Of a stretch of 64,000 bases of DNA, positions 1-64,000 are shown piece after piece. The notes below the pieces were generated by a model. That model ran no database searches. It was not told the origin of the DNA and was given only the letters and a program-made list of their open reading frames with translations. Source of the stretch: Microvirga massiliensis (GTDB taxonomy: Bacteria > Pseudomonadota > Alphaproteobacteria > Rhizobiales > Beijerinckiaceae); assembly GCF_001006805.1 (NCBI RefSeq), contig NZ_LN811352.1, positions 618,454-682,453 on the forward strand, in the 5' to 3' direction. How positions within the stretch are numbered: position 1 is the first letter of the stretch; the number at the start of each line of letters is the position of its first letter. The translations under genes and the position numbers were made by a program.

Positions 1-1
1 C

Positions 2-199
2 GCGGCGGGCGCCGATGCGCTGGTGATCGTCACCGAATGGGACCTGTTCCGGGCGCTCGATCTCGAGCGCCTCAAGGCCGCCCTGAACGCCCCCGTGCTC
101 GTCGACCTCAGAAACATCTACCGCCCTGACGAAATGCAACGCGCAGGGTTTAACTATGTCAGCGTCGGACGAGGCACCGAAGCGGGAGAGCCCGCGTGA
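2..199 (+). CDS. ugd: UDP-glucose 6-dehydrogenase, C-terminal fragment
   Basis: The reading frame is open from the left edge and gives 65 residues ending in TGA. The fragment contains TEWDLFRALDLERL followed by VDLRNIYRP, the typical end of the UDP-glucose/GDP-mannose dehydrogenase C-terminal domain. The family oxidises UDP-glucose to UDP-glucuronate with two NAD+ in the cytoplasm. Its TGA overlaps the GTG start of the next gene (GTGA), so the two are probably translationally coupled. That gene uses UDP-glucuronate, which supports the call. The N-terminal NAD-binding part lies outside the window, so a related nucleotide-sugar dehydrogenase cannot be excluded. Confidence 0.75.
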   Translation, partial: AAGADALVIVTEWDLFRALDLERLKAALNAPVLVDLRNIYRPDEMQRAGFNYVSVGRGTEAGEPA

Positions 200-1230
200 G
201 CGACACGCGCCGGGTCCTCGTCACGGGCGCCGCCGGCTTCATCGGCTTCCATGTCGCGGCTCGTCTGGCCGCGCAGGGCATCGAGGTCCTCGGGGTCGAC
301 AACGTCAACGACTATTACGATGTCGCCCTGAAGGAGGCGCGACTCTCGGAACTGCGCCAGCATCCGAGCTTCCGGTTCGCCCGCCTCGACATCGCGGATT
401 CGGAGGCCTTCACCCGGGAGATGGCGGCCTTCGCGCCGGACGTCGTCATCCATCTCGCGGCCCAGGCGGGGGTCCGCTACTCCCTCGATCACCCCCATGC
501 CTATGTGCGCTCCAACCTCTCGGGCTTTCTGACGATCCTCGAGGCCTGCCGGCACCACCCGGTCTCCCACCTGATCTACGCCTCGTCGAGCTCGGTCTAT
601 GGCGCGAACGAAAAGGTGCCGTTCTCCGAGCACGATCGGGCCGACCATCCGGTCTCGCTCTATGCGGCAACGAAACGGGCGAACGAGCTCATGGCCCACA
701 CCTATGCGCATCTGTTCGGGGTGCGTGCGACGGGCCTGCGCTTCTTCACGGTCTACGGCCCGTGGGGGCGGCCCGACATGGCTTACTTCAAGTTCGTGCA
801 GGCGATCACGGAGGGGCGGCCGATCGACGTCTACAACAACGGCGAGATGGAGCGGGACTTCACCTATATCGACGACGTCGTCGATGCGATCGTGGCGCTC
901 GTGGACCATCCGCCGAGTGCCGACCCGACTTTCGATCCGAACCGGCCGGATCCCGCGACTGCCGCGGCGCCCTTCCGAATCTACAACATCGGCAATCATA
1001 CGCCGGTGCGGCTGCGGGACTTCATCGCCACGATCGAGACGGCTCTGGGCCGGAAGGCCGAGCAGCGCCTGCTGCCGATGCAGCCCGGCGACGTGCCCGC
1101 GACCTACGCCGATGTCGACGATCTCTCGGCGGCCGTCGGGTTCTCGCCCAAAACACCGATCCAGGAAGGGATCCGACGCTTCGTCGATTGGTACAGAGCG
1201 TTCTACCTTCAGGAAGCAGTCACTCGATAG
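196..1230 (+). CDS. UDP-glucuronate 4-epimerase (extended SDR family)
   Basis: A 344-residue NAD(P)-dependent epimerase. The Rossmann glycine motif GAAGFIG is at residues 11-17, a serine cluster (SSSS) at about 130-133, and the catalytic pair Y156/K160 lies in LYAATK. Length and motifs fit bacterial UDP-glucuronate 4-epimerases (LpsL/Cap1J type), which interconvert UDP-glucuronate and UDP-galacturonate for surface polysaccharides. The GTG start overlaps the stop of the upstream UDP-glucose dehydrogenase fragment, so substrate supply and epimerisation are encoded together. It ends 4 bases before the convergent MBOAT gene. UDP-glucose 4-epimerase is a less likely alternative. Confidence 0.85.
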   Translation: MSDTRRVLVTGAAGFIGFHVAARLAAQGIEVLGVDNVNDYYDVALKEARLSELRQHPSFRFARLDIADSEAFTREMAAFAPDVVIHLAAQAGVRYSLDHPHAYVRSNLSGFLTILEACRHHPVSHLIYASSSSVYGANEKVPFSEHDRADHPVSLYAATKRANELMAHTYAHLFGVRATGLRFFTVYGPWGRPDMAYFKFVQAITEGRPIDVYNNGEMERDFTYIDDVVDAIVALVDHPPSADPTFDPNRPDPATAAAPFRIYNIGNHTPVRLRDFIATIETALGRKAEQRLLPMQPGDVPATYADVDDLSAAVGFSPKTPIQEGIRRFVDWYRAFYLQEAVTR

Positions 1231-1234
1231 GACA

Positions 1235-2638
1235 TCAGAACTGGAAATAGATGAAGCTCTTCTGGGCGACCGGCATGAGCATGATGAGCAATGCGGCGGC
1301 AGCGCCAAGGCTCACCCAGACAGCCTTCTCGGCGAACCGGTCAGAATGCGGGGCTCTCCGGCGTGACGGCCGAAAGACGTGATCGGCAGCGATCACGCCG
1401 AGGATCAGGAGGATCGTTCCGTCCCGGGTCCCTTCAAGGGGTGAGTTCCCGATTGCGCGCAGGATCATCATCGCATCGGGCAGTGTCTCGGCCCGAAAGA
1501 ACACCCAGCCGACCAGCACCCAGAGCTGTGTCAGGGCAAGCGCAATAGCCCGCCCCAGAATGGGTCCAAGTCCGGGCAGGTTGAACTCCGACCTTACAGT
1601 TGACCAGGCTTTGTGAACGCAAAGCCCGGTGCCATGCAATGCGCCCCAGAGCACGAAATTCCAGCTCGCGCCATGCCACAGGCCGCCGATGATGAATGTG
1701 AGGAACAGATTTCGGTGGGTCCGGGCATGGGACCCTCGATTGCCGCCGAGCGGAACGTAGAGATAGTCTCTCAACCAGGAGGAAAGCGAGATGTGCCACC
1801 GGCGCCAGAACTCCGTCACCGATGTGGCCTGGTAGGGATAATCGAAGTTCCTGGGCAGCCTATACCCGAAGCATCGCGCCGTCCCGAGCGCCATGCAGGA
1901 ATAGCCTGCAAAGTCGAAATAGATCTGCCCGTAGAATGCGATTGCTGCAGTCGTGAGTGAGGAGGCATTGCTTCCTGCCACGTCGGCGAAGACAGGATCC
2001 ACGATCAAAGCGAGCGTATCGGCAATGACGGCTTTGTAGAGCAGTCCGCGCAGAAACAACAGCACGCCGTGCATCTGCTGCGTCGGCCCGAAATGACGCT
2101 TTCGGTAAAGCTGAGGCAAAAAGGAGGAAGCTCGAACGATTGGCCCTGCAATCAGCTGAGGAAAGAATGCGATGTAAAGGGCAAGGGTCAAGAAGTTCGT
2201 CGACGGGGCCACCTTGCGCCGATGGACATCGGCGACGTAGCTGATGGCGTGAAACGTATAAAAGCTGATGCCGACCGGGAGGAGAATGCTCGGAAGCGGC
2301 ACCGAAAGCTTCAGTCCGAGTGCCTCGAAAAGGCTCGTGGCGTTCAGCGCCAGGAAATCGAGATACTTGAAGACAGCCAATACCGCGACACTGGAGCCGA
2401 TGCTCGCAACGAGAACCGGAAGCGCTCTGGTGTGATCCCGCTGCAACGCTCGCCCGGCGCAATAGGCGTTGAGCGTCACCAGCAGCATGAGGCTGCAGAA
2501 GCGCCAATCCCATGCTGCATAGAACAGATAGCTGGCGATCGTCAGAAGGATGGTTCGCACTCGGTTGGTCGAGCACGACCAATAGAGTCCATAGACGACG
2601 CCAAAGAAGAGCAGGAACTGCAGGGAAACGAAATTCAC
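1235..2638 (-). CDS. MBOAT family O-acyltransferase (AlgI-like)
   Basis: A 467-residue polytopic membrane protein of the MBOAT/AlgI family, which moves acyl (usually acetyl) groups across the inner membrane for polysaccharide O-acetylation. It has many hydrophobic segments, the pattern FWRRWHISLSSWLRDYLY, and the conserved histidine in GGLWHGASWNF at about residue 322. I chose the GTG start at 2638 because it overlaps the TGA of the upstream reading frame (GTGA) and begins directly at the first membrane segment (NFVSLQFLLFFGV). A longer in-frame extension runs into the upstream gene. Its normal partner, an SGNH/AlgX-like protein, lies just upstream but is broken. The frame itself is intact. 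Confidence 0.88.
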   Translation of the reverse strand: MNFVSLQFLLFFGVVYGLYWSCSTNRVRTILLTIASYLFYAAWDWRFCSLMLLVTLNAYCAGRALQRDHTRALPVLVASIGSSVAVLAVFKYLDFLALNATSLFEALGLKLSVPLPSILLPVGISFYTFHAISYVADVHRRKVAPSTNFLTLALYIAFFPQLIAGPIVRASSFLPQLYRKRHFGPTQQMHGVLLFLRGLLYKAVIADTLALIVDPVFADVAGSNASSLTTAAIAFYGQIYFDFAGYSCMALGTARCFGYRLPRNFDYPYQATSVTEFWRRWHISLSSWLRDYLYVPLGGNRGSHARTHRNLFLTFIIGGLWHGASWNFVLWGALHGTGLCVHKAWSTVRSEFNLPGLGPILGRAIALALTQLWVLVGWVFFRAETLPDAMMILRAIGNSPLEGTRDGTILLILGVIAADHVFRPSRRRAPHSDRFAEKAVWVSLGAAAALLIMLMPVAQKSFIYFQF

Positions 2639-4361
2639 TTCAGGATCCCACTCACGTGGATCCACTCCGCGAACCGGCGCGAGTTCATCTCGCGGCCCTC
2701 GCCGTTGAGATGCGTGGCGTCGAACCAGTGCTCCGGCCTGTTCAGAGCGCTCAGAAACTCCTTGTCGGCCATGGGCGCGCAAGGGTGGACTTGCTCCTGA
2801 GAGCAGAACGAGATTCTGTACATCCGCTCCGGATACGAAAGTACGGGAACCGCATAGAAGCCGAAGGTATCGATCCCCATCCTGCGCAATTCCTTGATGC
2901 GAGCCGCCTAGAAGCCTGCCGCCCAGCGCGAGTGTTCATCATCGGCCGTCGATGCGGCTCCATCTCCTTCGATCGCGGAACCCATCCGAGCATCGAGTTC
3001 CATGGTGCTCATCGCGTCCCGTTGCGGCGTGACGAGAGGCGGTTCCGGCACGACGGACTCATAGGTCTCGCTGCCGTGCAGGAAACCTGCACCCAGAGCT
3101 CGCAGAAATGCGTGTTCGAGCACATCGACGGAGGCTATCAATCTCTCCCGCAGAGCCACGCTCGAATCGACCCAGATCCAGTCCAGGCTCTCTCGCGCAC
3201 TCGCCCGATCCATCATGCCGATCATGCGATCGGTAAAACGATTTTGCCGAAACAAGCGAAGCGGGTCGTGATCGTAATAGGCTGAGATTTCAAACAGAAC
3301 CGCGGTGGGACGGAATCTACTGCGCGCTAGGGTCTCGCGGAGATGCACCATGCGCTCGATCGGGGACATCCCCCCAGCTGCCAGGATGATAATCCGCGCT
3401 GCCACGCCCCTCCTTGCAGTTCCGATTCGACGGTGGACGGATTGATCCCGTGCACCGTGTAGCTGCTGCCGAGAAGAAGGATGGCACCCCGGGGCGTAAT
3501 CTCCTCTCTCGCGAATTTGGCGAGTCGGCGTGGCTCGGAGCGGTACAATGCGTCGGCATGGCTGGATAGCATCTGCACGACGATATGGACCGCGACGAAA
3601 CCGACGGCAGCGAGCATCATCCCTGCCCTCCCTCGCTGAATTCGGAGGCGAGGGACCAAGCTCATTAAAACCAGAAGAAGAGCTCCGGAAACGAGAGCGG
3701 ATAGTCGCCCCGCGCCATGAAGCAGCGCAACTGCAACCGCACCCGTCATGGAGACAGTCACCGCCACTGCAATACCCGGCGGAAGCCGGAGACCGGTGCG
3801 CTGAAGGGTCCGAAAACGCAGGCAAGCTGCCAGTGTCAGCAGAATCCCGACCGCGAAGAGAATTGCGGACGTTCTGCTGGCTGGAACCCAGAGATAGTAG
3901 CCGGTTCCGGGAGGCGCCGGGAATTGTGTCTGTCTCCGGAAAATCTGATCGTTGGAGAACCAGAATGTCGGAGTGAAATCTCCTGCTGCAGTACCGTGGC
4001 GAAGCGGAGTCGCCGAGACCGCTCTCCAGGGTTTGCCGCACACATTCCGAAATGCTGACGGAAAGTGCGGCCGCACGAGCGAGCACATCGTGTCCCGGCT
4101 ATGCGGGGCTAGCACTTCGAACAGCATACCCCGGATGACCGCTTTGCCGCGAACTCCCTCAGGGAGATCGGCTACGTGGATTCCATCGGCTTTCGTAACG
4201 AATGCCGGAAGCCAGCTACCGCTCCCGATGCCGGGAAATTGTCCTTTGCAGACGACGAACAGAGCGCAAACGACAACGCCGAGGGAAACGGGGAGCCAGC
4301 GAAACGCGAAACTCACACTACCAGCGCCCCGATATACCGAAACCGAACAGCTTTCGGCCAA
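2635..4361 (-). pseudogene. SGNH/AlgX-like polysaccharide acetylation protein, disrupted
   Basis: Reading the minus strand, the frame opens at 4361 with several membrane segments and reaches LLLGSSYTVHGINPS, an SGNH-type nucleophile block. At about 3408-3414, in a short G-run, coding continuity moves to another frame. A one-base loss there would restore the reading. The second frame runs through RMVHLRETLARSRF to a TAG at 2908-2910. The same frame then continues to DATHLNGEGREMNSRRF, the Asp-His block expected at the end of SGNH acetyltransferases, and stops at 2635 overlapping the MBOAT start. Both catalytic blocks survive but cannot be made as one protein. A sequencing error could explain one lesion, but two suggest real decay. 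The N-terminal start is uncertain. Confidence 0.72.
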
Positions 4362-5055
4362 GTAGCCGCTAACAGGCCTATCGCGCTGTCAGAAAGACCT
4401 CAAGAGCATGCGTGCCTGGACAAAAGCCATAGGCCAGAAGGCTGAGCTCGTCATCGTGAGCACATTCTTTTCGAGTCACTGCTTCGATGCGTGCGATGCT
4501 CGTAGACGACACTTCTCGTTTCGAACCGATACGAAACTGCAGAGACCAGGATATCTTCGCTGTCTACGACTCGCTTCGCGGTCGAATGAAGTGTGGCGGG
4601 TCGGAAAGACTTTCGAGACCGCCCAATTGGCATCGCGGCAGGACGGTTCGCCGCGCGAATGTTTTAGGCGCAAGCGTCTGGCCGGGCCAGACGATCCATC
4701 ACGACGCTCGCCAGACAATTTTCCGAAACACTTTCCGGTTGCCGGAGGATCCGGAACAGTCGAATTGAAGTTTCGCTCGCCTAATTATGTACTTGCTTAC
4801 CCCATTCATCTGCTCAAACGGGCCGCTGACCCGCGGCATAAGATTCGCAGCAGTCAATCCTATCCGTTCAACAGGAGCCATCCAACCATCATGACTGGCG
4901 CGACCGCACCCAAGATGAAAGATATAATCTGAGAAACCATCGCCATGCCCTTCCGCAAGGAGAACTGCTTGAGACGGCTGCGGTTCCCCGGTCAGGAACT
5001 ATGTGCGGCTTGGCTGATTGTCAGGCAGACACTCATGTCGAGGATGGAGAGATCG
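4362..5055. other. Intergenic region, no supported gene
   Basis: About 690 bases between the divergent broken acetylation gene and the PRC-barrel gene. Short open frames exist on both strands, but none shows a recognisable domain or protein-like composition. A short perfect inverted repeat (seven-base arms, three-base loop) lies at 4676-4692. The region probably holds the promoters of both flanking genes, but I could not place a convincing -35/-10 pair. Confidence 0.5.
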
Positions 5056-6327
5056 ATGCGGTCCGTGCTGCTCAGCGCCCTTCTTGGCGCGACTGCCCTT
5101 GCATCGGCCGTGCAGGCGCAGTCACCCGGCTCGGCGCCGGTAGCCGCTCCCTCGGGCGAGGTCCGTGCCAAAGCGGCCATAAGCGAGTGCGACAGCCTGA
5201 TCGCGTATCTCAAGCAGAGCCCGGACCCGGAAAAGCGAGTCACCCTGGAGCAGGCTCGGGCTTGGCGCCAGGAGCTGGCTCCGGACCCCTGCCGTGAAAA
5301 CCTCGACCGCCTGACCAGAGCTGAGGAAAGCGCTACCAAGACCGATATGGCGGGGCTGAACTCCAGAACGCCGAACGGCCCCGCAGGAGCACCCAAGCCA
5401 GCCCCGCCGCAGACTGCAGCCATGCAGACTGTCCCACGGGATTCCGCTCAGCAGCCGGTCGCCGAAGCCGCTCCCCCGCAGGTATTCGTCCAGCAGAAGC
5501 AGCCGAACGTCACCATCCGCCAAAAACGCCCGGAGATCATCGTCCGGCAGGCTCCGCCGATCATCACGGTTCAGCAGCCGCAGCCCGAGATCATCGTCCG
5601 CATGCCCGAGCCTGACGTGAATATCGCGATGGTGCAGCCGCAGATTGAAGTTCGGATGGCCCAGCCGCAAGTCCAGATCGTGCCGCCGCAGACTCAGGCC
5701 CAACCGAACTTCGAGGTTGATCGTCAGAAACCGGACGTTCGGTTCGAGCGCACTGGAGAGCCCGAAATCATCTATCAGCCGGCCGAAGGCGAGCCGAAGA
5801 TCCGGTTCGAGTCTGCCGACGCGGTGACCGCAGAGAACACCGGTTCGCCTTCGGGCAATTCGGCAGCGCAGCAGGACGCACCGCTACAAGCTCCGCGCAC
5901 CAACCTGACCCAGCAAGGTGCACAGGCAAGCCTGAACTCCGACTTCAGGTCGGCAGTGCTCGCGACACCTGCGAACGGGCCTCCCCAGACGGGGGCGATC
6001 CCAGGATCGGTTCAGCAATCCCTCAAGATTTCCGATCTCGAGGCGCGAAAAGTCTACGGTGCAGGAGGCGCTGAGCTCGGCCCGATCACGAAGGTCGTCT
6101 CCGGACCTCAGGATCGCCGATTCCTCATCGTGGGTTATGGAGGCTTCCTGGGGCTTGGACGGAAGAGCATAGCCATTCCCCTTGATCAGATAGCCCTCAG
6201 GCAGGATCGGTTGGTCGCCTCCGAGGTCACCGACGATTCCGTCAAGGCCATGCCGGAATTCAAGGACGGTCGCGGATATCGAGAACTCGACGTCGATGAA
6301 GCCGCCGTCGTGCCGGTTTTGCGTTGA
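5056..6327 (+). CDS. Secreted PRC-barrel protein with Pro/Gln/Val-rich repeat region
   Basis: A 423-residue protein. I chose the ATG at 5056 because GGAGA lies just upstream and the protein then opens with a clean signal peptide (MRSVLLSALLGATALASAVQA); in-frame starts at 5035 and 4945 are possible. Residues about 142-253 form a run of short degenerate repeats of roughly ten residues (RPEIIVRQ, QPEIIVRM, QPQIEVRM), alternating hydrophobic residues with Pro and Gln. Residues about 323-400 (LKISDLEARKVYG to IPLDQIAL) match a PRC-barrel domain, a small beta-barrel often found in alphaproteobacterial envelope proteins. It is likely periplasmic or surface associated. Molecular function is unknown. 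Confidence 0.8.
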   Translation: MRSVLLSALLGATALASAVQAQSPGSAPVAAPSGEVRAKAAISECDSLIAYLKQSPDPEKRVTLEQARAWRQELAPDPCRENLDRLTRAEESATKTDMAGLNSRTPNGPAGAPKPAPPQTAAMQTVPRDSAQQPVAEAAPPQVFVQQKQPNVTIRQKRPEIIVRQAPPIITVQQPQPEIIVRMPEPDVNIAMVQPQIEVRMAQPQVQIVPPQTQAQPNFEVDRQKPDVRFERTGEPEIIYQPAEGEPKIRFESADAVTAENTGSPSGNSAAQQDAPLQAPRTNLTQQGAQASLNSDFRSAVLATPANGPPQTGAIPGSVQQSLKISDLEARKVYGAGGAELGPITKVVSGPQDRRFLIVGYGGFLGLGRKSIAIPLDQIALRQDRLVASEVTDDSVKAMPEFKDGRGYRELDVDEAAVVPVLR

Positions 6328-6361
6328 CGCATCCGACGTGCCAGCGTCGGGAGCATAAGGC

Positions 6362-7438
6362 ATGAACGATTTCCGGCGTTGGGACGGCTTTCAGGACGGG
6401 CCGTTCATTCGCCGTGTCCTGATCGTCACCGCATTCGTTCTTCTGGCGCTGATTCTCTGGAAGCTCTCGAACGTTCTCATTCTGGCGTTCGGGGCCGTGC
6501 TTGTTGCCGTCATCCTGCATGCTGCTGCTGACGCCTTGGAGCAGTACGGCCGTGTTCCTTCCCGGTGGGCGCTGACGACAGCCACGATCCTGGTTGTCCT
6601 GCTCTTTGTCACCGTCATTGTGCTGTTCGGCGCGCAAATGCGGACGCAACTGTCCTTCGTCGCGGAAAGGCTTCCCTTCGCGCTCAACAACATGCTGAAG
6701 GAGCTGGGACTCGGCGCACTGGTCGAGCAGTGGCCGGAGATGCTTGGGTTAACCCCGGGTGGCGATTTCGTCGCGCGGATTGCCGGGATCGGCGGTGCGG
6801 TCCTGAGCGGCCTTGCGGACTTCCTGCTCGTCGCGATCGGCGGGATCTACATCGCGGCTGCTCCACGGACCTACTGGATGGGCCTCGTGAAGCTCTTCCC
6901 GGCCGCACAGCACGACCGCATCGAATCGTCTCTGACCGCTGCCGGACGGGCGCTGCGACTATGGGTAATCGGTCAGCTCATCGCGATGACGATCGTCGGC
7001 GTGCTGACGGCCACCGCTCTTTGGCTGATCGGTGTTCCTTCGTTCATCGCTCTCGGTTTGATTGCCGGCCTCATGGACTTCATTCCGTTCGTCGGGCCCA
7101 TTCTCGGGGCAGTGCCGGCAATCCTCCTTGCCTTCACGGTCGATGGCTACACAGTTCTGTGGACGATCGGCGCTCTCGTCCTGATTCAGCAACTCGAGGG
7201 AAACGTGATCTTTCCGATGATCGAGAAACGCGCTGTCGCGGTGCCTCCCGCTTTGGCCCTCTTTGCGATCGTGGCGGGAGGGGTCCTGTTCGGGACTCCC
7301 GGCTTCATCTTCGGTTTCCCGCTTGCCGTGGTGGCGTTCGTCCTCGTCAAGAAACTCTATGTCCGCGAGACCCTAGGCGAGGCCACGCCCGTTCCCGGAG
7401 AGCCTGCCTCCGAAGCTGGCCGCCTGCCATCAAAGTGA
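6362..7438 (+). CDS. AI-2E family transporter (PerM/YhhT type)
   Basis: A 358-residue polytopic inner-membrane protein with about seven or eight hydrophobic segments. It has the family architecture: two N-terminal helices, a soluble loop carrying helix-rich sequence ([16 protein letters not shown]), and the conserved C-terminal stretch [18 protein letters not shown] followed by [10 protein letters not shown]. Family members export varied small molecules; the autoinducer-2 role of TqsA does not apply to all of them, so the substrate is unknown. GGGAG-like sequence precedes the ATG. Its last 9 bases overlap the convergent Cys-cluster gene. Confidence 0.85.
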
Positions 7439-7924
7439 GGGCTCCGCATCATTGCGCTCCATGTCTTCCAGCGGCCAGACGACCGTGCGCTCGAGCAACT
7501 CTCGAAGGGTGAAGTCTTCCTCCGGGCCGGCCACCCGATCCCGGACCGAAATTCCGGCCGTGTGGACGGTCTCAGGATCACCGGAGACCAGAGGGTGCCA
7601 CCAATAGAGATCGCGCCCTTCCGCCAGAAGGCGATAGGCACAGGTCGGTGGAAGCCACGACAGCGTCGTCACGGTCGCCGGTGTCAGGCGAACGCAATCC
7701 GGTACCAGCGTCTGCCGGTTCTCGTAATTGCGGCAACGGCAGGTATCCGAGTCCAGCAGCGTGCACCCTACATCCGTATAGGCGATCTCCCCCGTGTCCT
7801 CGTCCTCGAGCTTGACCAGGCAGCAGCGGCCGCATCCGTCACAGAGGCTCTCCCACTCGCGGTCGCTCATGGCCTCCAGGGGCTTCGAGCGCCAGAACGC
7901 CTCAAATTCCGTCTCCACAGTCAC
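7430..7924 (-). CDS. YcgN/YkgJ-type cysteine-cluster protein (UPF0260)
   Basis: A 164-residue soluble protein starting at GTG. The cysteine-rich patterns [14 protein letters not shown] and [18 protein letters not shown], followed by VPDCVRLT, match the YcgN (UPF0260) branch of the YkgJ family of putative zinc- or iron-chelating proteins. [17 protein letters not shown] is also characteristic. Its biochemical role is not established. It is convergent with the AI-2E-type transporter and overlaps its 3' end by 9 bases. About 200 bases separate its start from the divergent penicillin-binding protein gene. Confidence 0.86.
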
Positions 7925-8124
7925 AATGTCGCACTTTCTGCCGGTCTCACCGCAGGTTAGCGGTCTCTCGCCTTGTAACGGAATTCAGGCGAGGATGTGA
8001 AACGTGCCGTCCCCGAGCGCGTTTACCTTTGCCTTTCCGGAAGGCGAGTTTTCCTCGTCCCGCCCCATAAAGCCTGATAGGTTCACCGGCTGTCGGACCA
8101 GTCAGAACGACTTCAAGGACTGCT

Positions 8125-10347
8125 GTGCGCCCGCTCCGCTCTCCATCCGTCTGGACCCGCATCAAACGCGCGGCGCTCGACTTCGATGCGTGGCTGAACT
8201 CCTCGCTCTTCGAGGGGGGGCGCTCGCTCCAGTCCGCCTGGGGATCCTATTCGCGAGCGGTCAACAAGCTGCGTGTCCGGGGCCCGCTCCGCGTCATTCT
8301 CGACCTGACCAGCGAGGGGGTCACACTCGGCCTCGCCGGCGGAGTCCTCATGCTAGGGCTCGCGATCCCGGCCTTCCGGGAGACGGATGAGGGCTGGCTG
8401 AAGACTCAGGAACTGGCCGTCACCTTTCTGGACCGCTACGGCCAGGAAATCGGGCGGCGCGGGATCCGTCATGACGATTCCTACCAGCTCGAGGACTATC
8501 CCGATTACCTCGTCAAGGCCGCCCTGGCGACGGAGGACCGGCGCTTCTATGACCACTGGGGCATCGACCCGATCGGGACATTCCGCGCACTCACCGTCAA
8601 TGCCCGCGATGGTGGTGTCGTTCAGGGCGGCTCCTCAATCACGCAGCAGCTGGCCAAGAATCTCTTCCTGACCAACGAAAGATCGCTCGAACGGAAGATC
8701 AAGGAGGCCTTTCTCGCAGTCTGGCTCGAGTTCCATCTCACGAAGGACGAAATCCTCAAGCTTTATCTCGATCGAGCCTACATGGGCGGCGGGACGCATG
8801 GTGTGGTGGCGGCCGCAGAATACTACTTTGGCAAATCGGCACGCGATCTCACCCTGGCCGAGTCGGCAATGCTCGCCGGCCTCTTCAAGGCTCCAACACG
8901 TTACGCTCCACATATCAACCTCCCGGCCGCTCGGGCACGGGCGAATGATGTCCTCACGAACATGGTCGAGGCCGGGTTCCTCACGGAGGGCCAGATCCAG
9001 ACTGCTCGCCGCAACCCTGCCACGCCGGTCAATCGCAATCGTGAGAGCTCGCCCGACTTCTATCTGGACTGGGCCTTCCAGCAGGTGAAGCGGCTCTCGG
9101 CGGAAGGGAAGCTGGGCGACGATCGCGTCCTCATCGTCAAGACGCCGCTCGACAGTGCTACCCAGAGGCGCAGTGAGCAGGTCCTGGAAGACATGCTTCG
9201 ACAGTACGGCCGGCAATATGATGCCGACCAGGGCGCCATCACGGTCATGGACGTTGACGGGGCCATACGCGCCATGGTGGGTGGCCGGGATTATGGTCAG
9301 AGCCAGTTCAATCGCGCCGTCGATGCGCTTCGTCAGCCGGGCTCGTCATTCAAGCCCTTCGTCTATGCGACGGCGCTCACGGTGAATCCGAACCTGCGCC
9401 CTACCTCGATCGTGCGCGATCGGCCGATCTGCCTGGGCAACTGGTGCCCCCAGAATTACAATCGCTCGTTCTCCGGGGCGATGCCCCTGGTGAATGCTCT
9501 CGCCCGGTCGATCAACTCCATCCCGGTGTGGATGTCTCTCGAGATCGGGGGCGGCAATGCCAAAGCGGGGCGCGCGAAGATCATCGAAACCGCGCGCAAG
9601 ATGGGTCTCACACACCCGCTGACGGACTCGACGTCACTTCCGATCGGCGCCGCTGAAGTAACGGTCATCGATATGACGGCGTCCTTTGCCGTGTTCGCCA
9701 ATGGCGGCTTCCGGGCGAGCCCCTATGCGACATGGGAGGTGCGAAATTCGACCGGGGATGTCATCTACAGGCATGATCGCGACGATCCTCAACCGCGGGT
9801 GCTCGAGCCGCGTGTCGTGGCCGACATGAACTTCATGCTCAATAAGGTCGTGGAGGAAGGCACCGGGAGGCGTGCAGCGCTCGATGGAATCCGAACCGCC
9901 GGCAAGACGGGAACGACGAATGCGTACCGCGATGCCTGGTTCGTAGGATACACTGGAAACCTCGCGGCTGGCGTCTGGTTCGGGAATGACGACCATACAT
10001 CGACCAAGAACATGACCGGCGGCACGCTTCCCGCGATGACATGGAAGGAAGTGATGTCGTTCGCCCACCAGAATCTGGAGATCAGACCCATTCCCGGCCT
10101 CGGCAGCGACGGCGCCGCATCCGTCGCCTCCGCGTCCGGAAAGAGCTCGGGCTCGAATTCCGATGCAAATGCCGGCGGGTCTTCTCTCTCATCTGGAACG
10201 TTGTCCCGCCGCTCTTTCGATGTCCTGGGGTCTATCGGAAGTCTGTTCCATCGCCTCCAGTCCCCTCCTCCACCGCCGGCACCCGCACGCTCGCCGCAGG
10301 CTCAGGCCGACCCGGAACCGCAGCATCGACGCATGGCGATGCCCTGA
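8125..10347 (+). CDS. Class A penicillin-binding protein, PBP1A family
   Basis: A 740-residue bifunctional peptidoglycan synthase. One N-terminal membrane segment lies at about residues 68-84. The GT51 transglycosylase domain follows, with the catalytic Glu in ATEDRRFYDHWGID (E137) and QGGSSITQQLAKN at about 168-179. The transpeptidase domain has PGSSFKP (nucleophile S407, K410), a SIN motif in ARSINSIP, and KTGTTNAYRD from K594. The C-terminal tail is low complexity (Ser/Gly, then Pro-rich). It polymerises lipid II and cross-links glycan strands on the periplasmic side. AAGGA precedes the GTG start. The DUF1214 gene follows closely. Confidence 0.9.
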   Translation: MRPLRSPSVWTRIKRAALDFDAWLNSSLFEGGRSLQSAWGSYSRAVNKLRVRGPLRVILDLTSEGVTLGLAGGVLMLGLAIPAFRETDEGWLKTQELAVTFLDRYGQEIGRRGIRHDDSYQLEDYPDYLVKAALATEDRRFYDHWGIDPIGTFRALTVNARDGGVVQGGSSITQQLAKNLFLTNERSLERKIKEAFLAVWLEFHLTKDEILKLYLDRAYMGGGTHGVVAAAEYYFGKSARDLTLAESAMLAGLFKAPTRYAPHINLPAARARANDVLTNMVEAGFLTEGQIQTARRNPATPVNRNRESSPDFYLDWAFQQVKRLSAEGKLGDDRVLIVKTPLDSATQRRSEQVLEDMLRQYGRQYDADQGAITVMDVDGAIRAMVGGRDYGQSQFNRAVDALRQPGSSFKPFVYATALTVNPNLRPTSIVRDRPICLGNWCPQNYNRSFSGAMPLVNALARSINSIPVWMSLEIGGGNAKAGRAKIIETARKMGLTHPLTDSTSLPIGAAEVTVIDMTASFAVFANGGFRASPYATWEVRNSTGDVIYRHDRDDPQPRVLEPRVVADMNFMLNKVVEEGTGRRAALDGIRTAGKTGTTNAYRDAWFVGYTGNLAAGVWFGNDDHTSTKNMTGGTLPAMTWKEVMSFAHQNLEIRPIPGLGSDGAASVASASGKSSGSNSDANAGGSSLSSGTLSRRSFDVLGSIGSLFHRLQSPPPPPAPARSPQAQADPEPQHRRMAMP

Positions 10348-10367
10348 TCATCCCCGAGACCTCTGAC

Positions 10368-11021
10368 GTGACGAGTACAATCAATCGAGCGCCGGGGAGC
10401 CGAACGCGGCCACCCGGAAACAAGCCCACGAGGGGACCGCGACGCCTCTCGACGGCCGCCCTGGTGATTTATGCATGCTCCCTCGGCCTGCTCGTGGGTG
10501 TGGGATCAGCGTTCTATGCCGTCAGTGCCGATTACCCGCTCGGTTCCGTGACTGCCGGTCCCTGGAAGGCATGGCCCAAGGTCGGCTCTACCGAGGCGGA
10601 CCCCTATGCGCGTGCGATGGTGGCACGGCGGGGCGAAATTCCGCTCGCTATCGGCGAGGGGCTTGCACTCAATGCCTCGGTCGATAGTGGCGGCGAACCG
10701 CTCGATGCACGCTGCACATATCGGGTCGCCGGCACGACACCGAGCGCACGCCTGTGGACGCTGACGGTTTATGATTCCGAGCGACGGCTCATCCAGACCG
10801 GGCTCGGCCGGAGCGGCATGACGTCGGCTGAAGTCCTTTGGGGCGACGAAGACGAATTTAACATCTCGCTTTCCAGGAATCTCGAGCCGGGCAACTGGAT
10901 CCAGCTTCCGGAGGGGCGGTTCACTCTGACTCTTCGCCTTTATGACACCACCGCGGCAGCGGGTGCCGGCTCGCTCGAGGCGGATGATCTTCCGAGAATC
11001 GACCGTGGGGAGTGCTCATGA
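10368..11021 (+). CDS. DUF1214 domain-containing membrane protein
   Basis: A 217-residue protein when started at the GTG at 10368; the frame is open further upstream but there overlaps the PBP gene. One membrane segment (STAALVIYACSLGLLVGVGS) is followed by a periplasmic domain with GPWKAWPKVGSTEADPYARA and LWTLTVYDSERRLIQTG, the DUF1214 signature. DUF1214 proteins are usually found next to, or fused with, DUF1254 domains; their function is unknown. Its stop overlaps the start of the DUF1254-like gene (ATGA), so the two are translationally coupled. Confidence 0.82.
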   Translation: MTSTINRAPGSRTRPPGNKPTRGPRRLSTAALVIYACSLGLLVGVGSAFYAVSADYPLGSVTAGPWKAWPKVGSTEADPYARAMVARRGEIPLAIGEGLALNASVDSGGEPLDARCTYRVAGTTPSARLWTLTVYDSERRLIQTGLGRSGMTSAEVLWGDEDEFNISLSRNLEPGNWIQLPEGRFTLTLRLYDTTAAAGAGSLEADDLPRIDRGECS

Positions 11022-11590
11022 GCGAGAGCGCACGCTTCCTCCTCGCCACGCTCTGCGGCCTCGTTCTGGCTGCCATCATTCATCTCGTGGTGATCCTGCG
11101 CACGCCGGACTTCGCCGAGAACGATGCGTTTTCAAATCTGCGGCACTCGCTCACTGAGGATCACGCAGTGGTCATCAGCGCTCCCGGAGCGGATTCGGAC
11201 TGGCTGCCCCAGGGGGATCCATCGGTGGTCGTCGCCGCCTGTGCGTTCGACCTGTCCGAGGGGCCGTCGCGGATTTCTGCGCGAGTCGGAGGGGCGGCTT
11301 TCGAGTCGCTCTCCTTTCACGGACAGGGCGGAGCCGTGTTCTTTGCCCTGACGGACCGCGCGGCCGTGAAGGGCGAATTGGATGTCCTCGTCCTTACGCG
11401 CCGTCAGCTGGATGAAGCCCTTGCGGCGGAGAGCGACGAAGCCCCCTCTCAGGATGTCCGCATCGTGTCTCCACGTCGGACCGGTTTCGTGGTGGTCCGG
11501 GTGGCGGCCCCGTTCCCGAGCCAGAGAGCCCAGGCGGAAGAGACGGCGCGCTCGGTCTCCTGTGTGATCGAGGGAGACGAAACGAGCTGA
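11018..11590 (+). CDS. DUF1254 domain-containing membrane protein
   Basis: A 190-residue protein. The ATG at 11018 overlaps the upstream stop (ATGA) and is preferred to an in-frame ATG two codons earlier. A single N-terminal membrane anchor (LATLCGLVLAAIIHLVVIL) precedes a periplasmic domain with ACAFDLSEGPSRISA and SLSFHGQGGAVFFALTDR, matching the short DUF1254 form that accompanies DUF1214 partners in Hyphomicrobiales. The pair likely acts together at the membrane. No enzymatic motif is visible and function is unknown. Confidence 0.8.
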   Translation: MSESARFLLATLCGLVLAAIIHLVVILRTPDFAENDAFSNLRHSLTEDHAVVISAPGADSDWLPQGDPSVVVAACAFDLSEGPSRISARVGGAAFESLSFHGQGGAVFFALTDRAAVKGELDVLVLTRRQLDEALAAESDEAPSQDVRIVSPRRTGFVVVRVAAPFPSQRAQAEETARSVSCVIEGDETS

Positions 11591-11622
11591 CCGGCGTTGT
11601 CGGCCGACAGGCTGGCGCAGAC

Positions 11623-12417
11623 TCAGCCCTTCGTCACGAGCGTGGATCTCTTGCGCCTGACATGTGCCGTGTCGGCCTCGATGCAGGAGCCTCCTCTCCA
11701 GATGGCTGGCGAGACTTCATCGAGTTCGCCGATCGCGAACTGAAGCGCATTCACGGACCGCTCCGCGTCTATGGCTTGCCCTTGAGGCATTGCGAGGAAG
11801 CCATGCTCGACGGCGTACCGATAGGATCCGAGGCGCGCGATGGCGGCCGTTCTGACCTGGGCTACCAGACAACGGTTCTCGCGGACACGGAGCACAACTG
11901 CGTTGAGTTCCGGTGGCGTGAGATCGGCGACATACACCGATCCCGAAAGGCGGGCTCGGTCGACAGCAAAGACCCGGCGCGCGTTTGCCGCAAAAGGTGA
12001 AATCAGAAGACGGTCCGCCGTGGCATCATCTGCGATCGTGAAAAAGCGCGAGGCGGGCGAGCGAAATTCTACGCCGACGAGCTTCGCATAATATGCCTCG
12101 GGAGACATGGTGCTCTGGAAGAGGAACCGATAGGCCCTCTGTCTCAGTTCGGCTTCATCATCGGTGAGAGGCAATGCGGTTGTAGCGGACGCTGAAGGCA
12201 GCTCCCCAACAGCCGCCATCGTGACGCTCCGTGTCGCAATGGAAGGATCAACCCGTCCGAAGTCGCCTTCCGGCACGCAAGCACATAACGCGAAACCGAA
12301 GGCGCCGAATGCAGCAAGCCAGTTCCTCGAGGCCCGGGCCCTACGATCTTCTCCTCTTTCCGCGTCCGTCAGAGGCAACCGGACGTGATGGCCCGGGGTT
12401 CGGATCGAGGCGTTCAT
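11623..12417 (-). CDS. Hypothetical lipoprotein-like protein
   Basis: I do not recognise the family. The 264-residue frame has a hydrophobic stretch ending in a cysteine (LAAFGAFGFALCACVPEG) that could be a lipoprotein signal, although it sits about 35 residues from the chosen ATG, which is unusually deep. The mature part is mixed alpha/beta with four later cysteines absent or scattered, and motifs such as RAYRFLFQSTMSPEAYYAKL. The start is uncertain: an in-frame ATG at 12450 exists, and either start overlaps the small minus-strand gene at 12341-12550. A start nearer the signal sequence would avoid this, but no good start codon is visible. Confidence 0.55.
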   Translation of the reverse strand: MNASIRTPGHHVRLPLTDAERGEDRRARASRNWLAAFGAFGFALCACVPEGDFGRVDPSIATRSVTMAAVGELPSASATTALPLTDDEAELRQRAYRFLFQSTMSPEAYYAKLVGVEFRSPASRFFTIADDATADRLLISPFAANARRVFAVDRARLSGSVYVADLTPPELNAVVLRVRENRCLVAQVRTAAIARLGSYRYAVEHGFLAMPQGQAIDAERSVNALQFAIGELDEVSPAIWRGGSCIEADTAHVRRKRSTLVTKG

Positions 12418-12550
12418 AGCGCACACCGGTGAAGAGGAGGATCTCGCCACGCGGTTCTTCCGGTCCGGGAGCGGAGCGGGTCGGTCTGGACGACGGGTCA
12501 GGGAAAGCGATGATCACAGCCGCCATCCGCGTTTGATCCTCACTTATCAT
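12341..12550 (-). CDS. Small conserved-looking protein of unknown function
   Basis: A 69-residue frame whose ATG at 12550 is preceded by GGAGG at good spacing; an internal ATG at 12526 is possible. The middle (GEILLFTGVRYERL) resembles small proteins I recall from many Hyphomicrobiales genomes, with a basic C-terminal tail. It overlaps the predicted start of the lipoprotein-like gene in another frame, so one of the two starts is probably wrong. Function is unknown. Confidence 0.5.
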   Translation of the reverse strand: MISEDQTRMAAVIIAFPDPSSRPTRSAPGPEEPRGEILLFTGVRYERLDPNPGPSRPVASDGRGKRRRS

Positions 12551-12800
12551 CCGGTCCTCCAGCCAGCACGAGTTACCGCCGGCGTTTGCTCCCGCTACAA
12601 AAGAGCGCCATGGTTAACAGGCGGTTTCCTCGACCCTCGATCCATGCACTTCGCTGCCTGTAAAACGACGCTGCCGCGCTTCAGGTTCCGTGACAGCAAT
12701 GAACTGATCGTGAAGTCCTGGGCCGCCGCGGTTAACAGTCCGCTAAGCCGATCCTGCTAATTCGTTTCGAAGTTACGAGATCGGATCTCGAGAGTTGCGT

Positions 12801-13910
12801 ATGTCGACGTCCGCGCACACCACGCTGTGGGAGATGCCTTTGGGCGCGCGGGAACCGGCGGCACTTCGCTCGGCTCTTCTGCGAGCCCAAGCCGAACTCT
12901 TCGTAGGGGCTCCGGCTCGCGACCGGGAAGTACAGCGATCCTTCGAGGCGCTCGCGCTGGGACTTCTGCAGAGAGTCGATCGCGACACTGCACAGGCGGT
13001 ACTTCACACACTCGCTGCATGCTCGGACACGCCTGAAACGGTCGTGGATTATCTGATTCAGGCCCTGCCTGGCGAACGGTCCTGGGTTGCGCGTACTGCT
13101 CCGAAACTCTCGAATGCGGGTGTCGCCCTGCTCATGAGCTCGTCGGTGGACCGTGCTGCCCTGGCGGAGCGAACAGACCTGAGCGAAGCGGTCTACGAAC
13201 AGCTGGCCATCCTCGCCGAGCCACAGGTTGATCTGGCGCTCGCGGCCAATGCCGCAATCGACCCGGAGAGTCCCGCCTTCCGCCACCTCCTCGGTCGCGC
13301 TCGTGCCGATGATCGTCTGGCTGCTGCAATCCTTCGCCGGGACGACCTCACCCCCGTCGACGAGGCAGCACTGTACCTCGCCGCCGATGGTGCCCGGCAA
13401 ACCGAAATCCGGACGCGGCTCGCCTCTTCGGCCCTCTTCGAGCGGTCGCGCACCTTACCCCGCCCGGAGCCCACAGCGATCGAGGCACTCGTCCTCGCCG
13501 CTGTGGAAGGCGCGATGGATACCGTCGAGGCGGAGCTCGCAAGAGCATGCCGCTTTGCCTACCCGGCTCCCTGGCGTTTTCTCGAACCCGGACGCGGCGA
13601 TCTGCTTCCACTGGGGCTTCGTGCCGGTGGCTTCGACGAGGACTGCGCAACCCGCGTCTTCCTGACGATCCATCCTGCGATCTCGCATTCCGTCCCACTG
13701 GTCTTCGGGATGGTCCGGACCTTCCGTTCCGTGGCCCGACCGATTGCGCTTGCGCTCGTCGAAGCGATCCTGAACCTGACGGCCGACATCGAGCGACGCG
13801 GGCAGCACCAGCCGCTGTTCGACCCGTCCGGCGTGCCGGAGCGCGCCGGTGCGCTCGATACCGCACGGCGCCTGGAGAATCCGGCTGCAGAGCGCCGGGT
13901 GGCGCGGTGA
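12801..13910 (+). CDS. DUF2336 domain-containing protein
   Basis: A 369-residue soluble, mostly helical, alanine- and leucine-rich protein. The ATG at 12801 is preferred over a TTG two codons upstream, with GAGAG just before it. HEAT-like helical repeats such as VVDYLIQALPGERSWVARTA and AALAERTDLSEAVYEQLAILA match the DUF2336 family, common in alphaproteobacteria and of unknown function. The stop is immediately followed by the convergent DUF1491 gene with no gap. Confidence 0.82.
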   Translation: MSTSAHTTLWEMPLGAREPAALRSALLRAQAELFVGAPARDREVQRSFEALALGLLQRVDRDTAQAVLHTLAACSDTPETVVDYLIQALPGERSWVARTAPKLSNAGVALLMSSSVDRAALAERTDLSEAVYEQLAILAEPQVDLALAANAAIDPESPAFRHLLGRARADDRLAAAILRRDDLTPVDEAALYLAADGARQTEIRTRLASSALFERSRTLPRPEPTAIEALVLAAVEGAMDTVEAELARACRFAYPAPWRFLEPGRGDLLPLGLRAGGFDEDCATRVFLTIHPAISHSVPLVFGMVRTFRSVARPIALALVEAILNLTADIERRGQHQPLFDPSGVPERAGALDTARRLENPAAERRVAR

Positions 13911-14264
13911 TCAGCCGGAATCCGGTTCGTCCACGATGGCGAGATGAGGCGGCATCGTCCCGCTGTCCACCTCGAGCAACCACAGGTCGGGATCGAACTT
14001 TCTCTCCCGTCGTATGCGGTCTTCGACATCGGCGGGAGAAGCCCGTGCGAGGAGCGTCGTAAACAGGCGATCCGAAGAGCTCGACTCCACCAGACTCTGG
14101 GGTGCCGGCCCAAAGAGGCTTGCCGTTCCGTCGCGATGATCGACCTTGACGAAGATCGTGCCTGCTTCGGCTGCTCCGCGATAACGCAGCACCGCGTCGA
14201 CCATGTCGATCGCACACTGACGCAGATAGGCGGCGACCCAGAAGTCCGAACGCAAACGCGCCAC
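13911..14264 (-). CDS. DUF1491 family protein
   Basis: A 117-residue soluble protein. WVAAYLRQCAIDMVDAVLRY, AGTIFVKVDHRDGTASLFGP and FDPDLWLLEVD are the conserved blocks of DUF1491, a small family nearly confined to alphaproteobacteria and of unknown function. The GTG start is preceded by AAGGAG at about eight bases, a strong site. A perfect 10-base inverted repeat lies just upstream, between the ribosome binding site and an A/T-rich stretch, and may be an operator or a 5' leader structure. Confidence 0.85.
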   Translation of the reverse strand: MARLRSDFWVAAYLRQCAIDMVDAVLRYRGAAEAGTIFVKVDHRDGTASLFGPAPQSLVESSSSDRLFTTLLARASPADVEDRIRRERKFDPDLWLLEVDSGTMPPHLAIVDEPDSG

Positions 14265-14284
14265 TGATGCGCTCCTTGCGCAAT

Positions 14285-14313
14285 TTCAGGCGACGAGAGC
14301 CGTGTCGCCTGAA
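14285..14313 (-). promoter_or_regulatory. Perfect 10-base inverted repeat upstream of the DUF1491 gene
   Basis: The arms TTCAGGCGAC (14285-14294) and GTCGCCTGAA (14304-14313) are perfectly complementary around a nine-base loop. It sits about 20 bases upstream of the GTG start, and on the minus strand a T-run with TATAA immediately precedes it. It has no T-run downstream on either strand, so it is not a standard terminator. It could be an operator or leader hairpin. Confidence 0.5.
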
Positions 14314-14506
14314 CTTATAAAAAATCGAGGATCAGAGCCAATACCGTGAGAGCGGAAAGGACTCGTGTGACATGAATGCTCTTCGCAGCACGACGTCCGG
14401 AAATGTACAAGCCGAAGATGCTTTCGGAGGCAATCCTGGGAGACACGGCGCGGGTTTCGCAGAGCCGCGCTCAACCCGACGCCCGAATTCGTCTCGCCGC
14501 TAAGCG

Positions 14507-15271
14507 CTACTCGATCGCAATCCCGGACGCGTTCGCGAGCTCACGGCTGGTGCGAGCACCGAGTTCACCCGTTACCGGTAGCCGGTGGTCCTTCTCGAAC
14601 CGCTCGATCGCCTGGCGGGTGGCGCTTCCCATGATGCCGTCGGCCCGCAAAGGCCCATATCCCAGCTTCTCTAAGGCGCGCTGACCCTGCTCGACCGAAA
14701 GAGTCGCTTCAGGCCTCCCTACAAAGCCGGGAGGGATCGGCGCCTCGCCGCCGGCCCGGATCAGTTCTGCGATCGGATCTCGTCTGGCTTCACGTGCAGG
14801 CTGTGTCGCCGGGCGCGGTACCGGAAGCGGAACGGCTGCCGGTGCGGGCCGTGGGGCTGCGACGGGCGCTGCCTCCGGTCTCGCCGGATCGGTGATCGCC
14901 TCTCGTGCGGCGCGAGGCGGATTCTGGACCTGCGTGGAGGGCTGCAGCATGGGGGCAGGATGTGGCTCGACGGCGGCTTCGGACACGAGAGGACGATTCG
15001 GCGGGAGAGGAGTCGGAGCCGCGTCCACCGCCTGGCGTGTTGCGAACAAGGGCGCGGGGTGACGAGCGGTCTGCAGCGCCAGCGCGTTCCAGGCAATCAT
15101 GCCTCCCGCAGCCGTCAGCGCGGCGGCGAGTCCGAATTCTAGCGGATAGCGCCATGCAAGAGCGACGGCCTGGACAGCCGCTTGCCGGACCAGAGATGGC
15201 GGAGGTGACTGGCGGCCCGCTCGTCTCATGGGAGCAGCCTCGCGTGTAGGAATGGCAAGAGCACTTCGCAC
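14507..15271 (-). CDS. Membrane-anchored peptidoglycan-binding protein
   Basis: A 254-residue protein from the GTG at 15271; an ATG at 15229 with a GAGG site is an alternative. A membrane segment (FGLAAALTAAGGMIAWNAL) is followed by a long Pro/Ala/Arg-rich linker. A C-terminal PG_binding_1 domain covers about 190-245, with LSVEQGQRALEKLGYGPL, ADGIMGSATRQAIERFEKDH and LPVTGELGARTSREL. It would be tethered in the inner membrane and bind peptidoglycan. It begins 6 bases after the stop of the upstream kinase-like gene, so the two are one transcription unit. Confidence 0.83.
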   Translation of the reverse strand: MRSALAIPTREAAPMRRAGRQSPPPSLVRQAAVQAVALAWRYPLEFGLAAALTAAGGMIAWNALALQTARHPAPLFATRQAVDAAPTPLPPNRPLVSEAAVEPHPAPMLQPSTQVQNPPRAAREAITDPARPEAAPVAAPRPAPAAVPLPVPRPATQPAREARRDPIAELIRAGGEAPIPPGFVGRPEATLSVEQGQRALEKLGYGPLRADGIMGSATRQAIERFEKDHRLPVTGELGARTSRELANASGIAIE

Positions 15272-15277
15272 TGGTCT

Positions 15278-17044
15278 TCAATCCATCTTGAAAGCAAGCA
15301 TACCGCAGACTGCCGGGATCGGGCTTGCGGCACTCCGCTCCGACATCGGGCTCTTGCCATGTCGTTCCGCCGGGAGACTCAGCATGGCCTCCGGTCCCTG
15401 GCTTCCGACGATCAGGGCGATCCGCCCATGGTGAAGGTCGGCCAATCCGCGGGCGACTTGAAGAGCGAGCCCTCCATCACCGAAGCGACCCGACGCAATG
15501 GCCCTGCCCGTCGGCGATGCAACACCGACCGTCAGGCACACACGCTCACCTTTCCGCCTTGCGCGCAATTCGAGCATTGTTCCGGCCGGCACGGCTTTTT
15601 GCACCATCTCTGCGAGCACCGTCAGCAAATCGCGGCATGCCCTGCGATCGATCCGTAACGGAGGGAGTCCGGGAGGCACGTCCGAGACGATTCGCGATGC
15701 ATTCGGCGCCCAGGCATCTCCCAGCGCCTCCGTGAAGTCCTGCACTACCTCGTCGACGGCGACTGGTTCCAGCTCGATGTCGTAAGTCCCAGTCTCGATC
15801 TTCGACAGATCGCTCAGTTTCGAGACTGTGCCGAGAAGCGCACGTCCCGCGGAGCGAATCGCCTCGACGTAGGCCGGCGTTTCATCTCCGCGAGGCTGCA
15901 CATTTCGGGCGCGCAGGAGATCGGCAAAACCCGCAATCGTTTGGGCCGGCAGGCGCAATTCCTGGCATGCCTGAGCGAGGAGCCTCGTCCGTGCCATTGC
16001 TCCCTGCTCGGCCGAACGCTTGAGACGCTCGAACTCCTGTGCCTGGACGACGTGATCCTCGATGCTTCGGGTCACGGCAACGACCGTAGCTTCGCCCGCG
16101 GACGCATTCGGCACGCGATGGGCCCGTGTTTCCATCCAGATCGCCTCCTGCACCGCTCGGGAATTCGCCCAGGTGTCAGGAACCGGAGCACCGGATGAAT
16201 CCGCCCTGCCCGGTTTCTCGACTCGGAACCGTACCACGACGGGCTCGGATGAGCGCGCCGCATCACTGATCGCCCGAAGAAAGAGGGGCCTGTCCGAAGT
16301 GTGAATCCGAGCGAGCAATCCACGCTCCAGCAGAGTCGAGACGGGTACTCCCACGAGCCGACTCGCAGCGGCGTTGGCCTTCAGCACCAGCCCATTCCGG
16401 TCGTGCCAGGTGACCAGGTCATCGATCGATTCCAGGATCGACGAGTCATGCGCGACACGCAGGCTCAGCGCTTCTGCGATCAGGCCTTTCATTCGACGGT
16501 CCTGCACGGCGATCGAGAAGGCGTGGCCAATCGCGAGAGCCGTGCCGACCGCCAGAGCGATGGAGCCTGCTTCTCCTTTCGGAGGCGCGAGCCCGGCGGC
16601 GACGAGGACGAGAACGATCGCGGTTCCCAGGACGCTCACCACGGCAGCCGGCAAGATCGCCCGTTTGGCGCCGCAGAAGAGGCTGTCGAGTGGCACCACA
16701 AGGCCGAGAAGTGCCAGCGCAGCGACGAGATCTCCTCGCGCGGGAACGAGCAACAGCGCCAGCAAGCCGATCACGACCGAAACGACGCCCTGGCCTAGGA
16801 CCATACGGCCCGTCCGCGCGGTCAACAGAACTGCGGCGAGCGGAGATGAGAGTGCGAGCACGGCAAGAAACTCAGTCAGGCTCGGGACGCCTCTGACCAC
16901 CAAGTAGAGTGGCAGCGCGGCGAGGGCCGTGAGGGCAGACACCGCGCGCGCGACGATGAAACGCTCGTGTCGAGACCGCTCCGTCGGGCTCTGGCGTGCG
17001 GATCGATGTACTACGCCCTCCAGCCAGTCATCGATCCAACTCAT
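15278..17044 (-). CDS. PAS-containing histidine-kinase-like protein, degenerate catalytic site
   Basis: A 588-residue membrane protein: about six membrane segments (30-180), a PAS domain at about 200-330 (SILESIDDLVTWHDRNGLVL), a dimerisation-like helix pair, and an HATPase-like C-terminus ending in GDGGLALQVARGLADLHHGR (522-541). At the H-box, where SHELRTP is expected, it reads ACQELRLP: Q361 replaces the phosphorylated histidine. The N-box also lacks its asparagine (RDLLTVLAEMVQKA). The fold is kept but autophosphorylation looks impossible, so it may act as a sensor or scaffold, as proposed for DivL-like proteins. It is cotranscribed with the peptidoglycan-binding protein. Confidence 0.82.
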   Translation of the reverse strand: MSWIDDWLEGVVHRSARQSPTERSRHERFIVARAVSALTALAALPLYLVVRGVPSLTEFLAVLALSSPLAAVLLTARTGRMVLGQGVVSVVIGLLALLLVPARGDLVAALALLGLVVPLDSLFCGAKRAILPAAVVSVLGTAIVLVLVAAGLAPPKGEAGSIALAVGTALAIGHAFSIAVQDRRMKGLIAEALSLRVAHDSSILESIDDLVTWHDRNGLVLKANAAASRLVGVPVSTLLERGLLARIHTSDRPLFLRAISDAARSSEPVVVRFRVEKPGRADSSGAPVPDTWANSRAVQEAIWMETRAHRVPNASAGEATVVAVTRSIEDHVVQAQEFERLKRSAEQGAMARTRLLAQACQELRLPAQTIAGFADLLRARNVQPRGDETPAYVEAIRSAGRALLGTVSKLSDLSKIETGTYDIELEPVAVDEVVQDFTEALGDAWAPNASRIVSDVPPGLPPLRIDRRACRDLLTVLAEMVQKAVPAGTMLELRARRKGERVCLTVGVASPTGRAIASGRFGDGGLALQVARGLADLHHGRIALIVGSQGPEAMLSLPAERHGKSPMSERSAASPIPAVCGMLAFKMD

Positions 17045-17359
17045 CGCACCAATCGCCCGTATCAGCGGCCGCCCTCACTAACATCCGGGCGCCCGTTTCC
17101 TGGTGCGCGACCGTCGCAGAAGCCGCTTAAGCGAACCCTAAGCGGGCTGCCGGACCGGGCCTGGAGGGACCTCGCGAGCCAACGTTTCAGCTCCCTTGAA
17201 CGAGGCGCGGCAGGGATTTTCGCAGGAGATCCCTATGGTGATCGCCTCGTGAAAATCATCCCTCAACCTTTCATTCATCCTGGATCGTGAATTCCGCCAA
17301 CCCGGCCCGATGAGGAGTATTTTCCGGGGCCGACCGATTCATCGCGCCCCGGTTTGCCA
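17045..17359. other. Intergenic region with two hairpins and a short leader-like ORF
   Basis: About 315 bases between divergent genes. A seven-base inverted repeat lies at 17123-17129/17139-17145. Further on, AGGAG is exposed in the loop of a six-base hairpin (17212-17234) directly before an ATG at 17235 that opens a five-codon frame. No larger gene is supported. Promoters of both neighbours are probably here. Confidence 0.4.
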
Positions 17360-17695
17360 GTGTTCTTCATTCTTCGAGTCGTCGCCGTCATCGGCCTGAT
17401 CTTCTATCTGTCGCCCCTGCGCGATACCGGTTTCGAGGGGGCCGAAGCACCTGTCCCGACTGATCTTATGGGTATGCTGCGACGGCTTCCTCAACCCGTT
17501 CAGGATCGGATCCTCAACGAAGCCATATCATCGACATTCGCCTTGGGTGTTCCCGACAAGGGGCTGGAGGCGGATCCGGACCGGGCCCATGCGCAGGCCC
17601 GCGGACCTTATTCAGGCGGCATGCAGCCGTCGCAAACGACGTGCATGCCGCCTATATGCAGAGGGCATCCGGACGGACACGATGGTTCCCGATAA
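17360..17695 (+). CDS. Small membrane protein of unknown function
   Basis: A 111-residue frame starting at GTG 17360 (a TTG two codons upstream is possible). It opens with one membrane segment, FFILRVVAVIGLIFYLSPLR, followed by a soluble part with LRRLPQPVQDRILNEAI and a polar, probably disordered C-terminus. The N-terminus resembles small proteins often found beside sufE in Hyphomicrobiales, but I cannot name a family. It ends 7 bases before the chosen SufE start, consistent with one operon. Confidence 0.55.
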   Translation: MFFILRVVAVIGLIFYLSPLRDTGFEGAEAPVPTDLMGMLRRLPQPVQDRILNEAISSTFALGVPDKGLEADPDRAHAQARGPYSGGMQPSQTTCMPPICRGHPDGHDGSR

Positions 17696-17720
17696 GGCTA
17701 CGATGGTTCCAGATATCGAC
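17679..17720 (+). repeat. 21-base tandem duplication over the sufE start
   Basis: Copies at 17679-17699 and 17700-17720 share 15 of their first 16 bases, then diverge. Each contains an in-frame ATG-GTT-CC, so two candidate start codons exist for SufE. Confidence 0.6.
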
Positions 17721-18125
17721 GAGATTCTCTCGAATTTCGAGTTCCTCGACGACTGGGAGGAGCGATATCGCTATCTGATCGAGCTGGGCCGCCTCATGGA
17801 GCCTCTGCCCGAGGAGGCGCGCACCGAGGCGAATCGGGTCAAAGGCTGCGCCAGCCAGGTTTGGCTGGAGACTCGGGTCGATCAGAGCGGCGAAGATCCG
17901 CGCCTGATCTGGCGCGGCGACAGTGATGCTCACATCGTCCGGGGCCTCGTTGCGCTGATGATAGCGCTGTATTCCGGCCGGACGGCGCGCGAGGTGCTTT
18001 CGACGGATGCGATCTCGCTTTTCCGCAACTTGGGCCTTTCAGAACACCTCACGCCTCAGCGTTCGAACGGCGTCCGCTCGATGGTCGATCGCATCCGGCA
18101 CGACGCAAGCGCAGCATTGCAGTAG
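17703..18125 (+). CDS. sufE: SufE family Fe-S cluster assembly protein
   Basis: A 140-residue soluble protein. IDEILSNFEFLDDWEERYRYL, the catalytic-cysteine block NRVKGCASQVWLETR and DAHIVRGLVALMIALYSGR are SufE hallmarks. SufE accepts persulfide sulfur from the cysteine desulfurase SufS on that cysteine and stimulates Fe-S cluster assembly. No suf operon is nearby, so it is a detached copy, as is common in Hyphomicrobiales. I chose the second of two duplicated ATGs because AAGG precedes it and it avoids overlap with the upstream gene; the first, at 17682, would add seven residues. Confidence 0.88.
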   Translation: MVPDIDEILSNFEFLDDWEERYRYLIELGRLMEPLPEEARTEANRVKGCASQVWLETRVDQSGEDPRLIWRGDSDAHIVRGLVALMIALYSGRTAREVLSTDAISLFRNLGLSEHLTPQRSNGVRSMVDRIRHDASAALQ

Positions 18126-18152
18126 CTCCGGCCACGTGGGGCGGCCTGGAGC
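18125..18152. terminator. Possible convergent terminator hairpin
   Basis: Arms at 18125-18133 and 18143-18152 pair with one bulged base. It lies between the 3' ends of sufE and mucR. There is no T-run, so it is a weak candidate. Confidence 0.3.
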
Positions 18153-18172
18153 GGCTCCCTGTCGGCCCTCCG

Positions 18173-18604
18173 TCAGCTGCTGCGGCTGCCCCGGCGCTTC
18201 CGCCGTTGTTGGCCCAGGCCCATCTCCTTGGCGAGTTCTGAACGCGCCTTGGCATAGTTCGGCGCAACCATCGGGTAATCGGCGGGCAGACCCCACTTCT
18301 CACGATACTGTTCCGGCGTCATGCCGTACTGCGTCCGGAGATGGCGCTTCAGCGACTTGAACTTCTTCCCGTCTTCCAGGCAGATGATGTAATCCGGCGT
18401 GACCGACCGCTTGACCGAGATTGCGGGTTTCGGCGCCTCGGCTGGCACTTCTACCGTCCCGCCCCCCACTTTGAGTAGAGCGCCGTGCACTTCGTTGATC
18501 AACGAAGGCAGATCGGCTGACGGGACGGAGTTGTTGCTTACATAGGCGGAGACGATATCTGCCGCCAGTTCGATGTAATTTGTCGTTGTCGTCGTGTCAC
18601 TCAT
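18173..18604 (-). CDS. mucR: MucR/Ros family transcriptional regulator
   Basis: A 143-residue zinc-finger DNA-binding protein. The N-terminal part ([17 protein letters not shown]) fits the MucR oligomerisation region. The C-terminal [20 protein letters not shown] (C75, D78, H88) with [13 protein letters not shown] is the diagnostic prokaryotic zinc finger. MucR proteins bind A/T-rich DNA and control exopolysaccharide, motility and virulence or symbiosis genes in Hyphomicrobiales. The basic tail [12 protein letters not shown] is somewhat longer than usual. An A/T-rich gap of about 340 bases lies upstream and could hold MucR sites for autoregulation, which is inference. Confidence 0.93.
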
Positions 18605-18940
18605 TTCGGCTCAATTCCTTTCCGTTTCTAACGGATCGGGCGGCCCAGATAACGCCCCGAACTGCGGCTGTTCTTGCTAATTCGTCCGCGCGCTATGAAT
18701 CCCGACTAGACTGTCCGTACCGGAACATGCCTCAGCCGCCTACCTGAGCCAGGAATTAAGTCATTTCGATTCCGGTTACAAGATACTTCATGCGAAAACT
18801 GTTCACGACTGATCATTAACTTCCTTTTGCTTGGGTAATCCTACGTCCGGTGCCCGCCGGTTGCCACAAGGGCAATGCCGCGCCACATCTGGCAGCGCCT
18901 CGCCGCCGCAGCCCGCGGCACCGCCCGAAACAGAGTCCGC
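18605..18940. other. A/T-rich divergent intergenic region
   Basis: About 335 bases between mucR and the oligopeptidase gene. It is visibly richer in A/T runs than its surroundings, especially 18760-18840, and contains no supported gene. It likely carries both promoters, but no precise element is called. Confidence 0.4.
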
Positions 18941-21070
18941 ATGATCGAGTCCTCCCAGCCTCACCCGTCCAGCCTGCTGCCCGAGCCACCGGTCGCCCCT
19001 GCCCACCCCCACCAGTTCGAGGTGCACGGGGTATCGATTCGGGATGACTATTCCTGGCTGAAGGCCGAAAACTGGAAAGAGGTCCTCAAGGACCCGGCCG
19101 CCCTGCCTGCGGAGATCCGCACGTATCTCGAGGCCGAAAATGCCTATACCGCGGAGGTGCTCGCGGATTCCGAAACTCTCCGCCGGGACCTCGTTGCCGA
19201 GATGAGGGGCCGCATCAAGGAAGACGACTCGACCGTGCCCAGCCCGGACGGGCCGTTCTCATACTTCTCGCGCTTCCGCGAAGGCGGGCAGCACCCTCTG
19301 ATCTGCCGAAAACCCCGGGACCGTGACGGCGAGGAGATCCTCCTGGACGGCGACGCTGCTGCAGCCGGGCATCCGTTCTTCGATCTCGGGAGCGCGGAAC
19401 ACTCGCCCGACCATCGGCTTCTCGCCTGGAGCGCCGATGTGAAAGGGTCGGAATACTATACGATCCGCGTCCGCGATCTCGCGACCGGACATGACCTGGA
19501 GGACGAAGTCCCGAACAGCGCCGGCAGCGTCGTCTGGGCAGCTGACTCGGCGAGCTTCTATTACGTGGAGCTCGACGAGAACCACCGGCCGGTCCGGGTC
19601 AGGCTGCACCGCCTCGGCGAGCCGAGCTCGGCTGATGTCCTCGTGTATCAGGAGCCGGATCCCGGCTTCTTCGTCCATGTGGGGTCGACGCAGTCGGACG
19701 CTTTCGTGGTGATCGACTCCAGCGATCACGAGACATCCGAGGTCTATCTCATCGATCGCTCGGCCCCTGGCAGCGAGCCACGGCTGGTCGCCCCACGGCA
19801 GCCAAAGGTCCAGTACGACGTCGAGCACCATGGGGATCAGCTCCTCATCCGCACGAATGCGGACGGAGCCGAGGACTTCAAGCTCTGCACGGCGCCTCTT
19901 GCGACCCTGGGACGGGAGCACTGGTCCGACCTCGTTCCTCATCGTCCGGGCATCATGATCCTCTCGCACGTGCCTCTGGCGCGCCATCACATCCGCCTCG
20001 AGCGGGAGAATGCCCTGCCCCGGATCGTCGTGCGCCACATCGGATCGGGCGATGAGCAGGTACTGGCCTTCGACGAAGAGGCCTATTCCCTGGGCTTCGA
20101 CGCAGGCTACGAGTTCGACACCGACATTCTCAGGATTCACTATTCCTCTCTGACGACCCCCAGTGAAGTCACCGACGTCGATCTGGCGTCCGGGACCCGG
20201 ACCCTGCGCAAGCGCCAGGAGGTGCCGAGCGGGCACGACCCGGCCGCCTATGTGTCCCGGCGCATCTTCGCGACCGCCCCCGATGGCGCCGCCGTGCCGA
20301 TCTCGCTGGTTTACCGGCGCGAGACGCCGATCGACGGCTCCGCACCATGCCTCCTCTACGGCTACGGCTCCTATGGAGCCTCCATGCCGGCATCGTTCAG
20401 GACGAACATCCTATCGCTGGTCGATCGCGGCTTCGTCTATGCGATTGCCCATATCCGCGGCGGCACCGAGAAGGGCTGGCGCTGGTACCTCGACGGAAAG
20501 CGCGAGAAGAAGCAGAACACCTTCACGGATTTCATCGCCTGTGCAGAGGCGCTCGCGGATCAGGAATTTACCCAGCGCGGCCGAATCGTGGCCCATGGCG
20601 GAAGCGCGGGCGGGATGCTGATGGGCGCCATCGCCAATCTCGCGCCGAATCTGTTCGCCGGAATCGTGGCGGAGGTTCCCTTCGTCGACGTGCTCAACAC
20701 GATGCTGGACGCCGATCTGCCGCTGACGCCGCCCGAATGGCCCGAATGGGGGAACCCTGGCGAGGACGAGGCGGCCTTCCGGATGATTTCCTCGTATTCG
20801 CCTTACGACAACATCCGGCCTCAGAACTATCCGCCGATTCTCGCCCTCGGCGGTCTCACTGACCCGCGCGTCACCTATTGGGAGCCCGCCAAATGGGTCG
20901 CGCGCCTGCGCGCCACGATGACGGGCGGAGGCCCGATCCTCTTGCGGATCAATCTCGATGCCGGGCACGGCGGGGCAGCCGGACGCTTCGAACGGCTGGA
21001 GGAGGTCGCTCTCATCTATGCCTTCGCCCTCAAGGCCATCAGAGATTTCCGCCCGGCCCGGGAGGCTTGA
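18941..21070 (+). CDS. ptrB: Oligopeptidase B-type S9 serine peptidase
   Basis: A 709-residue protein from the ATG at 18941; an in-frame ATG at 18875 would add 22 residues. The N-terminal half is a beta-propeller opening with IRDDYSWLKAENWKEVL. The C-terminal alpha/beta-hydrolase domain has YGYGSYG, AHIRGGTEKGWRWY and the catalytic triad S555 (HGGSAGG), D641 (GLTDPRV) and H676 (AGHGG). Oligopeptidase B cleaves short peptides after basic residues; the prolyl oligopeptidase subfamily is the main alternative. No secretion signal is visible, so it is probably cytoplasmic. Confidence 0.9.
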   Translation: MIESSQPHPSSLLPEPPVAPAHPHQFEVHGVSIRDDYSWLKAENWKEVLKDPAALPAEIRTYLEAENAYTAEVLADSETLRRDLVAEMRGRIKEDDSTVPSPDGPFSYFSRFREGGQHPLICRKPRDRDGEEILLDGDAAAAGHPFFDLGSAEHSPDHRLLAWSADVKGSEYYTIRVRDLATGHDLEDEVPNSAGSVVWAADSASFYYVELDENHRPVRVRLHRLGEPSSADVLVYQEPDPGFFVHVGSTQSDAFVVIDSSDHETSEVYLIDRSAPGSEPRLVAPRQPKVQYDVEHHGDQLLIRTNADGAEDFKLCTAPLATLGREHWSDLVPHRPGIMILSHVPLARHHIRLERENALPRIVVRHIGSGDEQVLAFDEEAYSLGFDAGYEFDTDILRIHYSSLTTPSEVTDVDLASGTRTLRKRQEVPSGHDPAAYVSRRIFATAPDGAAVPISLVYRRETPIDGSAPCLLYGYGSYGASMPASFRTNILSLVDRGFVYAIAHIRGGTEKGWRWYLDGKREKKQNTFTDFIACAEALADQEFTQRGRIVAHGGSAGGMLMGAIANLAPNLFAGIVAEVPFVDVLNTMLDADLPLTPPEWPEWGNPGEDEAAFRMISSYSPYDNIRPQNYPPILALGGLTDPRVTYWEPAKWVARLRATMTGGGPILLRINLDAGHGGAAGRFERLEEVALIYAFALKAIRDFRPAREA

Positions 21071-21144
21071 CCGGTAGGCCGCCGGGTTTCCTCCCGCCGA
21101 GGTTGACGGTGAGCAGAGGAGTCTGGATCTCGGGCTCCCGACCG

Positions 21145-22065
21145 TTAGGCGCTCTCCGACGGTGGCTCACCACCCGAGGCGATGAACGACTTGAGCTCGT
21201 CGAGAGACCCGAACCGGAACGTGCCGTGAGGCGTGTCCGCCTCGATCGAGCCATCGGCAAACATCACGTAGCGGTTGTCCCCGGACGTGTATGTCCCGAT
21301 GACCGGTGAGATGCGCTCTTCGGAGGGCGGCTCGCCGCTCCCGCTCGTTCCGGATGTTGTTTCCTCATCCGCAGGGCCCGCCGGCGGCGATGGAGTTCCG
21401 GCGAGTTCAGACTCCACGCGGGTGAGATCGTCCGCGCGCCCTGCATCATGCACTGCAACCCAGCCAGCTTCCTTGGTGGCCGTTTCCTTCGCAAGGTCCG
21501 GTGAGCCTCGTTCATCCTCCCGGCGAACGGGCCCCAGGAGATCGTCAGGAAGGTTCAGACGAGTGCCGCTCTCGTCCCGGTCGGTCTGCTCCCTTTCGCC
21601 GACCGAAGGTAGAGTGGCGGCAAGCACCGATTCTGCCGAGCGTCCCCTCTCGGAGAGAAACAACGGAAGATTCGGCTGATGGTCCGGGCTGCTGCCCTCC
21701 TCTTCCTCTTTCGGTTCGTCACTCTGGTCCGCTTCATGCTCCTGGGTGGAGGGAGCGGTGAGACCTGTCGCGGCGAGCCCTCCTGCCGCGATCGCGGCGA
21801 CGGGATCGATGGGAGGCGGTGCGATGCGTTCGAATTCGGCCCGCCCCCAGCGATCCCGGATCGTCACGAGCTCGCGGCGGAGATGTCCGAGCCGGAAGAC
21901 GGTAGCGGCTAGCCCGAGCAGGATCGCTCCCCCGGACGTGAACACGCTGCCTGCAACGACGAGGGTCCAGCCGTGCTCCAGCAGTACGATGTCCCAGCCT
22001 TGTAGAACCGCCGCCAATCCGCCGGCGATCATCGCGAGCGCGATGATGAGAAGTGCAACGACCAT
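21145..22065 (-). CDS. Membrane-anchored acidic protein of unknown function
   Basis: A 306-residue protein. I prefer the ATG at 22065, with AGGGA upstream, to earlier in-frame starts; it begins with membrane segment VVALLIIALAMIAGGLAAVL and has a second (TLVVAGSVFTSGGAILLGLA). A cytosolic-looking helix (LGHLRRELVTIRDRWGRAEF) follows. Then comes a long acidic, Pro/Ser/Glu-rich low-complexity region. The C-terminus forms a compact domain, IGTYTSGDNRYVMFADGSIE followed by FRFGSLDELKSFIASG, a tail I recall from Hyphomicrobiales hypothetical proteins. Function is unknown. Confidence 0.65.
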   Translation of the reverse strand: MVVALLIIALAMIAGGLAAVLQGWDIVLLEHGWTLVVAGSVFTSGGAILLGLAATVFRLGHLRRELVTIRDRWGRAEFERIAPPPIDPVAAIAAGGLAATGLTAPSTQEHEADQSDEPKEEEEGSSPDHQPNLPLFLSERGRSAESVLAATLPSVGEREQTDRDESGTRLNLPDDLLGPVRREDERGSPDLAKETATKEAGWVAVHDAGRADDLTRVESELAGTPSPPAGPADEETTSGTSGSGEPPSEERISPVIGTYTSGDNRYVMFADGSIEADTPHGTFRFGSLDELKSFIASGGEPPSESA

Positions 22066-22199
22066 TCCGTTCCCTGCGAGGCACCCTGGCCTCTCAGTCT
22101 TTTGCATAGGACAAATGGACGTACCGGGGAAGCTGTACTGTTGCCGTGACGCCACGGGAGTTCTAACTAGCGGCTGGACGATCCACGGAGGAGTTCACC

Positions 22200-22799
22200 A
22201 TGTCCTTCACGCTGCCCGATCTGCCTTACGCTTATGATGCGCTCCAGCCCTACATGTCCCGCGAGACGCTGGAGTTTCACCACGATAAGCATCACCTTGC
22301 TTACGTGAACACCGGCAACAATCTGCTGAAAGGCTCCGAGCTCGAGGGGAAGAGCGTCGAAGAGGTCGTCGTCGGTTCGTACGGAAAGAACCAGGCGCTC
22401 TTCAACAATGCGGGCCAGCACTACAACCACATTCACTTCTGGAAATGGATGAAGCCGAATGGCGGCGGTTCCATTCCCGGGAGGCTCGAGAAGAAGATTG
22501 TCGAGGACCTGGGATCCGTCGACAAGATGAAAGAGGACTTCATCCAGGCCGGCGTCACGCAGTTCGGCTCGGGCTGGTGCTGGCTCGCCGTCAAGGATGG
22601 CCGGATCACCATCATGAAGACCCCGAACGGCGAGAATCCGCTGGTCCATGGCGCAAAGCCGATTCTCGGCTGTGACGTCTGGGAGCACTCCTACTACATC
22701 GATTATCGCAACCGGCGTCCCGACTATCTGAAGGCCTTCGTCGAGAATCTCGTGAACTGGGAACACGTCGACGAGATGTTCACCGAGGCGACCCGCTGA
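22200..22799 (+). CDS. sodB: Fe-type superoxide dismutase
   Basis: A 199-residue enzyme converting superoxide to oxygen and peroxide. The metal ligands are in place: H27 (LEFHHDKHH), H77 (NNAGQHYNHIHFW), D159 and H163 (CDVWEHSYYIDYRNRRPDYL). Q73 in the NNAGQ block and the general pattern favour the Fe form over the Mn form, though cambialistic use is possible. No signal peptide, so it is cytoplasmic. GGAGG lies about seven bases before the ATG. Confidence 0.93.
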   Translation: MSFTLPDLPYAYDALQPYMSRETLEFHHDKHHLAYVNTGNNLLKGSELEGKSVEEVVVGSYGKNQALFNNAGQHYNHIHFWKWMKPNGGGSIPGRLEKKIVEDLGSVDKMKEDFIQAGVTQFGSGWCWLAVKDGRITIMKTPNGENPLVHGAKPILGCDVWEHSYYIDYRNRRPDYLKAFVENLVNWEHVDEMFTEATR

Positions 22800-22859
22800 G
22801 CTGAAACCAGCGCACTGAATCTGGGACGGACCGGGGATCCGCCCGGCCGCGGGGCACCG

Positions 22860-23705
22860 TCAGGCCGGGCGGGCTACAAGCTCGAGGTTCCGCTCGGCCA
22901 TGAAGAGGCCGAAAGCCTCCGAGCCCAGATAGGCAAGCTCTGCCGGACGGCTGTCCACGGCCGGATCGAGATCTCTCAGGGACGGATCCACATAGCCCGG
23001 ATGGCACATGATCACCGGCCGTAGCCCAAGGCTCGTGAAAGCCCGCGTGATCACGCGCTCGGCCGGCATTTTCGGATCGAGAGGGCTGAACCCGGAAAAT
23101 CCGTCATTGGTCATGAATCCGGCCGCATTGGCAGCGGCCCGGAACCCGATCGCGAGCCCTTTGACGAGGAGAGCCTTGTTGGCTCCGACCTCGCGGCGAA
23201 TGATCTGGACTGCTCCGTCGGAGGGGTCGCGGAGCCAGACCTCTCCGCCCAGGCCTCGCTCCGACAGAATGGAGAGCAGGCTGTGCCGAATCACCGGCAG
23301 TACGTGAATGTGCTGGTGGCCGTCCACGAAGTCGGGAGCCTGCCCCATCGCTTCGATGAACGCTTCCAGTTGGCGATCCAGCTCGGCCCGGATCTCGTGC
23401 CCCGGCAAGCGTCCCGTGAAAGCTCTCTGAATGATCTCCTGAAGGCGCGGGAACTCGCCATTCGGGCACAGGAGCGGCATGTCGGCCAGCGGGCGGCCGG
23501 CCGTCAGGTTCAAGTGAAGCCCGATGCCTCGGATCCGTCGGAAAGGGGCGAGATCCGGAGCGAGACTCTTCCACTCCGGCATGTTGCTCATCACGCTCGT
23601 CGTGGACAGGCGCCCTGCCCCGAGCAGCTCGAGGATCCCTCGACTGACGCCTTCGCTCAGCGCATAGTCGTCGGCGCAGAGAACGACTTTTCTTCCTGCG
23701 ACCAT
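22860..23705 (-). CDS. ChbG/HpnK family deacetylase (YdjC-like)
   Basis: A 281-residue protein from the ATG at 23705, which has GAGGAAC upstream; the frame extends further upstream without a good site. The metal-dependent deacetylase motifs are present: the Asp pair in LCADDYALSEGV, H in GIGLHLNLTAG, VDGHQHIHVLP, and MCHPGYVD near the end. Family members remove acetyl groups from chitooligosaccharides (ChbG) or a hopanoid glucosamine (HpnK). The divergent dolichyl-phosphate-type glycosyltransferase next door suggests a lipid-linked sugar substrate, but this is inference. Confidence 0.82.
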   Translation of the reverse strand: MVAGRKVVLCADDYALSEGVSRGILELLGAGRLSTTSVMSNMPEWKSLAPDLAPFRRIRGIGLHLNLTAGRPLADMPLLCPNGEFPRLQEIIQRAFTGRLPGHEIRAELDRQLEAFIEAMGQAPDFVDGHQHIHVLPVIRHSLLSILSERGLGGEVWLRDPSDGAVQIIRREVGANKALLVKGLAIGFRAAANAAGFMTNDGFSGFSPLDPKMPAERVITRAFTSLGLRPVIMCHPGYVDPSLRDLDPAVDSRPAELAYLGSEAFGLFMAERNLELVARPA

Positions 23706-23848
23706 CCCGTTCCTCACCCGGTCTTGCAAACTCTTGTCAGCATAGGGCAAACCGCAATCCCGCCACGGAATCCGGAGATCCGATCCGGGAGCCTTCACCC
23801 GGGCGTCTGGACAGGTTCCCCGACGCCCACAAGAGTCGCGGATCGACG

Positions 23849-24892
23849 ATGTCGCGGAACGCTGCTGAACGTCCTTCGGGCACCGGGTCCATCAGGAGCG
23901 CCGCCTTGGCCTCGCCCGAACTGAGCATCATCATTCCGGTCCTCAATGAGGGGGCCAATATCGAGCCCCTCTGCGATCGTGTCACGCCGGTTCTCGACCG
24001 GGCCTCCTCGAACTGGGAGATCGTTTTCGTCGACGACGGCAGCAGCGATGACACCCTTGCCCGAATCCGGGCCCGGAACCAGCGTGATCCGCGCATCGGC
24101 GCGGTTTCCCTGAGCCGGAACTTTGGAAAGGAGATCGCCCTTGCGGCCGGCCTCGATCACGCGCAGGGGCGCGCGGTCGTGATCATGGATGCCGACCTGC
24201 AGCATCCACCCGAGATGATCGAGACCTTCGTGCAATACTGGCGCGAAGGCTATGTCATGGTCTACGGCCAACGGACCGACAGGACCGACGAAACCCGCCT
24301 CAAGCGGAACTTCGCGCGCCTCTTTTACCGCCTCTTCCAGCAATTCGGCGAAGTGCCTCTGCCCGAAGGAGCCGGCGATTTTCGGCTCATCGACCGGCGC
24401 GGGGTCGAGGTCTTGCGCACGCTCGGCGAGCGGGCGCGCTTCTCGAAAGGCCTCTATGCATGGATCGGCTTCAAGAGCATCGGCGTTCCGTTCGTCATCG
24501 AGGATCGTCAGCATGGCGCCACGAAATGGAGCTTCCGGAAGCTGTTTCGCTTCGCTTTCGACGGCATCACGTCCTTCTCCACGGTCCCATTGCGCGTGTG
24601 GACCTATCTCGGCCTGCTGATCTCGGTCGCGTCGATCGCAACGGCGCTGTATTTCCTCCTGCGGACGCTGCTCTTCGGAACCGACCTGCCGGGCTTTCCG
24701 AGCCTCATCGTCTCGGTCATGTTCTTTTCCGGAGTTCAGCTGATGTCGCTCGGCATCATCGGCGAGTATGTCGGCCGCATCTTTGCGGAGGTAAAGCGCC
24801 GGCCTCTTTACGTGGTTGCTGAACGCGTCGGCCATGCCGATGAAGCGGGCGATATGCTCGCACGAAATAGTCGCAGCGTTCGGCGGGCCTGA
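23849..24892 (+). CDS. GT2 family glycosyltransferase (polyprenyl-phosphate sugar synthase type)
   Basis: A 347-residue membrane glycosyltransferase. The GT-A domain has LSIIIPVLNEG, FVDDGSSDDT and the metal-binding MDADLQHPPEM. Two C-terminal membrane segments follow (VWTYLGLLISVASIATALYF; SLIVSVMFFSGVQLMSLGII). This architecture fits GtrB/ArnC/DPM1-like enzymes that transfer a sugar from a nucleotide donor to undecaprenyl phosphate. murJ starts 3 bases after the stop, so the two are cotranscribed, and a ChbG/HpnK deacetylase is divergent upstream. The sugar is unknown. Confidence 0.88.
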   Translation: MSRNAAERPSGTGSIRSAALASPELSIIIPVLNEGANIEPLCDRVTPVLDRASSNWEIVFVDDGSSDDTLARIRARNQRDPRIGAVSLSRNFGKEIALAAGLDHAQGRAVVIMDADLQHPPEMIETFVQYWREGYVMVYGQRTDRTDETRLKRNFARLFYRLFQQFGEVPLPEGAGDFRLIDRRGVEVLRTLGERARFSKGLYAWIGFKSIGVPFVIEDRQHGATKWSFRKLFRFAFDGITSFSTVPLRVWTYLGLLISVASIATALYFLLRTLLFGTDLPGFPSLIVSVMFFSGVQLMSLGIIGEYVGRIFAEVKRRPLYVVAERVGHADEAGDMLARNSRSVRRA

Positions 24893-24895
24893 CCG

Positions 24896-26422
24896 GTGCT
24901 GCGCAGAATTCTCTCCGTCGGCGGCTTCACGCTGCTGTCCCGCGTGACGGGCTTCGCGCGCGACATCGTGCTCGCGGCCATCATCGGTGCGGGCCCGATC
25001 GCCGATGCGTTCGTCGTCGCCCTGCGCATTCCAAATCATTTTCGCGCCATCTTCGGCGAAGGCGCATTCAACAACGCCTTCGTTCCAACCTATTCGCGTC
25101 TGCTGGAAACCACCGGACCGGGCTCGGCACGGACCTTCTCGGGTCGCATCACGACATTGATGCTGCTGATCCAGATCGTTCTCCTCGTCCTGGCCCTGCC
25201 GGCGATGCCCTTTGTGGTGTCGCTGCTCGCTCCCGGATTTCCGGAGGATACGACCCGATTCGATCTGGCCGTGACTTTGACGCGCATCACCTTCCCGTAT
25301 CTCCTCTTCATGACGCTCGTGACGATCCTCTCGGGCGTTCTGAATGCGCACGAGCGGTTTGCAGCAGCTGCGGCCGCACCCGTCCTCCTCAACGTCTCGA
25401 TGGTCGCAGCGCTTGCGCTGGCGGCTTTCTTCCCCACCGCCGGCCATGCCGCAGCCTGGGGTGTTGCCTTTGCGGGATTGCTCGAGCTCGGGCTCGTGCT
25501 CGGGGCCGCTTGGCGCGCGGGAATCTCCCCCCCGCTGAAACGTCCCGTCCTCGACCGTCCGATGCGGGATTTCTTCCGCACCCTCGGGCCCGCAGTCGTC
25601 GGATCGGCCGGCGTCCAGATCGCGATGTTCGCCGATACGATCATCGCCTCGTTCCTGCCGGTCGGCGCGGTCGCCTCGCTCTACTACGCCGATCGCTTGT
25701 ACCAGCTGCCGGTCGGCGTCATCGGCATCGCCGCCGGGACGGTCCTTCTTCCGGAAATGAGCCGTCGCGTGGCCGCAGGCGACGTCGCCAGGGCCCATGC
25801 GGCGCAGGCCCGGGCGATCGGGCTGACCGCTGCCCTCGCCGCGCCCTTCGTCATAGCCTTCCTGGCGCTCCCCGATCTCATCATGCGGGCCATGTTCCAA
25901 CGCGGCGCCTTCGACGTGGAAGCGGCTCAGCGCGCCGGCCTGGTTCTGGCCGCTTACGCCACGGGGCTTCCGGCCGTTGTCCTGATCCGGTCGGCGGTGG
26001 CCAGCTTCTATTCGCGGGAAGACACGAAGACACCGCTCGTTGCGTCCCTGTCCGGCGTTGCCGTCAACGTCCTCGCAAAGCTCGCTCTCACGGCGCAGAT
26101 GGGCGTTGCCGGCCTCGCGCTCGGGACGGCCATCGGCGCATGGGTCAACTTCGCCCTGCTCGTCATCCTTGCCCGCCGTCGGGGCTGGATGACGTCCGCC
26201 CCCGTGCTTCGCCGCGGCCTCGCGGCCGTCGGGATGGCAGCAGCCGGTCTCGCCTTCGTGGCGCTCTTCCTTCCGCAACACCTGCGCCCATTCCTGGCAA
26301 GCCTGCCGGCCTGGCGGGACGAAACCCTGCTCGGGCTCGTCGGCGCAGCGGGAGCTATCGCCTACGTGATCCTGCTGGCTCTGGGCTTCCGCCTCTTCAG
26401 AGTACGGTTCGCGCGACGTTAG
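24896..26422 (+). CDS. murJ: Lipid II flippase MurJ
   Basis: A 508-residue protein of the MOP/MVF superfamily with about 14 membrane segments. The conserved N-terminus RVTGFARDIVLAAIIGAG, FRAIFGEGAFNNAFVPTYS and the later FYSREDTKTPL block are typical of MurJ. It moves lipid-linked peptidoglycan precursor across the inner membrane. The GTG start follows the glycosyltransferase stop by 3 bases; with a GT2 partner it could instead serve another lipid-linked glycan, but the motifs are those of MurJ proper. Confidence 0.92.
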   Translation: MLRRILSVGGFTLLSRVTGFARDIVLAAIIGAGPIADAFVVALRIPNHFRAIFGEGAFNNAFVPTYSRLLETTGPGSARTFSGRITTLMLLIQIVLLVLALPAMPFVVSLLAPGFPEDTTRFDLAVTLTRITFPYLLFMTLVTILSGVLNAHERFAAAAAAPVLLNVSMVAALALAAFFPTAGHAAAWGVAFAGLLELGLVLGAAWRAGISPPLKRPVLDRPMRDFFRTLGPAVVGSAGVQIAMFADTIIASFLPVGAVASLYYADRLYQLPVGVIGIAAGTVLLPEMSRRVAAGDVARAHAAQARAIGLTAALAAPFVIAFLALPDLIMRAMFQRGAFDVEAAQRAGLVLAAYATGLPAVVLIRSAVASFYSREDTKTPLVASLSGVAVNVLAKLALTAQMGVAGLALGTAIGAWVNFALLVILARRRGWMTSAPVLRRGLAAVGMAAAGLAFVALFLPQHLRPFLASLPAWRDETLLGLVGAAGAIAYVILLALGFRLFRVRFARR

Positions 26423-26524
26423 GGCGCTCTCGCCCCTGTGAAGTTGCCGTGTGGTTCCCGCACCTTCTGTCGTCACTGCGCGCCGCAGGCGCGACGCACT
26501 ACCCATCCCACCGCACTTCCGTCC

Positions 26525-26564
26525 TTGCGAGCCGAAGGCGAAGCAATCTACCCGTCGACGGATG
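26525..26564 (+). repeat. 40-base dispersed repeat, copy 1
   Basis: This stretch matches 55737-55776 at 39 of 40 positions. It lies in the roughly 260-base gap between murJ and the MFS gene, within a broader repeat-like segment containing GCCGCAGGCGC and ending near CGCAATGACGAA. Such elements are common in Hyphomicrobiales intergenic DNA. Confidence 0.8.
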
Positions 26565-26685
26565 TGCTCCTGGATTCCTCCGCTCCCCTCGCAATGACGA
26601 AAAGCGCGAGGCGAGCCGTGACTTCCAAATACTCAGCACTCATGCCAATTGACCCTCGGCACCGAACAGGCGGCAATCCTCCCGC

Positions 26686-27849
26686 ATGACATCCGACGTC
26701 TCCGCGCTTCGTCTCGCCCTCGGCGGCCTCCTGTCCCTTGCGGTCGCCATGGGGATCGGGCGCTTCGCCTACACGCCGCTCCTTCCTGAAATGGTGGCCA
26801 AGATACCCCTGTCGAATACTGCGGCAGGGCTGCTCGCCTCTTCGAATTTTCTCGGCTATCTCCTCGGCGCGCTCGCGGCCTCGCTTCCTGCCTTCTCGCA
26901 GCAGCGCCGCGTTCTTCTTTGGGCCTTTGCGACGAGCGGCATCACCACCGCATTGACCGGGGCATCTTCCGAAATCTGGTTTCTTCTCGCAGTGCGCTTC
27001 GCCGGCGGTGTGGCCAGTGCGTTCGTGTTCATTTTCGCGTCTTCCATCGTGCTGGCGCGCCTTGGCGAAATGGGACGCCCAGGTCTCACGGCCGTTCACT
27101 TCGCGGGAGTGGGCACGGGCATTGCCGCCTCGGCGGCACTCCTCGCAGCTCTGTCGGCCGTTGATTTTGGCTGGCGCGGCGCGTGGCTTGCGCTCGGTAT
27201 CGTCTCGCTGGCCGCTCTTCCGGCGGTGGCGCAACTCGTGGCAACGGCGCCATCCGGCGATCGAAGGACCTCTGGCCCGGCAACATCTCTCGATCTCACA
27301 TGGCCGCTGGTTGCTTTGATCGTAGCCTACGGGCTCTTCGGGTTCGGCTATGTCATCACGGCAACTTTCCTCGTCGCGATCGTCCGCGCGACAGCCGAGA
27401 TGCAGGCCTGGGAAGAGACGATATGGATCCTGTTTGGACTCGCCGCGATTCCGTCGGTCGCCCTCTGGTCGCAGCTCGCCATGCGCGCGGGTACGTTCGG
27501 CGTCATGGCGCTCGCCTGCATCGTCGAGGCCGTAGGAGTCGCTGCGAGCGTTCTCGTTCCTTCGCTCGCAGGCGCTATCCTGGCGAGCCTCTTTTTAGGG
27601 GGCACTTTCGTAGGCATCACGGCGCTCGGGCTTGTCGGCGCCCGCAGCCTGTCAAGCTCGGATCCGGCCCGCGTGACGGCCTTGATGACGGGATCGTTCG
27701 GAGCCGGGCAGATCGTCGGCCCCGCCTTCGCCGGCTTCGTCGTCGAGCGGACCGGGAATTACGTAGTGCCGACCCTCGCGGCGGCCTTGATGCTGCTTGT
27801 GGCAGCCGCGCTTTCGTTCGGCATCGCGCGGGTCCGACCCGCCCCATGA
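26686..27849 (+). CDS. YbfB/YjiJ family MFS transporter
   Basis: A 387-residue inner-membrane transporter with about 12 hydrophobic segments. The N-terminal AVAMGIGRFAYTPLLPEM block is diagnostic for the YbfB/YjiJ branch of the major facilitator superfamily, and RFAGGVASAFVFIFASS sits in the expected region. Substrates of this branch are unknown. It is preceded by a dispersed repeat, so it is probably transcribed on its own. The convergent DUF1194 gene ends 9 bases downstream. Confidence 0.88.
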   Translation: MTSDVSALRLALGGLLSLAVAMGIGRFAYTPLLPEMVAKIPLSNTAAGLLASSNFLGYLLGALAASLPAFSQQRRVLLWAFATSGITTALTGASSEIWFLLAVRFAGGVASAFVFIFASSIVLARLGEMGRPGLTAVHFAGVGTGIAASAALLAALSAVDFGWRGAWLALGIVSLAALPAVAQLVATAPSGDRRTSGPATSLDLTWPLVALIVAYGLFGFGYVITATFLVAIVRATAEMQAWEETIWILFGLAAIPSVALWSQLAMRAGTFGVMALACIVEAVGVAASVLVPSLAGAILASLFLGGTFVGITALGLVGARSLSSSDPARVTALMTGSFGAGQIVGPAFAGFVVERTGNYVVPTLAAALMLLVAAALSFGIARVRPAP

Positions 27850-27858
27850 GAGGGCCGG

Positions 27859-28572
27859 TCAATACCGGGCAAGTCGATCAGGATTGCGAAGATCGGCGAC
27901 CTCGGTGAGAAGCTTTCGCCTCGTGGCGAGGGCGAAGGGTCGTGTCGCGTCGGCAATCTCGACGAACGCACCCGGACCACCGATCACGCTCCCGGCATAG
28001 TAATCCTCCAGCGACATGCCTCCGGGACCGCCCGGTCGCCCACCGGGACGGCGGATCGCGAGGGCGTTGATCGTGAAGCCCTTCGCAAGGGCATCTGCCC
28101 GTGCCGCTGCGAGAGGACGGCCACCGATGTTCGGGCCGTCTCCCGAGACGTCGATCACCTTGCGGGTGCCGTCGAGCGCGTTGCTGTCGACGAGGCGCAC
28201 CGAATAGTCGATCGCGTTCGAGATCGAATTGTAGCCGTAGGCACCCCGCGGCGCGGAGACGAGCTTCTCCCCGAAGGCACGGGCGCTCGCCTCGTCGCGG
28301 ATCACGTGCCAGTCGACGATCAGGACTTGCGAGCTCGGGCCGCCCCATTCCATGTAGGCAACGGCGATGGCACCGATGAGACCGTTCCTGATGGCCGAAA
28401 GGACGTCCGCGCTGGTGAGCGCCTCGGCCCAGCCCTGACGCTGCAGCCGAAGCTCATCGTCGTCGATCGAGCCCGAGCCATCGGCGGCAAAGACGAGCTC
28501 GAGATCGACCGCTTCGGCGCGCGCCGGCAATGTCGCCCAGGCGAGAAACAGGACCATCAGAATCGCTCGCAT
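27859..28572 (-). CDS. Secreted DUF1194 (VWA-like) protein
   Basis: A 237-residue protein with a signal peptide (MRAILMVLFLAWATLPARAEA). ELVFAADGSGSIDDDELRLQ contains a DxSGS-like metal-ion-dependent adhesion site, and VIDVSGDGPNIGGRP is a second conserved block of DUF1194, a von Willebrand A-like family of alphaproteobacteria. GAGGGA precedes the ATG. It is probably periplasmic and may bind metal or another protein; function is unknown. Confidence 0.85.
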   Translation of the reverse strand: MRAILMVLFLAWATLPARAEAVDLELVFAADGSGSIDDDELRLQRQGWAEALTSADVLSAIRNGLIGAIAVAYMEWGGPSSQVLIVDWHVIRDEASARAFGEKLVSAPRGAYGYNSISNAIDYSVRLVDSNALDGTRKVIDVSGDGPNIGGRPLAAARADALAKGFTINALAIRRPGGRPGGPGGMSLEDYYAGSVIGGPGAFVEIADATRPFALATRRKLLTEVADLRNPDRLARY

Positions 28573-28672
28573 CGTCCCTCCTCATGCCATGCCAGGGACG
28601 GCTCCGGAGCGAACTCCTCAACGCGGAGCCGACTTCCTGGAACTGGACCGGCAGCGATCCTTGTCCAGCGGG

Positions 28673-29536
28673 TCAGGCCTGACCCGCATGTGCATAGGCC
28701 CAATAGAGTTCCCGCGATTTCCGGTAGAGCGGACCGGGCTGGAGATTGCGATCATCGATCCGCAGGACGGGCATCACCTTCGCGTAATTGCCGGAGGTGA
28801 AGATTTCGTCGGCCGCCTGGAAATCCTCATAGCGCAATGTCGTCTCATGAACTGGAATGCCATCCCCGCGGAGAAGCTGGATCACCCGCTGGCGGGTGAT
28901 TCCATTGAGGAAAGTCCCGTTCGGGATCGGCGTCAGGACGACACCGTCCTTCGCCATGAAGACGTTCGAGGTACCGGTCTCGGCCACGTTGCCGAGCGCG
29001 TCACAGACGAGGGCGTTGTCGAAGCCCTTGGCTTTCGCCTCCCACATGACTCGCGCATTGTTCGGATAAAGGCAGCCCGCCTTGGAATCGGTCGGCATGG
29101 ATTCGAGAGTCGGGCGTCGGAAGCTGGACTTCGTGATCGAGGAGCCGCCCGGAACCGGCATCGGAGCCTCGAACAGCGAGAGACAGAACCTCGTCGAATC
29201 CGGATCGGCAGCGACCGTGTACGGGCCCTCCGCTTCGCCCCAGTACATCGGCTTCACGTAGAGTGCCGTGTCGGGAGAAAACTTCCGCGCGCCTTCCCGA
29301 ACGAGATCGCAGATCGCATCCGCGCTCATCGTCGGCTTCAGCCCGAGCGTTTCTGCGGAGCGATTCACCCGGGCACAATGAAGATCCATGTCCGGCATCG
29401 TGCCTTCGAAGACGCGGGCACCGTCGAACACGCTCGACCCCAGCCAGGCAGCATGGGTCCGCGGGCCCATGATGGGCGGGTTCCCCTCGTGCCAGGAGCC
29501 ATCGATCCAGTTCCAGGTCTTCGAATACCACGCCAC
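28673..29536 (-). CDS. Class IV aminotransferase, branched-chain type
   Basis: A 287-residue PLP enzyme of the branched-chain/D-amino-acid aminotransferase fold. HAAWLGSSVFDGARVFEG, the putative PLP lysine in DSKAGCLYPNNARVMWEA, and AETGTSNVFMAKDG (cofactor phosphate region) are in order. It is likely a branched-chain aminotransferase making or degrading Val, Leu and Ile. It is slightly short for IlvE, and the exact substrate is not provable from sequence. The GTG start has AAGGA upstream. It is a single-gene unit. Confidence 0.83.
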   Translation of the reverse strand: MAWYSKTWNWIDGSWHEGNPPIMGPRTHAAWLGSSVFDGARVFEGTMPDMDLHCARVNRSAETLGLKPTMSADAICDLVREGARKFSPDTALYVKPMYWGEAEGPYTVAADPDSTRFCLSLFEAPMPVPGGSSITKSSFRRPTLESMPTDSKAGCLYPNNARVMWEAKAKGFDNALVCDALGNVAETGTSNVFMAKDGVVLTPIPNGTFLNGITRQRVIQLLRGDGIPVHETTLRYEDFQAADEIFTSGNYAKVMPVLRIDDRNLQPGPLYRKSRELYWAYAHAGQA

Positions 29537-29718
29537 GGCTCATCCTTTCGTCGATGCTGCCGCATCGAAACCCCCCTTCGATCCACCCGTCAACCGTAGA
29601 AACCGCAACAGCTATGACGTCTGCTGATCGGTGCGAGAACCGACATTGATGAATCGTCGTCTCATCTCGGCGAACCCGGGGAGGCTTCATTTGGCGCCGG
29701 ATCACCATAGAATGAAGC

Positions 29719-30408
29719 ATGGAACCAATGCCCGCTCTGCTCTCCCGCATCAAGGCCATCGCCTTCGATGCCTATGGCACACTCTTCGATGTCCATTCCG
29801 CGGTCGGACGGCATGCAGCCAGTATCGGACCCGACGCGGCACGGCTTTCCGAAATCTGGCGAGCCAAACAGCTCGAATATTCTTGGGTTCTCTCGCTCGC
29901 GGAGCGATACGAGCCGTTTTCGCTCCTCACCGAGCGGGCACTGGACTTTGCCCTTGCCCGCTGTCCCGAAGTCGACCGGTCCCTGCGGAAGGATCTTCTT
30001 GCCGCATACCGGACACTCGACGCCTTCCCGGAAGTGCCGCATGTCCTCGAGCGCCTGAACACGCACTCGCTCCGGACCGTGATCCTGTCGAACGGCGACC
30101 CTGGAATGCTGCTCGATGCGATCGCCTCTGCACAGGTCGCAGACCGGATCGATCTCGTCCTCTCGGTCGATTCCGTGCGGACCTACAAGACGAGCCCACG
30201 CGCCTATGAACTCGTGACAAGCGCACTGCAGGTCCGGCCCCGCGACGTGGTTTTCGTCTCGTCCAACCGCTGGGATATCGCCGGGGCCGCCGCTTTCGGT
30301 TTTAAACCGGTCTGGGTCAACCGCTCCGGCATGCCCGAGGAATATCCGGGACTCGAACCCATCGCGACGATCCCGGACCTTACTGTTCTTGGCCGCCCGG
30401 ACGATTGA
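29719..30408 (+). CDS. Haloacid dehalogenase type II (HAD superfamily)
   Basis: A 229-residue soluble hydrolase. The nucleophile aspartate is in AIAFDAYGTLFDVHSAVGR, motif II in TVILSNGDPGML, the lysine in VDSVRTYKTSPRAYEL, and motif IV-like FVSSNRWDIAGAAAFGF. These are the (S)-2-haloacid dehalogenase (HAD type II) positions, including the conserved SSN-WD block. It would hydrolyse 2-haloalkanoates to 2-hydroxyacids; a related phosphatase activity cannot be excluded. It is convergent with the M20 peptidase gene across a terminator-like hairpin. Confidence 0.88.
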   Translation: MEPMPALLSRIKAIAFDAYGTLFDVHSAVGRHAASIGPDAARLSEIWRAKQLEYSWVLSLAERYEPFSLLTERALDFALARCPEVDRSLRKDLLAAYRTLDAFPEVPHVLERLNTHSLRTVILSNGDPGMLLDAIASAQVADRIDLVLSVDSVRTYKTSPRAYELVTSALQVRPRDVVFVSSNRWDIAGAAAFGFKPVWVNRSGMPEEYPGLEPIATIPDLTVLGRPDD

Positions 30409-30457
30409 CGTCCGGAGCAGGTCCGCGGACCTCGCTCCGGTGCACCGAATGACAGCA

Positions 30458-30484
30458 CACTCCGCTGGTCGCGGAGTGCTTTCG
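30458..30484. terminator. Bidirectional terminator candidate
   Basis: CACTCCGC (30458-30465) pairs perfectly with GCGGAGTG (30471-30478) around a five-base loop and is followed by CTTTCGTCT. It lies between the convergent haloacid dehalogenase and M20 peptidase genes. Confidence 0.6.
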
Positions 30485-30501
30485 TCTCTGCGAGAGCGGG
30501 C

Positions 30502-31884
30502 CTACTCTGCCAGCACTGCGAGAATGCGCGCCCAGCTGCGCGCGCCCTTATGGAAGCTCGTCAGATCGTATTTCTCATTCGGTGAATGCACGCGATCGTC
30601 GTCGAGGCCGAAGCCGACGAGCAGCGTGTCGAGGCCGAGCGTGCGCTTGAAATCTCCGACGATTGGGATCGATCCGCCCGAGCCGATCGTGACCGCTTCC
30701 CGCCCCCACTCCTTCGAGAGTGCGGCCTTTGCCTTCGCGAGCGACGGCATGTCGTAGGGAAGCTGGATCGCGCGCGAACCCTTGTGCTTCACGAACTCGA
30801 CCGAGCAATCGGCCGGAATGCGCGCGCGCACGAAAGCCTTGAAGGATTCCGAGATTCGCTCCGGATCCTGGTCGCCGACGAGACGGAATGAAATCTTCGC
30901 GCTCGCCTCGGCCGCGATGACGGTCTTCGCACCGACGCCGGTATAGCCGCCGATGATACCGTTCACGTCACAGGTCGGGCGGGATTGGATCTGCTCGATG
31001 AGCATCCGGTCCTTCTCACCCGCGGGCTCCCGCAGCCCAATCGGGCCGAGGAAGCTCTCGGGCGTGAGCCCCAACGATCGCCACTGCTCCAGCACGGCTT
31101 CAGGTGTCTCCGGGACGCCGTCGTAAAAGCCCGGGACCATGATGCGGCCGTTCTCGTCGTGGAGATCCGCGATGATCCGCGCCAGGACGCGGACCGGGTT
31201 CTGCGCGCCACCGCCGAACAACCCCGAATGGAGGTCGCGGTCCGCACAGCGCACGATGACCTCTTCGTAGACGAGGCCCCGCAGTGCCGACGTGATGCTC
31301 GGCGTCTGCTGGTCCCACATCCCCGTGTCGCAGACGAGGGCGACGTCGGCCTTCAGCTCGTCCTTGTTGGTCTCGACAAATTCCGGAAGAAACTTCGATC
31401 CGTCCTCCTCGGCACCCTCGATCAGGAACGTGACGTCGACGGGAAGGCGGCCGGTCACAGCCTTGAACGCCCGGCAGGCCTCCACGAAGGTCATGACCTG
31501 CCCCTTGTCGTCGCAAGCGCCGCGCGCGCTGATCACCCGGCGTCCGTCCGGCAGCGTGACCATCCGGGGCTCGAAAGGCGGCGTTTCCCAGAGATCCAGC
31601 GGGTCGACCGGCTGTACGTCATAGTGGCCGTAGAAGAGGACATGCGGGCGCTCACCGGCGGTGGCATGGCCGAGCACGACCGGATGGCCGCCCGTCTCGC
31701 GCAGCGATGCGCTCACGCCGAGCTCCGCGAGGTCGGATTTCAGCCACTCGGCCGCCTTTCGGCAATCCTGCGCATAGGCCGGATCCGTGGAGATCGAGGG
31801 AATTCTCAGCCAGGTGAAAAGCCTCTCGAGCGACGAGTCGAGATCGGCATCGATGCGAGCGAGAACCTGGTCGAGTTGCGACAT
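30502..31884 (-). CDS. M20 family metallopeptidase/dipeptidase
   Basis: A 460-residue di-zinc peptidase. Metal ligands are visible in FYGHYDVQPVDP, GACDDKGQ, the EE pair of EGAEEDGS, VCDTGMW and DRVHSPNEKYDL. The length and the FYGHYDVQP block fit the PepV/carnosinase-like dipeptidase branch of M20, which hydrolyses dipeptides. I chose the ATG at 31884 (protein begins SQLDQVLARID); an upstream TTG adds 18 low-complexity residues. It is cytoplasmic. The HerA-like ATPase gene ends about 80 bases upstream on the same strand. Confidence 0.9.
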   Translation of the reverse strand: MSQLDQVLARIDADLDSSLERLFTWLRIPSISTDPAYAQDCRKAAEWLKSDLAELGVSASLRETGGHPVVLGHATAGERPHVLFYGHYDVQPVDPLDLWETPPFEPRMVTLPDGRRVISARGACDDKGQVMTFVEACRAFKAVTGRLPVDVTFLIEGAEEDGSKFLPEFVETNKDELKADVALVCDTGMWDQQTPSITSALRGLVYEEVIVRCADRDLHSGLFGGGAQNPVRVLARIIADLHDENGRIMVPGFYDGVPETPEAVLEQWRSLGLTPESFLGPIGLREPAGEKDRMLIEQIQSRPTCDVNGIIGGYTGVGAKTVIAAEASAKISFRLVGDQDPERISESFKAFVRARIPADCSVEFVKHKGSRAIQLPYDMPSLAKAKAALSKEWGREAVTIGSGGSIPIVGDFKRTLGLDTLLVGFGLDDDRVHSPNEKYDLTSFHKGARSWARILAVLAE

Positions 31885-31962
31885 GGAAGAACGATCCTGA
31901 GCGGGCGCCGGGGCGCTGGAAGGGTCAGCTACTCCCAATCGCGTCGATCCCGCAAGGGAGGC

Positions 31963-33498
31963 TCAGCGCTTGAGGATTCCACCCAGCGTGCCGCGGACGA
32001 CGGCACGGCCGATGGAGCTGCCGCGTTGGCCACCGAGCACGCGCCCGAGCTCCGCAGCCAATCCGCCGATCGTTTGGTTCACGACCGTGCGGGTCACTTC
32101 GCGGGCCACGGTCTGGCCGACGCTCAATGTCTCGCCCTTCTTGCGCGTCGTGCCGAACATGGAGCCGATCATGTCGAGAAGGCCGCCGCCACTCTGTGCT
32201 TCTTGCCCCGCGGCGGCCTGATGGGCCCGCTTCGCGAGAAGTTCATAGGCGGATTCCTGATCGATCGGCTGGTCGTATTTCCCACGCAGAGGGCTTGCCG
32301 CAATGATCTGCTGACGCGCAGCGGAGTCGATCGGCCCGACTTGGCCACTCGGGGGAGCGATCAGCGTTCGCTCCACCATCGAGGGCACCCCCTTTCCTTC
32401 CAGCATCGAAACGAGAGCCTCGCCGACGCCGAGTTCCGTGATCGCCTTTTCGGTATTGAAAGCGGGATTCTGACGGAATGTTTCGGCTGCGACGCGGACT
32501 GCCTTCTGGTCACGGGGTGTGAAGGCGCGCAGGGCATGCTGGACGCGGTTGCCGAGCTGCGCGAGGACGGATTCCGGCACGTCGGCCGGGTTCTGCGTGA
32601 TGAAGTAGACACCGACTCCCTTGGACCGGATCAGGCGAACGACGCGCTCAACAGCATCGAGGAGCGCACGCGGCGCATCGTCGAATAGCATGTGGGCTTC
32701 GTCGAAGAAGAACACGAGCTTCGGCTTGTCGAGATCGCCGACTTCCGGAAGCTCCTCGAAGAGTTCCGACATCAGCCAGAGCAGGAACGTCGCGTAGAGC
32801 CGCGGATTGTTCATCAGCTTGTCGGCGGCCAGGATATTGATGACACCGCGGCCGTCTCGGTCCGTGCGCATCAGATCGCCGATTTGGAGCGCCGGCTCGC
32901 CGAGAAACTCCTCGCCCTTCTGATTTTCCAGGACGAGCAACTGGCGCTGAATCGCACCGACGGATGCTTTCGAGACGTTGCCGTATTCCGCCGTCAGCTT
33001 CTGCGCGTTCTCGGCAATGAACTGGAGCAGCGCACGCAGATCCTTGAGGTCGAGGAGGAGCAGGCCCTGCTCGTCGGCAACCCGGAACGCGATATTGAGG
33101 ACACCTTCCTGGGTATCGTTGAGATCGAGCAGGCGCGACAGCAGGAGCGGTCCCATCTCGCTGACCGTCGCCCGCACACGATGACCCTGCTCGCCGAACA
33201 GGTCCCAGAAGACGACCGGAAGACGGTCCGGCACGTATTCGATGCCGATGTCCTTCGCGCGCTGCACGAAAGGCGGCTTCGCAGTGCCGGGCGCCGCGAC
33301 GCCGGACAGATCACCCTTGATGTCGGCCGCGAAGACCGGAACGCCCGCGCTCGAGAAACCTTCTGCCAGTACCTGCAGGGAGACCGTCTTGCCGGTTCCG
33401 GTCGCGCCCGTGATGAGGCCATGCCGGTTGGCGAGGCGGAGGTCGAGATATTCGGGCTTGGTGCTCTTCCCGATGAGAATTTTGCCGTCTTCGAGCAT
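31963..33498 (-). CDS. DUF853 HerA-like ATPase (YjgR type)
   Basis: A 511-residue P-loop ATPase. Walker A is GATGTGKT at residues 31-38 and Walker B is LVFFFDEAH at about 261-269. YFITQNPADVPESVLAQLGN and HALRAFTPRDQKAV follow, as in the DUF853/YjgR family related to the HerA/FtsK helicase group. The C-terminal Gly-rich helix region (GGLAAELGRVLGGQRGSSIG) is typical. The biological role of YjgR proteins is not settled. It is divergent from the small DUF2267-like gene. Confidence 0.88.
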   Translation of the reverse strand: MLEDGKILIGKSTKPEYLDLRLANRHGLITGATGTGKTVSLQVLAEGFSSAGVPVFAADIKGDLSGVAAPGTAKPPFVQRAKDIGIEYVPDRLPVVFWDLFGEQGHRVRATVSEMGPLLLSRLLDLNDTQEGVLNIAFRVADEQGLLLLDLKDLRALLQFIAENAQKLTAEYGNVSKASVGAIQRQLLVLENQKGEEFLGEPALQIGDLMRTDRDGRGVINILAADKLMNNPRLYATFLLWLMSELFEELPEVGDLDKPKLVFFFDEAHMLFDDAPRALLDAVERVVRLIRSKGVGVYFITQNPADVPESVLAQLGNRVQHALRAFTPRDQKAVRVAAETFRQNPAFNTEKAITELGVGEALVSMLEGKGVPSMVERTLIAPPSGQVGPIDSAARQQIIAASPLRGKYDQPIDQESAYELLAKRAHQAAAGQEAQSGGGLLDMIGSMFGTTRKKGETLSVGQTVAREVTRTVVNQTIGGLAAELGRVLGGQRGSSIGRAVVRGTLGGILKR

Positions 33499-33815
33499 GG
33501 TGCCTCCGGTCGTGTCATGAAACTATGCAAATCGCAGAGCGGTTTCCACTCCGGCGATAGCATCGGACCCAGAAGTAGACTCCACTTTCGGGGCCAATCC
33601 GATGCTTCGGTCCTTGAGCGGCGCATCGTGCGGAAATGGGGACCCACCGTTCCGCACAATGCGCGAACGTCTTGATTTCATCGTGTCCGGCGCGACCTAA
33701 TCCGGCGGAGCGGACAGGCGATTCCGTCGGCACGGACGGATCCGGCGCGGTCAACGAAATGTGAAAATGTCGGCGTAGGCATGACCTGATCCGGCAAGGT
33801 GGACGGGAGATCGAG
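33499..33815. other. Divergent intergenic region with direct repeats
   Basis: About 315 bases with no supported gene. Two 21-base segments at 33695-33715 and 33784-33804 agree at 16 positions (core ACCTxATCCGGC), and a third ATCCGGC occurs near 33740. A seven-base inverted repeat (TGCGGAA/TTCCGCA) lies around 33629-33656. These may be regulator sites for the divergent genes. Confidence 0.4.
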
Positions 33816-34193
33816 ATGGAAGAACTTCTCGCGCGGGTGACCCAGGCGACGGGACTCGATGCGGAGACCGCGACGAGCGCCATCGGCATCATTCTGAACT
33901 TTCTCAGGAAGGAGGGCCCGCCCGCCGAGGTGGATCAGCTTCTGGCCTCCATGCCGGGGGCCGAAAGCGCCATGGGGGCCGGCGCCGGCCAGGGAGGCGG
34001 TCTCATGGACATGGTCGGGGGAATGGGCGGCGGCGTGATGGCTCTCGGGGGCCAGCTCATGAGCGCTGGCGTGTCCATGGGGCAGATGCAGCCGCTCGGC
34101 CGTGAGCTGTTCGCGTTCGGCCGCGAAAGGGCCGGCGAGGACGTCATGGGTGCGATCGTCGGGTCGATCCCCGGGCTGTCGCAATTCGTGTAG
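33816..34193 (+). CDS. Small DUF2267-like helical protein
   Basis: A 125-residue protein. Its N-terminal half (LLARVTQATGLDAETATSAI followed by ILNFLRKEGPPAEVDQLLASM) is a helical unit resembling DUF2267 proteins. A Gly/Met-rich middle (GLMDMVGGMGGGVMALGGQL) follows, and the C-terminus is helical. No catalytic motif is visible. GGGAG precedes the ATG at good spacing. Function is unknown; the gene is divergent from the HerA-like ATPase. Confidence 0.65.
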   Translation: MEELLARVTQATGLDAETATSAIGIILNFLRKEGPPAEVDQLLASMPGAESAMGAGAGQGGGLMDMVGGMGGGVMALGGQLMSAGVSMGQMQPLGRELFAFGRERAGEDVMGAIVGSIPGLSQFV

Positions 34194-34305
34194 GCTCCGC
34201 GCGCGGGAGATCGTCGACCGGCCTCCTTCGCTCCACAAGAAGCTTCGGTCTTGGCGGAAAGCTTCGCGTGTTGCAGAGAGGGCCGCTGCTGACCGAAGGT
34301 TTCCC

Positions 34306-36147
34306 ATGGATATCCTCCCTCTCGCTTCCGAGTTCCCGACACCCTCCCGCGAGGATTGGCTGAAGCTCGTCTCGGGGGTGCTCAAGGGAGCGGAGTTCGA
34401 GCGCAAGCTCGTATCCCGCACCTATGACGGCTTCGAGATCCAGCCTCTCTATGAGAAGGCCGAAGGCGGGAAGGTCGCGGGCCGGGCTTCGCACGGCGTC
34501 TGGCGGGTGATGCAGCGGGTCGAGCATCCCGACCCCAGTCAGGCATCCGAGCAGGCGCGAGCGGATCTGGAAGGGGGCGCGGCCGGGCTGATCCTGTCGC
34601 TCGCCGGTTCGCTGGGGGGGCGCGGCTTCGGCGTCCAGGGCAGCCTCGCCGCTGCGCTCGACGGCGTGATGCTCGACCTGATCCGTCTTTCCGTTGAAAC
34701 GGCGCCATTCGCGGGAAAGGCAGCAGCCGATGAGATCGTGCGACTCGCCCGAGAGCGCGGGCTGGCCTGCGAGGCGCTTTCGGTCGATTTTGGCCTCGAT
34801 CCGATCGGCGACATGGCCCGGACGGGCCGGCTTCCACTTCCCTGGGAAGAGCTCGCTCGAGACTGTGCCGGGACCGTTGCGTTCCTTCGGGATGCGGGCT
34901 TCCGCTCCGGGCTCCTGCGCATCGACACCCGGCCGTATCACGAAGCCGGAGCGAGTGAGGTCCAGGAACTCGCAGCTGCTCTCGCGACGGGCGTCGCCTA
35001 TCTGCGTGCGCTCGAGGCGAGTGGCATCCCGTTCGTCGATGCGCAGGCTTCGCTATCCTTCCTGGCGGTCGCGGATGCCGACCAGTTCCTCACGATCGCC
35101 AAGCTGAGAGCCCTCCGTCAGCTCTGGGCCCGCATCGAAGATGAATGCGGTCTTACGCCTGCACCCATCCATCTGCAGGTCGAGACGGCCTGGCGCATGC
35201 TCACGCGGCGCGACCCGTGGGTGAACCTGTTGCGGGGAACGATCGCGGCGTTCTCGGCGGCGGTCGGGGGCGCGGACGACATCAATGTTCTGCCCTTCAC
35301 TGCGGCTCTCGGCCTTGCCGATCCCTTTGCGCGGCGGATCGCACGCAACACGCAGCTCGTCCTGGCTGATGAAGCCAATCTGTGGAGGGTCGCCGACCCC
35401 GCAGCCGGGTCGGGCGCCTTCGAGGCGCTGACCGATGACCTGTGCTCCGGAGCCTGGACCCTGTTCCGGGAGATCGAGGCGTCCGGCGGAATCGTGGCAA
35501 GTCTCCAGGCCGGGCGCATTCAGGAGGCGATCGCAGGCGTGCGCAGCAAGCGCAACCGAGCGGTCGCATCGCGCCGCGATCCTCTCACGGGCACGAGCGA
35601 GTTTCCGAACATCCACGAGACGCCGGTCGCAGTCCTGGCGCCCTCACCGGCTCTCCGCCCCGACCCGGCGCCCGACTTTCCGGCATTGCCGTCCCGCCGG
35701 ACTGCCGAGCCTTTCGAGCACTTGCGAGACCGCTCGGATGACGCCCTGGCCCGGGCGGGTCGCCGGCCCAGGGTCTTCCTCGCCAATCTCGGGCCGGTTG
35801 CAGCCTTCACGGCCCGGGCGACCTTCGCCAAGAACCTGTTCGAGGCCGGTGGGATCGAGGCCATCCCGAACGACGGCTTCCCGGACCATGGGGCAATGGC
35901 CGCAGCTTTCCGGTACAGCGGAGCGCCCCTCGCCTGTCTCTGCTCGTCCGACGAGATCTACGAGTCGGATGCCGAAGCGGCGGCGCGAGCGCTGCATGCC
36001 GCCCACCCCGGAGCAACCCTGTATCTCGCGGGACGCCCTGGGCCGCATGAGGCGGCCCTTCGGGATGCCGGCATCTCCGGGTTCGTGTTCGCGGGCTGCG
36101 ACGCCCTCGGCGTGCTCGACGCGGCGCTCTCTCAGGCGGAGGCGTGA
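34306..36147 (+). CDS. mutA: Methylmalonyl-CoA mutase small subunit
   Basis: A 613-residue protein. It has the mutase TIM-barrel region ([60 protein letters not shown]) and a C-terminal B12-domain fold from RVFLANLGPVAAFTARATFA. The DxHxxG cobalamin-ligand motif is absent, as expected for the non-catalytic small subunit. With the large subunit it interconverts methylmalonyl-CoA and succinyl-CoA in propionyl-CoA metabolism or the ethylmalonyl-CoA pathway. The ATG at 34306 is preferred because the upstream extension is non-homologous in composition. It overlaps no neighbour and precedes a small secreted-protein gene. Confidence 0.88.
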   Translation: MDILPLASEFPTPSREDWLKLVSGVLKGAEFERKLVSRTYDGFEIQPLYEKAEGGKVAGRASHGVWRVMQRVEHPDPSQASEQARADLEGGAAGLILSLAGSLGGRGFGVQGSLAAALDGVMLDLIRLSVETAPFAGKAAADEIVRLARERGLACEALSVDFGLDPIGDMARTGRLPLPWEELARDCAGTVAFLRDAGFRSGLLRIDTRPYHEAGASEVQELAAALATGVAYLRALEASGIPFVDAQASLSFLAVADADQFLTIAKLRALRQLWARIEDECGLTPAPIHLQVETAWRMLTRRDPWVNLLRGTIAAFSAAVGGADDINVLPFTAALGLADPFARRIARNTQLVLADEANLWRVADPAAGSGAFEALTDDLCSGAWTLFREIEASGGIVASLQAGRIQEAIAGVRSKRNRAVASRRDPLTGTSEFPNIHETPVAVLAPSPALRPDPAPDFPALPSRRTAEPFEHLRDRSDDALARAGRRPRVFLANLGPVAAFTARATFAKNLFEAGGIEAIPNDGFPDHGAMAAAFRYSGAPLACLCSSDEIYESDAEAAARALHAAHPGATLYLAGRPGPHEAALRDAGISGFVFAGCDALGVLDAALSQAEA

Positions 36148-36212
36148 TCGCCGGAACCCGCGAAACGAGGGAACCGTTTGGTCCAGGTAAGCTCGCGCTT
36201 CCTGGAGGTTTT

Positions 36213-36590
36213 ATGCCGTCTGTCTGCGCCTGGGCCCTGTTGCTCGCCCTCGTCTGCCTGTTCACCGCGTTTCCTGCAGGCGCCCGCAGCCAGCCACTCG
36301 ACGGAGCCTGGACGGTCGACGTTCGCACGCACCGGGGGCCCTGCGATCCGTGGTACCGCTACCCGGTCGTGCTGTCCCGCGGTCAGGTGAGATTCAGGAA
36401 CATGTTCGGAGAGACCTCGGCACAGGTGGTCGGGCTGATCCGGCCGAGAGGTCGGATCGAGGCGCAGTTCGGACAGGGGCCGGATCGCGTCAGGGTGACC
36501 GGGCGCCTTCGGGCGAACGCCGGCAGCGGCACCTGGACCGCCCCCGGACGCGGCTGCTCGGGGCGATGGATGGCGGAGCGCCGGGGCTGA
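36213..36590 (+). CDS. Small secreted protein of unknown function
   Basis: A 125-residue protein with GGAGG upstream of the ATG at 36213. A signal peptide (CAWALLLALVCLFTAFPAGA) is followed by a compact beta-rich domain: LDGAWTVDVRTHRGPCDPWY, RGRIEAQFGQGP and AGSGTWTAPGRGCSGRWMAE. Two cysteines could form a disulfide. Similar small periplasmic proteins occur widely in Hyphomicrobiales, but I know no function. It lies between the two methylmalonyl-CoA mutase genes on the same strand, an odd place for a secreted protein. Confidence 0.72.
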   Translation: MPSVCAWALLLALVCLFTAFPAGARSQPLDGAWTVDVRTHRGPCDPWYRYPVVLSRGQVRFRNMFGETSAQVVGLIRPRGRIEAQFGQGPDRVRVTGRLRANAGSGTWTAPGRGCSGRWMAERRG

Positions 36591-36681
36591 ATCCGGCTTG
36601 GCGATTCCGCGGATAGCCTGATCGACATGCAGACCATAGAATGAGAAATCGGCAAATTCGCTTCGACGCCCGTCAGAGACC

Positions 36682-38859
<2,178 letters not shown>

Positions 38860-38901
38860 CGCGCCGAGTTCGTCAAAGGAGAGATAATTCCGACGGTGCT
38901 C

Positions 38902-38960
38902 GCACATCACCTCTCCCCCGGAGGGAGAGGTCGGACGCGAAGCGTCCGGGTGAGGGGGGC
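38902..38960 (+). repeat. Palindromic repeat, left copy flanking the DUF559 gene
   Basis: Contains two nested hairpins: CCTCTCCC/GGGAGAGG and CGGACGC/GCGTCCG. Its outer 16 bases (38902-38917) are a perfect inverted match to 39432-39447. Its inner end (38947-38958) is a perfect inverted match to 39393-39404. Confidence 0.85.
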
Positions 38961-38995
38961 AGCGTCAACCTTTCAAGCACTGCGAAAACAACGTC

Positions 38996-39346
38996 TCAAA
39001 TCGACCAATCCAATCCCAGTTTCTCCGCAATCCTCACCACCACCGAATCCTCCTGCGTGAGCACTTCGTTGTTCCAGAACCGCAGCACGGAATAACCCCG
39101 CTGCGCCAACCACGCATCACGCCGTGCATCCCTGGCGCTTTCCGCGTGTTGACCGCCGTCGACTTCGATCACCAGCATCGCCTCGAAGGAGATGAAGTCG
39201 AGGATGTAAGGGCCGAGTGGTGCCTGGCGTCGAAACTTCCAGCCTGCGAAGCGTCTTCCGCGTAGCAGGCGCCACATCCGCTTTTCGGCATCAGTGCCGT
39301 CGTGCCGCATCGCACGCGCAAAGCAGCGCATGCGGTCTTCGGTCAT
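38996..39346 (-). CDS. DUF559 endonuclease-like protein
   Basis: A 116-residue protein with the full DUF559 pattern: ARAMRHDGTDAEKRMWRLLR, GWKFRRQAPLGPYILDFISF, then LVIEVDGGQHAESARDARRD and VLRFWNNEVL. The D...ExDG spacing is the PD-(D/E)XK nuclease core shared with Vsr-like repair nucleases; activity of DUF559 proteins is not established. The gene is on the strand opposite to its neighbours. It is bracketed by inverted copies of a palindromic repeat, which suggests it entered between mutB and the following genes as a cassette. Confidence 0.85.
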   Translation of the reverse strand: MTEDRMRCFARAMRHDGTDAEKRMWRLLRGRRFAGWKFRRQAPLGPYILDFISFEAMLVIEVDGGQHAESARDARRDAWLAQRGYSVLRFWNNEVLTQEDSVVVRIAEKLGLDWSI

Positions 39347-39390
39347 GCGCGAGAGATCCAGACAGGTGCTTGCATTTCAGGCGTTAGTGC

Positions 39391-39447
39391 TTCCCCCTCA
39401 CCCGCCCCTTCGGGGCGACCGCTCCCTCCAGGGGAGAGGTGATGTGC
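39391..39447 (-). repeat. Palindromic repeat, right copy flanking the DUF559 gene
   Basis: Inverted relative to the left copy. It contains the hairpin CGCCCC/GGGGCG and ends in the 16-base terminal match. Its last bases reach within 4 bases of the stop codon of the following alpha/beta hydrolase gene. Confidence 0.85.
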
Positions 39448-39450
39448 ACT

Positions 39451-40461
39451 TCACGCCCGTTCGCGCTCGATCGCCCGCTTCACCACCTGCTGAACTTCCG
39501 GATCCGTCAGAAACACATCGTGGTTGATCAGGCCGCCGCCGAACTCCGACGCATCGGCGACGCGAACACCGAGCTTCTCGAGCCGCTCCCGATCGGCCGC
39601 ACCGGCGCGTACGACTCCCCCAGCGAGCCGGCTCGAGACCGCAAGCGCCCGATCGCGCGTCGAGCTGATCACCGTGATCTTCCTCGCATCCGGGCCGAGG
39701 CGCTCGATGCCGCGCGTGAAGACGTCGATGTCGATGTCGGGCGCGGCGAGCACGATCGCGCCGATCCGCGAGATCGGACCCTCTCCCCGATCGGCGCGCA
39801 GGAGACGAAGCGTTTCCAGGGTCAGCAGGGTGCCCATGCTGTGCGCGACGATATGGACGCGCCCACCGCTCGGCGAGTTTGCCAGCGCGAGAAGGAGATC
39901 CTCCAGGGCATCGCGCGACCACATGGCGCTCTCGCGGTCCCCGACATAGCTGAACGTGGATGCCGCGGACGGCCAGGTGAACAGGGCCGTTGCGCCCCGG
40001 AAGCCGATGGCGTCGGAAAGCACCGCCGCCGACAGGGCTGCCGTCTCGAAGCTTTCCCGGTAGCCATGGATGTAGAGCAGGGTGTCCTGACCGAAGGCGG
40101 CTTCGGCAAAGGCCCGCGCCGCCCCCTCGCCTTCCGCCACATCCCCGACCTCGGTGACGGCCCAGTCGCCGCTGACCACGGATGACACGCGCCCGACGAG
40201 GGATCGGTCCGGCGGGGTGAGCGTGGCTTTCGCAAACGTGAGGCCCTTGCCGCGCTCCCCGCTGAACCACGGGCTCTGCGGGGGATCTCCGACGGGCCGC
40301 CGGGTCGTCGCGACGAGAAGGGTCGGCCTGCGCGCCAGCGGGCTCCCGGTGGCGCTCCCCAAGGCCCCGGTGAGGCTCTCGCCGCCCCAGCATCCGGCAA
40401 CCGGAACAGCAAGCAGGGAACCGAGCACGGCGCGTCGGGACAGCAAAGGAACGCGGGACAT
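39451..40461 (-). CDS. Alpha/beta hydrolase, lipoprotein or Tat-like signal
   Basis: A 336-residue protein. The N-terminus SRRAVLGSLLAVPVAGCWGG looks like a signal with a lipobox cysteine; the SRR also resembles a weak Tat motif. The hydrolase fold shows the oxyanion strand TLLYIHGYRESFETAAL, the nucleophile elbow in VHIVAHSMGT, and NHDVFLTD supplying the likely histidine. It matches the DUF900-type bacterial hydrolases of unknown substrate. It is probably anchored to the inner or outer membrane on the periplasmic side. It is divergent from the DUF3750 gene. Confidence 0.8.
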   Translation of the reverse strand: MSRVPLLSRRAVLGSLLAVPVAGCWGGESLTGALGSATGSPLARRPTLLVATTRRPVGDPPQSPWFSGERGKGLTFAKATLTPPDRSLVGRVSSVVSGDWAVTEVGDVAEGEGAARAFAEAAFGQDTLLYIHGYRESFETAALSAAVLSDAIGFRGATALFTWPSAASTFSYVGDRESAMWSRDALEDLLLALANSPSGGRVHIVAHSMGTLLTLETLRLLRADRGEGPISRIGAIVLAAPDIDIDVFTRGIERLGPDARKITVISSTRDRALAVSSRLAGGVVRAGAADRERLEKLGVRVADASEFGGGLINHDVFLTDPEVQQVVKRAIERERA

Positions 40462-40627
40462 GGGGAACTTGGGAATCCGTGATGAAAAGGGGCTGCTGTC
40501 TCGTGGCCGATGATGGCACCGGCAAGGCGATGCGAGCCGAGATGCGCCTCAACCGTAAAGGGATCGTTACGGGCCGCGGCACTGGAACCGCTTGATGCCG
40601 GCCAAGCCGAGGAACACCTTATGCGTG

Positions 40628-41377
40628 ATGATCCTCCTGTTGCGCGTGCTTCTCCTCGTCTTGGTCCTGTTCATCGTCCCCCTCGCAGCCCACGCCCTGT
40701 GGTGGGCGGCCCGCGACGATCTCGCGCCGAGTTGGCGGGCGGCGGACTGGTCGAGCGCGAAGCTTCTTCCCGAAGCATCTGCCGAGCCGCGGGCCATCGT
40801 CGCGATCTATGCTGCGCGGGTCGGGCGCTGGCGCGGAATCTTCGCCCACCATTCCTGGATCGTCGTGAAGGAAGCCGGCGCCGCCCGCTACACCCGGTTC
40901 GACAAGGTCGGCTGGGGGAGCCCCGTGCGCACGAATGGCTGGGTGCCCGACGGCCGCTGGTTCGGCAATGCGCCGCAGCCGATCCTCCTCCTGCAGGGCG
41001 AGGAGGCCGCCCGGCTGATTCCGAAAATCCGCGCGGCGGTCGCGTCCTACCCGTTCCGGAACGGGGGCGAGTATCGCGCTTGGCCCGGACCGAACTCGAA
41101 TACCTTCGTCGCGCATGTCATGCGCGAAGTGCCGGAACTCGACGCACCCCTGCCCCCCACCGCCCTCGGAAAAGACTGGCTCGCATCCTGGATCGGCTGG
41201 ACGCCGAGCCACACCGGAATCCAGGTTTCCGCGGGCGGTTTCTTCGGCCTGTCCGTCGGATGGGTCGAAGGGATCGAGGTCAACTTCCTGGGATTGGTCG
41301 CGGGCGTCGATCTCCGTCGCCCGGCTCTGAAAATTCCGGCTTGGGGCCGCGTCGGCGTGGAATCCGTCACCTGGTAG
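40628..41377 (+). CDS. DUF3750 domain-containing protein
   Basis: A 249-residue protein when started at the ATG at 40628, directly before a membrane/signal segment (ILLLRVLLLVLVLFIVPLAA); upstream ATG 40595 is possible. Conserved DUF3750 blocks include GIFAHHSWIVVKEAGAARYT, PYPFRNGGEY-like SYPFRNGGEYRAWPGPNSNT and GWTPSHTGIQVSAGGFFGLS. The HHSW and PGPNSNTF elements could be catalytic, recalling transglutaminase-like or NlpC-like layouts, but this is speculation. Function is unknown. meaB follows after about 60 bases. Confidence 0.85.
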   Translation: MILLLRVLLLVLVLFIVPLAAHALWWAARDDLAPSWRAADWSSAKLLPEASAEPRAIVAIYAARVGRWRGIFAHHSWIVVKEAGAARYTRFDKVGWGSPVRTNGWVPDGRWFGNAPQPILLLQGEEAARLIPKIRAAVASYPFRNGGEYRAWPGPNSNTFVAHVMREVPELDAPLPPTALGKDWLASWIGWTPSHTGIQVSAGGFFGLSVGWVEGIEVNFLGLVAGVDLRRPALKIPAWGRVGVESVTW

Positions 41378-41436
41378 AGCGCTCCGTTCCACAGCCCGTC
41401 TCGTCTTCGGCGCGCTTCGGCACTAAAGGGGAGCGC

Positions 41437-42432
41437 ATGAGCGCTCCCAAGTCGACGACGCGTACCGAAATCACGCCCGATGCCGTCAGAAGCGGTCATC
41501 GCGCGGCCCTCGCCCGGGCGATCACGCTGATCGAATCGCGCAAGCCGGAGCATCGCGAGGCGGCACGGCGCCTCCTTCACGAGCTGATGCCGTCCACCGG
41601 CAAGGCGATCCGCGTCGGAATCACCGGCGTGCCGGGCGTGGGCAAGTCGACGACGATCGACAGCCTCGGTTCGCTCCTGACGAGCCGCGGGCATCGCGTC
41701 GCTGTGTTGGCCGTTGATCCGAGTTCCACGCGCACGGGCGGCGCCATCCTCGGCGATAAGACCCGCATGGCGCGCCTCGCGGCCGATCCGAACGCTTTCG
41801 TCCGCCCCTCACCGTCCTCCGGCACGCTCGGCGGCGTCGCCGCGAAGACCCGCGAGGCGATGCTGCTCTGTGAGGCCGCCGGGTTCGACGTGATTCTCGT
41901 CGAAACGGTCGGCGTCGGGCAGTCGGAGACGGCGGTCGCGGATCTGACGGATTTCTTTCTCGTTCTGATGCTTCCCGGCGCTGGAGACGAACTCCAGGGC
42001 ATCAAGAAGGGGATTCTCGAACTCGCGGACATGATCGCCGTGAACAAGGCCGATGATTCCGGCAACCGGGCGAGCGCCGCGGCCGCCGAATATCGCGCCG
42101 CCTTCCACATCCTCGCGCCGCAATCCGCAACCTGGACCCCGCCGGTGATCACCATATCGGGCCTCACCAGCCAGGGCCTGCCCGAGCTCTGGGAGAAGGT
42201 CGAGGACCATCGGAGGCGGCTCGAAGCAACCAGCGAGCTCAGGGCGAAGCGCCAGCAGCAGGACCTGCGCTGGATGTGGGCGCTGATCGACGAACGCATG
42301 CGCGAGCGCCTGACGAGCAACGCCGCGGTGCGTGACCGCGTGCCCCAGATCGAGCGCGAGGTCGCGGCCGGTGCACTCTCTCCCATGGCCGGGGCCGACA
42401 CGATCCTGCGGACGCTCGGAATGGACGCGTGA
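41437..42432 (+). CDS. meaB: MeaB, methylmalonyl-CoA mutase-associated GTPase
   Basis: A 331-residue G3E-family GTPase. The P-loop GVPGVGKST is at about residues 64-72. AVDPSSTRTGGAILGDKTRM, the switch-like VETVGVGQSETAVADLTD and the base-recognising VNKADD follow. The C-terminal dimerisation arm is present. MeaB gates cofactor loading and protects methylmalonyl-CoA mutase from inactivation. AGGGGAG precedes the ATG. It sits downstream of the mutase genes but separated from them. Its stop overlaps the GTG of the pyroglutamyl peptidase gene. Confidence 0.94.
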   Translation: MSAPKSTTRTEITPDAVRSGHRAALARAITLIESRKPEHREAARRLLHELMPSTGKAIRVGITGVPGVGKSTTIDSLGSLLTSRGHRVAVLAVDPSSTRTGGAILGDKTRMARLAADPNAFVRPSPSSGTLGGVAAKTREAMLLCEAAGFDVILVETVGVGQSETAVADLTDFFLVLMLPGAGDELQGIKKGILELADMIAVNKADDSGNRASAAAAEYRAAFHILAPQSATWTPPVITISGLTSQGLPELWEKVEDHRRRLEATSELRAKRQQQDLRWMWALIDERMRERLTSNAAVRDRVPQIEREVAAGALSPMAGADTILRTLGMDA

Positions 42433-43088
42433 CGACACGCTTGCTCGTCACGGGCTTCGGCCCGTTCCCCCGGATGCCGCGCAATCCCACCAGCCGATTG
42501 GCCGTCGCCGTCGCGCGATCGCCGCGATGGAAGCACCTGCGGATTCGCGCCGCCGCGCTCGTCCTGCCGACGACCTATGCGGCCATCGAGACAATCCTGC
42601 TGCCGCGGCTCCGGGAGGAGCGACCCGATGCGGTGCTCATGCTCGGGGTCGCCGGACGGGCGCGCTGGATTCGGGTGGAGACCTGCGGGAGAAATCAGGC
42701 GGCGAGCCTCACGCCGGATGCGGCCGGAGGAAGCGCGCAAGGCGCCCCCGGCACGATGCCTGCCCGCGTGCGAAGGACCCGGGCGCGTCCCGTCGCGGCG
42801 CTCGCGACCCTTCGCCGGAAGGGATGGCGTGTCCGGCTCTCGAGCCACGCCGGACGATACATCTGCAACGCCTCCTATTACGCGGCCCTGCAGGAGGACT
42901 GCCCGATCCTGTTTATTCATGTGCCGCGCCCGGGCCGCGGTCTCCGGGATCGTGGGATGACCCGGGTGCGCGACTGGCATGATCTCCTGGCCGAAGCGCT
43001 CGCCGAGATCGCGCTCGAGCTCGCACGCCAGGGCCGGCAGCAGCGGGCACTGCAACGGCGAACACCCGCGCATCGCTCTGCAGTGTGA
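42429..43088 (+). CDS. pcp: Pyroglutamyl-peptidase I family cysteine peptidase
   Basis: A 219-residue C15 peptidase. LLVTGFGPFPRMPRNPTSRL is the diagnostic N-terminus. The catalytic triad can be read as E84 (WIRVETCGRNQA), C146 (GRYICNASYYAAL) and H164 (ILFIHVPRPG). It removes N-terminal pyroglutamate from peptides in the cytoplasm. The GTG start overlaps the meaB stop (GTGA), so it is translationally coupled. The C-terminal 25 residues are Arg/Gln rich and beyond the usual family end. Confidence 0.85.
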   Translation: MTTRLLVTGFGPFPRMPRNPTSRLAVAVARSPRWKHLRIRAAALVLPTTYAAIETILLPRLREERPDAVLMLGVAGRARWIRVETCGRNQAASLTPDAAGGSAQGAPGTMPARVRRTRARPVAALATLRRKGWRVRLSSHAGRYICNASYYAALQEDCPILFIHVPRPGRGLRDRGMTRVRDWHDLLAEALAEIALELARQGRQQRALQRRTPAHRSAV

Positions 43089-43167
43089 GACGGCAGGTCG
43101 AGCCACCGGAGCCCATTGCGAATGCGTCGCCGCGGCATTTAACTGGCTCGGCTGGGAGGATCAGGCC

Positions 43168-43995
43168 GTGAAGACTCCTGACTACGAGACGGAATACAAC
43201 AACCGCGCGCGGGTGCCCGAACACCCGGCCATCATTGAAGGCTGGCGCGCCGATGCCGCTGCCTACCGCGCCCAATCTGGCTCGCGTCTCAGGATGATCC
43301 CCTATGGAGCGAGCGAACGGCAGGCCATCGATCTGTTCGCGCCGACGGAGCCCCGCAGCGCCGCGACGGTGCTTTTCATCCACGGGGGCTACTGGCAGGC
43401 GCTCGACCGCTCCTTCTTCAGCCACATGGCCAGAGGCCTCAACGCGCATGGAGTGCCGGTCGCGATCGTTGGTTACGATCTCTGCCCGACCGTGACCGTC
43501 TCGACCATCGTCGATCAGGTGAGGCACGCCTGCGCGTCTCTCGCTTCTCACGGGCCGCTCATCGCTGCAGGCCACTCGGCCGGGGGCCATCTGGCCGCGT
43601 GCCTGTTCGCGACGGACTGGGAGTTGCACGATCAGCGCCCCGGTCTGGTTCGGGCCGGCTACGCTATCTCGGGCTTGTTCGAGCTCGAACCGCTCGTGGA
43701 GACCAGCATCAACAATGCACTGGGCCTGGATCGCGCGGAAGCCAGGAGGTTGAGCCCGGTGCATTGGCCGCTCCCGCTCGGCGGCGCGTTCGATGCGATC
43801 GTCGGCGGCGAGGAGAGTTCCGAATATCTGCGGCAGAGCCGCGCGATCGTGGAGGCCTGGGGCACCAGCGGGGTCCACACGCGCTTCGAGGCGATTCCGG
43901 GTGTCAACCACTTCACCGTGATCGCCGGCCTCGCAGACCCAGCTTCGGAGATGACCCGCCGGGTCGCCACCCTCGCCGGTTGCCACGTCGACTGA
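43168..43995 (+). CDS. Alpha/beta hydrolase, kynurenine formamidase-like
   Basis: A 275-residue protein. The GTG start at 43168 has GGGAGGA seven bases upstream. The oxyanion motif VLFIHGGYWQALDRSFFSHM, the nucleophile in AAGHSAGGHLAA and the late GVNHFTVIAGL fit the HGG-type carboxylesterase/arylformamidase family. No signal peptide. A role in tryptophan degradation is possible, but no kynurenine genes are nearby, so the substrate is unassigned. It is in the same direction as meaB and pcp. Confidence 0.82.
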   Translation: MKTPDYETEYNNRARVPEHPAIIEGWRADAAAYRAQSGSRLRMIPYGASERQAIDLFAPTEPRSAATVLFIHGGYWQALDRSFFSHMARGLNAHGVPVAIVGYDLCPTVTVSTIVDQVRHACASLASHGPLIAAGHSAGGHLAACLFATDWELHDQRPGLVRAGYAISGLFELEPLVETSINNALGLDRAEARRLSPVHWPLPLGGAFDAIVGGEESSEYLRQSRAIVEAWGTSGVHTRFEAIPGVNHFTVIAGLADPASEMTRRVATLAGCHVD

Positions 43996-44055
43996 TCCCG
44001 GTTTGCGACGCCCGCGCGGCGTGCGATAGGTACTCAACGGATATCCGGAGGCGAC

Positions 44056-44292
44056 ATGCAGACCTTCTTCGTCGAGATCAAATGCAAGCTCGGAAAGACC
44101 TACGAGGTCGCGAGCGCCCTCGCCGACCGCGAAATCGCATCGGAGATTTATTCGACGGCTGGCAACTACGACATCCTCGCCAAGTTCCACGTCGACGATG
44201 ATGTTGATATCGGCCACTTCATCGCGGAGCATGTGCAGACGATTCCCGAGATCGCTGACACGCACACGATTATTACGTTCAAAGCATTCTAA
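44056..44292 (+). CDS. Stand-alone Lrp/AsnC ligand-binding (RAM) domain
   Basis: A 78-residue protein consisting only of the alpha/beta RAM domain: FFVEIKCKLGKTYEVASALA, SEIYSTAGNYDILAKFHVDD and IPEIADTHTIITFKAF. The helix-turn-helix found in Lrp/AsnC regulators is missing, and no truncated HTH is visible upstream, so this is a genuine SARP/DM1-type stand-alone form. These domains bind amino acids and can oligomerise with full-length regulators or sense metabolites. It lies behind an alpha/beta hydrolase gene with a GGAGG site. Confidence 0.88.
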   Translation: MQTFFVEIKCKLGKTYEVASALADREIASEIYSTAGNYDILAKFHVDDDVDIGHFIAEHVQTIPEIADTHTIITFKAF

Positions 44293-44370
44293 AGTGCGGT
44301 GAATCTGGTACCGGCTGTCATCCGGCCGCGCATCATGCTCTCGGGACAGCGACACGCGAATGAGATTTTC

Positions 44371-47300
44371 TCAGAACAGCGTGTCCATTAGTGCTCTGGC
44401 CTCAGAAAGGCTGCCAATGTCTCCTTGTCCGGCAAGCTTGCCACAAATCGGAGCGAGAAGGTTGTGCGCCTTCTGATGCTCGCCTTGCTTTGCCCACAAC
44501 CGAGCCAGATCATGACTCGCACGCAATTCGGAGATGCGATCTCCCTGCTTTCGTGCGTCGTGCAGAGCGTTCGAGAGTCGCTGCTCGGCAAGTTCTTCGG
44601 GAGCAGAAGCACTCGCCATTGCGAAACGAGCCCTGTGCCTGTGCAATTCCGGTCTGATCCAGACCTCGCCTGTCGTTTCTGCGAGGACTAGCGCCTCCTG
44701 CAGCAGGCGATCCGAATGTTCCGGATCATCCATGGCGAAGCACGTCTCGGCAGCGAGCATCAAATTGAAAGGCATGTTCAGACGAAACCCGGATTGACGG
44801 TGCCGCTCAAGCGCATCGAGAACTCTGTCGAGTTCGACTGCCTCACCCATCCGGTGTGCTGCCCACAGAAACATCAGTTCACCCAGATGCCGCCACTGTA
44901 CGACGTCTCGCTCCACACAGACGTCCTTGAGCGCGGACGCTAGTCGTTTGACCTCCGTGTAGTTTCCGATGAGGGCTTCGAAGATCGAGGAGTGCCGGAG
45001 GACGAGAGCCAGGGTCAGCACGTGATCGAGGCTCCTGGCCTGATTCATTGCTTCTGCCACGAGCATGCGTGCTTGGTCGACCTCACCCAGCCTCAACTTC
45101 ACGCTGCCGAGATAGGCGACTGCCGTAATCTTCGGATCGTGTCCCAGCTCGAAAGCCAGATCAGGCGTGTAGACTGTCTCTGCGAGCTGCAGCGCCGTCC
45201 CCAGTTCCCGCTCGGCCGCAGCGAGGTCCCCGAGCCAGGACCAGCAGAATCCGACCGCCCGGTGACCGACCAAGCGGATGAGGGTATTGCCCGTGCCATC
45301 GCCGAGCGCGACGATGCGTGACGCGATCTGCAGTCCTCGCCGCAACTGCGCCGACGAGGTACAATAGCTGAACTGGGCGAAGAGCAGCGGCAGAACCCGA
45401 TCGGCTGCCCCGAATTCCTCGCACAGGGCGAGCGCTCTCTCTGCGGCTTCGGCGGTGCGCCGGCTTGCAAATCCGACGGACATCAGCACCGGGACAGTGG
45501 CGAGTTGTACATCGAGCTCGAGCCGCCTGCGCCTCTCGGCATCGGGCAGGTCTCCGAGATCGCGAAGCGCGCGGTCGAAGCACCGGATTGCCTCTGCATT
45601 CGCGCCGCGTCGCGCATTGCGCTGCCCGGCCGTCAACCAATGTCTGGCGGCCGCTTCAAACTCCCCGGCCTCCTCGTAATGATAGGCAAGGACCTCTGGA
45701 GACACTGCGGATCCTTGCTCCGCTTCCTGCTCGAGAACCTCGGCGATACGTTGGTGCACCGACCTTCGCCTCGATCTGAGCAGGGTCTCCTGAGCAGCAT
45801 CACGTAGGAGAGCATGCTTGAAGGTATATTTTGCCTCTGGCGGGGTGCCTCGCCGAAAGATGAGTTCGGCCGCGGCGAGACGGGCCGTGGCGCGAAGCAG
45901 GTCCGTTTCGGGAAGCAACGTGACGGCGGCGAGCAGCGCATGGTCGAACTCTCGGCCAATGCAGGCGGCGACTTGTGCCACCTCCTTTGCTGGCCCCAGG
46001 CGGTCGAGCCGTGCAATCAGCGAACTCTGCAGCGATGACGGAACGGCGGCTCCGGATTGCCGAAGACCATCGTGGCCGCCGGCCCTTTGCGCGTCTAGGA
46101 CGGCCTTCGTCAGCTCCTCTGCGTAGAGCGGCACGCCTTCCGCACGGTCCAGGATCTCTTTCATGACGTTGGCAGTCAGCAGTGCGCCAGCGACGTCGGC
46201 GGCGATCTGCGCGGTCGCCTCACGGGAAAGACGACTGAGAGACAGACGAGTGACCTGCGGATGGGTGCTCAGCGCCGGTGGGTTATCCGGGCGGCTGGTG
46301 AAAAGGATGAGGGCGGGTGCCTCGGAGGTCCGGCCGAGAGCCTGATCGAAGAGTTCGAGCGTCGTCGGGTCGAGCCAATGGGCATCTTCGACGACCGCCA
46401 GCACCGGCTTCCGTCGTGTCAGTCCCAGAAATTGATCGAGCAAGGCCTCGAATGTCAGCTCTCGACGCTGTCGAGGCGTTGCATCGGTCGTGACTTGATC
46501 AACATCCACGAGGCCCGTGTCGGCCGCGATCAGTGTCAGCGCATCTTCATCCAGGTCCACTACCTGTCGGAGCAGGAAGCCGAGTTTCGCCAGTCGCGCA
46601 TGCGCGTCGTCGTCCGGAACGATACCGGCAGCGAACCCCAACTGCTGTCCCACGGGCCAAAGCGCCCGGTCGGTGTGGAGCGGCGAAGCCTGATAACGAA
46701 GGCAGACATAGTCCTTCTCTTGCAGGATATCGACGAGCGCCCGCACGATTCTGGACTTCCCGATTCCGGCTTCGCCAAGGAGAAGGATGCCTTGCCCCTC
46801 GCCGGCACGCGCTTGGCGCCATCGCTGCAGGAGCAGCGCGAGCTCGATCTCGCGCCCGACAAGCGGTCGGATGGTGTTGGAGCGTGCGTCGAACCGGCTC
46901 GTTCCGATCTTTTCTGCGACTAGCCTGTGCAAACTGACTGGCTCCGCGATCCCTTTGAGCATGGCAGAGCCGATATCTTCAACCTCGAAAAGGCCGCTCA
47001 CGAGCCGCGCCGTCCGCTCGTCGATCACCACGCCTCCCGGCGTGGCTAGGGCCTGCAGCCGAGCGGCAAGGTTCGGAGCCTCGCCTACTACCATCCGCTC
47101 ACGCGCTTCACCTCGCCCGACGAGGTCACCGACGACCACCAGTCCAGTTGCAATGCCGGCTCGGGCGGCCAGTGCCGCGCCCGACGGCGTCACGAGGTCG
47201 GGGACGGTCGCCACGACACTGAGACCTGCTCGGGCTGCCCGCTCGGCATCGTCCTCGTGCGCCTGCGGCCAGCCAAAATAGACGAGGACCCCATCGCCCA

Positions 47301-47718
47301 TGAACTTCGCGACATAGCCGTCAAAACGCGCGACTTCGCCTGCCACCCGGTCCTGGTAGGCGCGGATCAGCTCGCCCATCTTCTCGGGATCGAGGCTCGC
47401 AGCCAGTGCTGTCGATCCGACTAGATCGACAAACATGACGGTGAGTTGCCGGCGTTCCGCGTGCTCCTCCACATCGGGCGTTTCACGCAGCGTGTGAGAA
47501 ACAGGATTAGGAGGTGAAAATGTCGTTGGGCCGCTGGCTTCGCCGAGAGCCGCTATGGCGGCGAGGAGTCGCTTGCGATGGCCCAGCGATGCGACACCGA
47601 TGTCGCGGAGGTCTTCCGCAGTGAGTGTGGACAGCAGAGCCACATCGATGTCGTTATCGCGAAATGCTTGCTCGTATTGGCCCAGGCCTAGGGAGTTGAG
47701 CCAGACCGCAAGATCCAC
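44371..47718 (-). CDS. SAM - class III cyclase - AAA ATPase - TPR-like signalling protein
   Basis: A 1,115-residue protein. The GTG at 47718 has GGAGAGGAAC just before it. Residues about 1-60 form a SAM domain (WLNSLGLGQYEQAF). A class III cyclase domain covers about 88-250: metal aspartates D98 (FVDLVGST) and D142 (KFMGDG), K138, N216 and R220, with E213 where adenylate cyclases often have Asp (VGEAPNLAARLQ). An AAA/STAND-like ATPase follows (Walker A GEAGIGKS, 315-322; VVEDAHW Walker B), then a long helical, TPR-like C-terminus. Such multidomain cyclases are common in Bradyrhizobium relatives. Probably a soluble cAMP-producing signal integrator; the ligand is unknown. Confidence 0.87.
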   Translation of the reverse strand: MDLAVWLNSLGLGQYEQAFRDNDIDVALLSTLTAEDLRDIGVASLGHRKRLLAAIAALGEASGPTTFSPPNPVSHTLRETPDVEEHAERRQLTVMFVDLVGSTALAASLDPEKMGELIRAYQDRVAGEVARFDGYVAKFMGDGVLVYFGWPQAHEDDAERAARAGLSVVATVPDLVTPSGAALAARAGIATGLVVVGDLVGRGEARERMVVGEAPNLAARLQALATPGGVVIDERTARLVSGLFEVEDIGSAMLKGIAEPVSLHRLVAEKIGTSRFDARSNTIRPLVGREIELALLLQRWRQARAGEGQGILLLGEAGIGKSRIVRALVDILQEKDYVCLRYQASPLHTDRALWPVGQQLGFAAGIVPDDDAHARLAKLGFLLRQVVDLDEDALTLIAADTGLVDVDQVTTDATPRQRRELTFEALLDQFLGLTRRKPVLAVVEDAHWLDPTTLELFDQALGRTSEAPALILFTSRPDNPPALSTHPQVTRLSLSRLSREATAQIAADVAGALLTANVMKEILDRAEGVPLYAEELTKAVLDAQRAGGHDGLRQSGAAVPSSLQSSLIARLDRLGPAKEVAQVAACIGREFDHALLAAVTLLPETDLLRATARLAAAELIFRRGTPPEAKYTFKHALLRDAAQETLLRSRRRSVHQRIAEVLEQEAEQGSAVSPEVLAYHYEEAGEFEAAARHWLTAGQRNARRGANAEAIRCFDRALRDLGDLPDAERRRRLELDVQLATVPVLMSVGFASRRTAEAAERALALCEEFGAADRVLPLLFAQFSYCTSSAQLRRGLQIASRIVALGDGTGNTLIRLVGHRAVGFCWSWLGDLAAAERELGTALQLAETVYTPDLAFELGHDPKITAVAYLGSVKLRLGEVDQARMLVAEAMNQARSLDHVLTLALVLRHSSIFEALIGNYTEVKRLASALKDVCVERDVVQWRHLGELMFLWAAHRMGEAVELDRVLDALERHRQSGFRLNMPFNLMLAAETCFAMDDPEHSDRLLQEALVLAETTGEVWIRPELHRHRARFAMASASAPEELAEQRLSNALHDARKQGDRISELRASHDLARLWAKQGEHQKAHNLLAPICGKLAGQGDIGSLSEARALMDTLF

Positions 47719-48021
47719 GTTCCTCTCCGCCAGAGATACACCCGCCCAGCTCGCAGGCACATTATAGCAGCCCGAGCCGGACTCGTGACAGGAGTAGACG
47801 CCTGGATTTGCGGGGATCGCTTTTAAAGCGTTCCTCGGTCCGCATGGGGAAGACGCCTGATAACTACTTTGGTCACGCCTCCGACTTGGTCGGCCGAAGC
47901 ACTAAACCGATGTCGGACGTGCGGATATCGCATTGTCCCTGTTGAAGCCGCGACTGGTCACTGAACAATGAGGCAAGAGACGGTCCAGATCTGACATATC
48001 CGATCACCAGAAATGCGATCT

Positions 48022-49179
48022 TCACCCCTGGCAGTGCTCTATCAACCGCTCGACAAAAACGGAGCATGCCTCCAACTGCTCCTCCGCGATCCACTCGTTG
48101 GCTTTATGAGCTTGTTCGATGTGGCCAGGGCCGATGACGACGGTCGGGATCCCCGCCTTTAACTGAAACAGGCCGGCCTCCGTCCCATAGGCCACCTTGC
48201 CGTGGTCGTTGCGCCCGGCGAGCGCCTTCGCAAAGGTCACGATCTCCGCATCCGGTGCAGTGTCGAGCCCTGGGAAGCCCGCATAGACCTCGATATCGAT
48301 CCCGGTGCTCGGGTCGACGGCTTGCATCCGCGGCTCCAGGGTCTCGCGCGCGAAGCGCTCGACGCGCTCGACGAGATAATCGGGATCGTCACCCGCGACG
48401 GTGCGGAACTCGAACAAGATCTCGCAGGCGTCGGGCACGATGTTGAGCGCCGTGCCGCCGCGCAGCACGCCGACATGAGCTGTCGAATGCTGCACATCGT
48501 AGAGTTCGTCGCGCGGCCCTTTTGCGGCCAGCTCGTCTCCGATCCGGCTGATTTCCGCGACCAGTCTCGCGCCGGCCTCAACGGCGTTCACGCCGAGTGG
48601 CGCCAGGGATGAATGGCAGGTGCGACCGCGTACGTGGACGCGCACGCTTCGCTTGCTCTTGTGGCCGATGACCACACCCATCCCGCTCGGCTCGCCAACG
48701 AAGCAGCCGAGAGGCTTCGGAGCAATCTCGGCGAGATGCGCGACGAGTCTGCGCACGCCGACGCATCCCACCTCCTCGTCATACGAGAAGGCGAGGTGAA
48801 TTGGACGCGCGAGATCCTGCGCGGCCATCCGCTCGGCGAGGCCGACGCAGACGGCGAGGAAACCTTTCATGTCGCAGGCGCCGCGGCCATAGAACTTGCC
48901 GTCGGCCCGACGCAGGACGAACGGATCGGCGGTCCAGGTCTGCCCCTCGACCGGAACGACATCGGTGTGGCCCGATAAAACATAACCTGCTTCGCCCTCG
49001 GGGCCGATGCTCGCGAGGAGGTTGGCTTTCGTGCCGGTCTCATCCGGAAACCGCATCAGGCGAAAGCCGAGCGGCGCGAGTCTCGACTCCAGCCAGGCGA
49101 TGAGATCGAGGTTCGAGCGCGAGCTCGTGGTATCGAAGGCCACGAGCGCGGACAGGGCCTCGATGATGGACGGATGCAT
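48022..49179 (-). CDS. argE: Acetylornithine deacetylase-like M20 amidohydrolase
   Basis: A 385-residue di-zinc enzyme. Metal-site motifs are YVLSGHTDVVPVEGQTWTAD, YGRGACDMKGF, SYDEEVGCVG, VGEPSGMGVVIGHK and GPGHIEQAHKANEWI, in the order and spacing of ArgE. It hydrolyses N-acetyl-ornithine to ornithine and acetate in arginine synthesis; related N-acyl amino acid substrates are possible. TGAGGAGATCTGA precedes the ATG. A peptide ABC importer lies divergently upstream, so it may alternatively process imported acylated amino acids or peptides. Confidence 0.87.
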   Translation of the reverse strand: MHPSIIEALSALVAFDTTSSRSNLDLIAWLESRLAPLGFRLMRFPDETGTKANLLASIGPEGEAGYVLSGHTDVVPVEGQTWTADPFVLRRADGKFYGRGACDMKGFLAVCVGLAERMAAQDLARPIHLAFSYDEEVGCVGVRRLVAHLAEIAPKPLGCFVGEPSGMGVVIGHKSKRSVRVHVRGRTCHSSLAPLGVNAVEAGARLVAEISRIGDELAAKGPRDELYDVQHSTAHVGVLRGGTALNIVPDACEILFEFRTVAGDDPDYLVERVERFARETLEPRMQAVDPSTGIDIEVYAGFPGLDTAPDAEIVTFAKALAGRNDHGKVAYGTEAGLFQLKAGIPTVVIGPGHIEQAHKANEWIAEEQLEACSVFVERLIEHCQG

Positions 49180-49692
49180 TCAGATCTCCTCAGGCGCCCG
49201 AACACCGGGGCGCGATGGTTCGGGCGCGCCGGCCCGAATGTGATCGACCTTCGCACCGATGGGCCTTCCTCGCTAGCGGGGGCGAGCGGCTGACCCACGA
49301 GACCGTTCGGTGCCGACCGGCTGTCTTCTGCATGGAATGCCCCACTCGCAGCAGAACCGCAGCACGGGTGCGATGGGGCAGACTCGTCCGCAGGCGGGCC
49401 TGCGCGACTGGGAGGTCGGTCAGCCCGAGATCGACGCCACTCGTGGCAGCAACCGTGCGAAGGGCCTCGCACTCGCGAAGATTCAGGCGAGTCGAGAAGT
49501 CCGGGCTCCGCATGCACTGCCATCGCCGAATGAATCCTCGCCCGCTGACAACCAGCGAGCCGCGTCCTGACCTCGAAACAGAACCCGGCCAGCGGCCGCA
49601 AGCCGGCCCGCTTGCACCGGAGGCCCATTCATCGTTCACTGCGCCCCGGCCAAAGACGGAGACGACATCCGTCGGGACCAGAGGAGAACGGA
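49180..49692. other. Intergenic region, no confident gene
   Basis: About 510 bases between divergent argE and the peptide-binding protein gene. A minus-strand frame here has a protein-like stretch (RLNLRECEALRTVAATSGVD) but no start site, domain or homology I can recognise, and it could be a decayed gene. The promoter of the importer operon is expected in the right half. Confidence 0.4.
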
Positions 49693-51303
49693 ATGAAGCA
49701 TCACGAGAGGGCGCTGGCGGTCGCCGGTTTTGCATTGGCGTTCGCGGCGCCGGCCTGGGCGCAGGAATTGAAGGTTGGAGTCGCGTCCGAGGCCACCTCG
49801 ATCGACCCGCATTTCCACAATGTCGGCCCGAACAACGGCTTGCGGCGGCATATCTTCCAGTCGCTGGTGACGACGGACGCGACCCAGAAGCCGGTCCCGG
49901 AACTGGCCGCGTCATGGCGCGCCGTCGATGACAAGACGTGGGAGTTCAAGCTTCGGCCGAACGTGAAGTTCTCGAACGGCACGCCCTTCACAGGCAAGGA
50001 CGTGATCTACACCTTCTGCCGCATCCCGACGGTCGAGAATTCGCCGTCGCCCTTCACGGTCTATACGCGGGGCTTCGATGCGATCGAGAGCCCGGATCCG
50101 CTGACCGTCATCTTCAAGACCGCGAATCCGAACCCGCTTTTGCCGATCAATGTCTCGAGTCTCGGCATCCTCTCCGCCGATGCCTATGGCGGCGGCAACG
50201 TCAAGTGGACGGCGAATGGCTGCGAGAACCTGGGGACGCCGCCCAAGTCGGCCGATTTCAACGACCCCGCCAAGGCGGTCGGCACTGGCCCCTACAAGCT
50301 CGAAAATTACACGCGCGGCACACACGTCATCCTCGAGCGAAACGAGGACTACTGGGGCGACAAGCCCCATTGGAAGAAGGTGACCTGGCGGCCGATGTCG
50401 AGCCAAGGACCGCGGGTCGCGGCTCTGCTCGCCGGGGACGTCGATGTGATCGAGAACCCGCCGATCCAGGATTTCGACCGGATCAAAGGCGCCGGCTTCC
50501 AGATCGTGCAGGGCATCTCGAACCGCATCATCTACCTGCACATGGATCAATACAACGATCCTTCCTGGAAGACCCCGGGCGTGAAAGGCACCGACAAGAA
50601 CCCGTTCCTCGACAAGCGGGTGCGCGAAGCGGTCTCGAAGGCCGTCAATCGGCAAGCGATCGTCGACCGGATCATGGGCGGCGTCGCCGTCCCAGCCGGC
50701 GAACTCCTGCCGGTGCCGCTCTTCGGAACCTCGCCCGACATGAAGCCGGTGGCCTACGATCCGGACGGCGCGAAGAAGCTGCTCGCCGAGGCCGGCTATC
50801 CGAACGGTTTCGAGGTCACGCTCGGCACGCCGAATGACCGCTACATCAACGACGACAAGATCGCCCAGGCCGTCGCGCAGATGCTCACCCGGGTCGGAAT
50901 CAAGACGAATGTCGACGCGATGACCGCCTCGACCTTCTTCTCGCGCCGGAACAAATACGAGTTCTCGCTCTATCTCGCGGGCTGGGGCGCGGATTCGGGC
51001 GAGATGATCAATCCGCTCGTCGCCCTCGTTGCGACCATGGACCCGAAGACCGGCATGGGGCACACAAACCGCGGGCGCTACTCGAACCCGGAGCTCGATG
51101 CCTTGATCAAGGAGGCACAGACGACCGTCGATGATGCCAAGCGCGAGGCGATCCTGAGGAAGGCCTCCAAGCTCGCGATGAGCGACACGCCCCTCATCCC
51201 GCTGCATTTCGAGGTCACGCCCTGGGCGCTCAAGAAGGGCCTCACCTACAAACCGCGGATTGATCAGTATACAATTGCGACCGAGATCCGGCCGGAGTCC
51301 TGA
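49693..51303 (+). CDS. Peptide ABC transporter substrate-binding protein (SBP_bac_5)
   Basis: A 536-residue periplasmic binding protein with GGAGAAC before the ATG. The signal peptide (LAVAGFALAFAAPAWAQE) is cleaved near residue 22. KVGVASEATSIDPHFHNVGP, LAASWRAVDDKTWEFKLRPN, FSNGTPFTGKDV and GTGPYKLENYTRGTHVILER are SBP family 5 hallmarks. It captures di/oligopeptides or similar solutes and delivers them to the permease genes downstream. A 335-base repeat-bearing gap separates it from the permeases, which may lower their expression relative to the binding protein. Confidence 0.92.
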   Translation: MKHHERALAVAGFALAFAAPAWAQELKVGVASEATSIDPHFHNVGPNNGLRRHIFQSLVTTDATQKPVPELAASWRAVDDKTWEFKLRPNVKFSNGTPFTGKDVIYTFCRIPTVENSPSPFTVYTRGFDAIESPDPLTVIFKTANPNPLLPINVSSLGILSADAYGGGNVKWTANGCENLGTPPKSADFNDPAKAVGTGPYKLENYTRGTHVILERNEDYWGDKPHWKKVTWRPMSSQGPRVAALLAGDVDVIENPPIQDFDRIKGAGFQIVQGISNRIIYLHMDQYNDPSWKTPGVKGTDKNPFLDKRVREAVSKAVNRQAIVDRIMGGVAVPAGELLPVPLFGTSPDMKPVAYDPDGAKKLLAEAGYPNGFEVTLGTPNDRYINDDKIAQAVAQMLTRVGIKTNVDAMTASTFFSRRNKYEFSLYLAGWGADSGEMINPLVALVATMDPKTGMGHTNRGRYSNPELDALIKEAQTTVDDAKREAILRKASKLAMSDTPLIPLHFEVTPWALKKGLTYKPRIDQYTIATEIRPES

Positions 51304-51445
51304 TCGAACAAGAACATTTTCGGGTGAGGTGGTGTCGGTTGCGGTGCTCCATAGGGAAAGCGCAGTGCCGACACCCCTCGCTGTGCAAGCCATAGCCCCT
51401 TGTGGGAGAGGTCGGACCGATTTGGCAGAACGAACCCAAATCTTG

Positions 51446-51490
51446 CCCCTCCCCTTGTGGGGGAGGTCGCCCCGAAGGAGCGGTGAGAGG
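51446..51490 (+). repeat. Palindromic repeat family, copy in importer locus
   Basis: Resembles the reverse complement of the right DUF559-flanking copy, sharing GGTCGCCCCGAAGG. It has the CCTCCCC/GGGGAGG-type hairpin at its left end. A partial unit lies about 30 bases upstream. Confidence 0.7.
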
Positions 51491-51553
51491 TGACGGCGCC
51501 AAGCTCTCAAGAGGGGAAATTCTCAATAATTTCAAGGAGATACCGCAGAGTAG

Positions 51554-51602
51554 CCCCCTCACCCGGATGCTTCGCGTCCGACCTCTCCCGCCAGGGGCGA
51601 GG
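51554..51602 (-). repeat. Palindromic repeat family, inverted copy in importer locus
   Basis: Close match to the reverse complement of the left DUF559-flanking copy, sharing GCTTCGCGTCCGACCTCTCC, with a few mismatches. It faces the copy at 51446-51490, with only about 60 bases between them and no gene. Confidence 0.75.
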
Positions 51603-51638
51603 TAAAGAGGCAGCCGCAGACGCAAGAGGAGGCGCCTC

Positions 51639-52616
51639 GTGCTCGTCTACATGATCCGGCGGGTCAGCCAGTCGCTTCTGGTCGTCGCCGTTATGGCGTC
51701 GCTCGTCTTTCTCGCCGTCTTCGCGGTCGGCGATCCGATCGACATTCTCGCCAACCCGAATGCGGACCAGGCCGAGCGCGCGGCCATCGCGCAATCTCTC
51801 GGACTCGACCGTCCTCTCTACGAGCAGTTCGGCCTCTTCGTCGTGAACGCCCTGCAGGGCGATCTCGGGCGATCCTTCGTCTACAACCTGCCGGCAATCG
51901 ACGTGATCCTCGAGCGGCTTCCGGCCACCTTGGAGCTCGCGCTCGTCGGGCTTCTGTTCTCGATCGGAATCGGCATCCCGCTCGGCCTCACAGCCGGTCT
52001 GAAACCGGAATCCTGGGTCGGCCGCACGATCATGTCGGGGTCGATTCTCGGCTTCTCGCTGCCAAATTTCTGGATCGGCCTGATGCTGATCCTGCTCTTC
52101 GCCGTCGAGCTGCGGATCCTTCCGGCCGGAGGACGCGGACCGACGACCAGCCTGTTCGGAGTCGAGCTCGCGCTCTTCACGCTCGAAGGTTGGAAGCACC
52201 TGATCCTCCCGGCCTTCACGCTCGCTCTCTACAAGGCTGCGCTCGTCATTCGGATCGCGCAGGCAGGGACGCGTGACGTGATGCTCCAGGACTACATCCG
52301 CTTTGCCCGCGCGAAGGGATTGTCGCGCTCGCGGATCATTTCCGTTCACGTTCTCAAGAACATCCTGATCCCGGTGATCACCGTGCTAGGTCTCGAGCTC
52401 GGGTCGATGATCGCCTTCGCGGTGGTGACCGAAACCGTCTTCGCCTATCCCGGCATGGGGAAACTTCTGATCGACTCGATCAACCGCCTCGATCGCCCGA
52501 TCATCGTCGCCTACCTGATGCTGACGGTGCTCATCTTCGTCATCATCAATCTCGTGGTCGATCTGCTCTACGCAGCGGTCGACCCGCGCGTGCGGCTCTC
52601 CGAGGCGCGGGGCTGA
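51639..52616 (+). CDS. Peptide ABC transporter permease (DppB type)
   Basis: A 325-residue inner-membrane protein with about six membrane segments. The N-terminus MLVYMIRRVSQSLLVVAVMA and the EAA-like coupling loop DYIRFARAKGLSRSRIISVH are typical of DppB/OppB. LGRSFVYNLPAIDVILERLP fits the conserved periplasmic loop. It forms the channel with the DppC-type partner, which starts 5 bases after its stop. The start codon is GTG. Confidence 0.92.
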   Translation: MLVYMIRRVSQSLLVVAVMASLVFLAVFAVGDPIDILANPNADQAERAAIAQSLGLDRPLYEQFGLFVVNALQGDLGRSFVYNLPAIDVILERLPATLELALVGLLFSIGIGIPLGLTAGLKPESWVGRTIMSGSILGFSLPNFWIGLMLILLFAVELRILPAGGRGPTTSLFGVELALFTLEGWKHLILPAFTLALYKAALVIRIAQAGTRDVMLQDYIRFARAKGLSRSRIISVHVLKNILIPVITVLGLELGSMIAFAVVTETVFAYPGMGKLLIDSINRLDRPIIVAYLMLTVLIFVIINLVVDLLYAAVDPRVRLSEARG

Positions 52617-52621
52617 ACGGC

Positions 52622-53566
52622 ATGGCCGATACCGCCGACACCGGCCATCCCATCCTCGCCGAAAACGATCGGCCACCGCGGACTCTCGAAAGGAGCGAGA
52701 GCCTGCTCCGCCGGCACGTCTCGACCTTCTTCAGCAGTCGCGGCGCAGTCGTCGCGCTCGCGGTTCTCGCCGCCGCCATCGTCCTTGCAGTCGGCGCCCC
52801 GTTCTTCGCGCCGCAGAACCCCTACGACCTGACGCAGCTCGATATCCTCGACAACATGCTGCCGCCCGGGGAAGCCCTTGCCTCGGGCAAGACGGCCTGG
52901 CTCGGAACCGACGACCAAGGCCGCGACATGCTCTCGGCCATTCTCTACGGCCTTCGGATCTCGCTGTTCGTCGGCGCGGCGTCGGTGTTCTTCGCCTCGC
53001 TGATCGGGGCTTCCGTCGGCGTGCTCGCCGCCTATGCGGGCGGACGCATCGAGTCCCTCGTGATGCGGATCGTCGATCTGCAATTGTCCTTCCCCGCGAT
53101 CCTGGTTGCGCTCGTCCTGCTCGCCATCTTCGGTCGCGGCGTCGACAAGGTCATCCTCGCCTTGGTCGTGGTGGAGTGGGCCTATTACGCCCGCACCGTG
53201 CGCGGCAATGCGCTCGTCGAGAAGGGCCGGGAATACATTGAGGCGGCGCGGTGCCTCGCTCTGCCGCGATCGCGAATCGTATTCCGGCACCTCCTGCCGA
53301 ACTGCCTGCCGCCGCTGATCGTCGTCGCGACCGTCCAGATCGCGCGGGCCATCGCGCTCGAATCGACGCTGTCGTTCCTCGGGGTTGGTGTTCCCGTTAC
53401 CGAGCCGTCGCTCGGCATGCTCATCGCCACCGGCTACAACTACCTGCTCTCCGGCAATTACTGGATCTCGACCTTCCCGGGCGTCGCTCTCGTGATCGTC
53501 ATCGTCGCGATCAATCTCGTCGGAGACCGGCTGCGGGATGTGCTCAATCCGAGGCTCGCCCGATGA
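52622..53566 (+). CDS. Peptide ABC transporter permease (DppC type)
   Basis: A 314-residue inner-membrane protein. The N-terminal OppC-N region precedes six membrane segments. LGTDDQGRDMLSAILYGLRI and the coupling loop YIEAARCLALPRSRIVFRHL are diagnostic for DppC/OppC. It pairs with the DppB-type permease. The last bases overlap the ATG of the first ATPase gene (ATGA), showing tight translational coupling. Confidence 0.92.
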   Translation: MADTADTGHPILAENDRPPRTLERSESLLRRHVSTFFSSRGAVVALAVLAAAIVLAVGAPFFAPQNPYDLTQLDILDNMLPPGEALASGKTAWLGTDDQGRDMLSAILYGLRISLFVGAASVFFASLIGASVGVLAAYAGGRIESLVMRIVDLQLSFPAILVALVLLAIFGRGVDKVILALVVVEWAYYARTVRGNALVEKGREYIEAARCLALPRSRIVFRHLLPNCLPPLIVVATVQIARAIALESTLSFLGVGVPVTEPSLGMLIATGYNYLLSGNYWISTFPGVALVIVIVAINLVGDRLRDVLNPRLAR

Positions 53567-54549
53567 GTCCGGTGCTCTCCGTCCGTGAACTCGTCGTATC
53601 CTTCACGACCCGTGATGGTCCGGTCACAGCAGTCGCCGGTGTGTCCTTTGATGTCGGACGCGGCGAGGTGCTCGGGCTTGTAGGCGAGTCCGGCTCTGGG
53701 AAATCGGTTACCGGCCTTGCGGTGCTCGGCCTGATCGATCCGCCAGGACAGATTACACGAGGGTCGATTCGTCTCGAAGGCGAGGAGCTCGTCGGCCGCC
53801 CGGAGGACGAACTGCGACGTCTCCGCGGACGCCGGCTCGCGATGATCTTCCAGGATCCGATGAACACCCTGAACCCGGTGCTCCGGATCGACACCCAGAT
53901 GATCGAGGCGATCTGGGCCCATGAGCGGGTCTCCGAGAAGGCGGCCCGCGATCGTGCCTGCCGCGCCCTGATGCAGGTCGGAATTCCATCACCCGAGGAG
54001 CGGCTGCGCGCCTATCCGCATCAGTTCTCCGGAGGCATGCGCCAGCGCGTCGCCATCGCGACCGCCCTCCTCCATCGCCCGGCCGTTCTCATCGCCGACG
54101 AGCCGACGACCGCGCTCGATGTCACGATCCAGTCCCAGATTCTCTCCGAGGTGCAGCAGCTCTGCGAGGAATCCGGGACCGCGATGGTGTGGATCACGCA
54201 CGACCTGTCGGTTATCGCCGGCCTCGCGGATCGTGTCGCGGTGATGTACGCCGGTCGCATCGTCGAGACGGGCAGTGTCGCCGACACGCTCGAGCACCCG
54301 CTCCACCCATACACGGCCGGCCTCATCGGTTCCGTTCCGAGCCGCAACCGCCGCGGCGAGCCCCTCGCCCAGATCCCGGGAATGACGCCGTCTCTCGCGA
54401 ATCTCCCGCCCGGCTGCCCCTTCGCGCCGCGCTGCAGCTATGCGACTGCGACCTGCCGGGGCATCATGCCGGATGCGGTCGAAATCCAGGCCGGCCGCAA
54501 CGTGCGCTGCCATTATCCGCTCGGCGTCGTGGCGCCGGAAGCGGCCTGA
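53563..54549 (+). CDS. Peptide ABC transporter ATP-binding protein (DppD type)
   Basis: A 328-residue cytoplasmic ATPase with intact motifs: Walker A GESGSGKSV, Q-loop in MIFQDPMNTLNPVLR, signature FSGGMRQRV, Walker B VLIADEPTTALDV and H-loop WITHDLSV. The C-terminal oligopeptide domain has LHPYTAGLIGSVPSRNRRGE and the cysteine pattern CPFAPRCSYATATC, which in relatives can bind an Fe-S cluster. It energises the importer together with the DppF-type protein. The ATG overlaps the permease stop. Confidence 0.93.
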   Translation: MSPVLSVRELVVSFTTRDGPVTAVAGVSFDVGRGEVLGLVGESGSGKSVTGLAVLGLIDPPGQITRGSIRLEGEELVGRPEDELRRLRGRRLAMIFQDPMNTLNPVLRIDTQMIEAIWAHERVSEKAARDRACRALMQVGIPSPEERLRAYPHQFSGGMRQRVAIATALLHRPAVLIADEPTTALDVTIQSQILSEVQQLCEESGTAMVWITHDLSVIAGLADRVAVMYAGRIVETGSVADTLEHPLHPYTAGLIGSVPSRNRRGEPLAQIPGMTPSLANLPPGCPFAPRCSYATATCRGIMPDAVEIQAGRNVRCHYPLGVVAPEAA

Positions 54550-54559
54550 CGGATCGATC

Positions 54560-55600
54560 ATGGCCGAGCCGATCATCGCCCTCCATGACGTGTCGAAGCG
54601 CTTCGTCAGGTCGCTCGACGCCGCCGAAAAGGTCGCCAATCTTTTCGGCGCGGGCCTCAAGGAGCAGGTCGTCCAGGCCGTCGACGACGTGACCCTCTCG
54701 ATCGCCGAAGGAGAAGTGCTCGGGCTCGTCGGCGAATCGGGATGCGGGAAGTCGACGCTCGGGCGCATCGTCGCCGGCATTCTCGAGCCGAGCTCGGGCG
54801 AGGTTCGCTTTCAGGGTCGCCGGGTCGCGGATCTCGGAAGAGAAGACCGGCGCGCTGCAGACCTCGCGGTCCAGATGGTCTTCCAGGATCCGATGGCCTC
54901 TCTCAACCCGCGCCGGCGCGTCGTCGAGATCATCGGGGAAGCTCCGGTGGTGCACGGCATCGTCCCTTCCGCAAATGTCGAGCAATACGTGGCGGACATG
55001 ATGGCCCGCGTCGGTCTCGATCCCGCGATCCGTCGACGTTACCCGCATCAGTTCTCAGGGGGACAGCGCGCACGGATCGGTATTGCGCGCGCGCTCGCCG
55101 TCAACCCGAAGGTCCTCGTCTGCGACGAATCCACCGCGGCGCTCGACGTCTCGATCCAGGCGCAGGTGCTCAACCTGTTCATGAAGCTGCGGGCCGATTT
55201 CGGGCTGACCTATCTGTTCGTCAGCCATGACCTCGGCGTCGTCGAGCACATCGCGGACCGCGTCGCGGTCATGTATCTCGGCCGCATCGTCGAGCTCGCA
55301 CGGACCGATGCGCTGTTCTGCGAGCCGAACCACCCCTACACGCGCGCCTTGCTCGAGGAGGTGCCCCGCCTCGAACCACGGAAGAAGCGCTTCTCGGCGC
55401 TCAAAGGCGAAATCCCCTCGCCTCTCCACCCGCCGTCCGGCTGCCATTTTCATCCGCGCTGCCCATTCGCGCATGCACGGTGCATCGTCGAGCGCCCGGC
55501 CCTGAAGGAGATCGCACCCGGGCGCCATTCGGCCTGTCATCTGAACGACGAGGCACCATCACCCGGCGCAATGCCGCCGTCGCAATTCGCGGCGACCTGA
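54560..55600 (+). CDS. Peptide ABC transporter ATP-binding protein (DppF type)
   Basis: A 346-residue ATPase. Walker A GESGCGKSTLG, signature FSGGQRARI, Walker B VLVCDESTAALDVS and H-loop FVSHDLGVV are intact. The C-terminal HPYTRALLEEVP-like region and CHFHPRCPFAHARC pattern match DppF/OppF. It heterodimerises with the DppD-type ATPase, whose gene ends 10 bases upstream. A Gln/Pro-rich tail ends the protein. It is the last gene of the importer operon; a repeat-rich gap follows. Confidence 0.92.
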   Translation: MAEPIIALHDVSKRFVRSLDAAEKVANLFGAGLKEQVVQAVDDVTLSIAEGEVLGLVGESGCGKSTLGRIVAGILEPSSGEVRFQGRRVADLGREDRRAADLAVQMVFQDPMASLNPRRRVVEIIGEAPVVHGIVPSANVEQYVADMMARVGLDPAIRRRYPHQFSGGQRARIGIARALAVNPKVLVCDESTAALDVSIQAQVLNLFMKLRADFGLTYLFVSHDLGVVEHIADRVAVMYLGRIVELARTDALFCEPNHPYTRALLEEVPRLEPRKKRFSALKGEIPSPLHPPSGCHFHPRCPFAHARCIVERPALKEIAPGRHSACHLNDEAPSPGAMPPSQFAAT

Positions 55601-55937
55601 TGATTGATGCAGAGGGCAGTTCGGACCCACTGCCGTCAATGCGAACCGCAGGCGCAACGCATTGCCCGTCTCATCGCCTCACCGTCCACGCGCGCCTCAG
55701 GCGCAATGCACTGCCCCTTCCGCCGCCTCACCGTCTTTGCGAGCCGGAGGCGAAGCAATCTACCCGTCGACGGATGCGCACCTGCATCGCTTCACTGCGT
55801 TCGCAATGACGAAGAGGGCGTGAGGGCGCGGAGGACGGCCGGAAACGGAACGAAGCGCCAGACCCTCTGAGTCATTACGAGCCGCAGGCAAAGCAATCCT
55901 AGGAATCAGGCGTAGACAGTAAGACCACCCATTCACG
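55601..55937. other. Repeat-rich intergenic region
   Basis: About 335 bases with no gene. Several imperfect units share CGCAGGCGCAA and GAGGCGAAGCAATC motifs (about 55645, 55700, 55740 and 55880), including the 40-base element shared with the murJ-MFS gap. Promoter function for either convergent neighbour is not expected, since both genes end here. Confidence 0.65.
55737..55776 (+). repeat. 40-base dispersed repeat, copy 2
   Basis: Matches 26525-26564 at 39 of 40 positions, 29 kb away. Similar but shorter units surround it, and CGCAATGACGAA follows in both places. Confidence 0.8.
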
Positions 55938-57065
55938 TCAGCGAGACATCACTTCCTGCGTGACATCCGCCACGGGCACGGACGGTGGTTTCTCGGGTGC
56001 TGCAATCGTCGGCGAGGGCAACACGAACGTGGGCTCGGGCACCGGTGCAACGCGCGCGTAGCGGTCCACACGCCGTACGATCTTCTCGTTGATCTTCTCG
56101 AAGAACTCCGCAACCGTGACCGACCGCCTCTTGCGCCCTTCCTTGTCGGTGAAGAGCGTACGGTTCGCCTTCGCGGCCTTGGGGAAGAGACGTGCGGCGA
56201 TCGTGTCGGGCTCCTCGTCGAGCGTGCGGAGGAAGGTCACCGCGCTGGAAGCACCGAAGAAGTGAGCGAGGTAGAGTTCCGCCTCGGACAGCTCTCGTTC
56301 GCCCTCGCTCTGGAGAGCGCGCTGCACGTCCTTGACGAGCTCGCTGGCCATCAGCGCCGAGAAATAGGGGTCCTGCCGGAGGCCCAGAACCCACTCCCGC
56401 GTCTTTTGGTCGGGGATCGTAGCAACGCCGTCTACGATCGACACGGCCTCTGCAGCGGCCGTGAAGCCGTATTGAGCCGCATGGGCCTGCACCGTCTCGA
56501 GCCAGGTCTGCTCGATGAACTGGAACAGGCCCTCGGCTGAGGAGGTCGGCGCCTTCGCGCGATAGGACAGGCTCGATTCCACATCGGCCAGGGCCATCAG
56601 ATAGACCGGATCGACGCCCGCGAGATGCGCCGCTTTCAGGATGGTCTGGACCAGCCAGCGTGGGACCGTACGCGCTCCGAACGAGACCATTTCCTGCGCG
56701 CGCGCGAGGCTCGCGGTCGAAGTGGTCAAATCATTCGGGTCCGGGAACGCTGTATCGAACAAGCTGCGAATCAGGCTCGGCGCCGCGAATACCGGAATAT
56801 CGTTGATGAGCGACTGCTCGATCGTTTCGAGCGGGATCGCCGGCGGCAATTCGAGGCCGGCCAGCTTGATCGATTCCCCGAACGGCTGCTTTGCGGGCGA
56901 CTGTGCCTTGAGGTCGGGTGCAAGAGTTGCGACTGCAGCCCCTCCCGCCCCTAGGAGCTGCGCCAATCCGAGCACGGAGCAGCCGACGATCACCTGAAGA
57001 AAGCGCCGATTCCACAGCGTGCAGTGCCGAGCGGCATCTTGTGATGCCCGTTCGTTCTTTCTCAT
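55938..57065 (-). CDS. SLT-domain lytic transglycosylase-like protein
   Basis: A 375-residue exported or membrane-anchored protein with a hydrophobic N-terminal segment (FLQVIVGCSVLGLAQLLGAG). The lysozyme-like SLT core is at about 145-240: the catalytic glutamate in ALADVESSLSYRAKA, followed by SSAEGLFQFIEQTWLETVQA. A helical region and a Pro-rich tail follow. It would cleave the glycan strand of peptidoglycan in the periplasm. It is on the same strand as, and about 210 bases downstream of, the cyclase gene, so it may belong to that unit, though the gap leaves room for its own promoter. Confidence 0.85.
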   Translation of the reverse strand: MRKNERASQDAARHCTLWNRRFLQVIVGCSVLGLAQLLGAGGAAVATLAPDLKAQSPAKQPFGESIKLAGLELPPAIPLETIEQSLINDIPVFAAPSLIRSLFDTAFPDPNDLTTSTASLARAQEMVSFGARTVPRWLVQTILKAAHLAGVDPVYLMALADVESSLSYRAKAPTSSAEGLFQFIEQTWLETVQAHAAQYGFTAAAEAVSIVDGVATIPDQKTREWVLGLRQDPYFSALMASELVKDVQRALQSEGERELSEAELYLAHFFGASSAVTFLRTLDEEPDTIAARLFPKAAKANRTLFTDKEGRKRRSVTVAEFFEKINEKIVRRVDRYARVAPVPEPTFVLPSPTIAAPEKPPSVPVADVTQEVMSR

Positions 57066-57250
57066 GCCTGTCCCGCTTGCGGTCCGGCCGACTGGCCGGA
57101 ACCTTCCCCTTGTTGGCTACAGGCATGACTGGCATCTATGTCGAGAATCGGTCAGCTTGGCGGTATCTTGGAGATCCATCCCCGAGAATCAGCCGCTTCG
57201 GGCCTCGAGCGGCTCTTCTTCGGGAGCCCGGCGTCCGGCTGGACCCTCTG

Positions 57251-57290
57251 TACTCCTACGGATGCGCCCCGACTCCTACGGATGCGCCCC
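57251..57290. repeat. 20-base tandem duplication at the cyclase 3' end
   Basis: Two adjacent 20-base units (57251-57270 and 57271-57290) differ only at the first base. The cyclase stop codon falls inside the second unit. Confidence 0.8.
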
Positions 57291-58976
57291 GTCGTTCGGC
57301 GCCTCCGCAAGATTCGAGAGATCCGGCGCGGCCACGACATCCAGCCGCTCCCTGCGACCGCGCAGGGGCACGGACCGGACCTTCCCGTTTCCGACTTCCA
57401 TCCGGGCAGACCGGAGGGTGACGCCCGAGACGACCACGGCGCTGCCGAAATCCTTGTTCAGAGCTTCGAGACGACTGGCGATGTTGACCGTGTCGCCGAG
57501 CGCCGTGAGCCCGAATCGACGGCTGCCCCCGACACGCCCGAGTACCACCGGGCCGGAATGGATGCCAATCCCGATGCGGAGGCCTCCGGGAATGGTGGCT
57601 TCGAACTCCACGTTCAGGCCATCGAGGGCGTCGAGCATGTCTCGCGCCGCCAGGAGAGCAGCCCGACTCCCGGCCCCCAGGGCCGGTGACAAGCCGAACA
57701 GGGCCATGATCCCGTCGCCCAGAAACTTGTCGACCTCCCCTCCATGCCTCTCCACCGCAGCGGACATCACCTCGAAAAATCGATTGAGGAGGAACACGGC
57801 GTCGTATGGATAGAGCCGCTCGGCGAGCGCGGTGAACCCGCGCAGATCGGCGAACAAGACCGTCACGCGCCGCTCCACGCCCCAACGATAGCGGTCCTCT
57901 CCCAACGCAGCGGCAACTTCGCGGGATGGAACGAGGGGGCGGACCGAGAGATCGCCGGCGGGATGGATCTGGCAGGCTAGGCGGATGCCGGGCGGAGCCC
58001 CGATGCGTGAAAGCGCCGCTGCCTCGACGCTGTTGGGTGGAGGGAGCTCGTCGAGACCCTGGAGAACCGCGACCCGGCAAGTCGTGCATCGGCCCCGCCC
58101 GCCACAGATCGCGGCGTGCGGCACTCCGGCCGACCGGCTGATCTCGAGAAGCGTGGATCCGGCGGCGCCGCGCACGGTCCGCCCGTCCGGGTAAGTGATA
58201 CGCGGCCCTGCCCGGAAGACCATCCAGATCCGAAACGCAAACGCTGCGCAGAGGGCGACCGCAAAAACGGCCCAGACCAGGAGTTCCGAAAGATCGACAA
58301 GACGGGAGGCCACCACGCGCATGGCATCCGTCATGGGAGGATTCGGGAGTTCGAGGAGCCGAAGGCGGCGTGCTGCCTCGATCCACCCGGTGATGGCCAG
58401 GGTCGGCACCAGGACGGCGGCGACGAGCAGGAACGGGCTCCAGCGCTCATACCAGCGCTTGGTCCTGAGCCAGTAATGCAGGCCGATGGTCCCATGAATC
58501 CAGACGACGAGCAGGAACAGCGACTGGCTCACCGCTGCGTTAGGCCAGAGGACTCGCAGGACGTTCCGGTAGCGGTCGTCATACGTCGTCAATGAGCTGA
58601 CACCGCGCGTGGCTGCGACGTGGGCGGCCCCCAGGAGCGGAATCAGCAGCCCGGACCCGATCTGCAGACCTTCCCACGCCGTCATGCGCCACGTACGCCG
58701 CCGAACGAGCTTCGACAGTACGAGGGAGACGTGCACTGCGAGAGCGCCGTACAGGAGCATCGTGCCAGGCCAGGAGCGCCAGAATCCGCGCCGGACCTCC
58801 TGGACAGCCTCCATCCATGGCACCGAGACGAGCCCGAGGGAGTGGTTGAGGAAGTGCGTTACCGCAAAGATGAACAGGACCAGCCCGGAGCCCAGGCGCC
58901 AATTCTGGGCATTCAACACCGCCGCCAGCGAAGACCAGGATGGAGGCCGGCGGCGCCGATGCCTAAACGGGCGCAC
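57276..58976 (-). CDS. Redox-sensor adenylate cyclase: cytochrome-b-like membrane domain, 2Fe-2S domain, class III cyclase (CyaC-like)
   Basis: A 566-residue protein. I chose GTG 58976 because GGAG lies seven bases upstream; a TTG at 59078 overlaps the upstream gene. Residues about 25-255 hold six membrane segments with histidines at 41, 45, 82, 119, 161 and 167, resembling succinate dehydrogenase cytochrome b anchors. A ferredoxin domain at about 259-345 has cysteines 291, 297, 300 and 335 (CGGRGRCTTC). The cyclase domain has metal aspartates D377 and D421, K417, D495, N498 and R502, a full adenylate cyclase set. CyaC of Sinorhizobium meliloti, a quinone/heme-regulated cyclase, is the nearest system I know. 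It likely makes cAMP in response to membrane redox state. Confidence 0.87.
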   Translation of the reverse strand: MRPFRHRRRRPPSWSSLAAVLNAQNWRLGSGLVLFIFAVTHFLNHSLGLVSVPWMEAVQEVRRGFWRSWPGTMLLYGALAVHVSLVLSKLVRRRTWRMTAWEGLQIGSGLLIPLLGAAHVAATRGVSSLTTYDDRYRNVLRVLWPNAAVSQSLFLLVVWIHGTIGLHYWLRTKRWYERWSPFLLVAAVLVPTLAITGWIEAARRLRLLELPNPPMTDAMRVVASRLVDLSELLVWAVFAVALCAAFAFRIWMVFRAGPRITYPDGRTVRGAAGSTLLEISRSAGVPHAAICGGRGRCTTCRVAVLQGLDELPPPNSVEAAALSRIGAPPGIRLACQIHPAGDLSVRPLVPSREVAAALGEDRYRWGVERRVTVLFADLRGFTALAERLYPYDAVFLLNRFFEVMSAAVERHGGEVDKFLGDGIMALFGLSPALGAGSRAALLAARDMLDALDGLNVEFEATIPGGLRIGIGIHSGPVVLGRVGGSRRFGLTALGDTVNIASRLEALNKDFGSAVVVSGVTLRSARMEVGNGKVRSVPLRGRRERLDVVAAPDLSNLAEAPNDGAHP

Positions 58977-59055
58977 GCGATGCTCCTGAGCGGTTTCCAG
59001 GCCTCCGTTCGCGGGGTGGTTTGAAACGTTGTCGTCCCCTGCCCGCGCAGGGGGA

Positions 59056-59502
59056 TCACGGTCGAGATTGCGCGGCAAGCTGGGCGTTCGTGCGTTCGAG
59101 CCGGTTGGCGAGCTCCCGCATCACTGCGAGCGACATTTGGGGAAACTGGGCGAGCAACTCCAGGAATACACGCTTGTCGATCCGCAGAGCGGTCGTGGAT
59201 TCCGAGGCCGTGACCGACGCGGAACGTGGAGTCTCGGACAGGATACCCATCTCTCCCACGAGCGCATTCTGGCCAAGATCCGCAACCTTGATCTCTCCGG
59301 CAGGAGAATTCAGCAGCACGGAAGCGCCTCCTTCGAGGATCACATAGGCGGCATCGGATGGATCTCCCTGAGAGAAGAAGCGCTGCCCTTCCGCGAATCT
59401 CACCCGCTCGCTCGTGAATGCGAGGAGCTTGAGCCGGGCCGGGTCGATCTCACGGAACATCGGCACCTGCCGCAGGGACTGAACTTCCGTGTCGAGCGTC
59501 AT
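59056..59502 (-). CDS. Stand-alone cyclic-nucleotide-binding domain protein
   Basis: A 148-residue protein consisting of one cNMP-binding beta-barrel and flanking helices, without a helix-turn-helix. The phosphate-binding cassette VGEMGILSETPRSASVTA keeps E84, R93 and S94, the residues that contact the ribose and phosphate of cAMP in CRP and PKA. FAEGQRFFSQGDPSDAAYVI is the conserved first half. GGAGG precedes the ATG. It starts 15 bases after the ABC-like gene and is followed by the adenylate cyclase, so a local cAMP receptor role is likely (inference). Confidence 0.9.
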   Translation of the reverse strand: MTLDTEVQSLRQVPMFREIDPARLKLLAFTSERVRFAEGQRFFSQGDPSDAAYVILEGGASVLLNSPAGEIKVADLGQNALVGEMGILSETPRSASVTASESTTALRIDKRVFLELLAQFPQMSLAVMRELANRLERTNAQLAAQSRP

Positions 59503-59517
59503 TCGTTTCCTCCGGGC

Positions 59518-62208
59518 TCATTCCGCCGCCTGGGCGGATGTTTCGGACCGGCCGTGAGCGCCGTTCCTCGTTGTCACGTCGACTTTTCCGTTCTCGCAGC
59601 GCAGCTGAACCGTGAACGGCTCTGCGCGCGCCGCAGTCGGGACAACCACGAAAAGGGTGCACTTCTCGCAAGTCTCGATCAGGACTTTGACCAACCGCCC
59701 GGCGCGTGTTTCATCGAATGGCGCCAACGCCCCGTCGACGACCATGATCTCCGGCTGCTTCACGAGGCATCTCACCAGATTGATGCTCGCACGCTGCTGG
59801 GCCGTCAGGAGACGGCCGGCGGGACCGACCTGGTGGTTGAGGCCGATTCGCTCGATGGGCTCGCGCAGACCGAGTTCCGAGACGACGGCGGAGACGGCTT
59901 CCGCCACGCGGGTCTGTGCATTCGCGACCTGGTAGTTGACTCGTCCGAATAGAAGGTTGTCACGGAGAGGTGCGGCCGCGCAGACCGCATCCACGTCGTA
60001 GAACTCCACGCCGGGACTTCCGCGCCGTTCGAACATGGTTCGAATCGGACGGCGAACGGACACGATGCGGTGGCGGAGATCGTCGTCGAGGAGGCCCAGG
60101 CGGTGGCGGGGCTCCACATATCCGAGCGGCAGCGCGAGGAGGCGCTCCTCATCCGTCTTCGGCAGCTTCCGTCCTTTGGAGTGCCGGCGGACAATATTCT
60201 CGAAATCCTGCAGCTCGTCGGCGCCGATGAACGAGAACTGCTCGAAGAGCGAGTGGCCCGGTGGAAGGCCGCGGAAGATTTCCGTCATCGTCTCGGCGAT
60301 CCGCAAGCCCATCACCGTCAGGGGGGCGATGAGATTTGCCCGGTCGAGCACCTCCCGGACGCCCTGATGCGCGGCAAGGTTGCGCCCGGCCAGCTCCCGC
60401 CGGGTGGGAACGCCGAACAGAATGTTCTCGGCGACAGTCGCCTGATTATTGTAACGGTCCGGATCGAAAGGCTCGACGAGATCCTCCATGCCGGAAGACT
60501 GAAACACTTCCCTGAGTCGGGATCGCGCCTCGACGAGGCGCTCGGCGAGCTTGCGATGGCGGTCCGGATCCACCATGCCGGAGAGGCCATATCGGTAGAT
60601 GTCGTCCTGCAATCCGACCTGGTGCAGGAGATCCAGCAAGTGGTGATCCAGCTCGGTCTCATCGCGAAGCCCGATCGACTCGAAGTCGACCCATCGGTCG
60701 GCAATCGAGTCGAGCGGATTCCCCGTCCATTTTGCCTCCGCGATCCAGCGTGCAGCGTCCTTCGCCGACAGCTCGGCCTTCGCGACTGGACGGTGGCGCA
60801 GACCATAGACGAGATTGTCCCGAATGGTCCCGGGGAACAGAATCGGGTCCACACCCGCATACGAGATACGCCGCCCGACAACCGGTTCAGGGATTCTGAC
60901 GAGATCGTTCCCTCCGATCGTCAATCGGCCGCCGAACTGCATGGTCCGCCCCGCGAGAATGCGTGCCAGTTCGCTCGCTGTGGCCGTTCCGTCCGAGATG
61001 ATGGCGGCCTGGACGGGGAGCTGGAGTTCGAAGGAAACATGATCGAGGATCGGTGCCCCGTGCGCGTCCATGACGCGCAGATCTTCGGCGACGAGGGGAT
61101 TACCCAATGTCGCATCCTCGTCCACTTCGATCGTCTGCTGCCCGTTCAGCAGGCGTTCCGGCGAGAAGTGCTGAACGACTTGGTCATACTTCACCTGGAC
61201 ATCGAGTCTCTGCTGGTCCCAGTCGATCAGCTCCTTCAAGGGAGGCGGCAATTCGCGATAGGCCGCGATGACGGCCACCAGCTGCCCGATATCGAGGGTT
61301 CCGCGCAGCGCGAAGAAACCGCCGACGGAATAGAACAGGAAAGGCGTGAGCTGCGACAGGAAGTTGTTCAGGAACTTGACGATGAACTTCCGCTTGTAGA
61401 TCCGAAACCGGACATCGAAGAGTTCATACAGGCGTTGCCCGATCTCGGCGCGCTCCCAGGCACTCGTATTGTGCACGTGCACGGCCTCGAGGCCGTCGGA
61501 AACTTCGGCGACCCTCCCAGCGAGACGCCGGGATGCGAGCTGGCGCTTCTTCCCGAGACGAAGAAGCTCTCTCCGGAGCCTCGGAATGATCACGAATTGG
61601 GCTCCGACGACCACCATCGCCATCAGACCCAGCCAGATGTTCTGAATCATGATGAACCCCAGCGCGGTCAGCGCCTGGGTTCCCAGAAAGACCGGCGTGA
61701 TGAAGGCATCGCCGATAAATCCTCCAATCGGTTCGACCTCATCCTTGATGATGGTCGCAGTCTCGGAGGACTTGACGGTGCGCTGCGCCTGGGGAGTGAA
61801 GCGCAGTACCATCGCAAAGAGCTCGAAGCGCATGCGGCGGAGCATCCGCTCGCCGAGCGCACCTTTGGCGACATTGATCCAGTATTTGAACCCGCCATTG
61901 ATGATCACGAAGACGAGGAAGACGAGTGATAGGCCCAGGAGAAGACCGAGCCGGCCAACCTCGAACCCACCGAAATGGAGCAGCCGCTGGCCTCCGAGGA
62001 ACCCGGGCAACGCGACCGTGATGTCCAGGAATGGTGCGACACTCTTCCCGTCGACGAAGGCGGTGCCCTGGATCGCTTCATTCACGATCCGGCGAGGCAG
62101 GTCGAGCGACATGAAATAGAACGGCTGCGACAGGAGCACGACCGCGCAGACGATGAGCTGCTCGCGTTTGGAGTGCTGCCAGATATAGCGGAACAGGCTC
62201 TTGTCCAT
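59518..62208 (-). CDS. ABC-exporter-like membrane protein with degenerate, enlarged nucleotide-binding region
   Basis: An 896-residue protein. Residues about 1-330 form an exporter-type six-helix membrane domain with a coupling-helix-like stretch (VAEVSDGLEAVHVHNTSAWE). In the nucleotide-binding part, the Walker A position reads IISDGTATASEL (403-414) with no GK[ST]; the signature is LTAQQ (801-805); Walker B keeps D825 but has G826 for the catalytic Glu; the H-loop histidine is missing (VVVPTAAR). About 290 extra residues separate Walker A from the signature. Three segments resemble the post-Q-loop motif: TIRDNLVYG (461), TVAENILFG (591) and PLRDNLLFG (747). It probably cannot hydrolyse ATP normally. 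First gene of the cAMP cluster. Confidence 0.85.
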   Translation of the reverse strand: MDKSLFRYIWQHSKREQLIVCAVVLLSQPFYFMSLDLPRRIVNEAIQGTAFVDGKSVAPFLDITVALPGFLGGQRLLHFGGFEVGRLGLLLGLSLVFLVFVIINGGFKYWINVAKGALGERMLRRMRFELFAMVLRFTPQAQRTVKSSETATIIKDEVEPIGGFIGDAFITPVFLGTQALTALGFIMIQNIWLGLMAMVVVGAQFVIIPRLRRELLRLGKKRQLASRRLAGRVAEVSDGLEAVHVHNTSAWERAEIGQRLYELFDVRFRIYKRKFIVKFLNNFLSQLTPFLFYSVGGFFALRGTLDIGQLVAVIAAYRELPPPLKELIDWDQQRLDVQVKYDQVVQHFSPERLLNGQQTIEVDEDATLGNPLVAEDLRVMDAHGAPILDHVSFELQLPVQAAIISDGTATASELARILAGRTMQFGGRLTIGGNDLVRIPEPVVGRRISYAGVDPILFPGTIRDNLVYGLRHRPVAKAELSAKDAARWIAEAKWTGNPLDSIADRWVDFESIGLRDETELDHHLLDLLHQVGLQDDIYRYGLSGMVDPDRHRKLAERLVEARSRLREVFQSSGMEDLVEPFDPDRYNNQATVAENILFGVPTRRELAGRNLAAHQGVREVLDRANLIAPLTVMGLRIAETMTEIFRGLPPGHSLFEQFSFIGADELQDFENIVRRHSKGRKLPKTDEERLLALPLGYVEPRHRLGLLDDDLRHRIVSVRRPIRTMFERRGSPGVEFYDVDAVCAAAPLRDNLLFGRVNYQVANAQTRVAEAVSAVVSELGLREPIERIGLNHQVGPAGRLLTAQQRASINLVRCLVKQPEIMVVDGALAPFDETRAGRLVKVLIETCEKCTLFVVVPTAARAEPFTVQLRCENGKVDVTTRNGAHGRSETSAQAAE

Positions 62209-62371
62209 CAGGCGGAAACTACCATTCCGGGCAACTTGCGCGAAACCTCTTTTCCGGTGTTGTGTTGTCCAGGGGGCTGAGGTCTCGGTCGGGGGCCTCG
62301 GAGACCCGATGGACGCTCGCCGTCATCCGTGCCACACACGCCCATCCTGACTAGCCGGACCAGCGCACCGG

Positions 62372-63637
62372 ATGCCGGAATCCACCAAGCGAGGATCTCC
62401 CGGAGGGAATTGGCGGCCTGATCCGCGCCCTGCTCGAGTTCTCATCTACAGCCACGATACGTTCGGGCTGGGACATCTCCGCCGCTCCCGCGCCATCGCC
62501 AATGCCATTGTCGAGCAATGGCCCGGGACCTCGATCCTCATCATCTCGGGCTCCCCAGTCATCGGCAGTTTCGATTTCGGCAGCGGTGTCGATTACGTAC
62601 GGATCCCTGGCGTCACGAAGCTGCCGGATGGCGACTACCGGAGCCTCAACCTCAACGTTCCGATCGATGACGCAGTCGGGTTGCGGCAGGCCTTGATCCT
62701 TCGGGCAGCACAGAGCTTCCGTCCGGATGTCCTGATCGTCGACAAGGAACCGACGGGGTTCCGGGGCGAGATCCTGCCGGCGCTGGAATATCTGAGAACG
62801 CATGGCTGCCGTCTGGTCTTGGGAATCCGGGACGTCATGGACGAGGCTGGATTGCTGGTGCCGGAATGGGAGCGGAAGGGTGCGCCGGAGGTCCTCGCCC
62901 GCTACTATGACGAAATCTGGGTCTATGGTCTCAAGCAGATCTACCAACCTCTGGCCGCCCTTGACTTGCCGCCGACCGTCCGGGAGCGGACTATCTACAC
63001 CGGCTACATTCGCCGCGAATTGCCTGAGCCGGCAGCCCCCAACCGCTATCCGAAGATCACCCGCCAGCCCTTCGTCCTGGTGACCACGGGCGGAGGTGGC
63101 GATGGCGAAGACATGATCGATTGGGTGATCTCGGCCTATGAGAGCGATCCGGGAATGGACATGCCGGCGCTGATCCTCTTTGGACCGTTCATCAACCGCG
63201 AGCGTCGGTTATCGTTCCTCGAGCGCATCTCGCGCCAGGCCCGGCTCGACGCGCTCACTTTCGACAATAAGGTTGAGGTGCTGATGAGTCGCGCCGAAGC
63301 CATCGTCGCGATGGGAGGCTACAACACCTTCTGCGAGATCCTGTCCTTCGACAAGCGCGCGCTCATCGTGCCCCGCACGAGGCCGCGTCTGGAGCAGGCG
63401 ATCAGGGCCGTGGAGGCTGAAAGGCTTGGTCTTGTGCGTATGCTGAGTGACGAGAACGAACCAAGGACACCCGGTCGCATGGCAGCGGCTCTGCGGGCCC
63501 TCCGCAAACAGCCTCGCCCATCGGAAGTCTTCGTTCCGGGCCTCCTCGATGGGCTGGACCGCATCAAGGAGCGGTTCGGCGCGATCCTGTCGGGGACGGG
63601 GGGCGCCGCATCGGCCATCGGTCAGGCAGCCGAGTAG
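62372..63637 (+). CDS. MurG-like (GT28-type) glycosyltransferase
   Basis: A 421-residue GT-B fold protein. VLIYSHDTFGLGHLRRSRAI carries the Gly-His acceptor-side loop, and the second half has VLVTTGGGGDGEDMIDWVIS, then VEVLMSRAEAIVAMGGYNTF and IVPRTRPRLEQAIRA, the nucleotide-sugar site of the GT28/MurG group. No membrane segment is visible. It is divergent from the ABC-like gene and followed 6 bases later by another glycosyltransferase, so it likely acts in a polysaccharide or glycolipid pathway. Donor and acceptor are unknown. Confidence 0.83.
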   Translation: MPESTKRGSPGGNWRPDPRPARVLIYSHDTFGLGHLRRSRAIANAIVEQWPGTSILIISGSPVIGSFDFGSGVDYVRIPGVTKLPDGDYRSLNLNVPIDDAVGLRQALILRAAQSFRPDVLIVDKEPTGFRGEILPALEYLRTHGCRLVLGIRDVMDEAGLLVPEWERKGAPEVLARYYDEIWVYGLKQIYQPLAALDLPPTVRERTIYTGYIRRELPEPAAPNRYPKITRQPFVLVTTGGGGDGEDMIDWVISAYESDPGMDMPALILFGPFINRERRLSFLERISRQARLDALTFDNKVEVLMSRAEAIVAMGGYNTFCEILSFDKRALIVPRTRPRLEQAIRAVEAERLGLVRMLSDENEPRTPGRMAAALRALRKQPRPSEVFVPGLLDGLDRIKERFGAILSGTGGAASAIGQAAE

Positions 63638-63643
63638 CCTTCC

Positions 63644-64000
63644 ATGCTCCCAGCCGGCCCGTCCCGCCGGATCGCCGTGGTGGTCAAAGGCTACCCCCGG
63701 CTGTCCGAGACCTTCATCGCCCAGGAGGTGCTTGCGCTGCAGCGCCGGGGCCTGAAGCAGGAAATCTGGTCGCTCCGGCACCCGACGGACCCTGCGCGGC
63801 ACCCGATGCATCGTCAGATCCGTGCCCCGGTGACCTACCTGCCGGAATACTTGTACCGGGCGCCGCTCCGCGTCCTCCGCGGCGCCCTATGGTGCGCCCG
63901 TCACGCCAGGATGCGGCATACGCTTCGGGTCTTCGGGAACGATCTGCGGCGCGATCTGACCGCGAACCGCATCAGGCGGCTGGGCCAAGCCCTGGTCCTG
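63644..64000 (+). CDS. Glycosyltransferase (GT4-like), N-terminal part
   Basis: The frame runs off the right edge after 119 codons. IAVVVKGYPRLSETFIAQEV and LALQRRGLKQEIWSLRHPTD form the typical N-terminal strand-loop-helix of GT4 glycosyltransferases of the colanic-acid type (KxYPxxSETFI pattern). It starts 6 bases after the preceding glycosyltransferase, so the two are cotranscribed. The donor-binding half is outside the window. Confidence 0.8.
   Translation, partial: MLPAGPSRRIAVVVKGYPRLSETFIAQEVLALQRRGLKQEIWSLRHPTDPARHPMHRQIRAPVTYLPEYLYRAPLRVLRGALWCARHARMRHTLRVFGNDLRRDLTANRIRRLGQALVL

Follow-up and report, generated by a model that had tools for sequence, protein, structure and literature searches.

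What does a membrane protein with the fold of an ABC exporter and degenerate ATPase motifs do beside a stand-alone cyclic nucleotide-binding barrel and a CyaC-type adenylate cyclase? This combination was found in a stretch of 64,000 nucleotides of Microvirga massiliensis (hereafter the window). Across many Alphaproteobacteria the module appears to couple respiratory redox state, via cAMP, to the ABC-like protein, and the reading to which we lean, with some reserve, is a membrane redox-to-cAMP relay acting on this pseudo-ABC protein.

The locus

Four open reading frames (ORFs) follow one another on the minus strand in the order ABC-like protein, barrel, cyclase and transglycosylase-like protein, and two glycosyltransferase genes lie on the plus strand:

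59518..62208, minus strand: ABC-like protein, 896 aa; membrane protein of ABC-exporter fold with a pseudo-ATPase nucleotide-binding domain (NBD)
59056..59502, minus strand: cNMP-binding barrel, 148 aa; the barrel is its sole Pfam domain
57276..58976, minus strand: membrane redox adenylate cyclase of CyaC type, 566 aa if the presumed GTG start is used
55938..57065, minus strand: SLT-type transglycosylase-like protein; genus-local neighbour, outside the module
62372..63637, plus strand: divergent glycosyltransferase, GT28-C type; conserved locus member
63644..64000, plus strand: glycosyltransferase, GT4 type, extending past the window; conserved locus member

The barrel ORF begins 15 bases past the stop of the ABC-like gene, the presumed cyclase start (about 58976, in a frame that stays open to 59078) lies 79 bases past the barrel stop, and the transglycosylase-like ORF follows 210 bases beyond the cyclase; the ORFs thus match the order and spacing of the four minus-strand genes described in the initial annotation. 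A scan of the locus for promoters and terminators gave nothing beyond chance (1 promoter site against 0.9 expected). The GT4 assignment comes from Pfam on a homologue at another locus (L083), the partial ORF within the window having no Pfam match.

An exporter fold with degenerate ATPase motifs

The ABC-like protein carries an exporter-type membrane domain (Pfam ABC_membrane, 42.3 bits, cut-off 28) and an NBD that scores under the Pfam cut-off (ABC_tran, 22.3 bits, cut-off 25), and no Pfam match to a C39 peptidase was found in it. Its AF2 model resembles exporters with Z values of 24-26: the whole chain matches TM287/288 (3qf4_A) with Z 26.0 over 433 residues at 5.5 Å, and the NBD matches ComA with Z 25.5 over 225 residues at 2.4 Å. 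Structures were compared by VIA alignments, and Foldseek whole-chain alignments (rmsd up to 36 Å) were discarded. The NBD holds an insert of about 260 residues with an internal repeat (residues 577-636 against 733-791, probability 97.6, E 3e-12 by HHalign).

60973..60996, minus strand: degenerate Walker A position, SDGTATAS, residues 405-412
59791..59808, minus strand: degenerate ABC signature, LTAQQR
59731..59748, minus strand: degenerate Walker B, IMVVDG, with Gly at the position of the catalytic Glu
60301..60480, minus strand: internal repeat copy in the NBD insert, residues 577-636 (HHalign)
59836..60012, minus strand: second repeat copy, residues 733-791 (HHalign)

All four motifs of an ABC exporter ATPase (Walker A and B, the signature and the H-loop) are degenerate in the window protein. 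Among 51 aligned rows of the family, a strict Walker A was present in one and the Walker B Glu in seven at the aligned position, while none had the H-loop His at its aligned position; of the six ATPase motif features tested, no row had more than three. The earlier view that the protein is ATPase-dead by motif was upheld. Invariant columns numbered 65/345 in the membrane domain, compared to 2/105 and 6/155 in the two NBD lobes; judged by this alignment, the exporter-type membrane domain is under strong constraint. No second copy of the protein was found in the window's genome, where the next matches were local and of 20-35% identity. A paralogue present in many relatives (type B, 23-43% identity) was set aside as distinct.

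The protein could alternatively be one half of a heterodimeric exporter, with an intact half encoded elsewhere providing the ATPase and the barrel serving as an accessory regulator. TM287/288 and TmrAB, heterodimers with one degenerate site, are among its structure matches, other ABC exporters are present in the window's genome, and at a Rhizobium plasmid locus (L192) exporter-like genes lie about 9 kb downstream. However, all four of its motifs are degenerate, its NBD holds the additional 260 or so residues, and exporter-like genes were found beside it at 0/80 named, 0/29 further family and 1/6 plasmid loci, compared to 1/40 controls (tblastn E 1e-15, 330 aa). We consider such an exporter half unlikely.

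The cyclase and its relation to CyaC

The cyclase ORF matched Guanylate_cyc (69.2 bits) and Fer2 (31.3 bits) in Pfam and is 41% identical, over 544 columns, to the annotated CyaC of Sinorhizobium meliloti.

58209..58907, minus strand: membrane anchor, with His 75, 116, 153 and 195 as heme-ligand candidates
57960..58187, minus strand: 2Fe-2S (Fer2) domain, from Pfam and invariant Cys
57354..57869, minus strand: class III cyclase catalytic domain, with D411, K451, D455, D529, N532 and R536

The four anchor histidines (H75, H116, H153, H195) do not vary across 15 rows, S. meliloti CyaC among them; also invariant in 15 rows are the four cysteines expected of a 2Fe-2S domain (C325, C331, C334, C369). 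The window cyclase has the complete DKDDNR set of catalytic residues. On these sequence features the enzyme is a CyaC homologue with intact redox and catalytic residues, in agreement with its earlier assignment as CyaC-type.

S. meliloti CyaC reportedly responds to quinones. It is described with six transmembrane segments, two heme B and a 2Fe-2S centre, and is reported to interact with two regulators of transcription, Clr and CycR (PMC10463352). It shares with the window cyclase the anchor with conserved histidines, the 2Fe-2S domain and the cyclase domain, whereas the linked partners of the window cyclase are the ABC-like protein and a barrel devoid of a DNA-binding domain. Unlike S. meliloti CyaC, the linked cyclase of one clade has lost catalytic residues.

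The barrel and the conserved neighbourhood

The 148-residue protein matched cNMP_binding (69.8 bits, Pfam) and has the contact motif of a CRP/FNR cyclic-nucleotide barrel, while no C-terminal DNA-binding domain of CRP/FNR type was found by Pfam.

59218..59256, minus strand: cyclic-nucleotide contact motif GEMGILSETPRSA in the barrel

The motif and the domains are thus those of a stand-alone cAMP-type barrel with intact contact residues beside a full cyclase, as first described. A barrel lies downstream of the ABC-like gene, on the same strand and in the same order, in 59/80 best named loci, in 29/29 further family loci (seven of which repeat a record of the 80-locus set) and in 26/29 best class-wide loci (two of which repeat such a record). 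In the remaining 21 of the 80 best named loci no barrel adjoins, and no such barrel was present in 40 control windows. At nine loci, seven in genomes and two on plasmids, the barrel homologue is fused in frame to the ABC-like protein; Pfam confirmation was run on two of the seven genome fusions. Going by the conserved order and the fusions, the ABC-like protein and the barrel are one real unit, and the proposal that they belong together stands. For a model of the two as a fusion, made from an alignment with 12 barrel rows, only the confidence values were considered.

Homologues of the GT28-type and GT4-type glycosyltransferases at 45% identity or more were found at 54/80 and 51/80 loci respectively, and both are members of the conserved locus. 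The transglycosylase-like protein has an SLT match (23.4 bits, Pfam cut-off 21.3) and a glutamate, E163, which is invariant in six Microvirga-type rows and which we take to be the catalytic Glu of the SLT domain. It was rejected as part of the module: it adjoins in 20/21 Microvirga loci and 0/59 others (tblastn E 1e-5). Not one of the 80 best named loci contained the complete four-gene set: the single Microvirga locus with a cyclase (L093) gave no transglycosylase match. Of the linkage proposed in the initial annotation, the pairing of ABC-like protein and barrel was found far beyond chance and that with the cyclase was supported, whereas the transglycosylase proved to be a Microvirga-only neighbour; the divergent glycosyltransferases, mentioned there as a hint of an envelope or polysaccharide output, proved to be conserved at the locus.

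Co-occurrence and joint state of cyclase and barrel

In a sample of 289 Alphaproteobacteria, 98 genomes matched the ABC-like family; one of them (G008) had a second paralogue only and was removed, giving 97 genomes compared to 192 others. CyaC-type matches were found in 74/97 and 5/192, an odds ratio of 120 that ignores kinship. Five of the 74 were partial (69/97 without them), and 23/97 had no CyaC-type match. Cytochrome bd, used as a control, showed no association with the ABC-like protein (43/97 vs 68/192, p 0.16). Within the family, where five genomes with type B only were scored as lacking the ABC-like protein, a CyaC-type match was present in 46/55 genomes with it and 11/94 without it, kinship again being ignored. 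Among the 46 family genomes having both, 18 have the cyclase beside the ABC-like gene, and so does one of 21 Microvirga records. Flanking sequence contained a class III cyclase domain of some kind at 14/29 and 15/80 loci, compared to 0/40 controls.

By the strict motif, the 24 linked pairs comprise 13 canonical in both cyclase and barrel, 11 altered in both and none mixed (the 13 and the 11 coming from nine and ten distinct records); a looser motif criterion makes two of the 24 mixed. Among the 11 altered barrels, Arg is gone in seven and kept in four, and those of L053 and L074 depart from the motif by Ala to Ile alone, with Glu, Arg and Ser unchanged. The altered lineage comprises Bosea, a Xanthobacteraceae MAG and further family members (10 distinct loci). 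The sampled unlinked CyaC-type copies (15/15) retain D411, D455, N532 and R536. Where no CyaC-type cyclase is linked, 69 of 75 barrels show the canonical motif, and four of the six exceptions have only GD for GE. In a tree analysis the coupled change mapped to one branch, and since this is a single independent pair no p-value is claimed. The joint state nevertheless favours a putative cAMP link between linked cyclase and barrel, and the earlier idea that the barrel may read cAMP made by the cyclase fits both this pattern, apart from the two pairs mixed by the looser motif, and the class-wide co-occurrence.

A barrel that reads another ligand (e.g. ppGpp) or is structural, with the cyclase as a neighbour for general CRP-type signalling, would agree with the frequent absence of linkage between cyclase and ABC-like gene, with two barrels that retain nearly the full motif beside an altered cyclase, and with the interactions of S. 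meliloti CyaC with Clr and CycR. It also has a precedent in HetC of Nostoc, whose cNMP domain binds ppGpp and not cAMP (PMC10986499). This alternative is nonetheless rather improbable in view of the absence of mixed pairs by the strict motif, the strong class-wide co-occurrence of ABC-like protein and CyaC-type cyclase, and the largely canonical barrels without a linked cyclase. That the co-occurrence merely reflects common lifestyle, genome size or ancestry is more doubtful still: its statistics ignore kinship and genome size and the coupled change is one event, but cytochrome bd, a respiratory family of like prevalence, is unassociated, and the cyclase is physically linked at part of the loci.

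Proposed relay

In the relay that we favour, the CyaC-type cyclase would, by homology, sense respiratory redox state via its heme/2Fe-2S part and make cAMP. The small barrel would bind cAMP from that cyclase, as suggested by its contact motif and by a state that parallels that of the linked cyclase, and would act as a regulatory subunit of the ABC-like protein, with which it forms a single predicted polypeptide in some lineages. Because the ABC-like protein lacks normal ATPase motifs, its most likely role is that of a scaffold, channel or flippase under cAMP control and not that of a pump; because the neighbourhood holds glycosyltransferases, its output would probably be some step in which these enzymes assemble or export surface glycan. 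A more far-reaching version is offered tentatively, as possible and no better than that: an ATPase-dead ABC-exporter fold would be a dedicated, ATP-independent cAMP effector, gated by redox state through the barrel, and the altered lineage (10 loci) would be turning pseudo-enzymatic throughout, with a dead-cyclase sensor, an altered barrel and a dead ATPase communicating by direct, nucleotide-free contact.

If true, CyaC-type redox cyclases would gain a membrane effector besides transcription, and an additional kind of bacterial cAMP effector would be added. The separate, fused and catalytically altered forms would then constitute a natural series in which to ask how a second-messenger step might vanish while the pathway persists.

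Relation to known systems and distribution

The ABC-like protein has its whole-chain fold in common with the exporters TM287/288, MsbA and PglK, and differs from them in its degenerate motifs and in the insert with its internal repeat. SUR, an ABC-fold regulator of KATP channels, binds nucleotides at its NBDs. SUR2 was among the structure matches and is likewise of ABC fold, whereas the ABC-like protein lacks nucleotide-binding motifs and has a cAMP-type barrel as its partner. Besides an ATPase that is essential, HetC is described with a C39 peptidase and, at its N-terminus, the cNMP domain (PMC10986499). In HetC, a PCAT exporter, as in the ABC-like protein with its barrel, an ABC exporter polypeptide is combined with a CRP-type ligand domain; compared with HetC, the present protein has no peptidase match, its barrel is C-terminal or separate and its ATPase motifs are degenerate, which sets it apart from HetC-like PCATs. 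No description of the combination of ABC-like protein, barrel and CyaC-type cyclase was found among the full-text matches listed, most subscription journals being outside the scope of that search.

Across Pseudomonadota, 27/349 genomes matched the ABC-like family, all of them Alphaproteobacteria among the matches listed. Three loci in betaproteobacterial MAGs (L144, L154, L155) also matched and may represent binning errors. The family also occurs on plasmids of nitrogen-fixing symbionts. In the records examined, its members are named "ABC transporter ATP-binding / transmembrane domain-containing protein", and the barrels "cyclic nucleotide-binding domain-containing protein" or "Crp/Fnr family transcriptional regulator".

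Module composition

ORF calls in the window agree with the initial annotation on the order and gaps of the four minus-strand genes, which are listed here with the divergent glycosyltransferases:

59518-62208 (-), ABC*, an 896-aa ABC-exporter-fold membrane protein
59056-59502 (-), barrel, a 148-aa cNMP-binding protein
57276 to ~58976 (-), CyaC-type redox adenylate cyclase, counted from a presumed GTG start
55938-57065 (-), SLT-type transglycosylase-like protein
62372-63637 (+), GT28-C glycosyltransferase
63644-64000 (+), GT4 glycosyltransferase, continuing past the window's edge

The four genes carry, respectively, the Pfam domains ABC_membrane, cNMP_binding, Fer2 with Guanylate_cyc, and a weak SLT, while the ABC_tran score of ABC* falls under the Pfam cut-off. 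The host genome measures 9.17 Mb and, among the matches listed, the closest named relatives of ABC* are from Microvirga (64-66%).

The best-supported account is the one proposed initially, in which the barrel reads locally made cAMP and thereby controls the ATPase-dead ABC*; the transglycosylase was dropped from it and the glycosyltransferases were brought in. It draws on architecture, conservation, fusion, motif loss, co-occurrence and coupled states, all read from sequence. From these we infer that cAMP would be the barrel ligand, that control would run in this direction, that ABC* would work in an ATP-independent mode and that the output may be a surface glycan.

The ABC*-barrel unit

An alignment-guided scan for ABC* matched at least 592 stretches, 524 of them coding for a relative, and the best 80 of these were used. 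They come mostly from Microvirga, Methylobacterium, Chelatococcus, Reyranella and other Alphaproteobacteria, together with three betaproteobacterial MAG loci. A barrel, detected by family HMM directly downstream (3') of ABC* and on the same strand, was found at 59 of the best 80 loci, at 29/29 further loci of ABC* proper (type A) in the window's family and, with the window's own locus excluded, at 26 of the top 29 across the class; these sets overlap, as 7/29 family and 2/29 class-wide loci repeat a record among the 80. No such barrel was present in any of 40 control windows. ABC* and barrel share a single open frame at seven genome loci (L068-L071, L073, L076, L149), and both profiles match one frame at two plasmid loci, from Azospirillum thermophilum and Ruegeria. 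Since the order is conserved and fusions occur, the barrel is very likely a subunit or domain of ABC*.

The 21 barrel-less loci among the best 80 comprise 19 from Methylobacterium, one from Phreatobacter and one from a lake MAG. The Methylobacterium group without a barrel beside ABC* consists of L109, L111, L113-L117, L119, L121-L125, L127, L128, L130-L132 and L134, and the Phreatobacter locus (L120) groups with these. A distinct paralogue (type B, 23-43% identity), set aside here, lacks a barrel at seven loci (L057, L060, L061, L063, L065-L067); an MBL-hydrolase-like ORF comes next at four of the seven (L057, L063, L066, L067), and some also have a Glycos_transf_4 (WecA/MraY-like) ORF, the Pfam basis being the L057 pair only.

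ABC* as a pseudo-ATPase

The predicted structure of ABC* (pLDDT 86, pTM 0.80) resembles exporters over the whole chain, and its modelled NBD superposes on that of ComA over 225 residues at 2.4 Å; as the NBD spans residues 366-883, about 290 residues are extra or unmatched. In a motif alignment of 51 rows (the window and 50 of the best 80 loci, thinned at 85% identity), the aligned positions hold a strict Walker A in one row, the Walker B Glu in seven and the H-loop His in none, with at most three of six ATPase features per row. ABC* is a pseudo-ATPase. A unit of pattern.AT..ENLLFG. occurs twice (residues 577-636 and 733-791) with clear profile similarity (E 3e-12); between the normal Q-loop region and the second copy the match is weaker (E 2e-7). 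Invariant columns number 65/345 in the membrane domain, 2/105 and 6/155 in the NBD lobes and 9/260 in the insert; selection acts to hold the membrane part, which carries QLVAVIAAYRELPPPLKELIDWDQQRLDVQVKY at residues 309-341.

The cyclase and its co-occurrence with ABC*

S. meliloti CyaC is described as a 6TM protein with two heme B and one 2Fe-2S cluster that responds to quinones and interacts with Clr and CycR (PMC10463352). The window cyclase is 41% identical to the annotated CyaC over 544 columns and its catalytic residue set is complete; four histidines and four cysteines are invariant across 15 aligned homologues. K451 and D529 are as expected for ATP, not GTP, as substrate. A second, unlinked CyaC-type copy in the window's genome is 58% identical.

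Among 289 genomes spread evenly over the class Alphaproteobacteria, ABC* is present in 97 (98 matches minus G008, type B only) and a CyaC-type match in 79; 74 have both, 5 the cyclase alone and 23 ABC* alone (Fisher 1e-41 at an odds ratio of 120, kinship ignored). Five of the 79 matches are partial (G208, G226, G363, G377, G432), some at contig edges, with an open frame lacking the cyclase part in G208 and G226; all five are in ABC* genomes, so their exclusion leaves 69/97 versus 5/192. Cytochrome bd served as a control that is about as widespread (111/289); it occurs in 43/97 ABC* genomes versus 68/192 others (p 0.16). Within the window's family, 46/55 ABC* genomes have full-length CyaC-type matches versus 11/94 others, kinship again ignored, and coordinates place the cyclase within ~2.1 kb of ABC* in 18/46.

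Some genomes in which ABC* occurs without a full-length CyaC-type match (G037, G051, G075, G109 and G131) encode proteins whose similarity to the cyclase is confined to its membrane and Fer2 segments (query ~36-395); they may combine this redox sensor with a different output.

Cyclases of further architectures are also found at ABC* loci. Any class III cyclase domain was detected in the flanks of 14/29 class-wide and 15/80 best loci versus 0/40 controls (flanks of up to 10 kb per side for the best 80, control windows of ~18.6 kb in total); such a domain also occurs at three selected loci from rhizobia, S. meliloti accounting for two. The window itself encodes a further class III protein at 44371-47760 (-) (SAM, cyclase, AAA; 1129 aa), ~8 kb from the transglycosylase gene.

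Coupled states of cyclase and barrel

Cyclase catalytic residues were read alongside E, R, S/T and A of the barrel motif GE......PRSA at the 24 loci with a barrel and a linked CyaC-type cyclase. Under this strict motif, both partners are canonical in 13 pairs and both are altered in 11, with no pair mixed; removal of duplicates leaves 9 canonical and 10 altered. N532 and K451 are missing from all 11 altered cyclases, and all 11 barrels beside them deviate, to unequal degree: Arg is gone in seven, L072 and L140 retain it and have lost S/T and Ala, and in L053 and L074 the sole change is Ala to Ile, so that a looser rule gives two mixed pairs. All 24 linked cyclases have kept the four main histidines along with the four cysteines. 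In an unlinked sample (14 hand-picked copies and S. meliloti CyaC), D411, D455, N532 and R536 are intact in 15/15, and K451 or D529 differs in six.

The altered loci form a single clade of the ABC* tree (62 rows) and thus count as one joint change, of qualitative weight. The pattern suggests that the barrel became free to drift where the linked cyclase ceased nucleotide production, and that the redox sensor, ABC* and the fold of the barrel persisted.

Glycosyltransferases and the wider neighbourhood

Within 10 kb and at 45% identity or more, GT28-C was found at 54 and GT4 at 51 of the best 80 loci, mostly in divergent orientation. Annotated rhizobial clusters also hold a cyclase, a four-gene peptide-type ABC importer and a third glycosyltransferase, to which the S. 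meliloti cluster adds a polysaccharide lyase and methyltransferases; in R. esperanzae a CyaC-type cyclase lies ~26 kb off, adjoining a GT4 gene and a polysaccharide deacetylase. Exporter-like ABC genes, as possible ABC* partners, were detected at 0/80 best loci, 0/29 further family loci, 1/6 plasmid loci and in 1/40 control windows.

On S. meliloti 1021 pSymB the ABC* match (NC_003078.1 841723-844429; L190:14001-16707) is split over two reading frames, and in Ak57 it falls in a gap without annotation; several further S. meliloti records have it unbroken. Published S. meliloti work reaches the wider region just in passing: smb20804/20805 influence a Kdo-type capsule (PMC5539429) and SMb20813 is termed an msbA homologue (PMC10945364).

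A DUF3095 protein (Pfam) lies near the R. esperanzae cluster (L293:24848-26023), and an ORF at L157:17731-18879 resembles it by eye. In the window, an apparent oligopeptide-type ABC importer operon, judged by eye (51639-55600, +), ends just downstream of the module, and importers resembling this type recur in conserved clusters. Downstream of the transglycosylase gene, an intergenic 49-base tandem pair, 76% alike, occupies 55633-55730.
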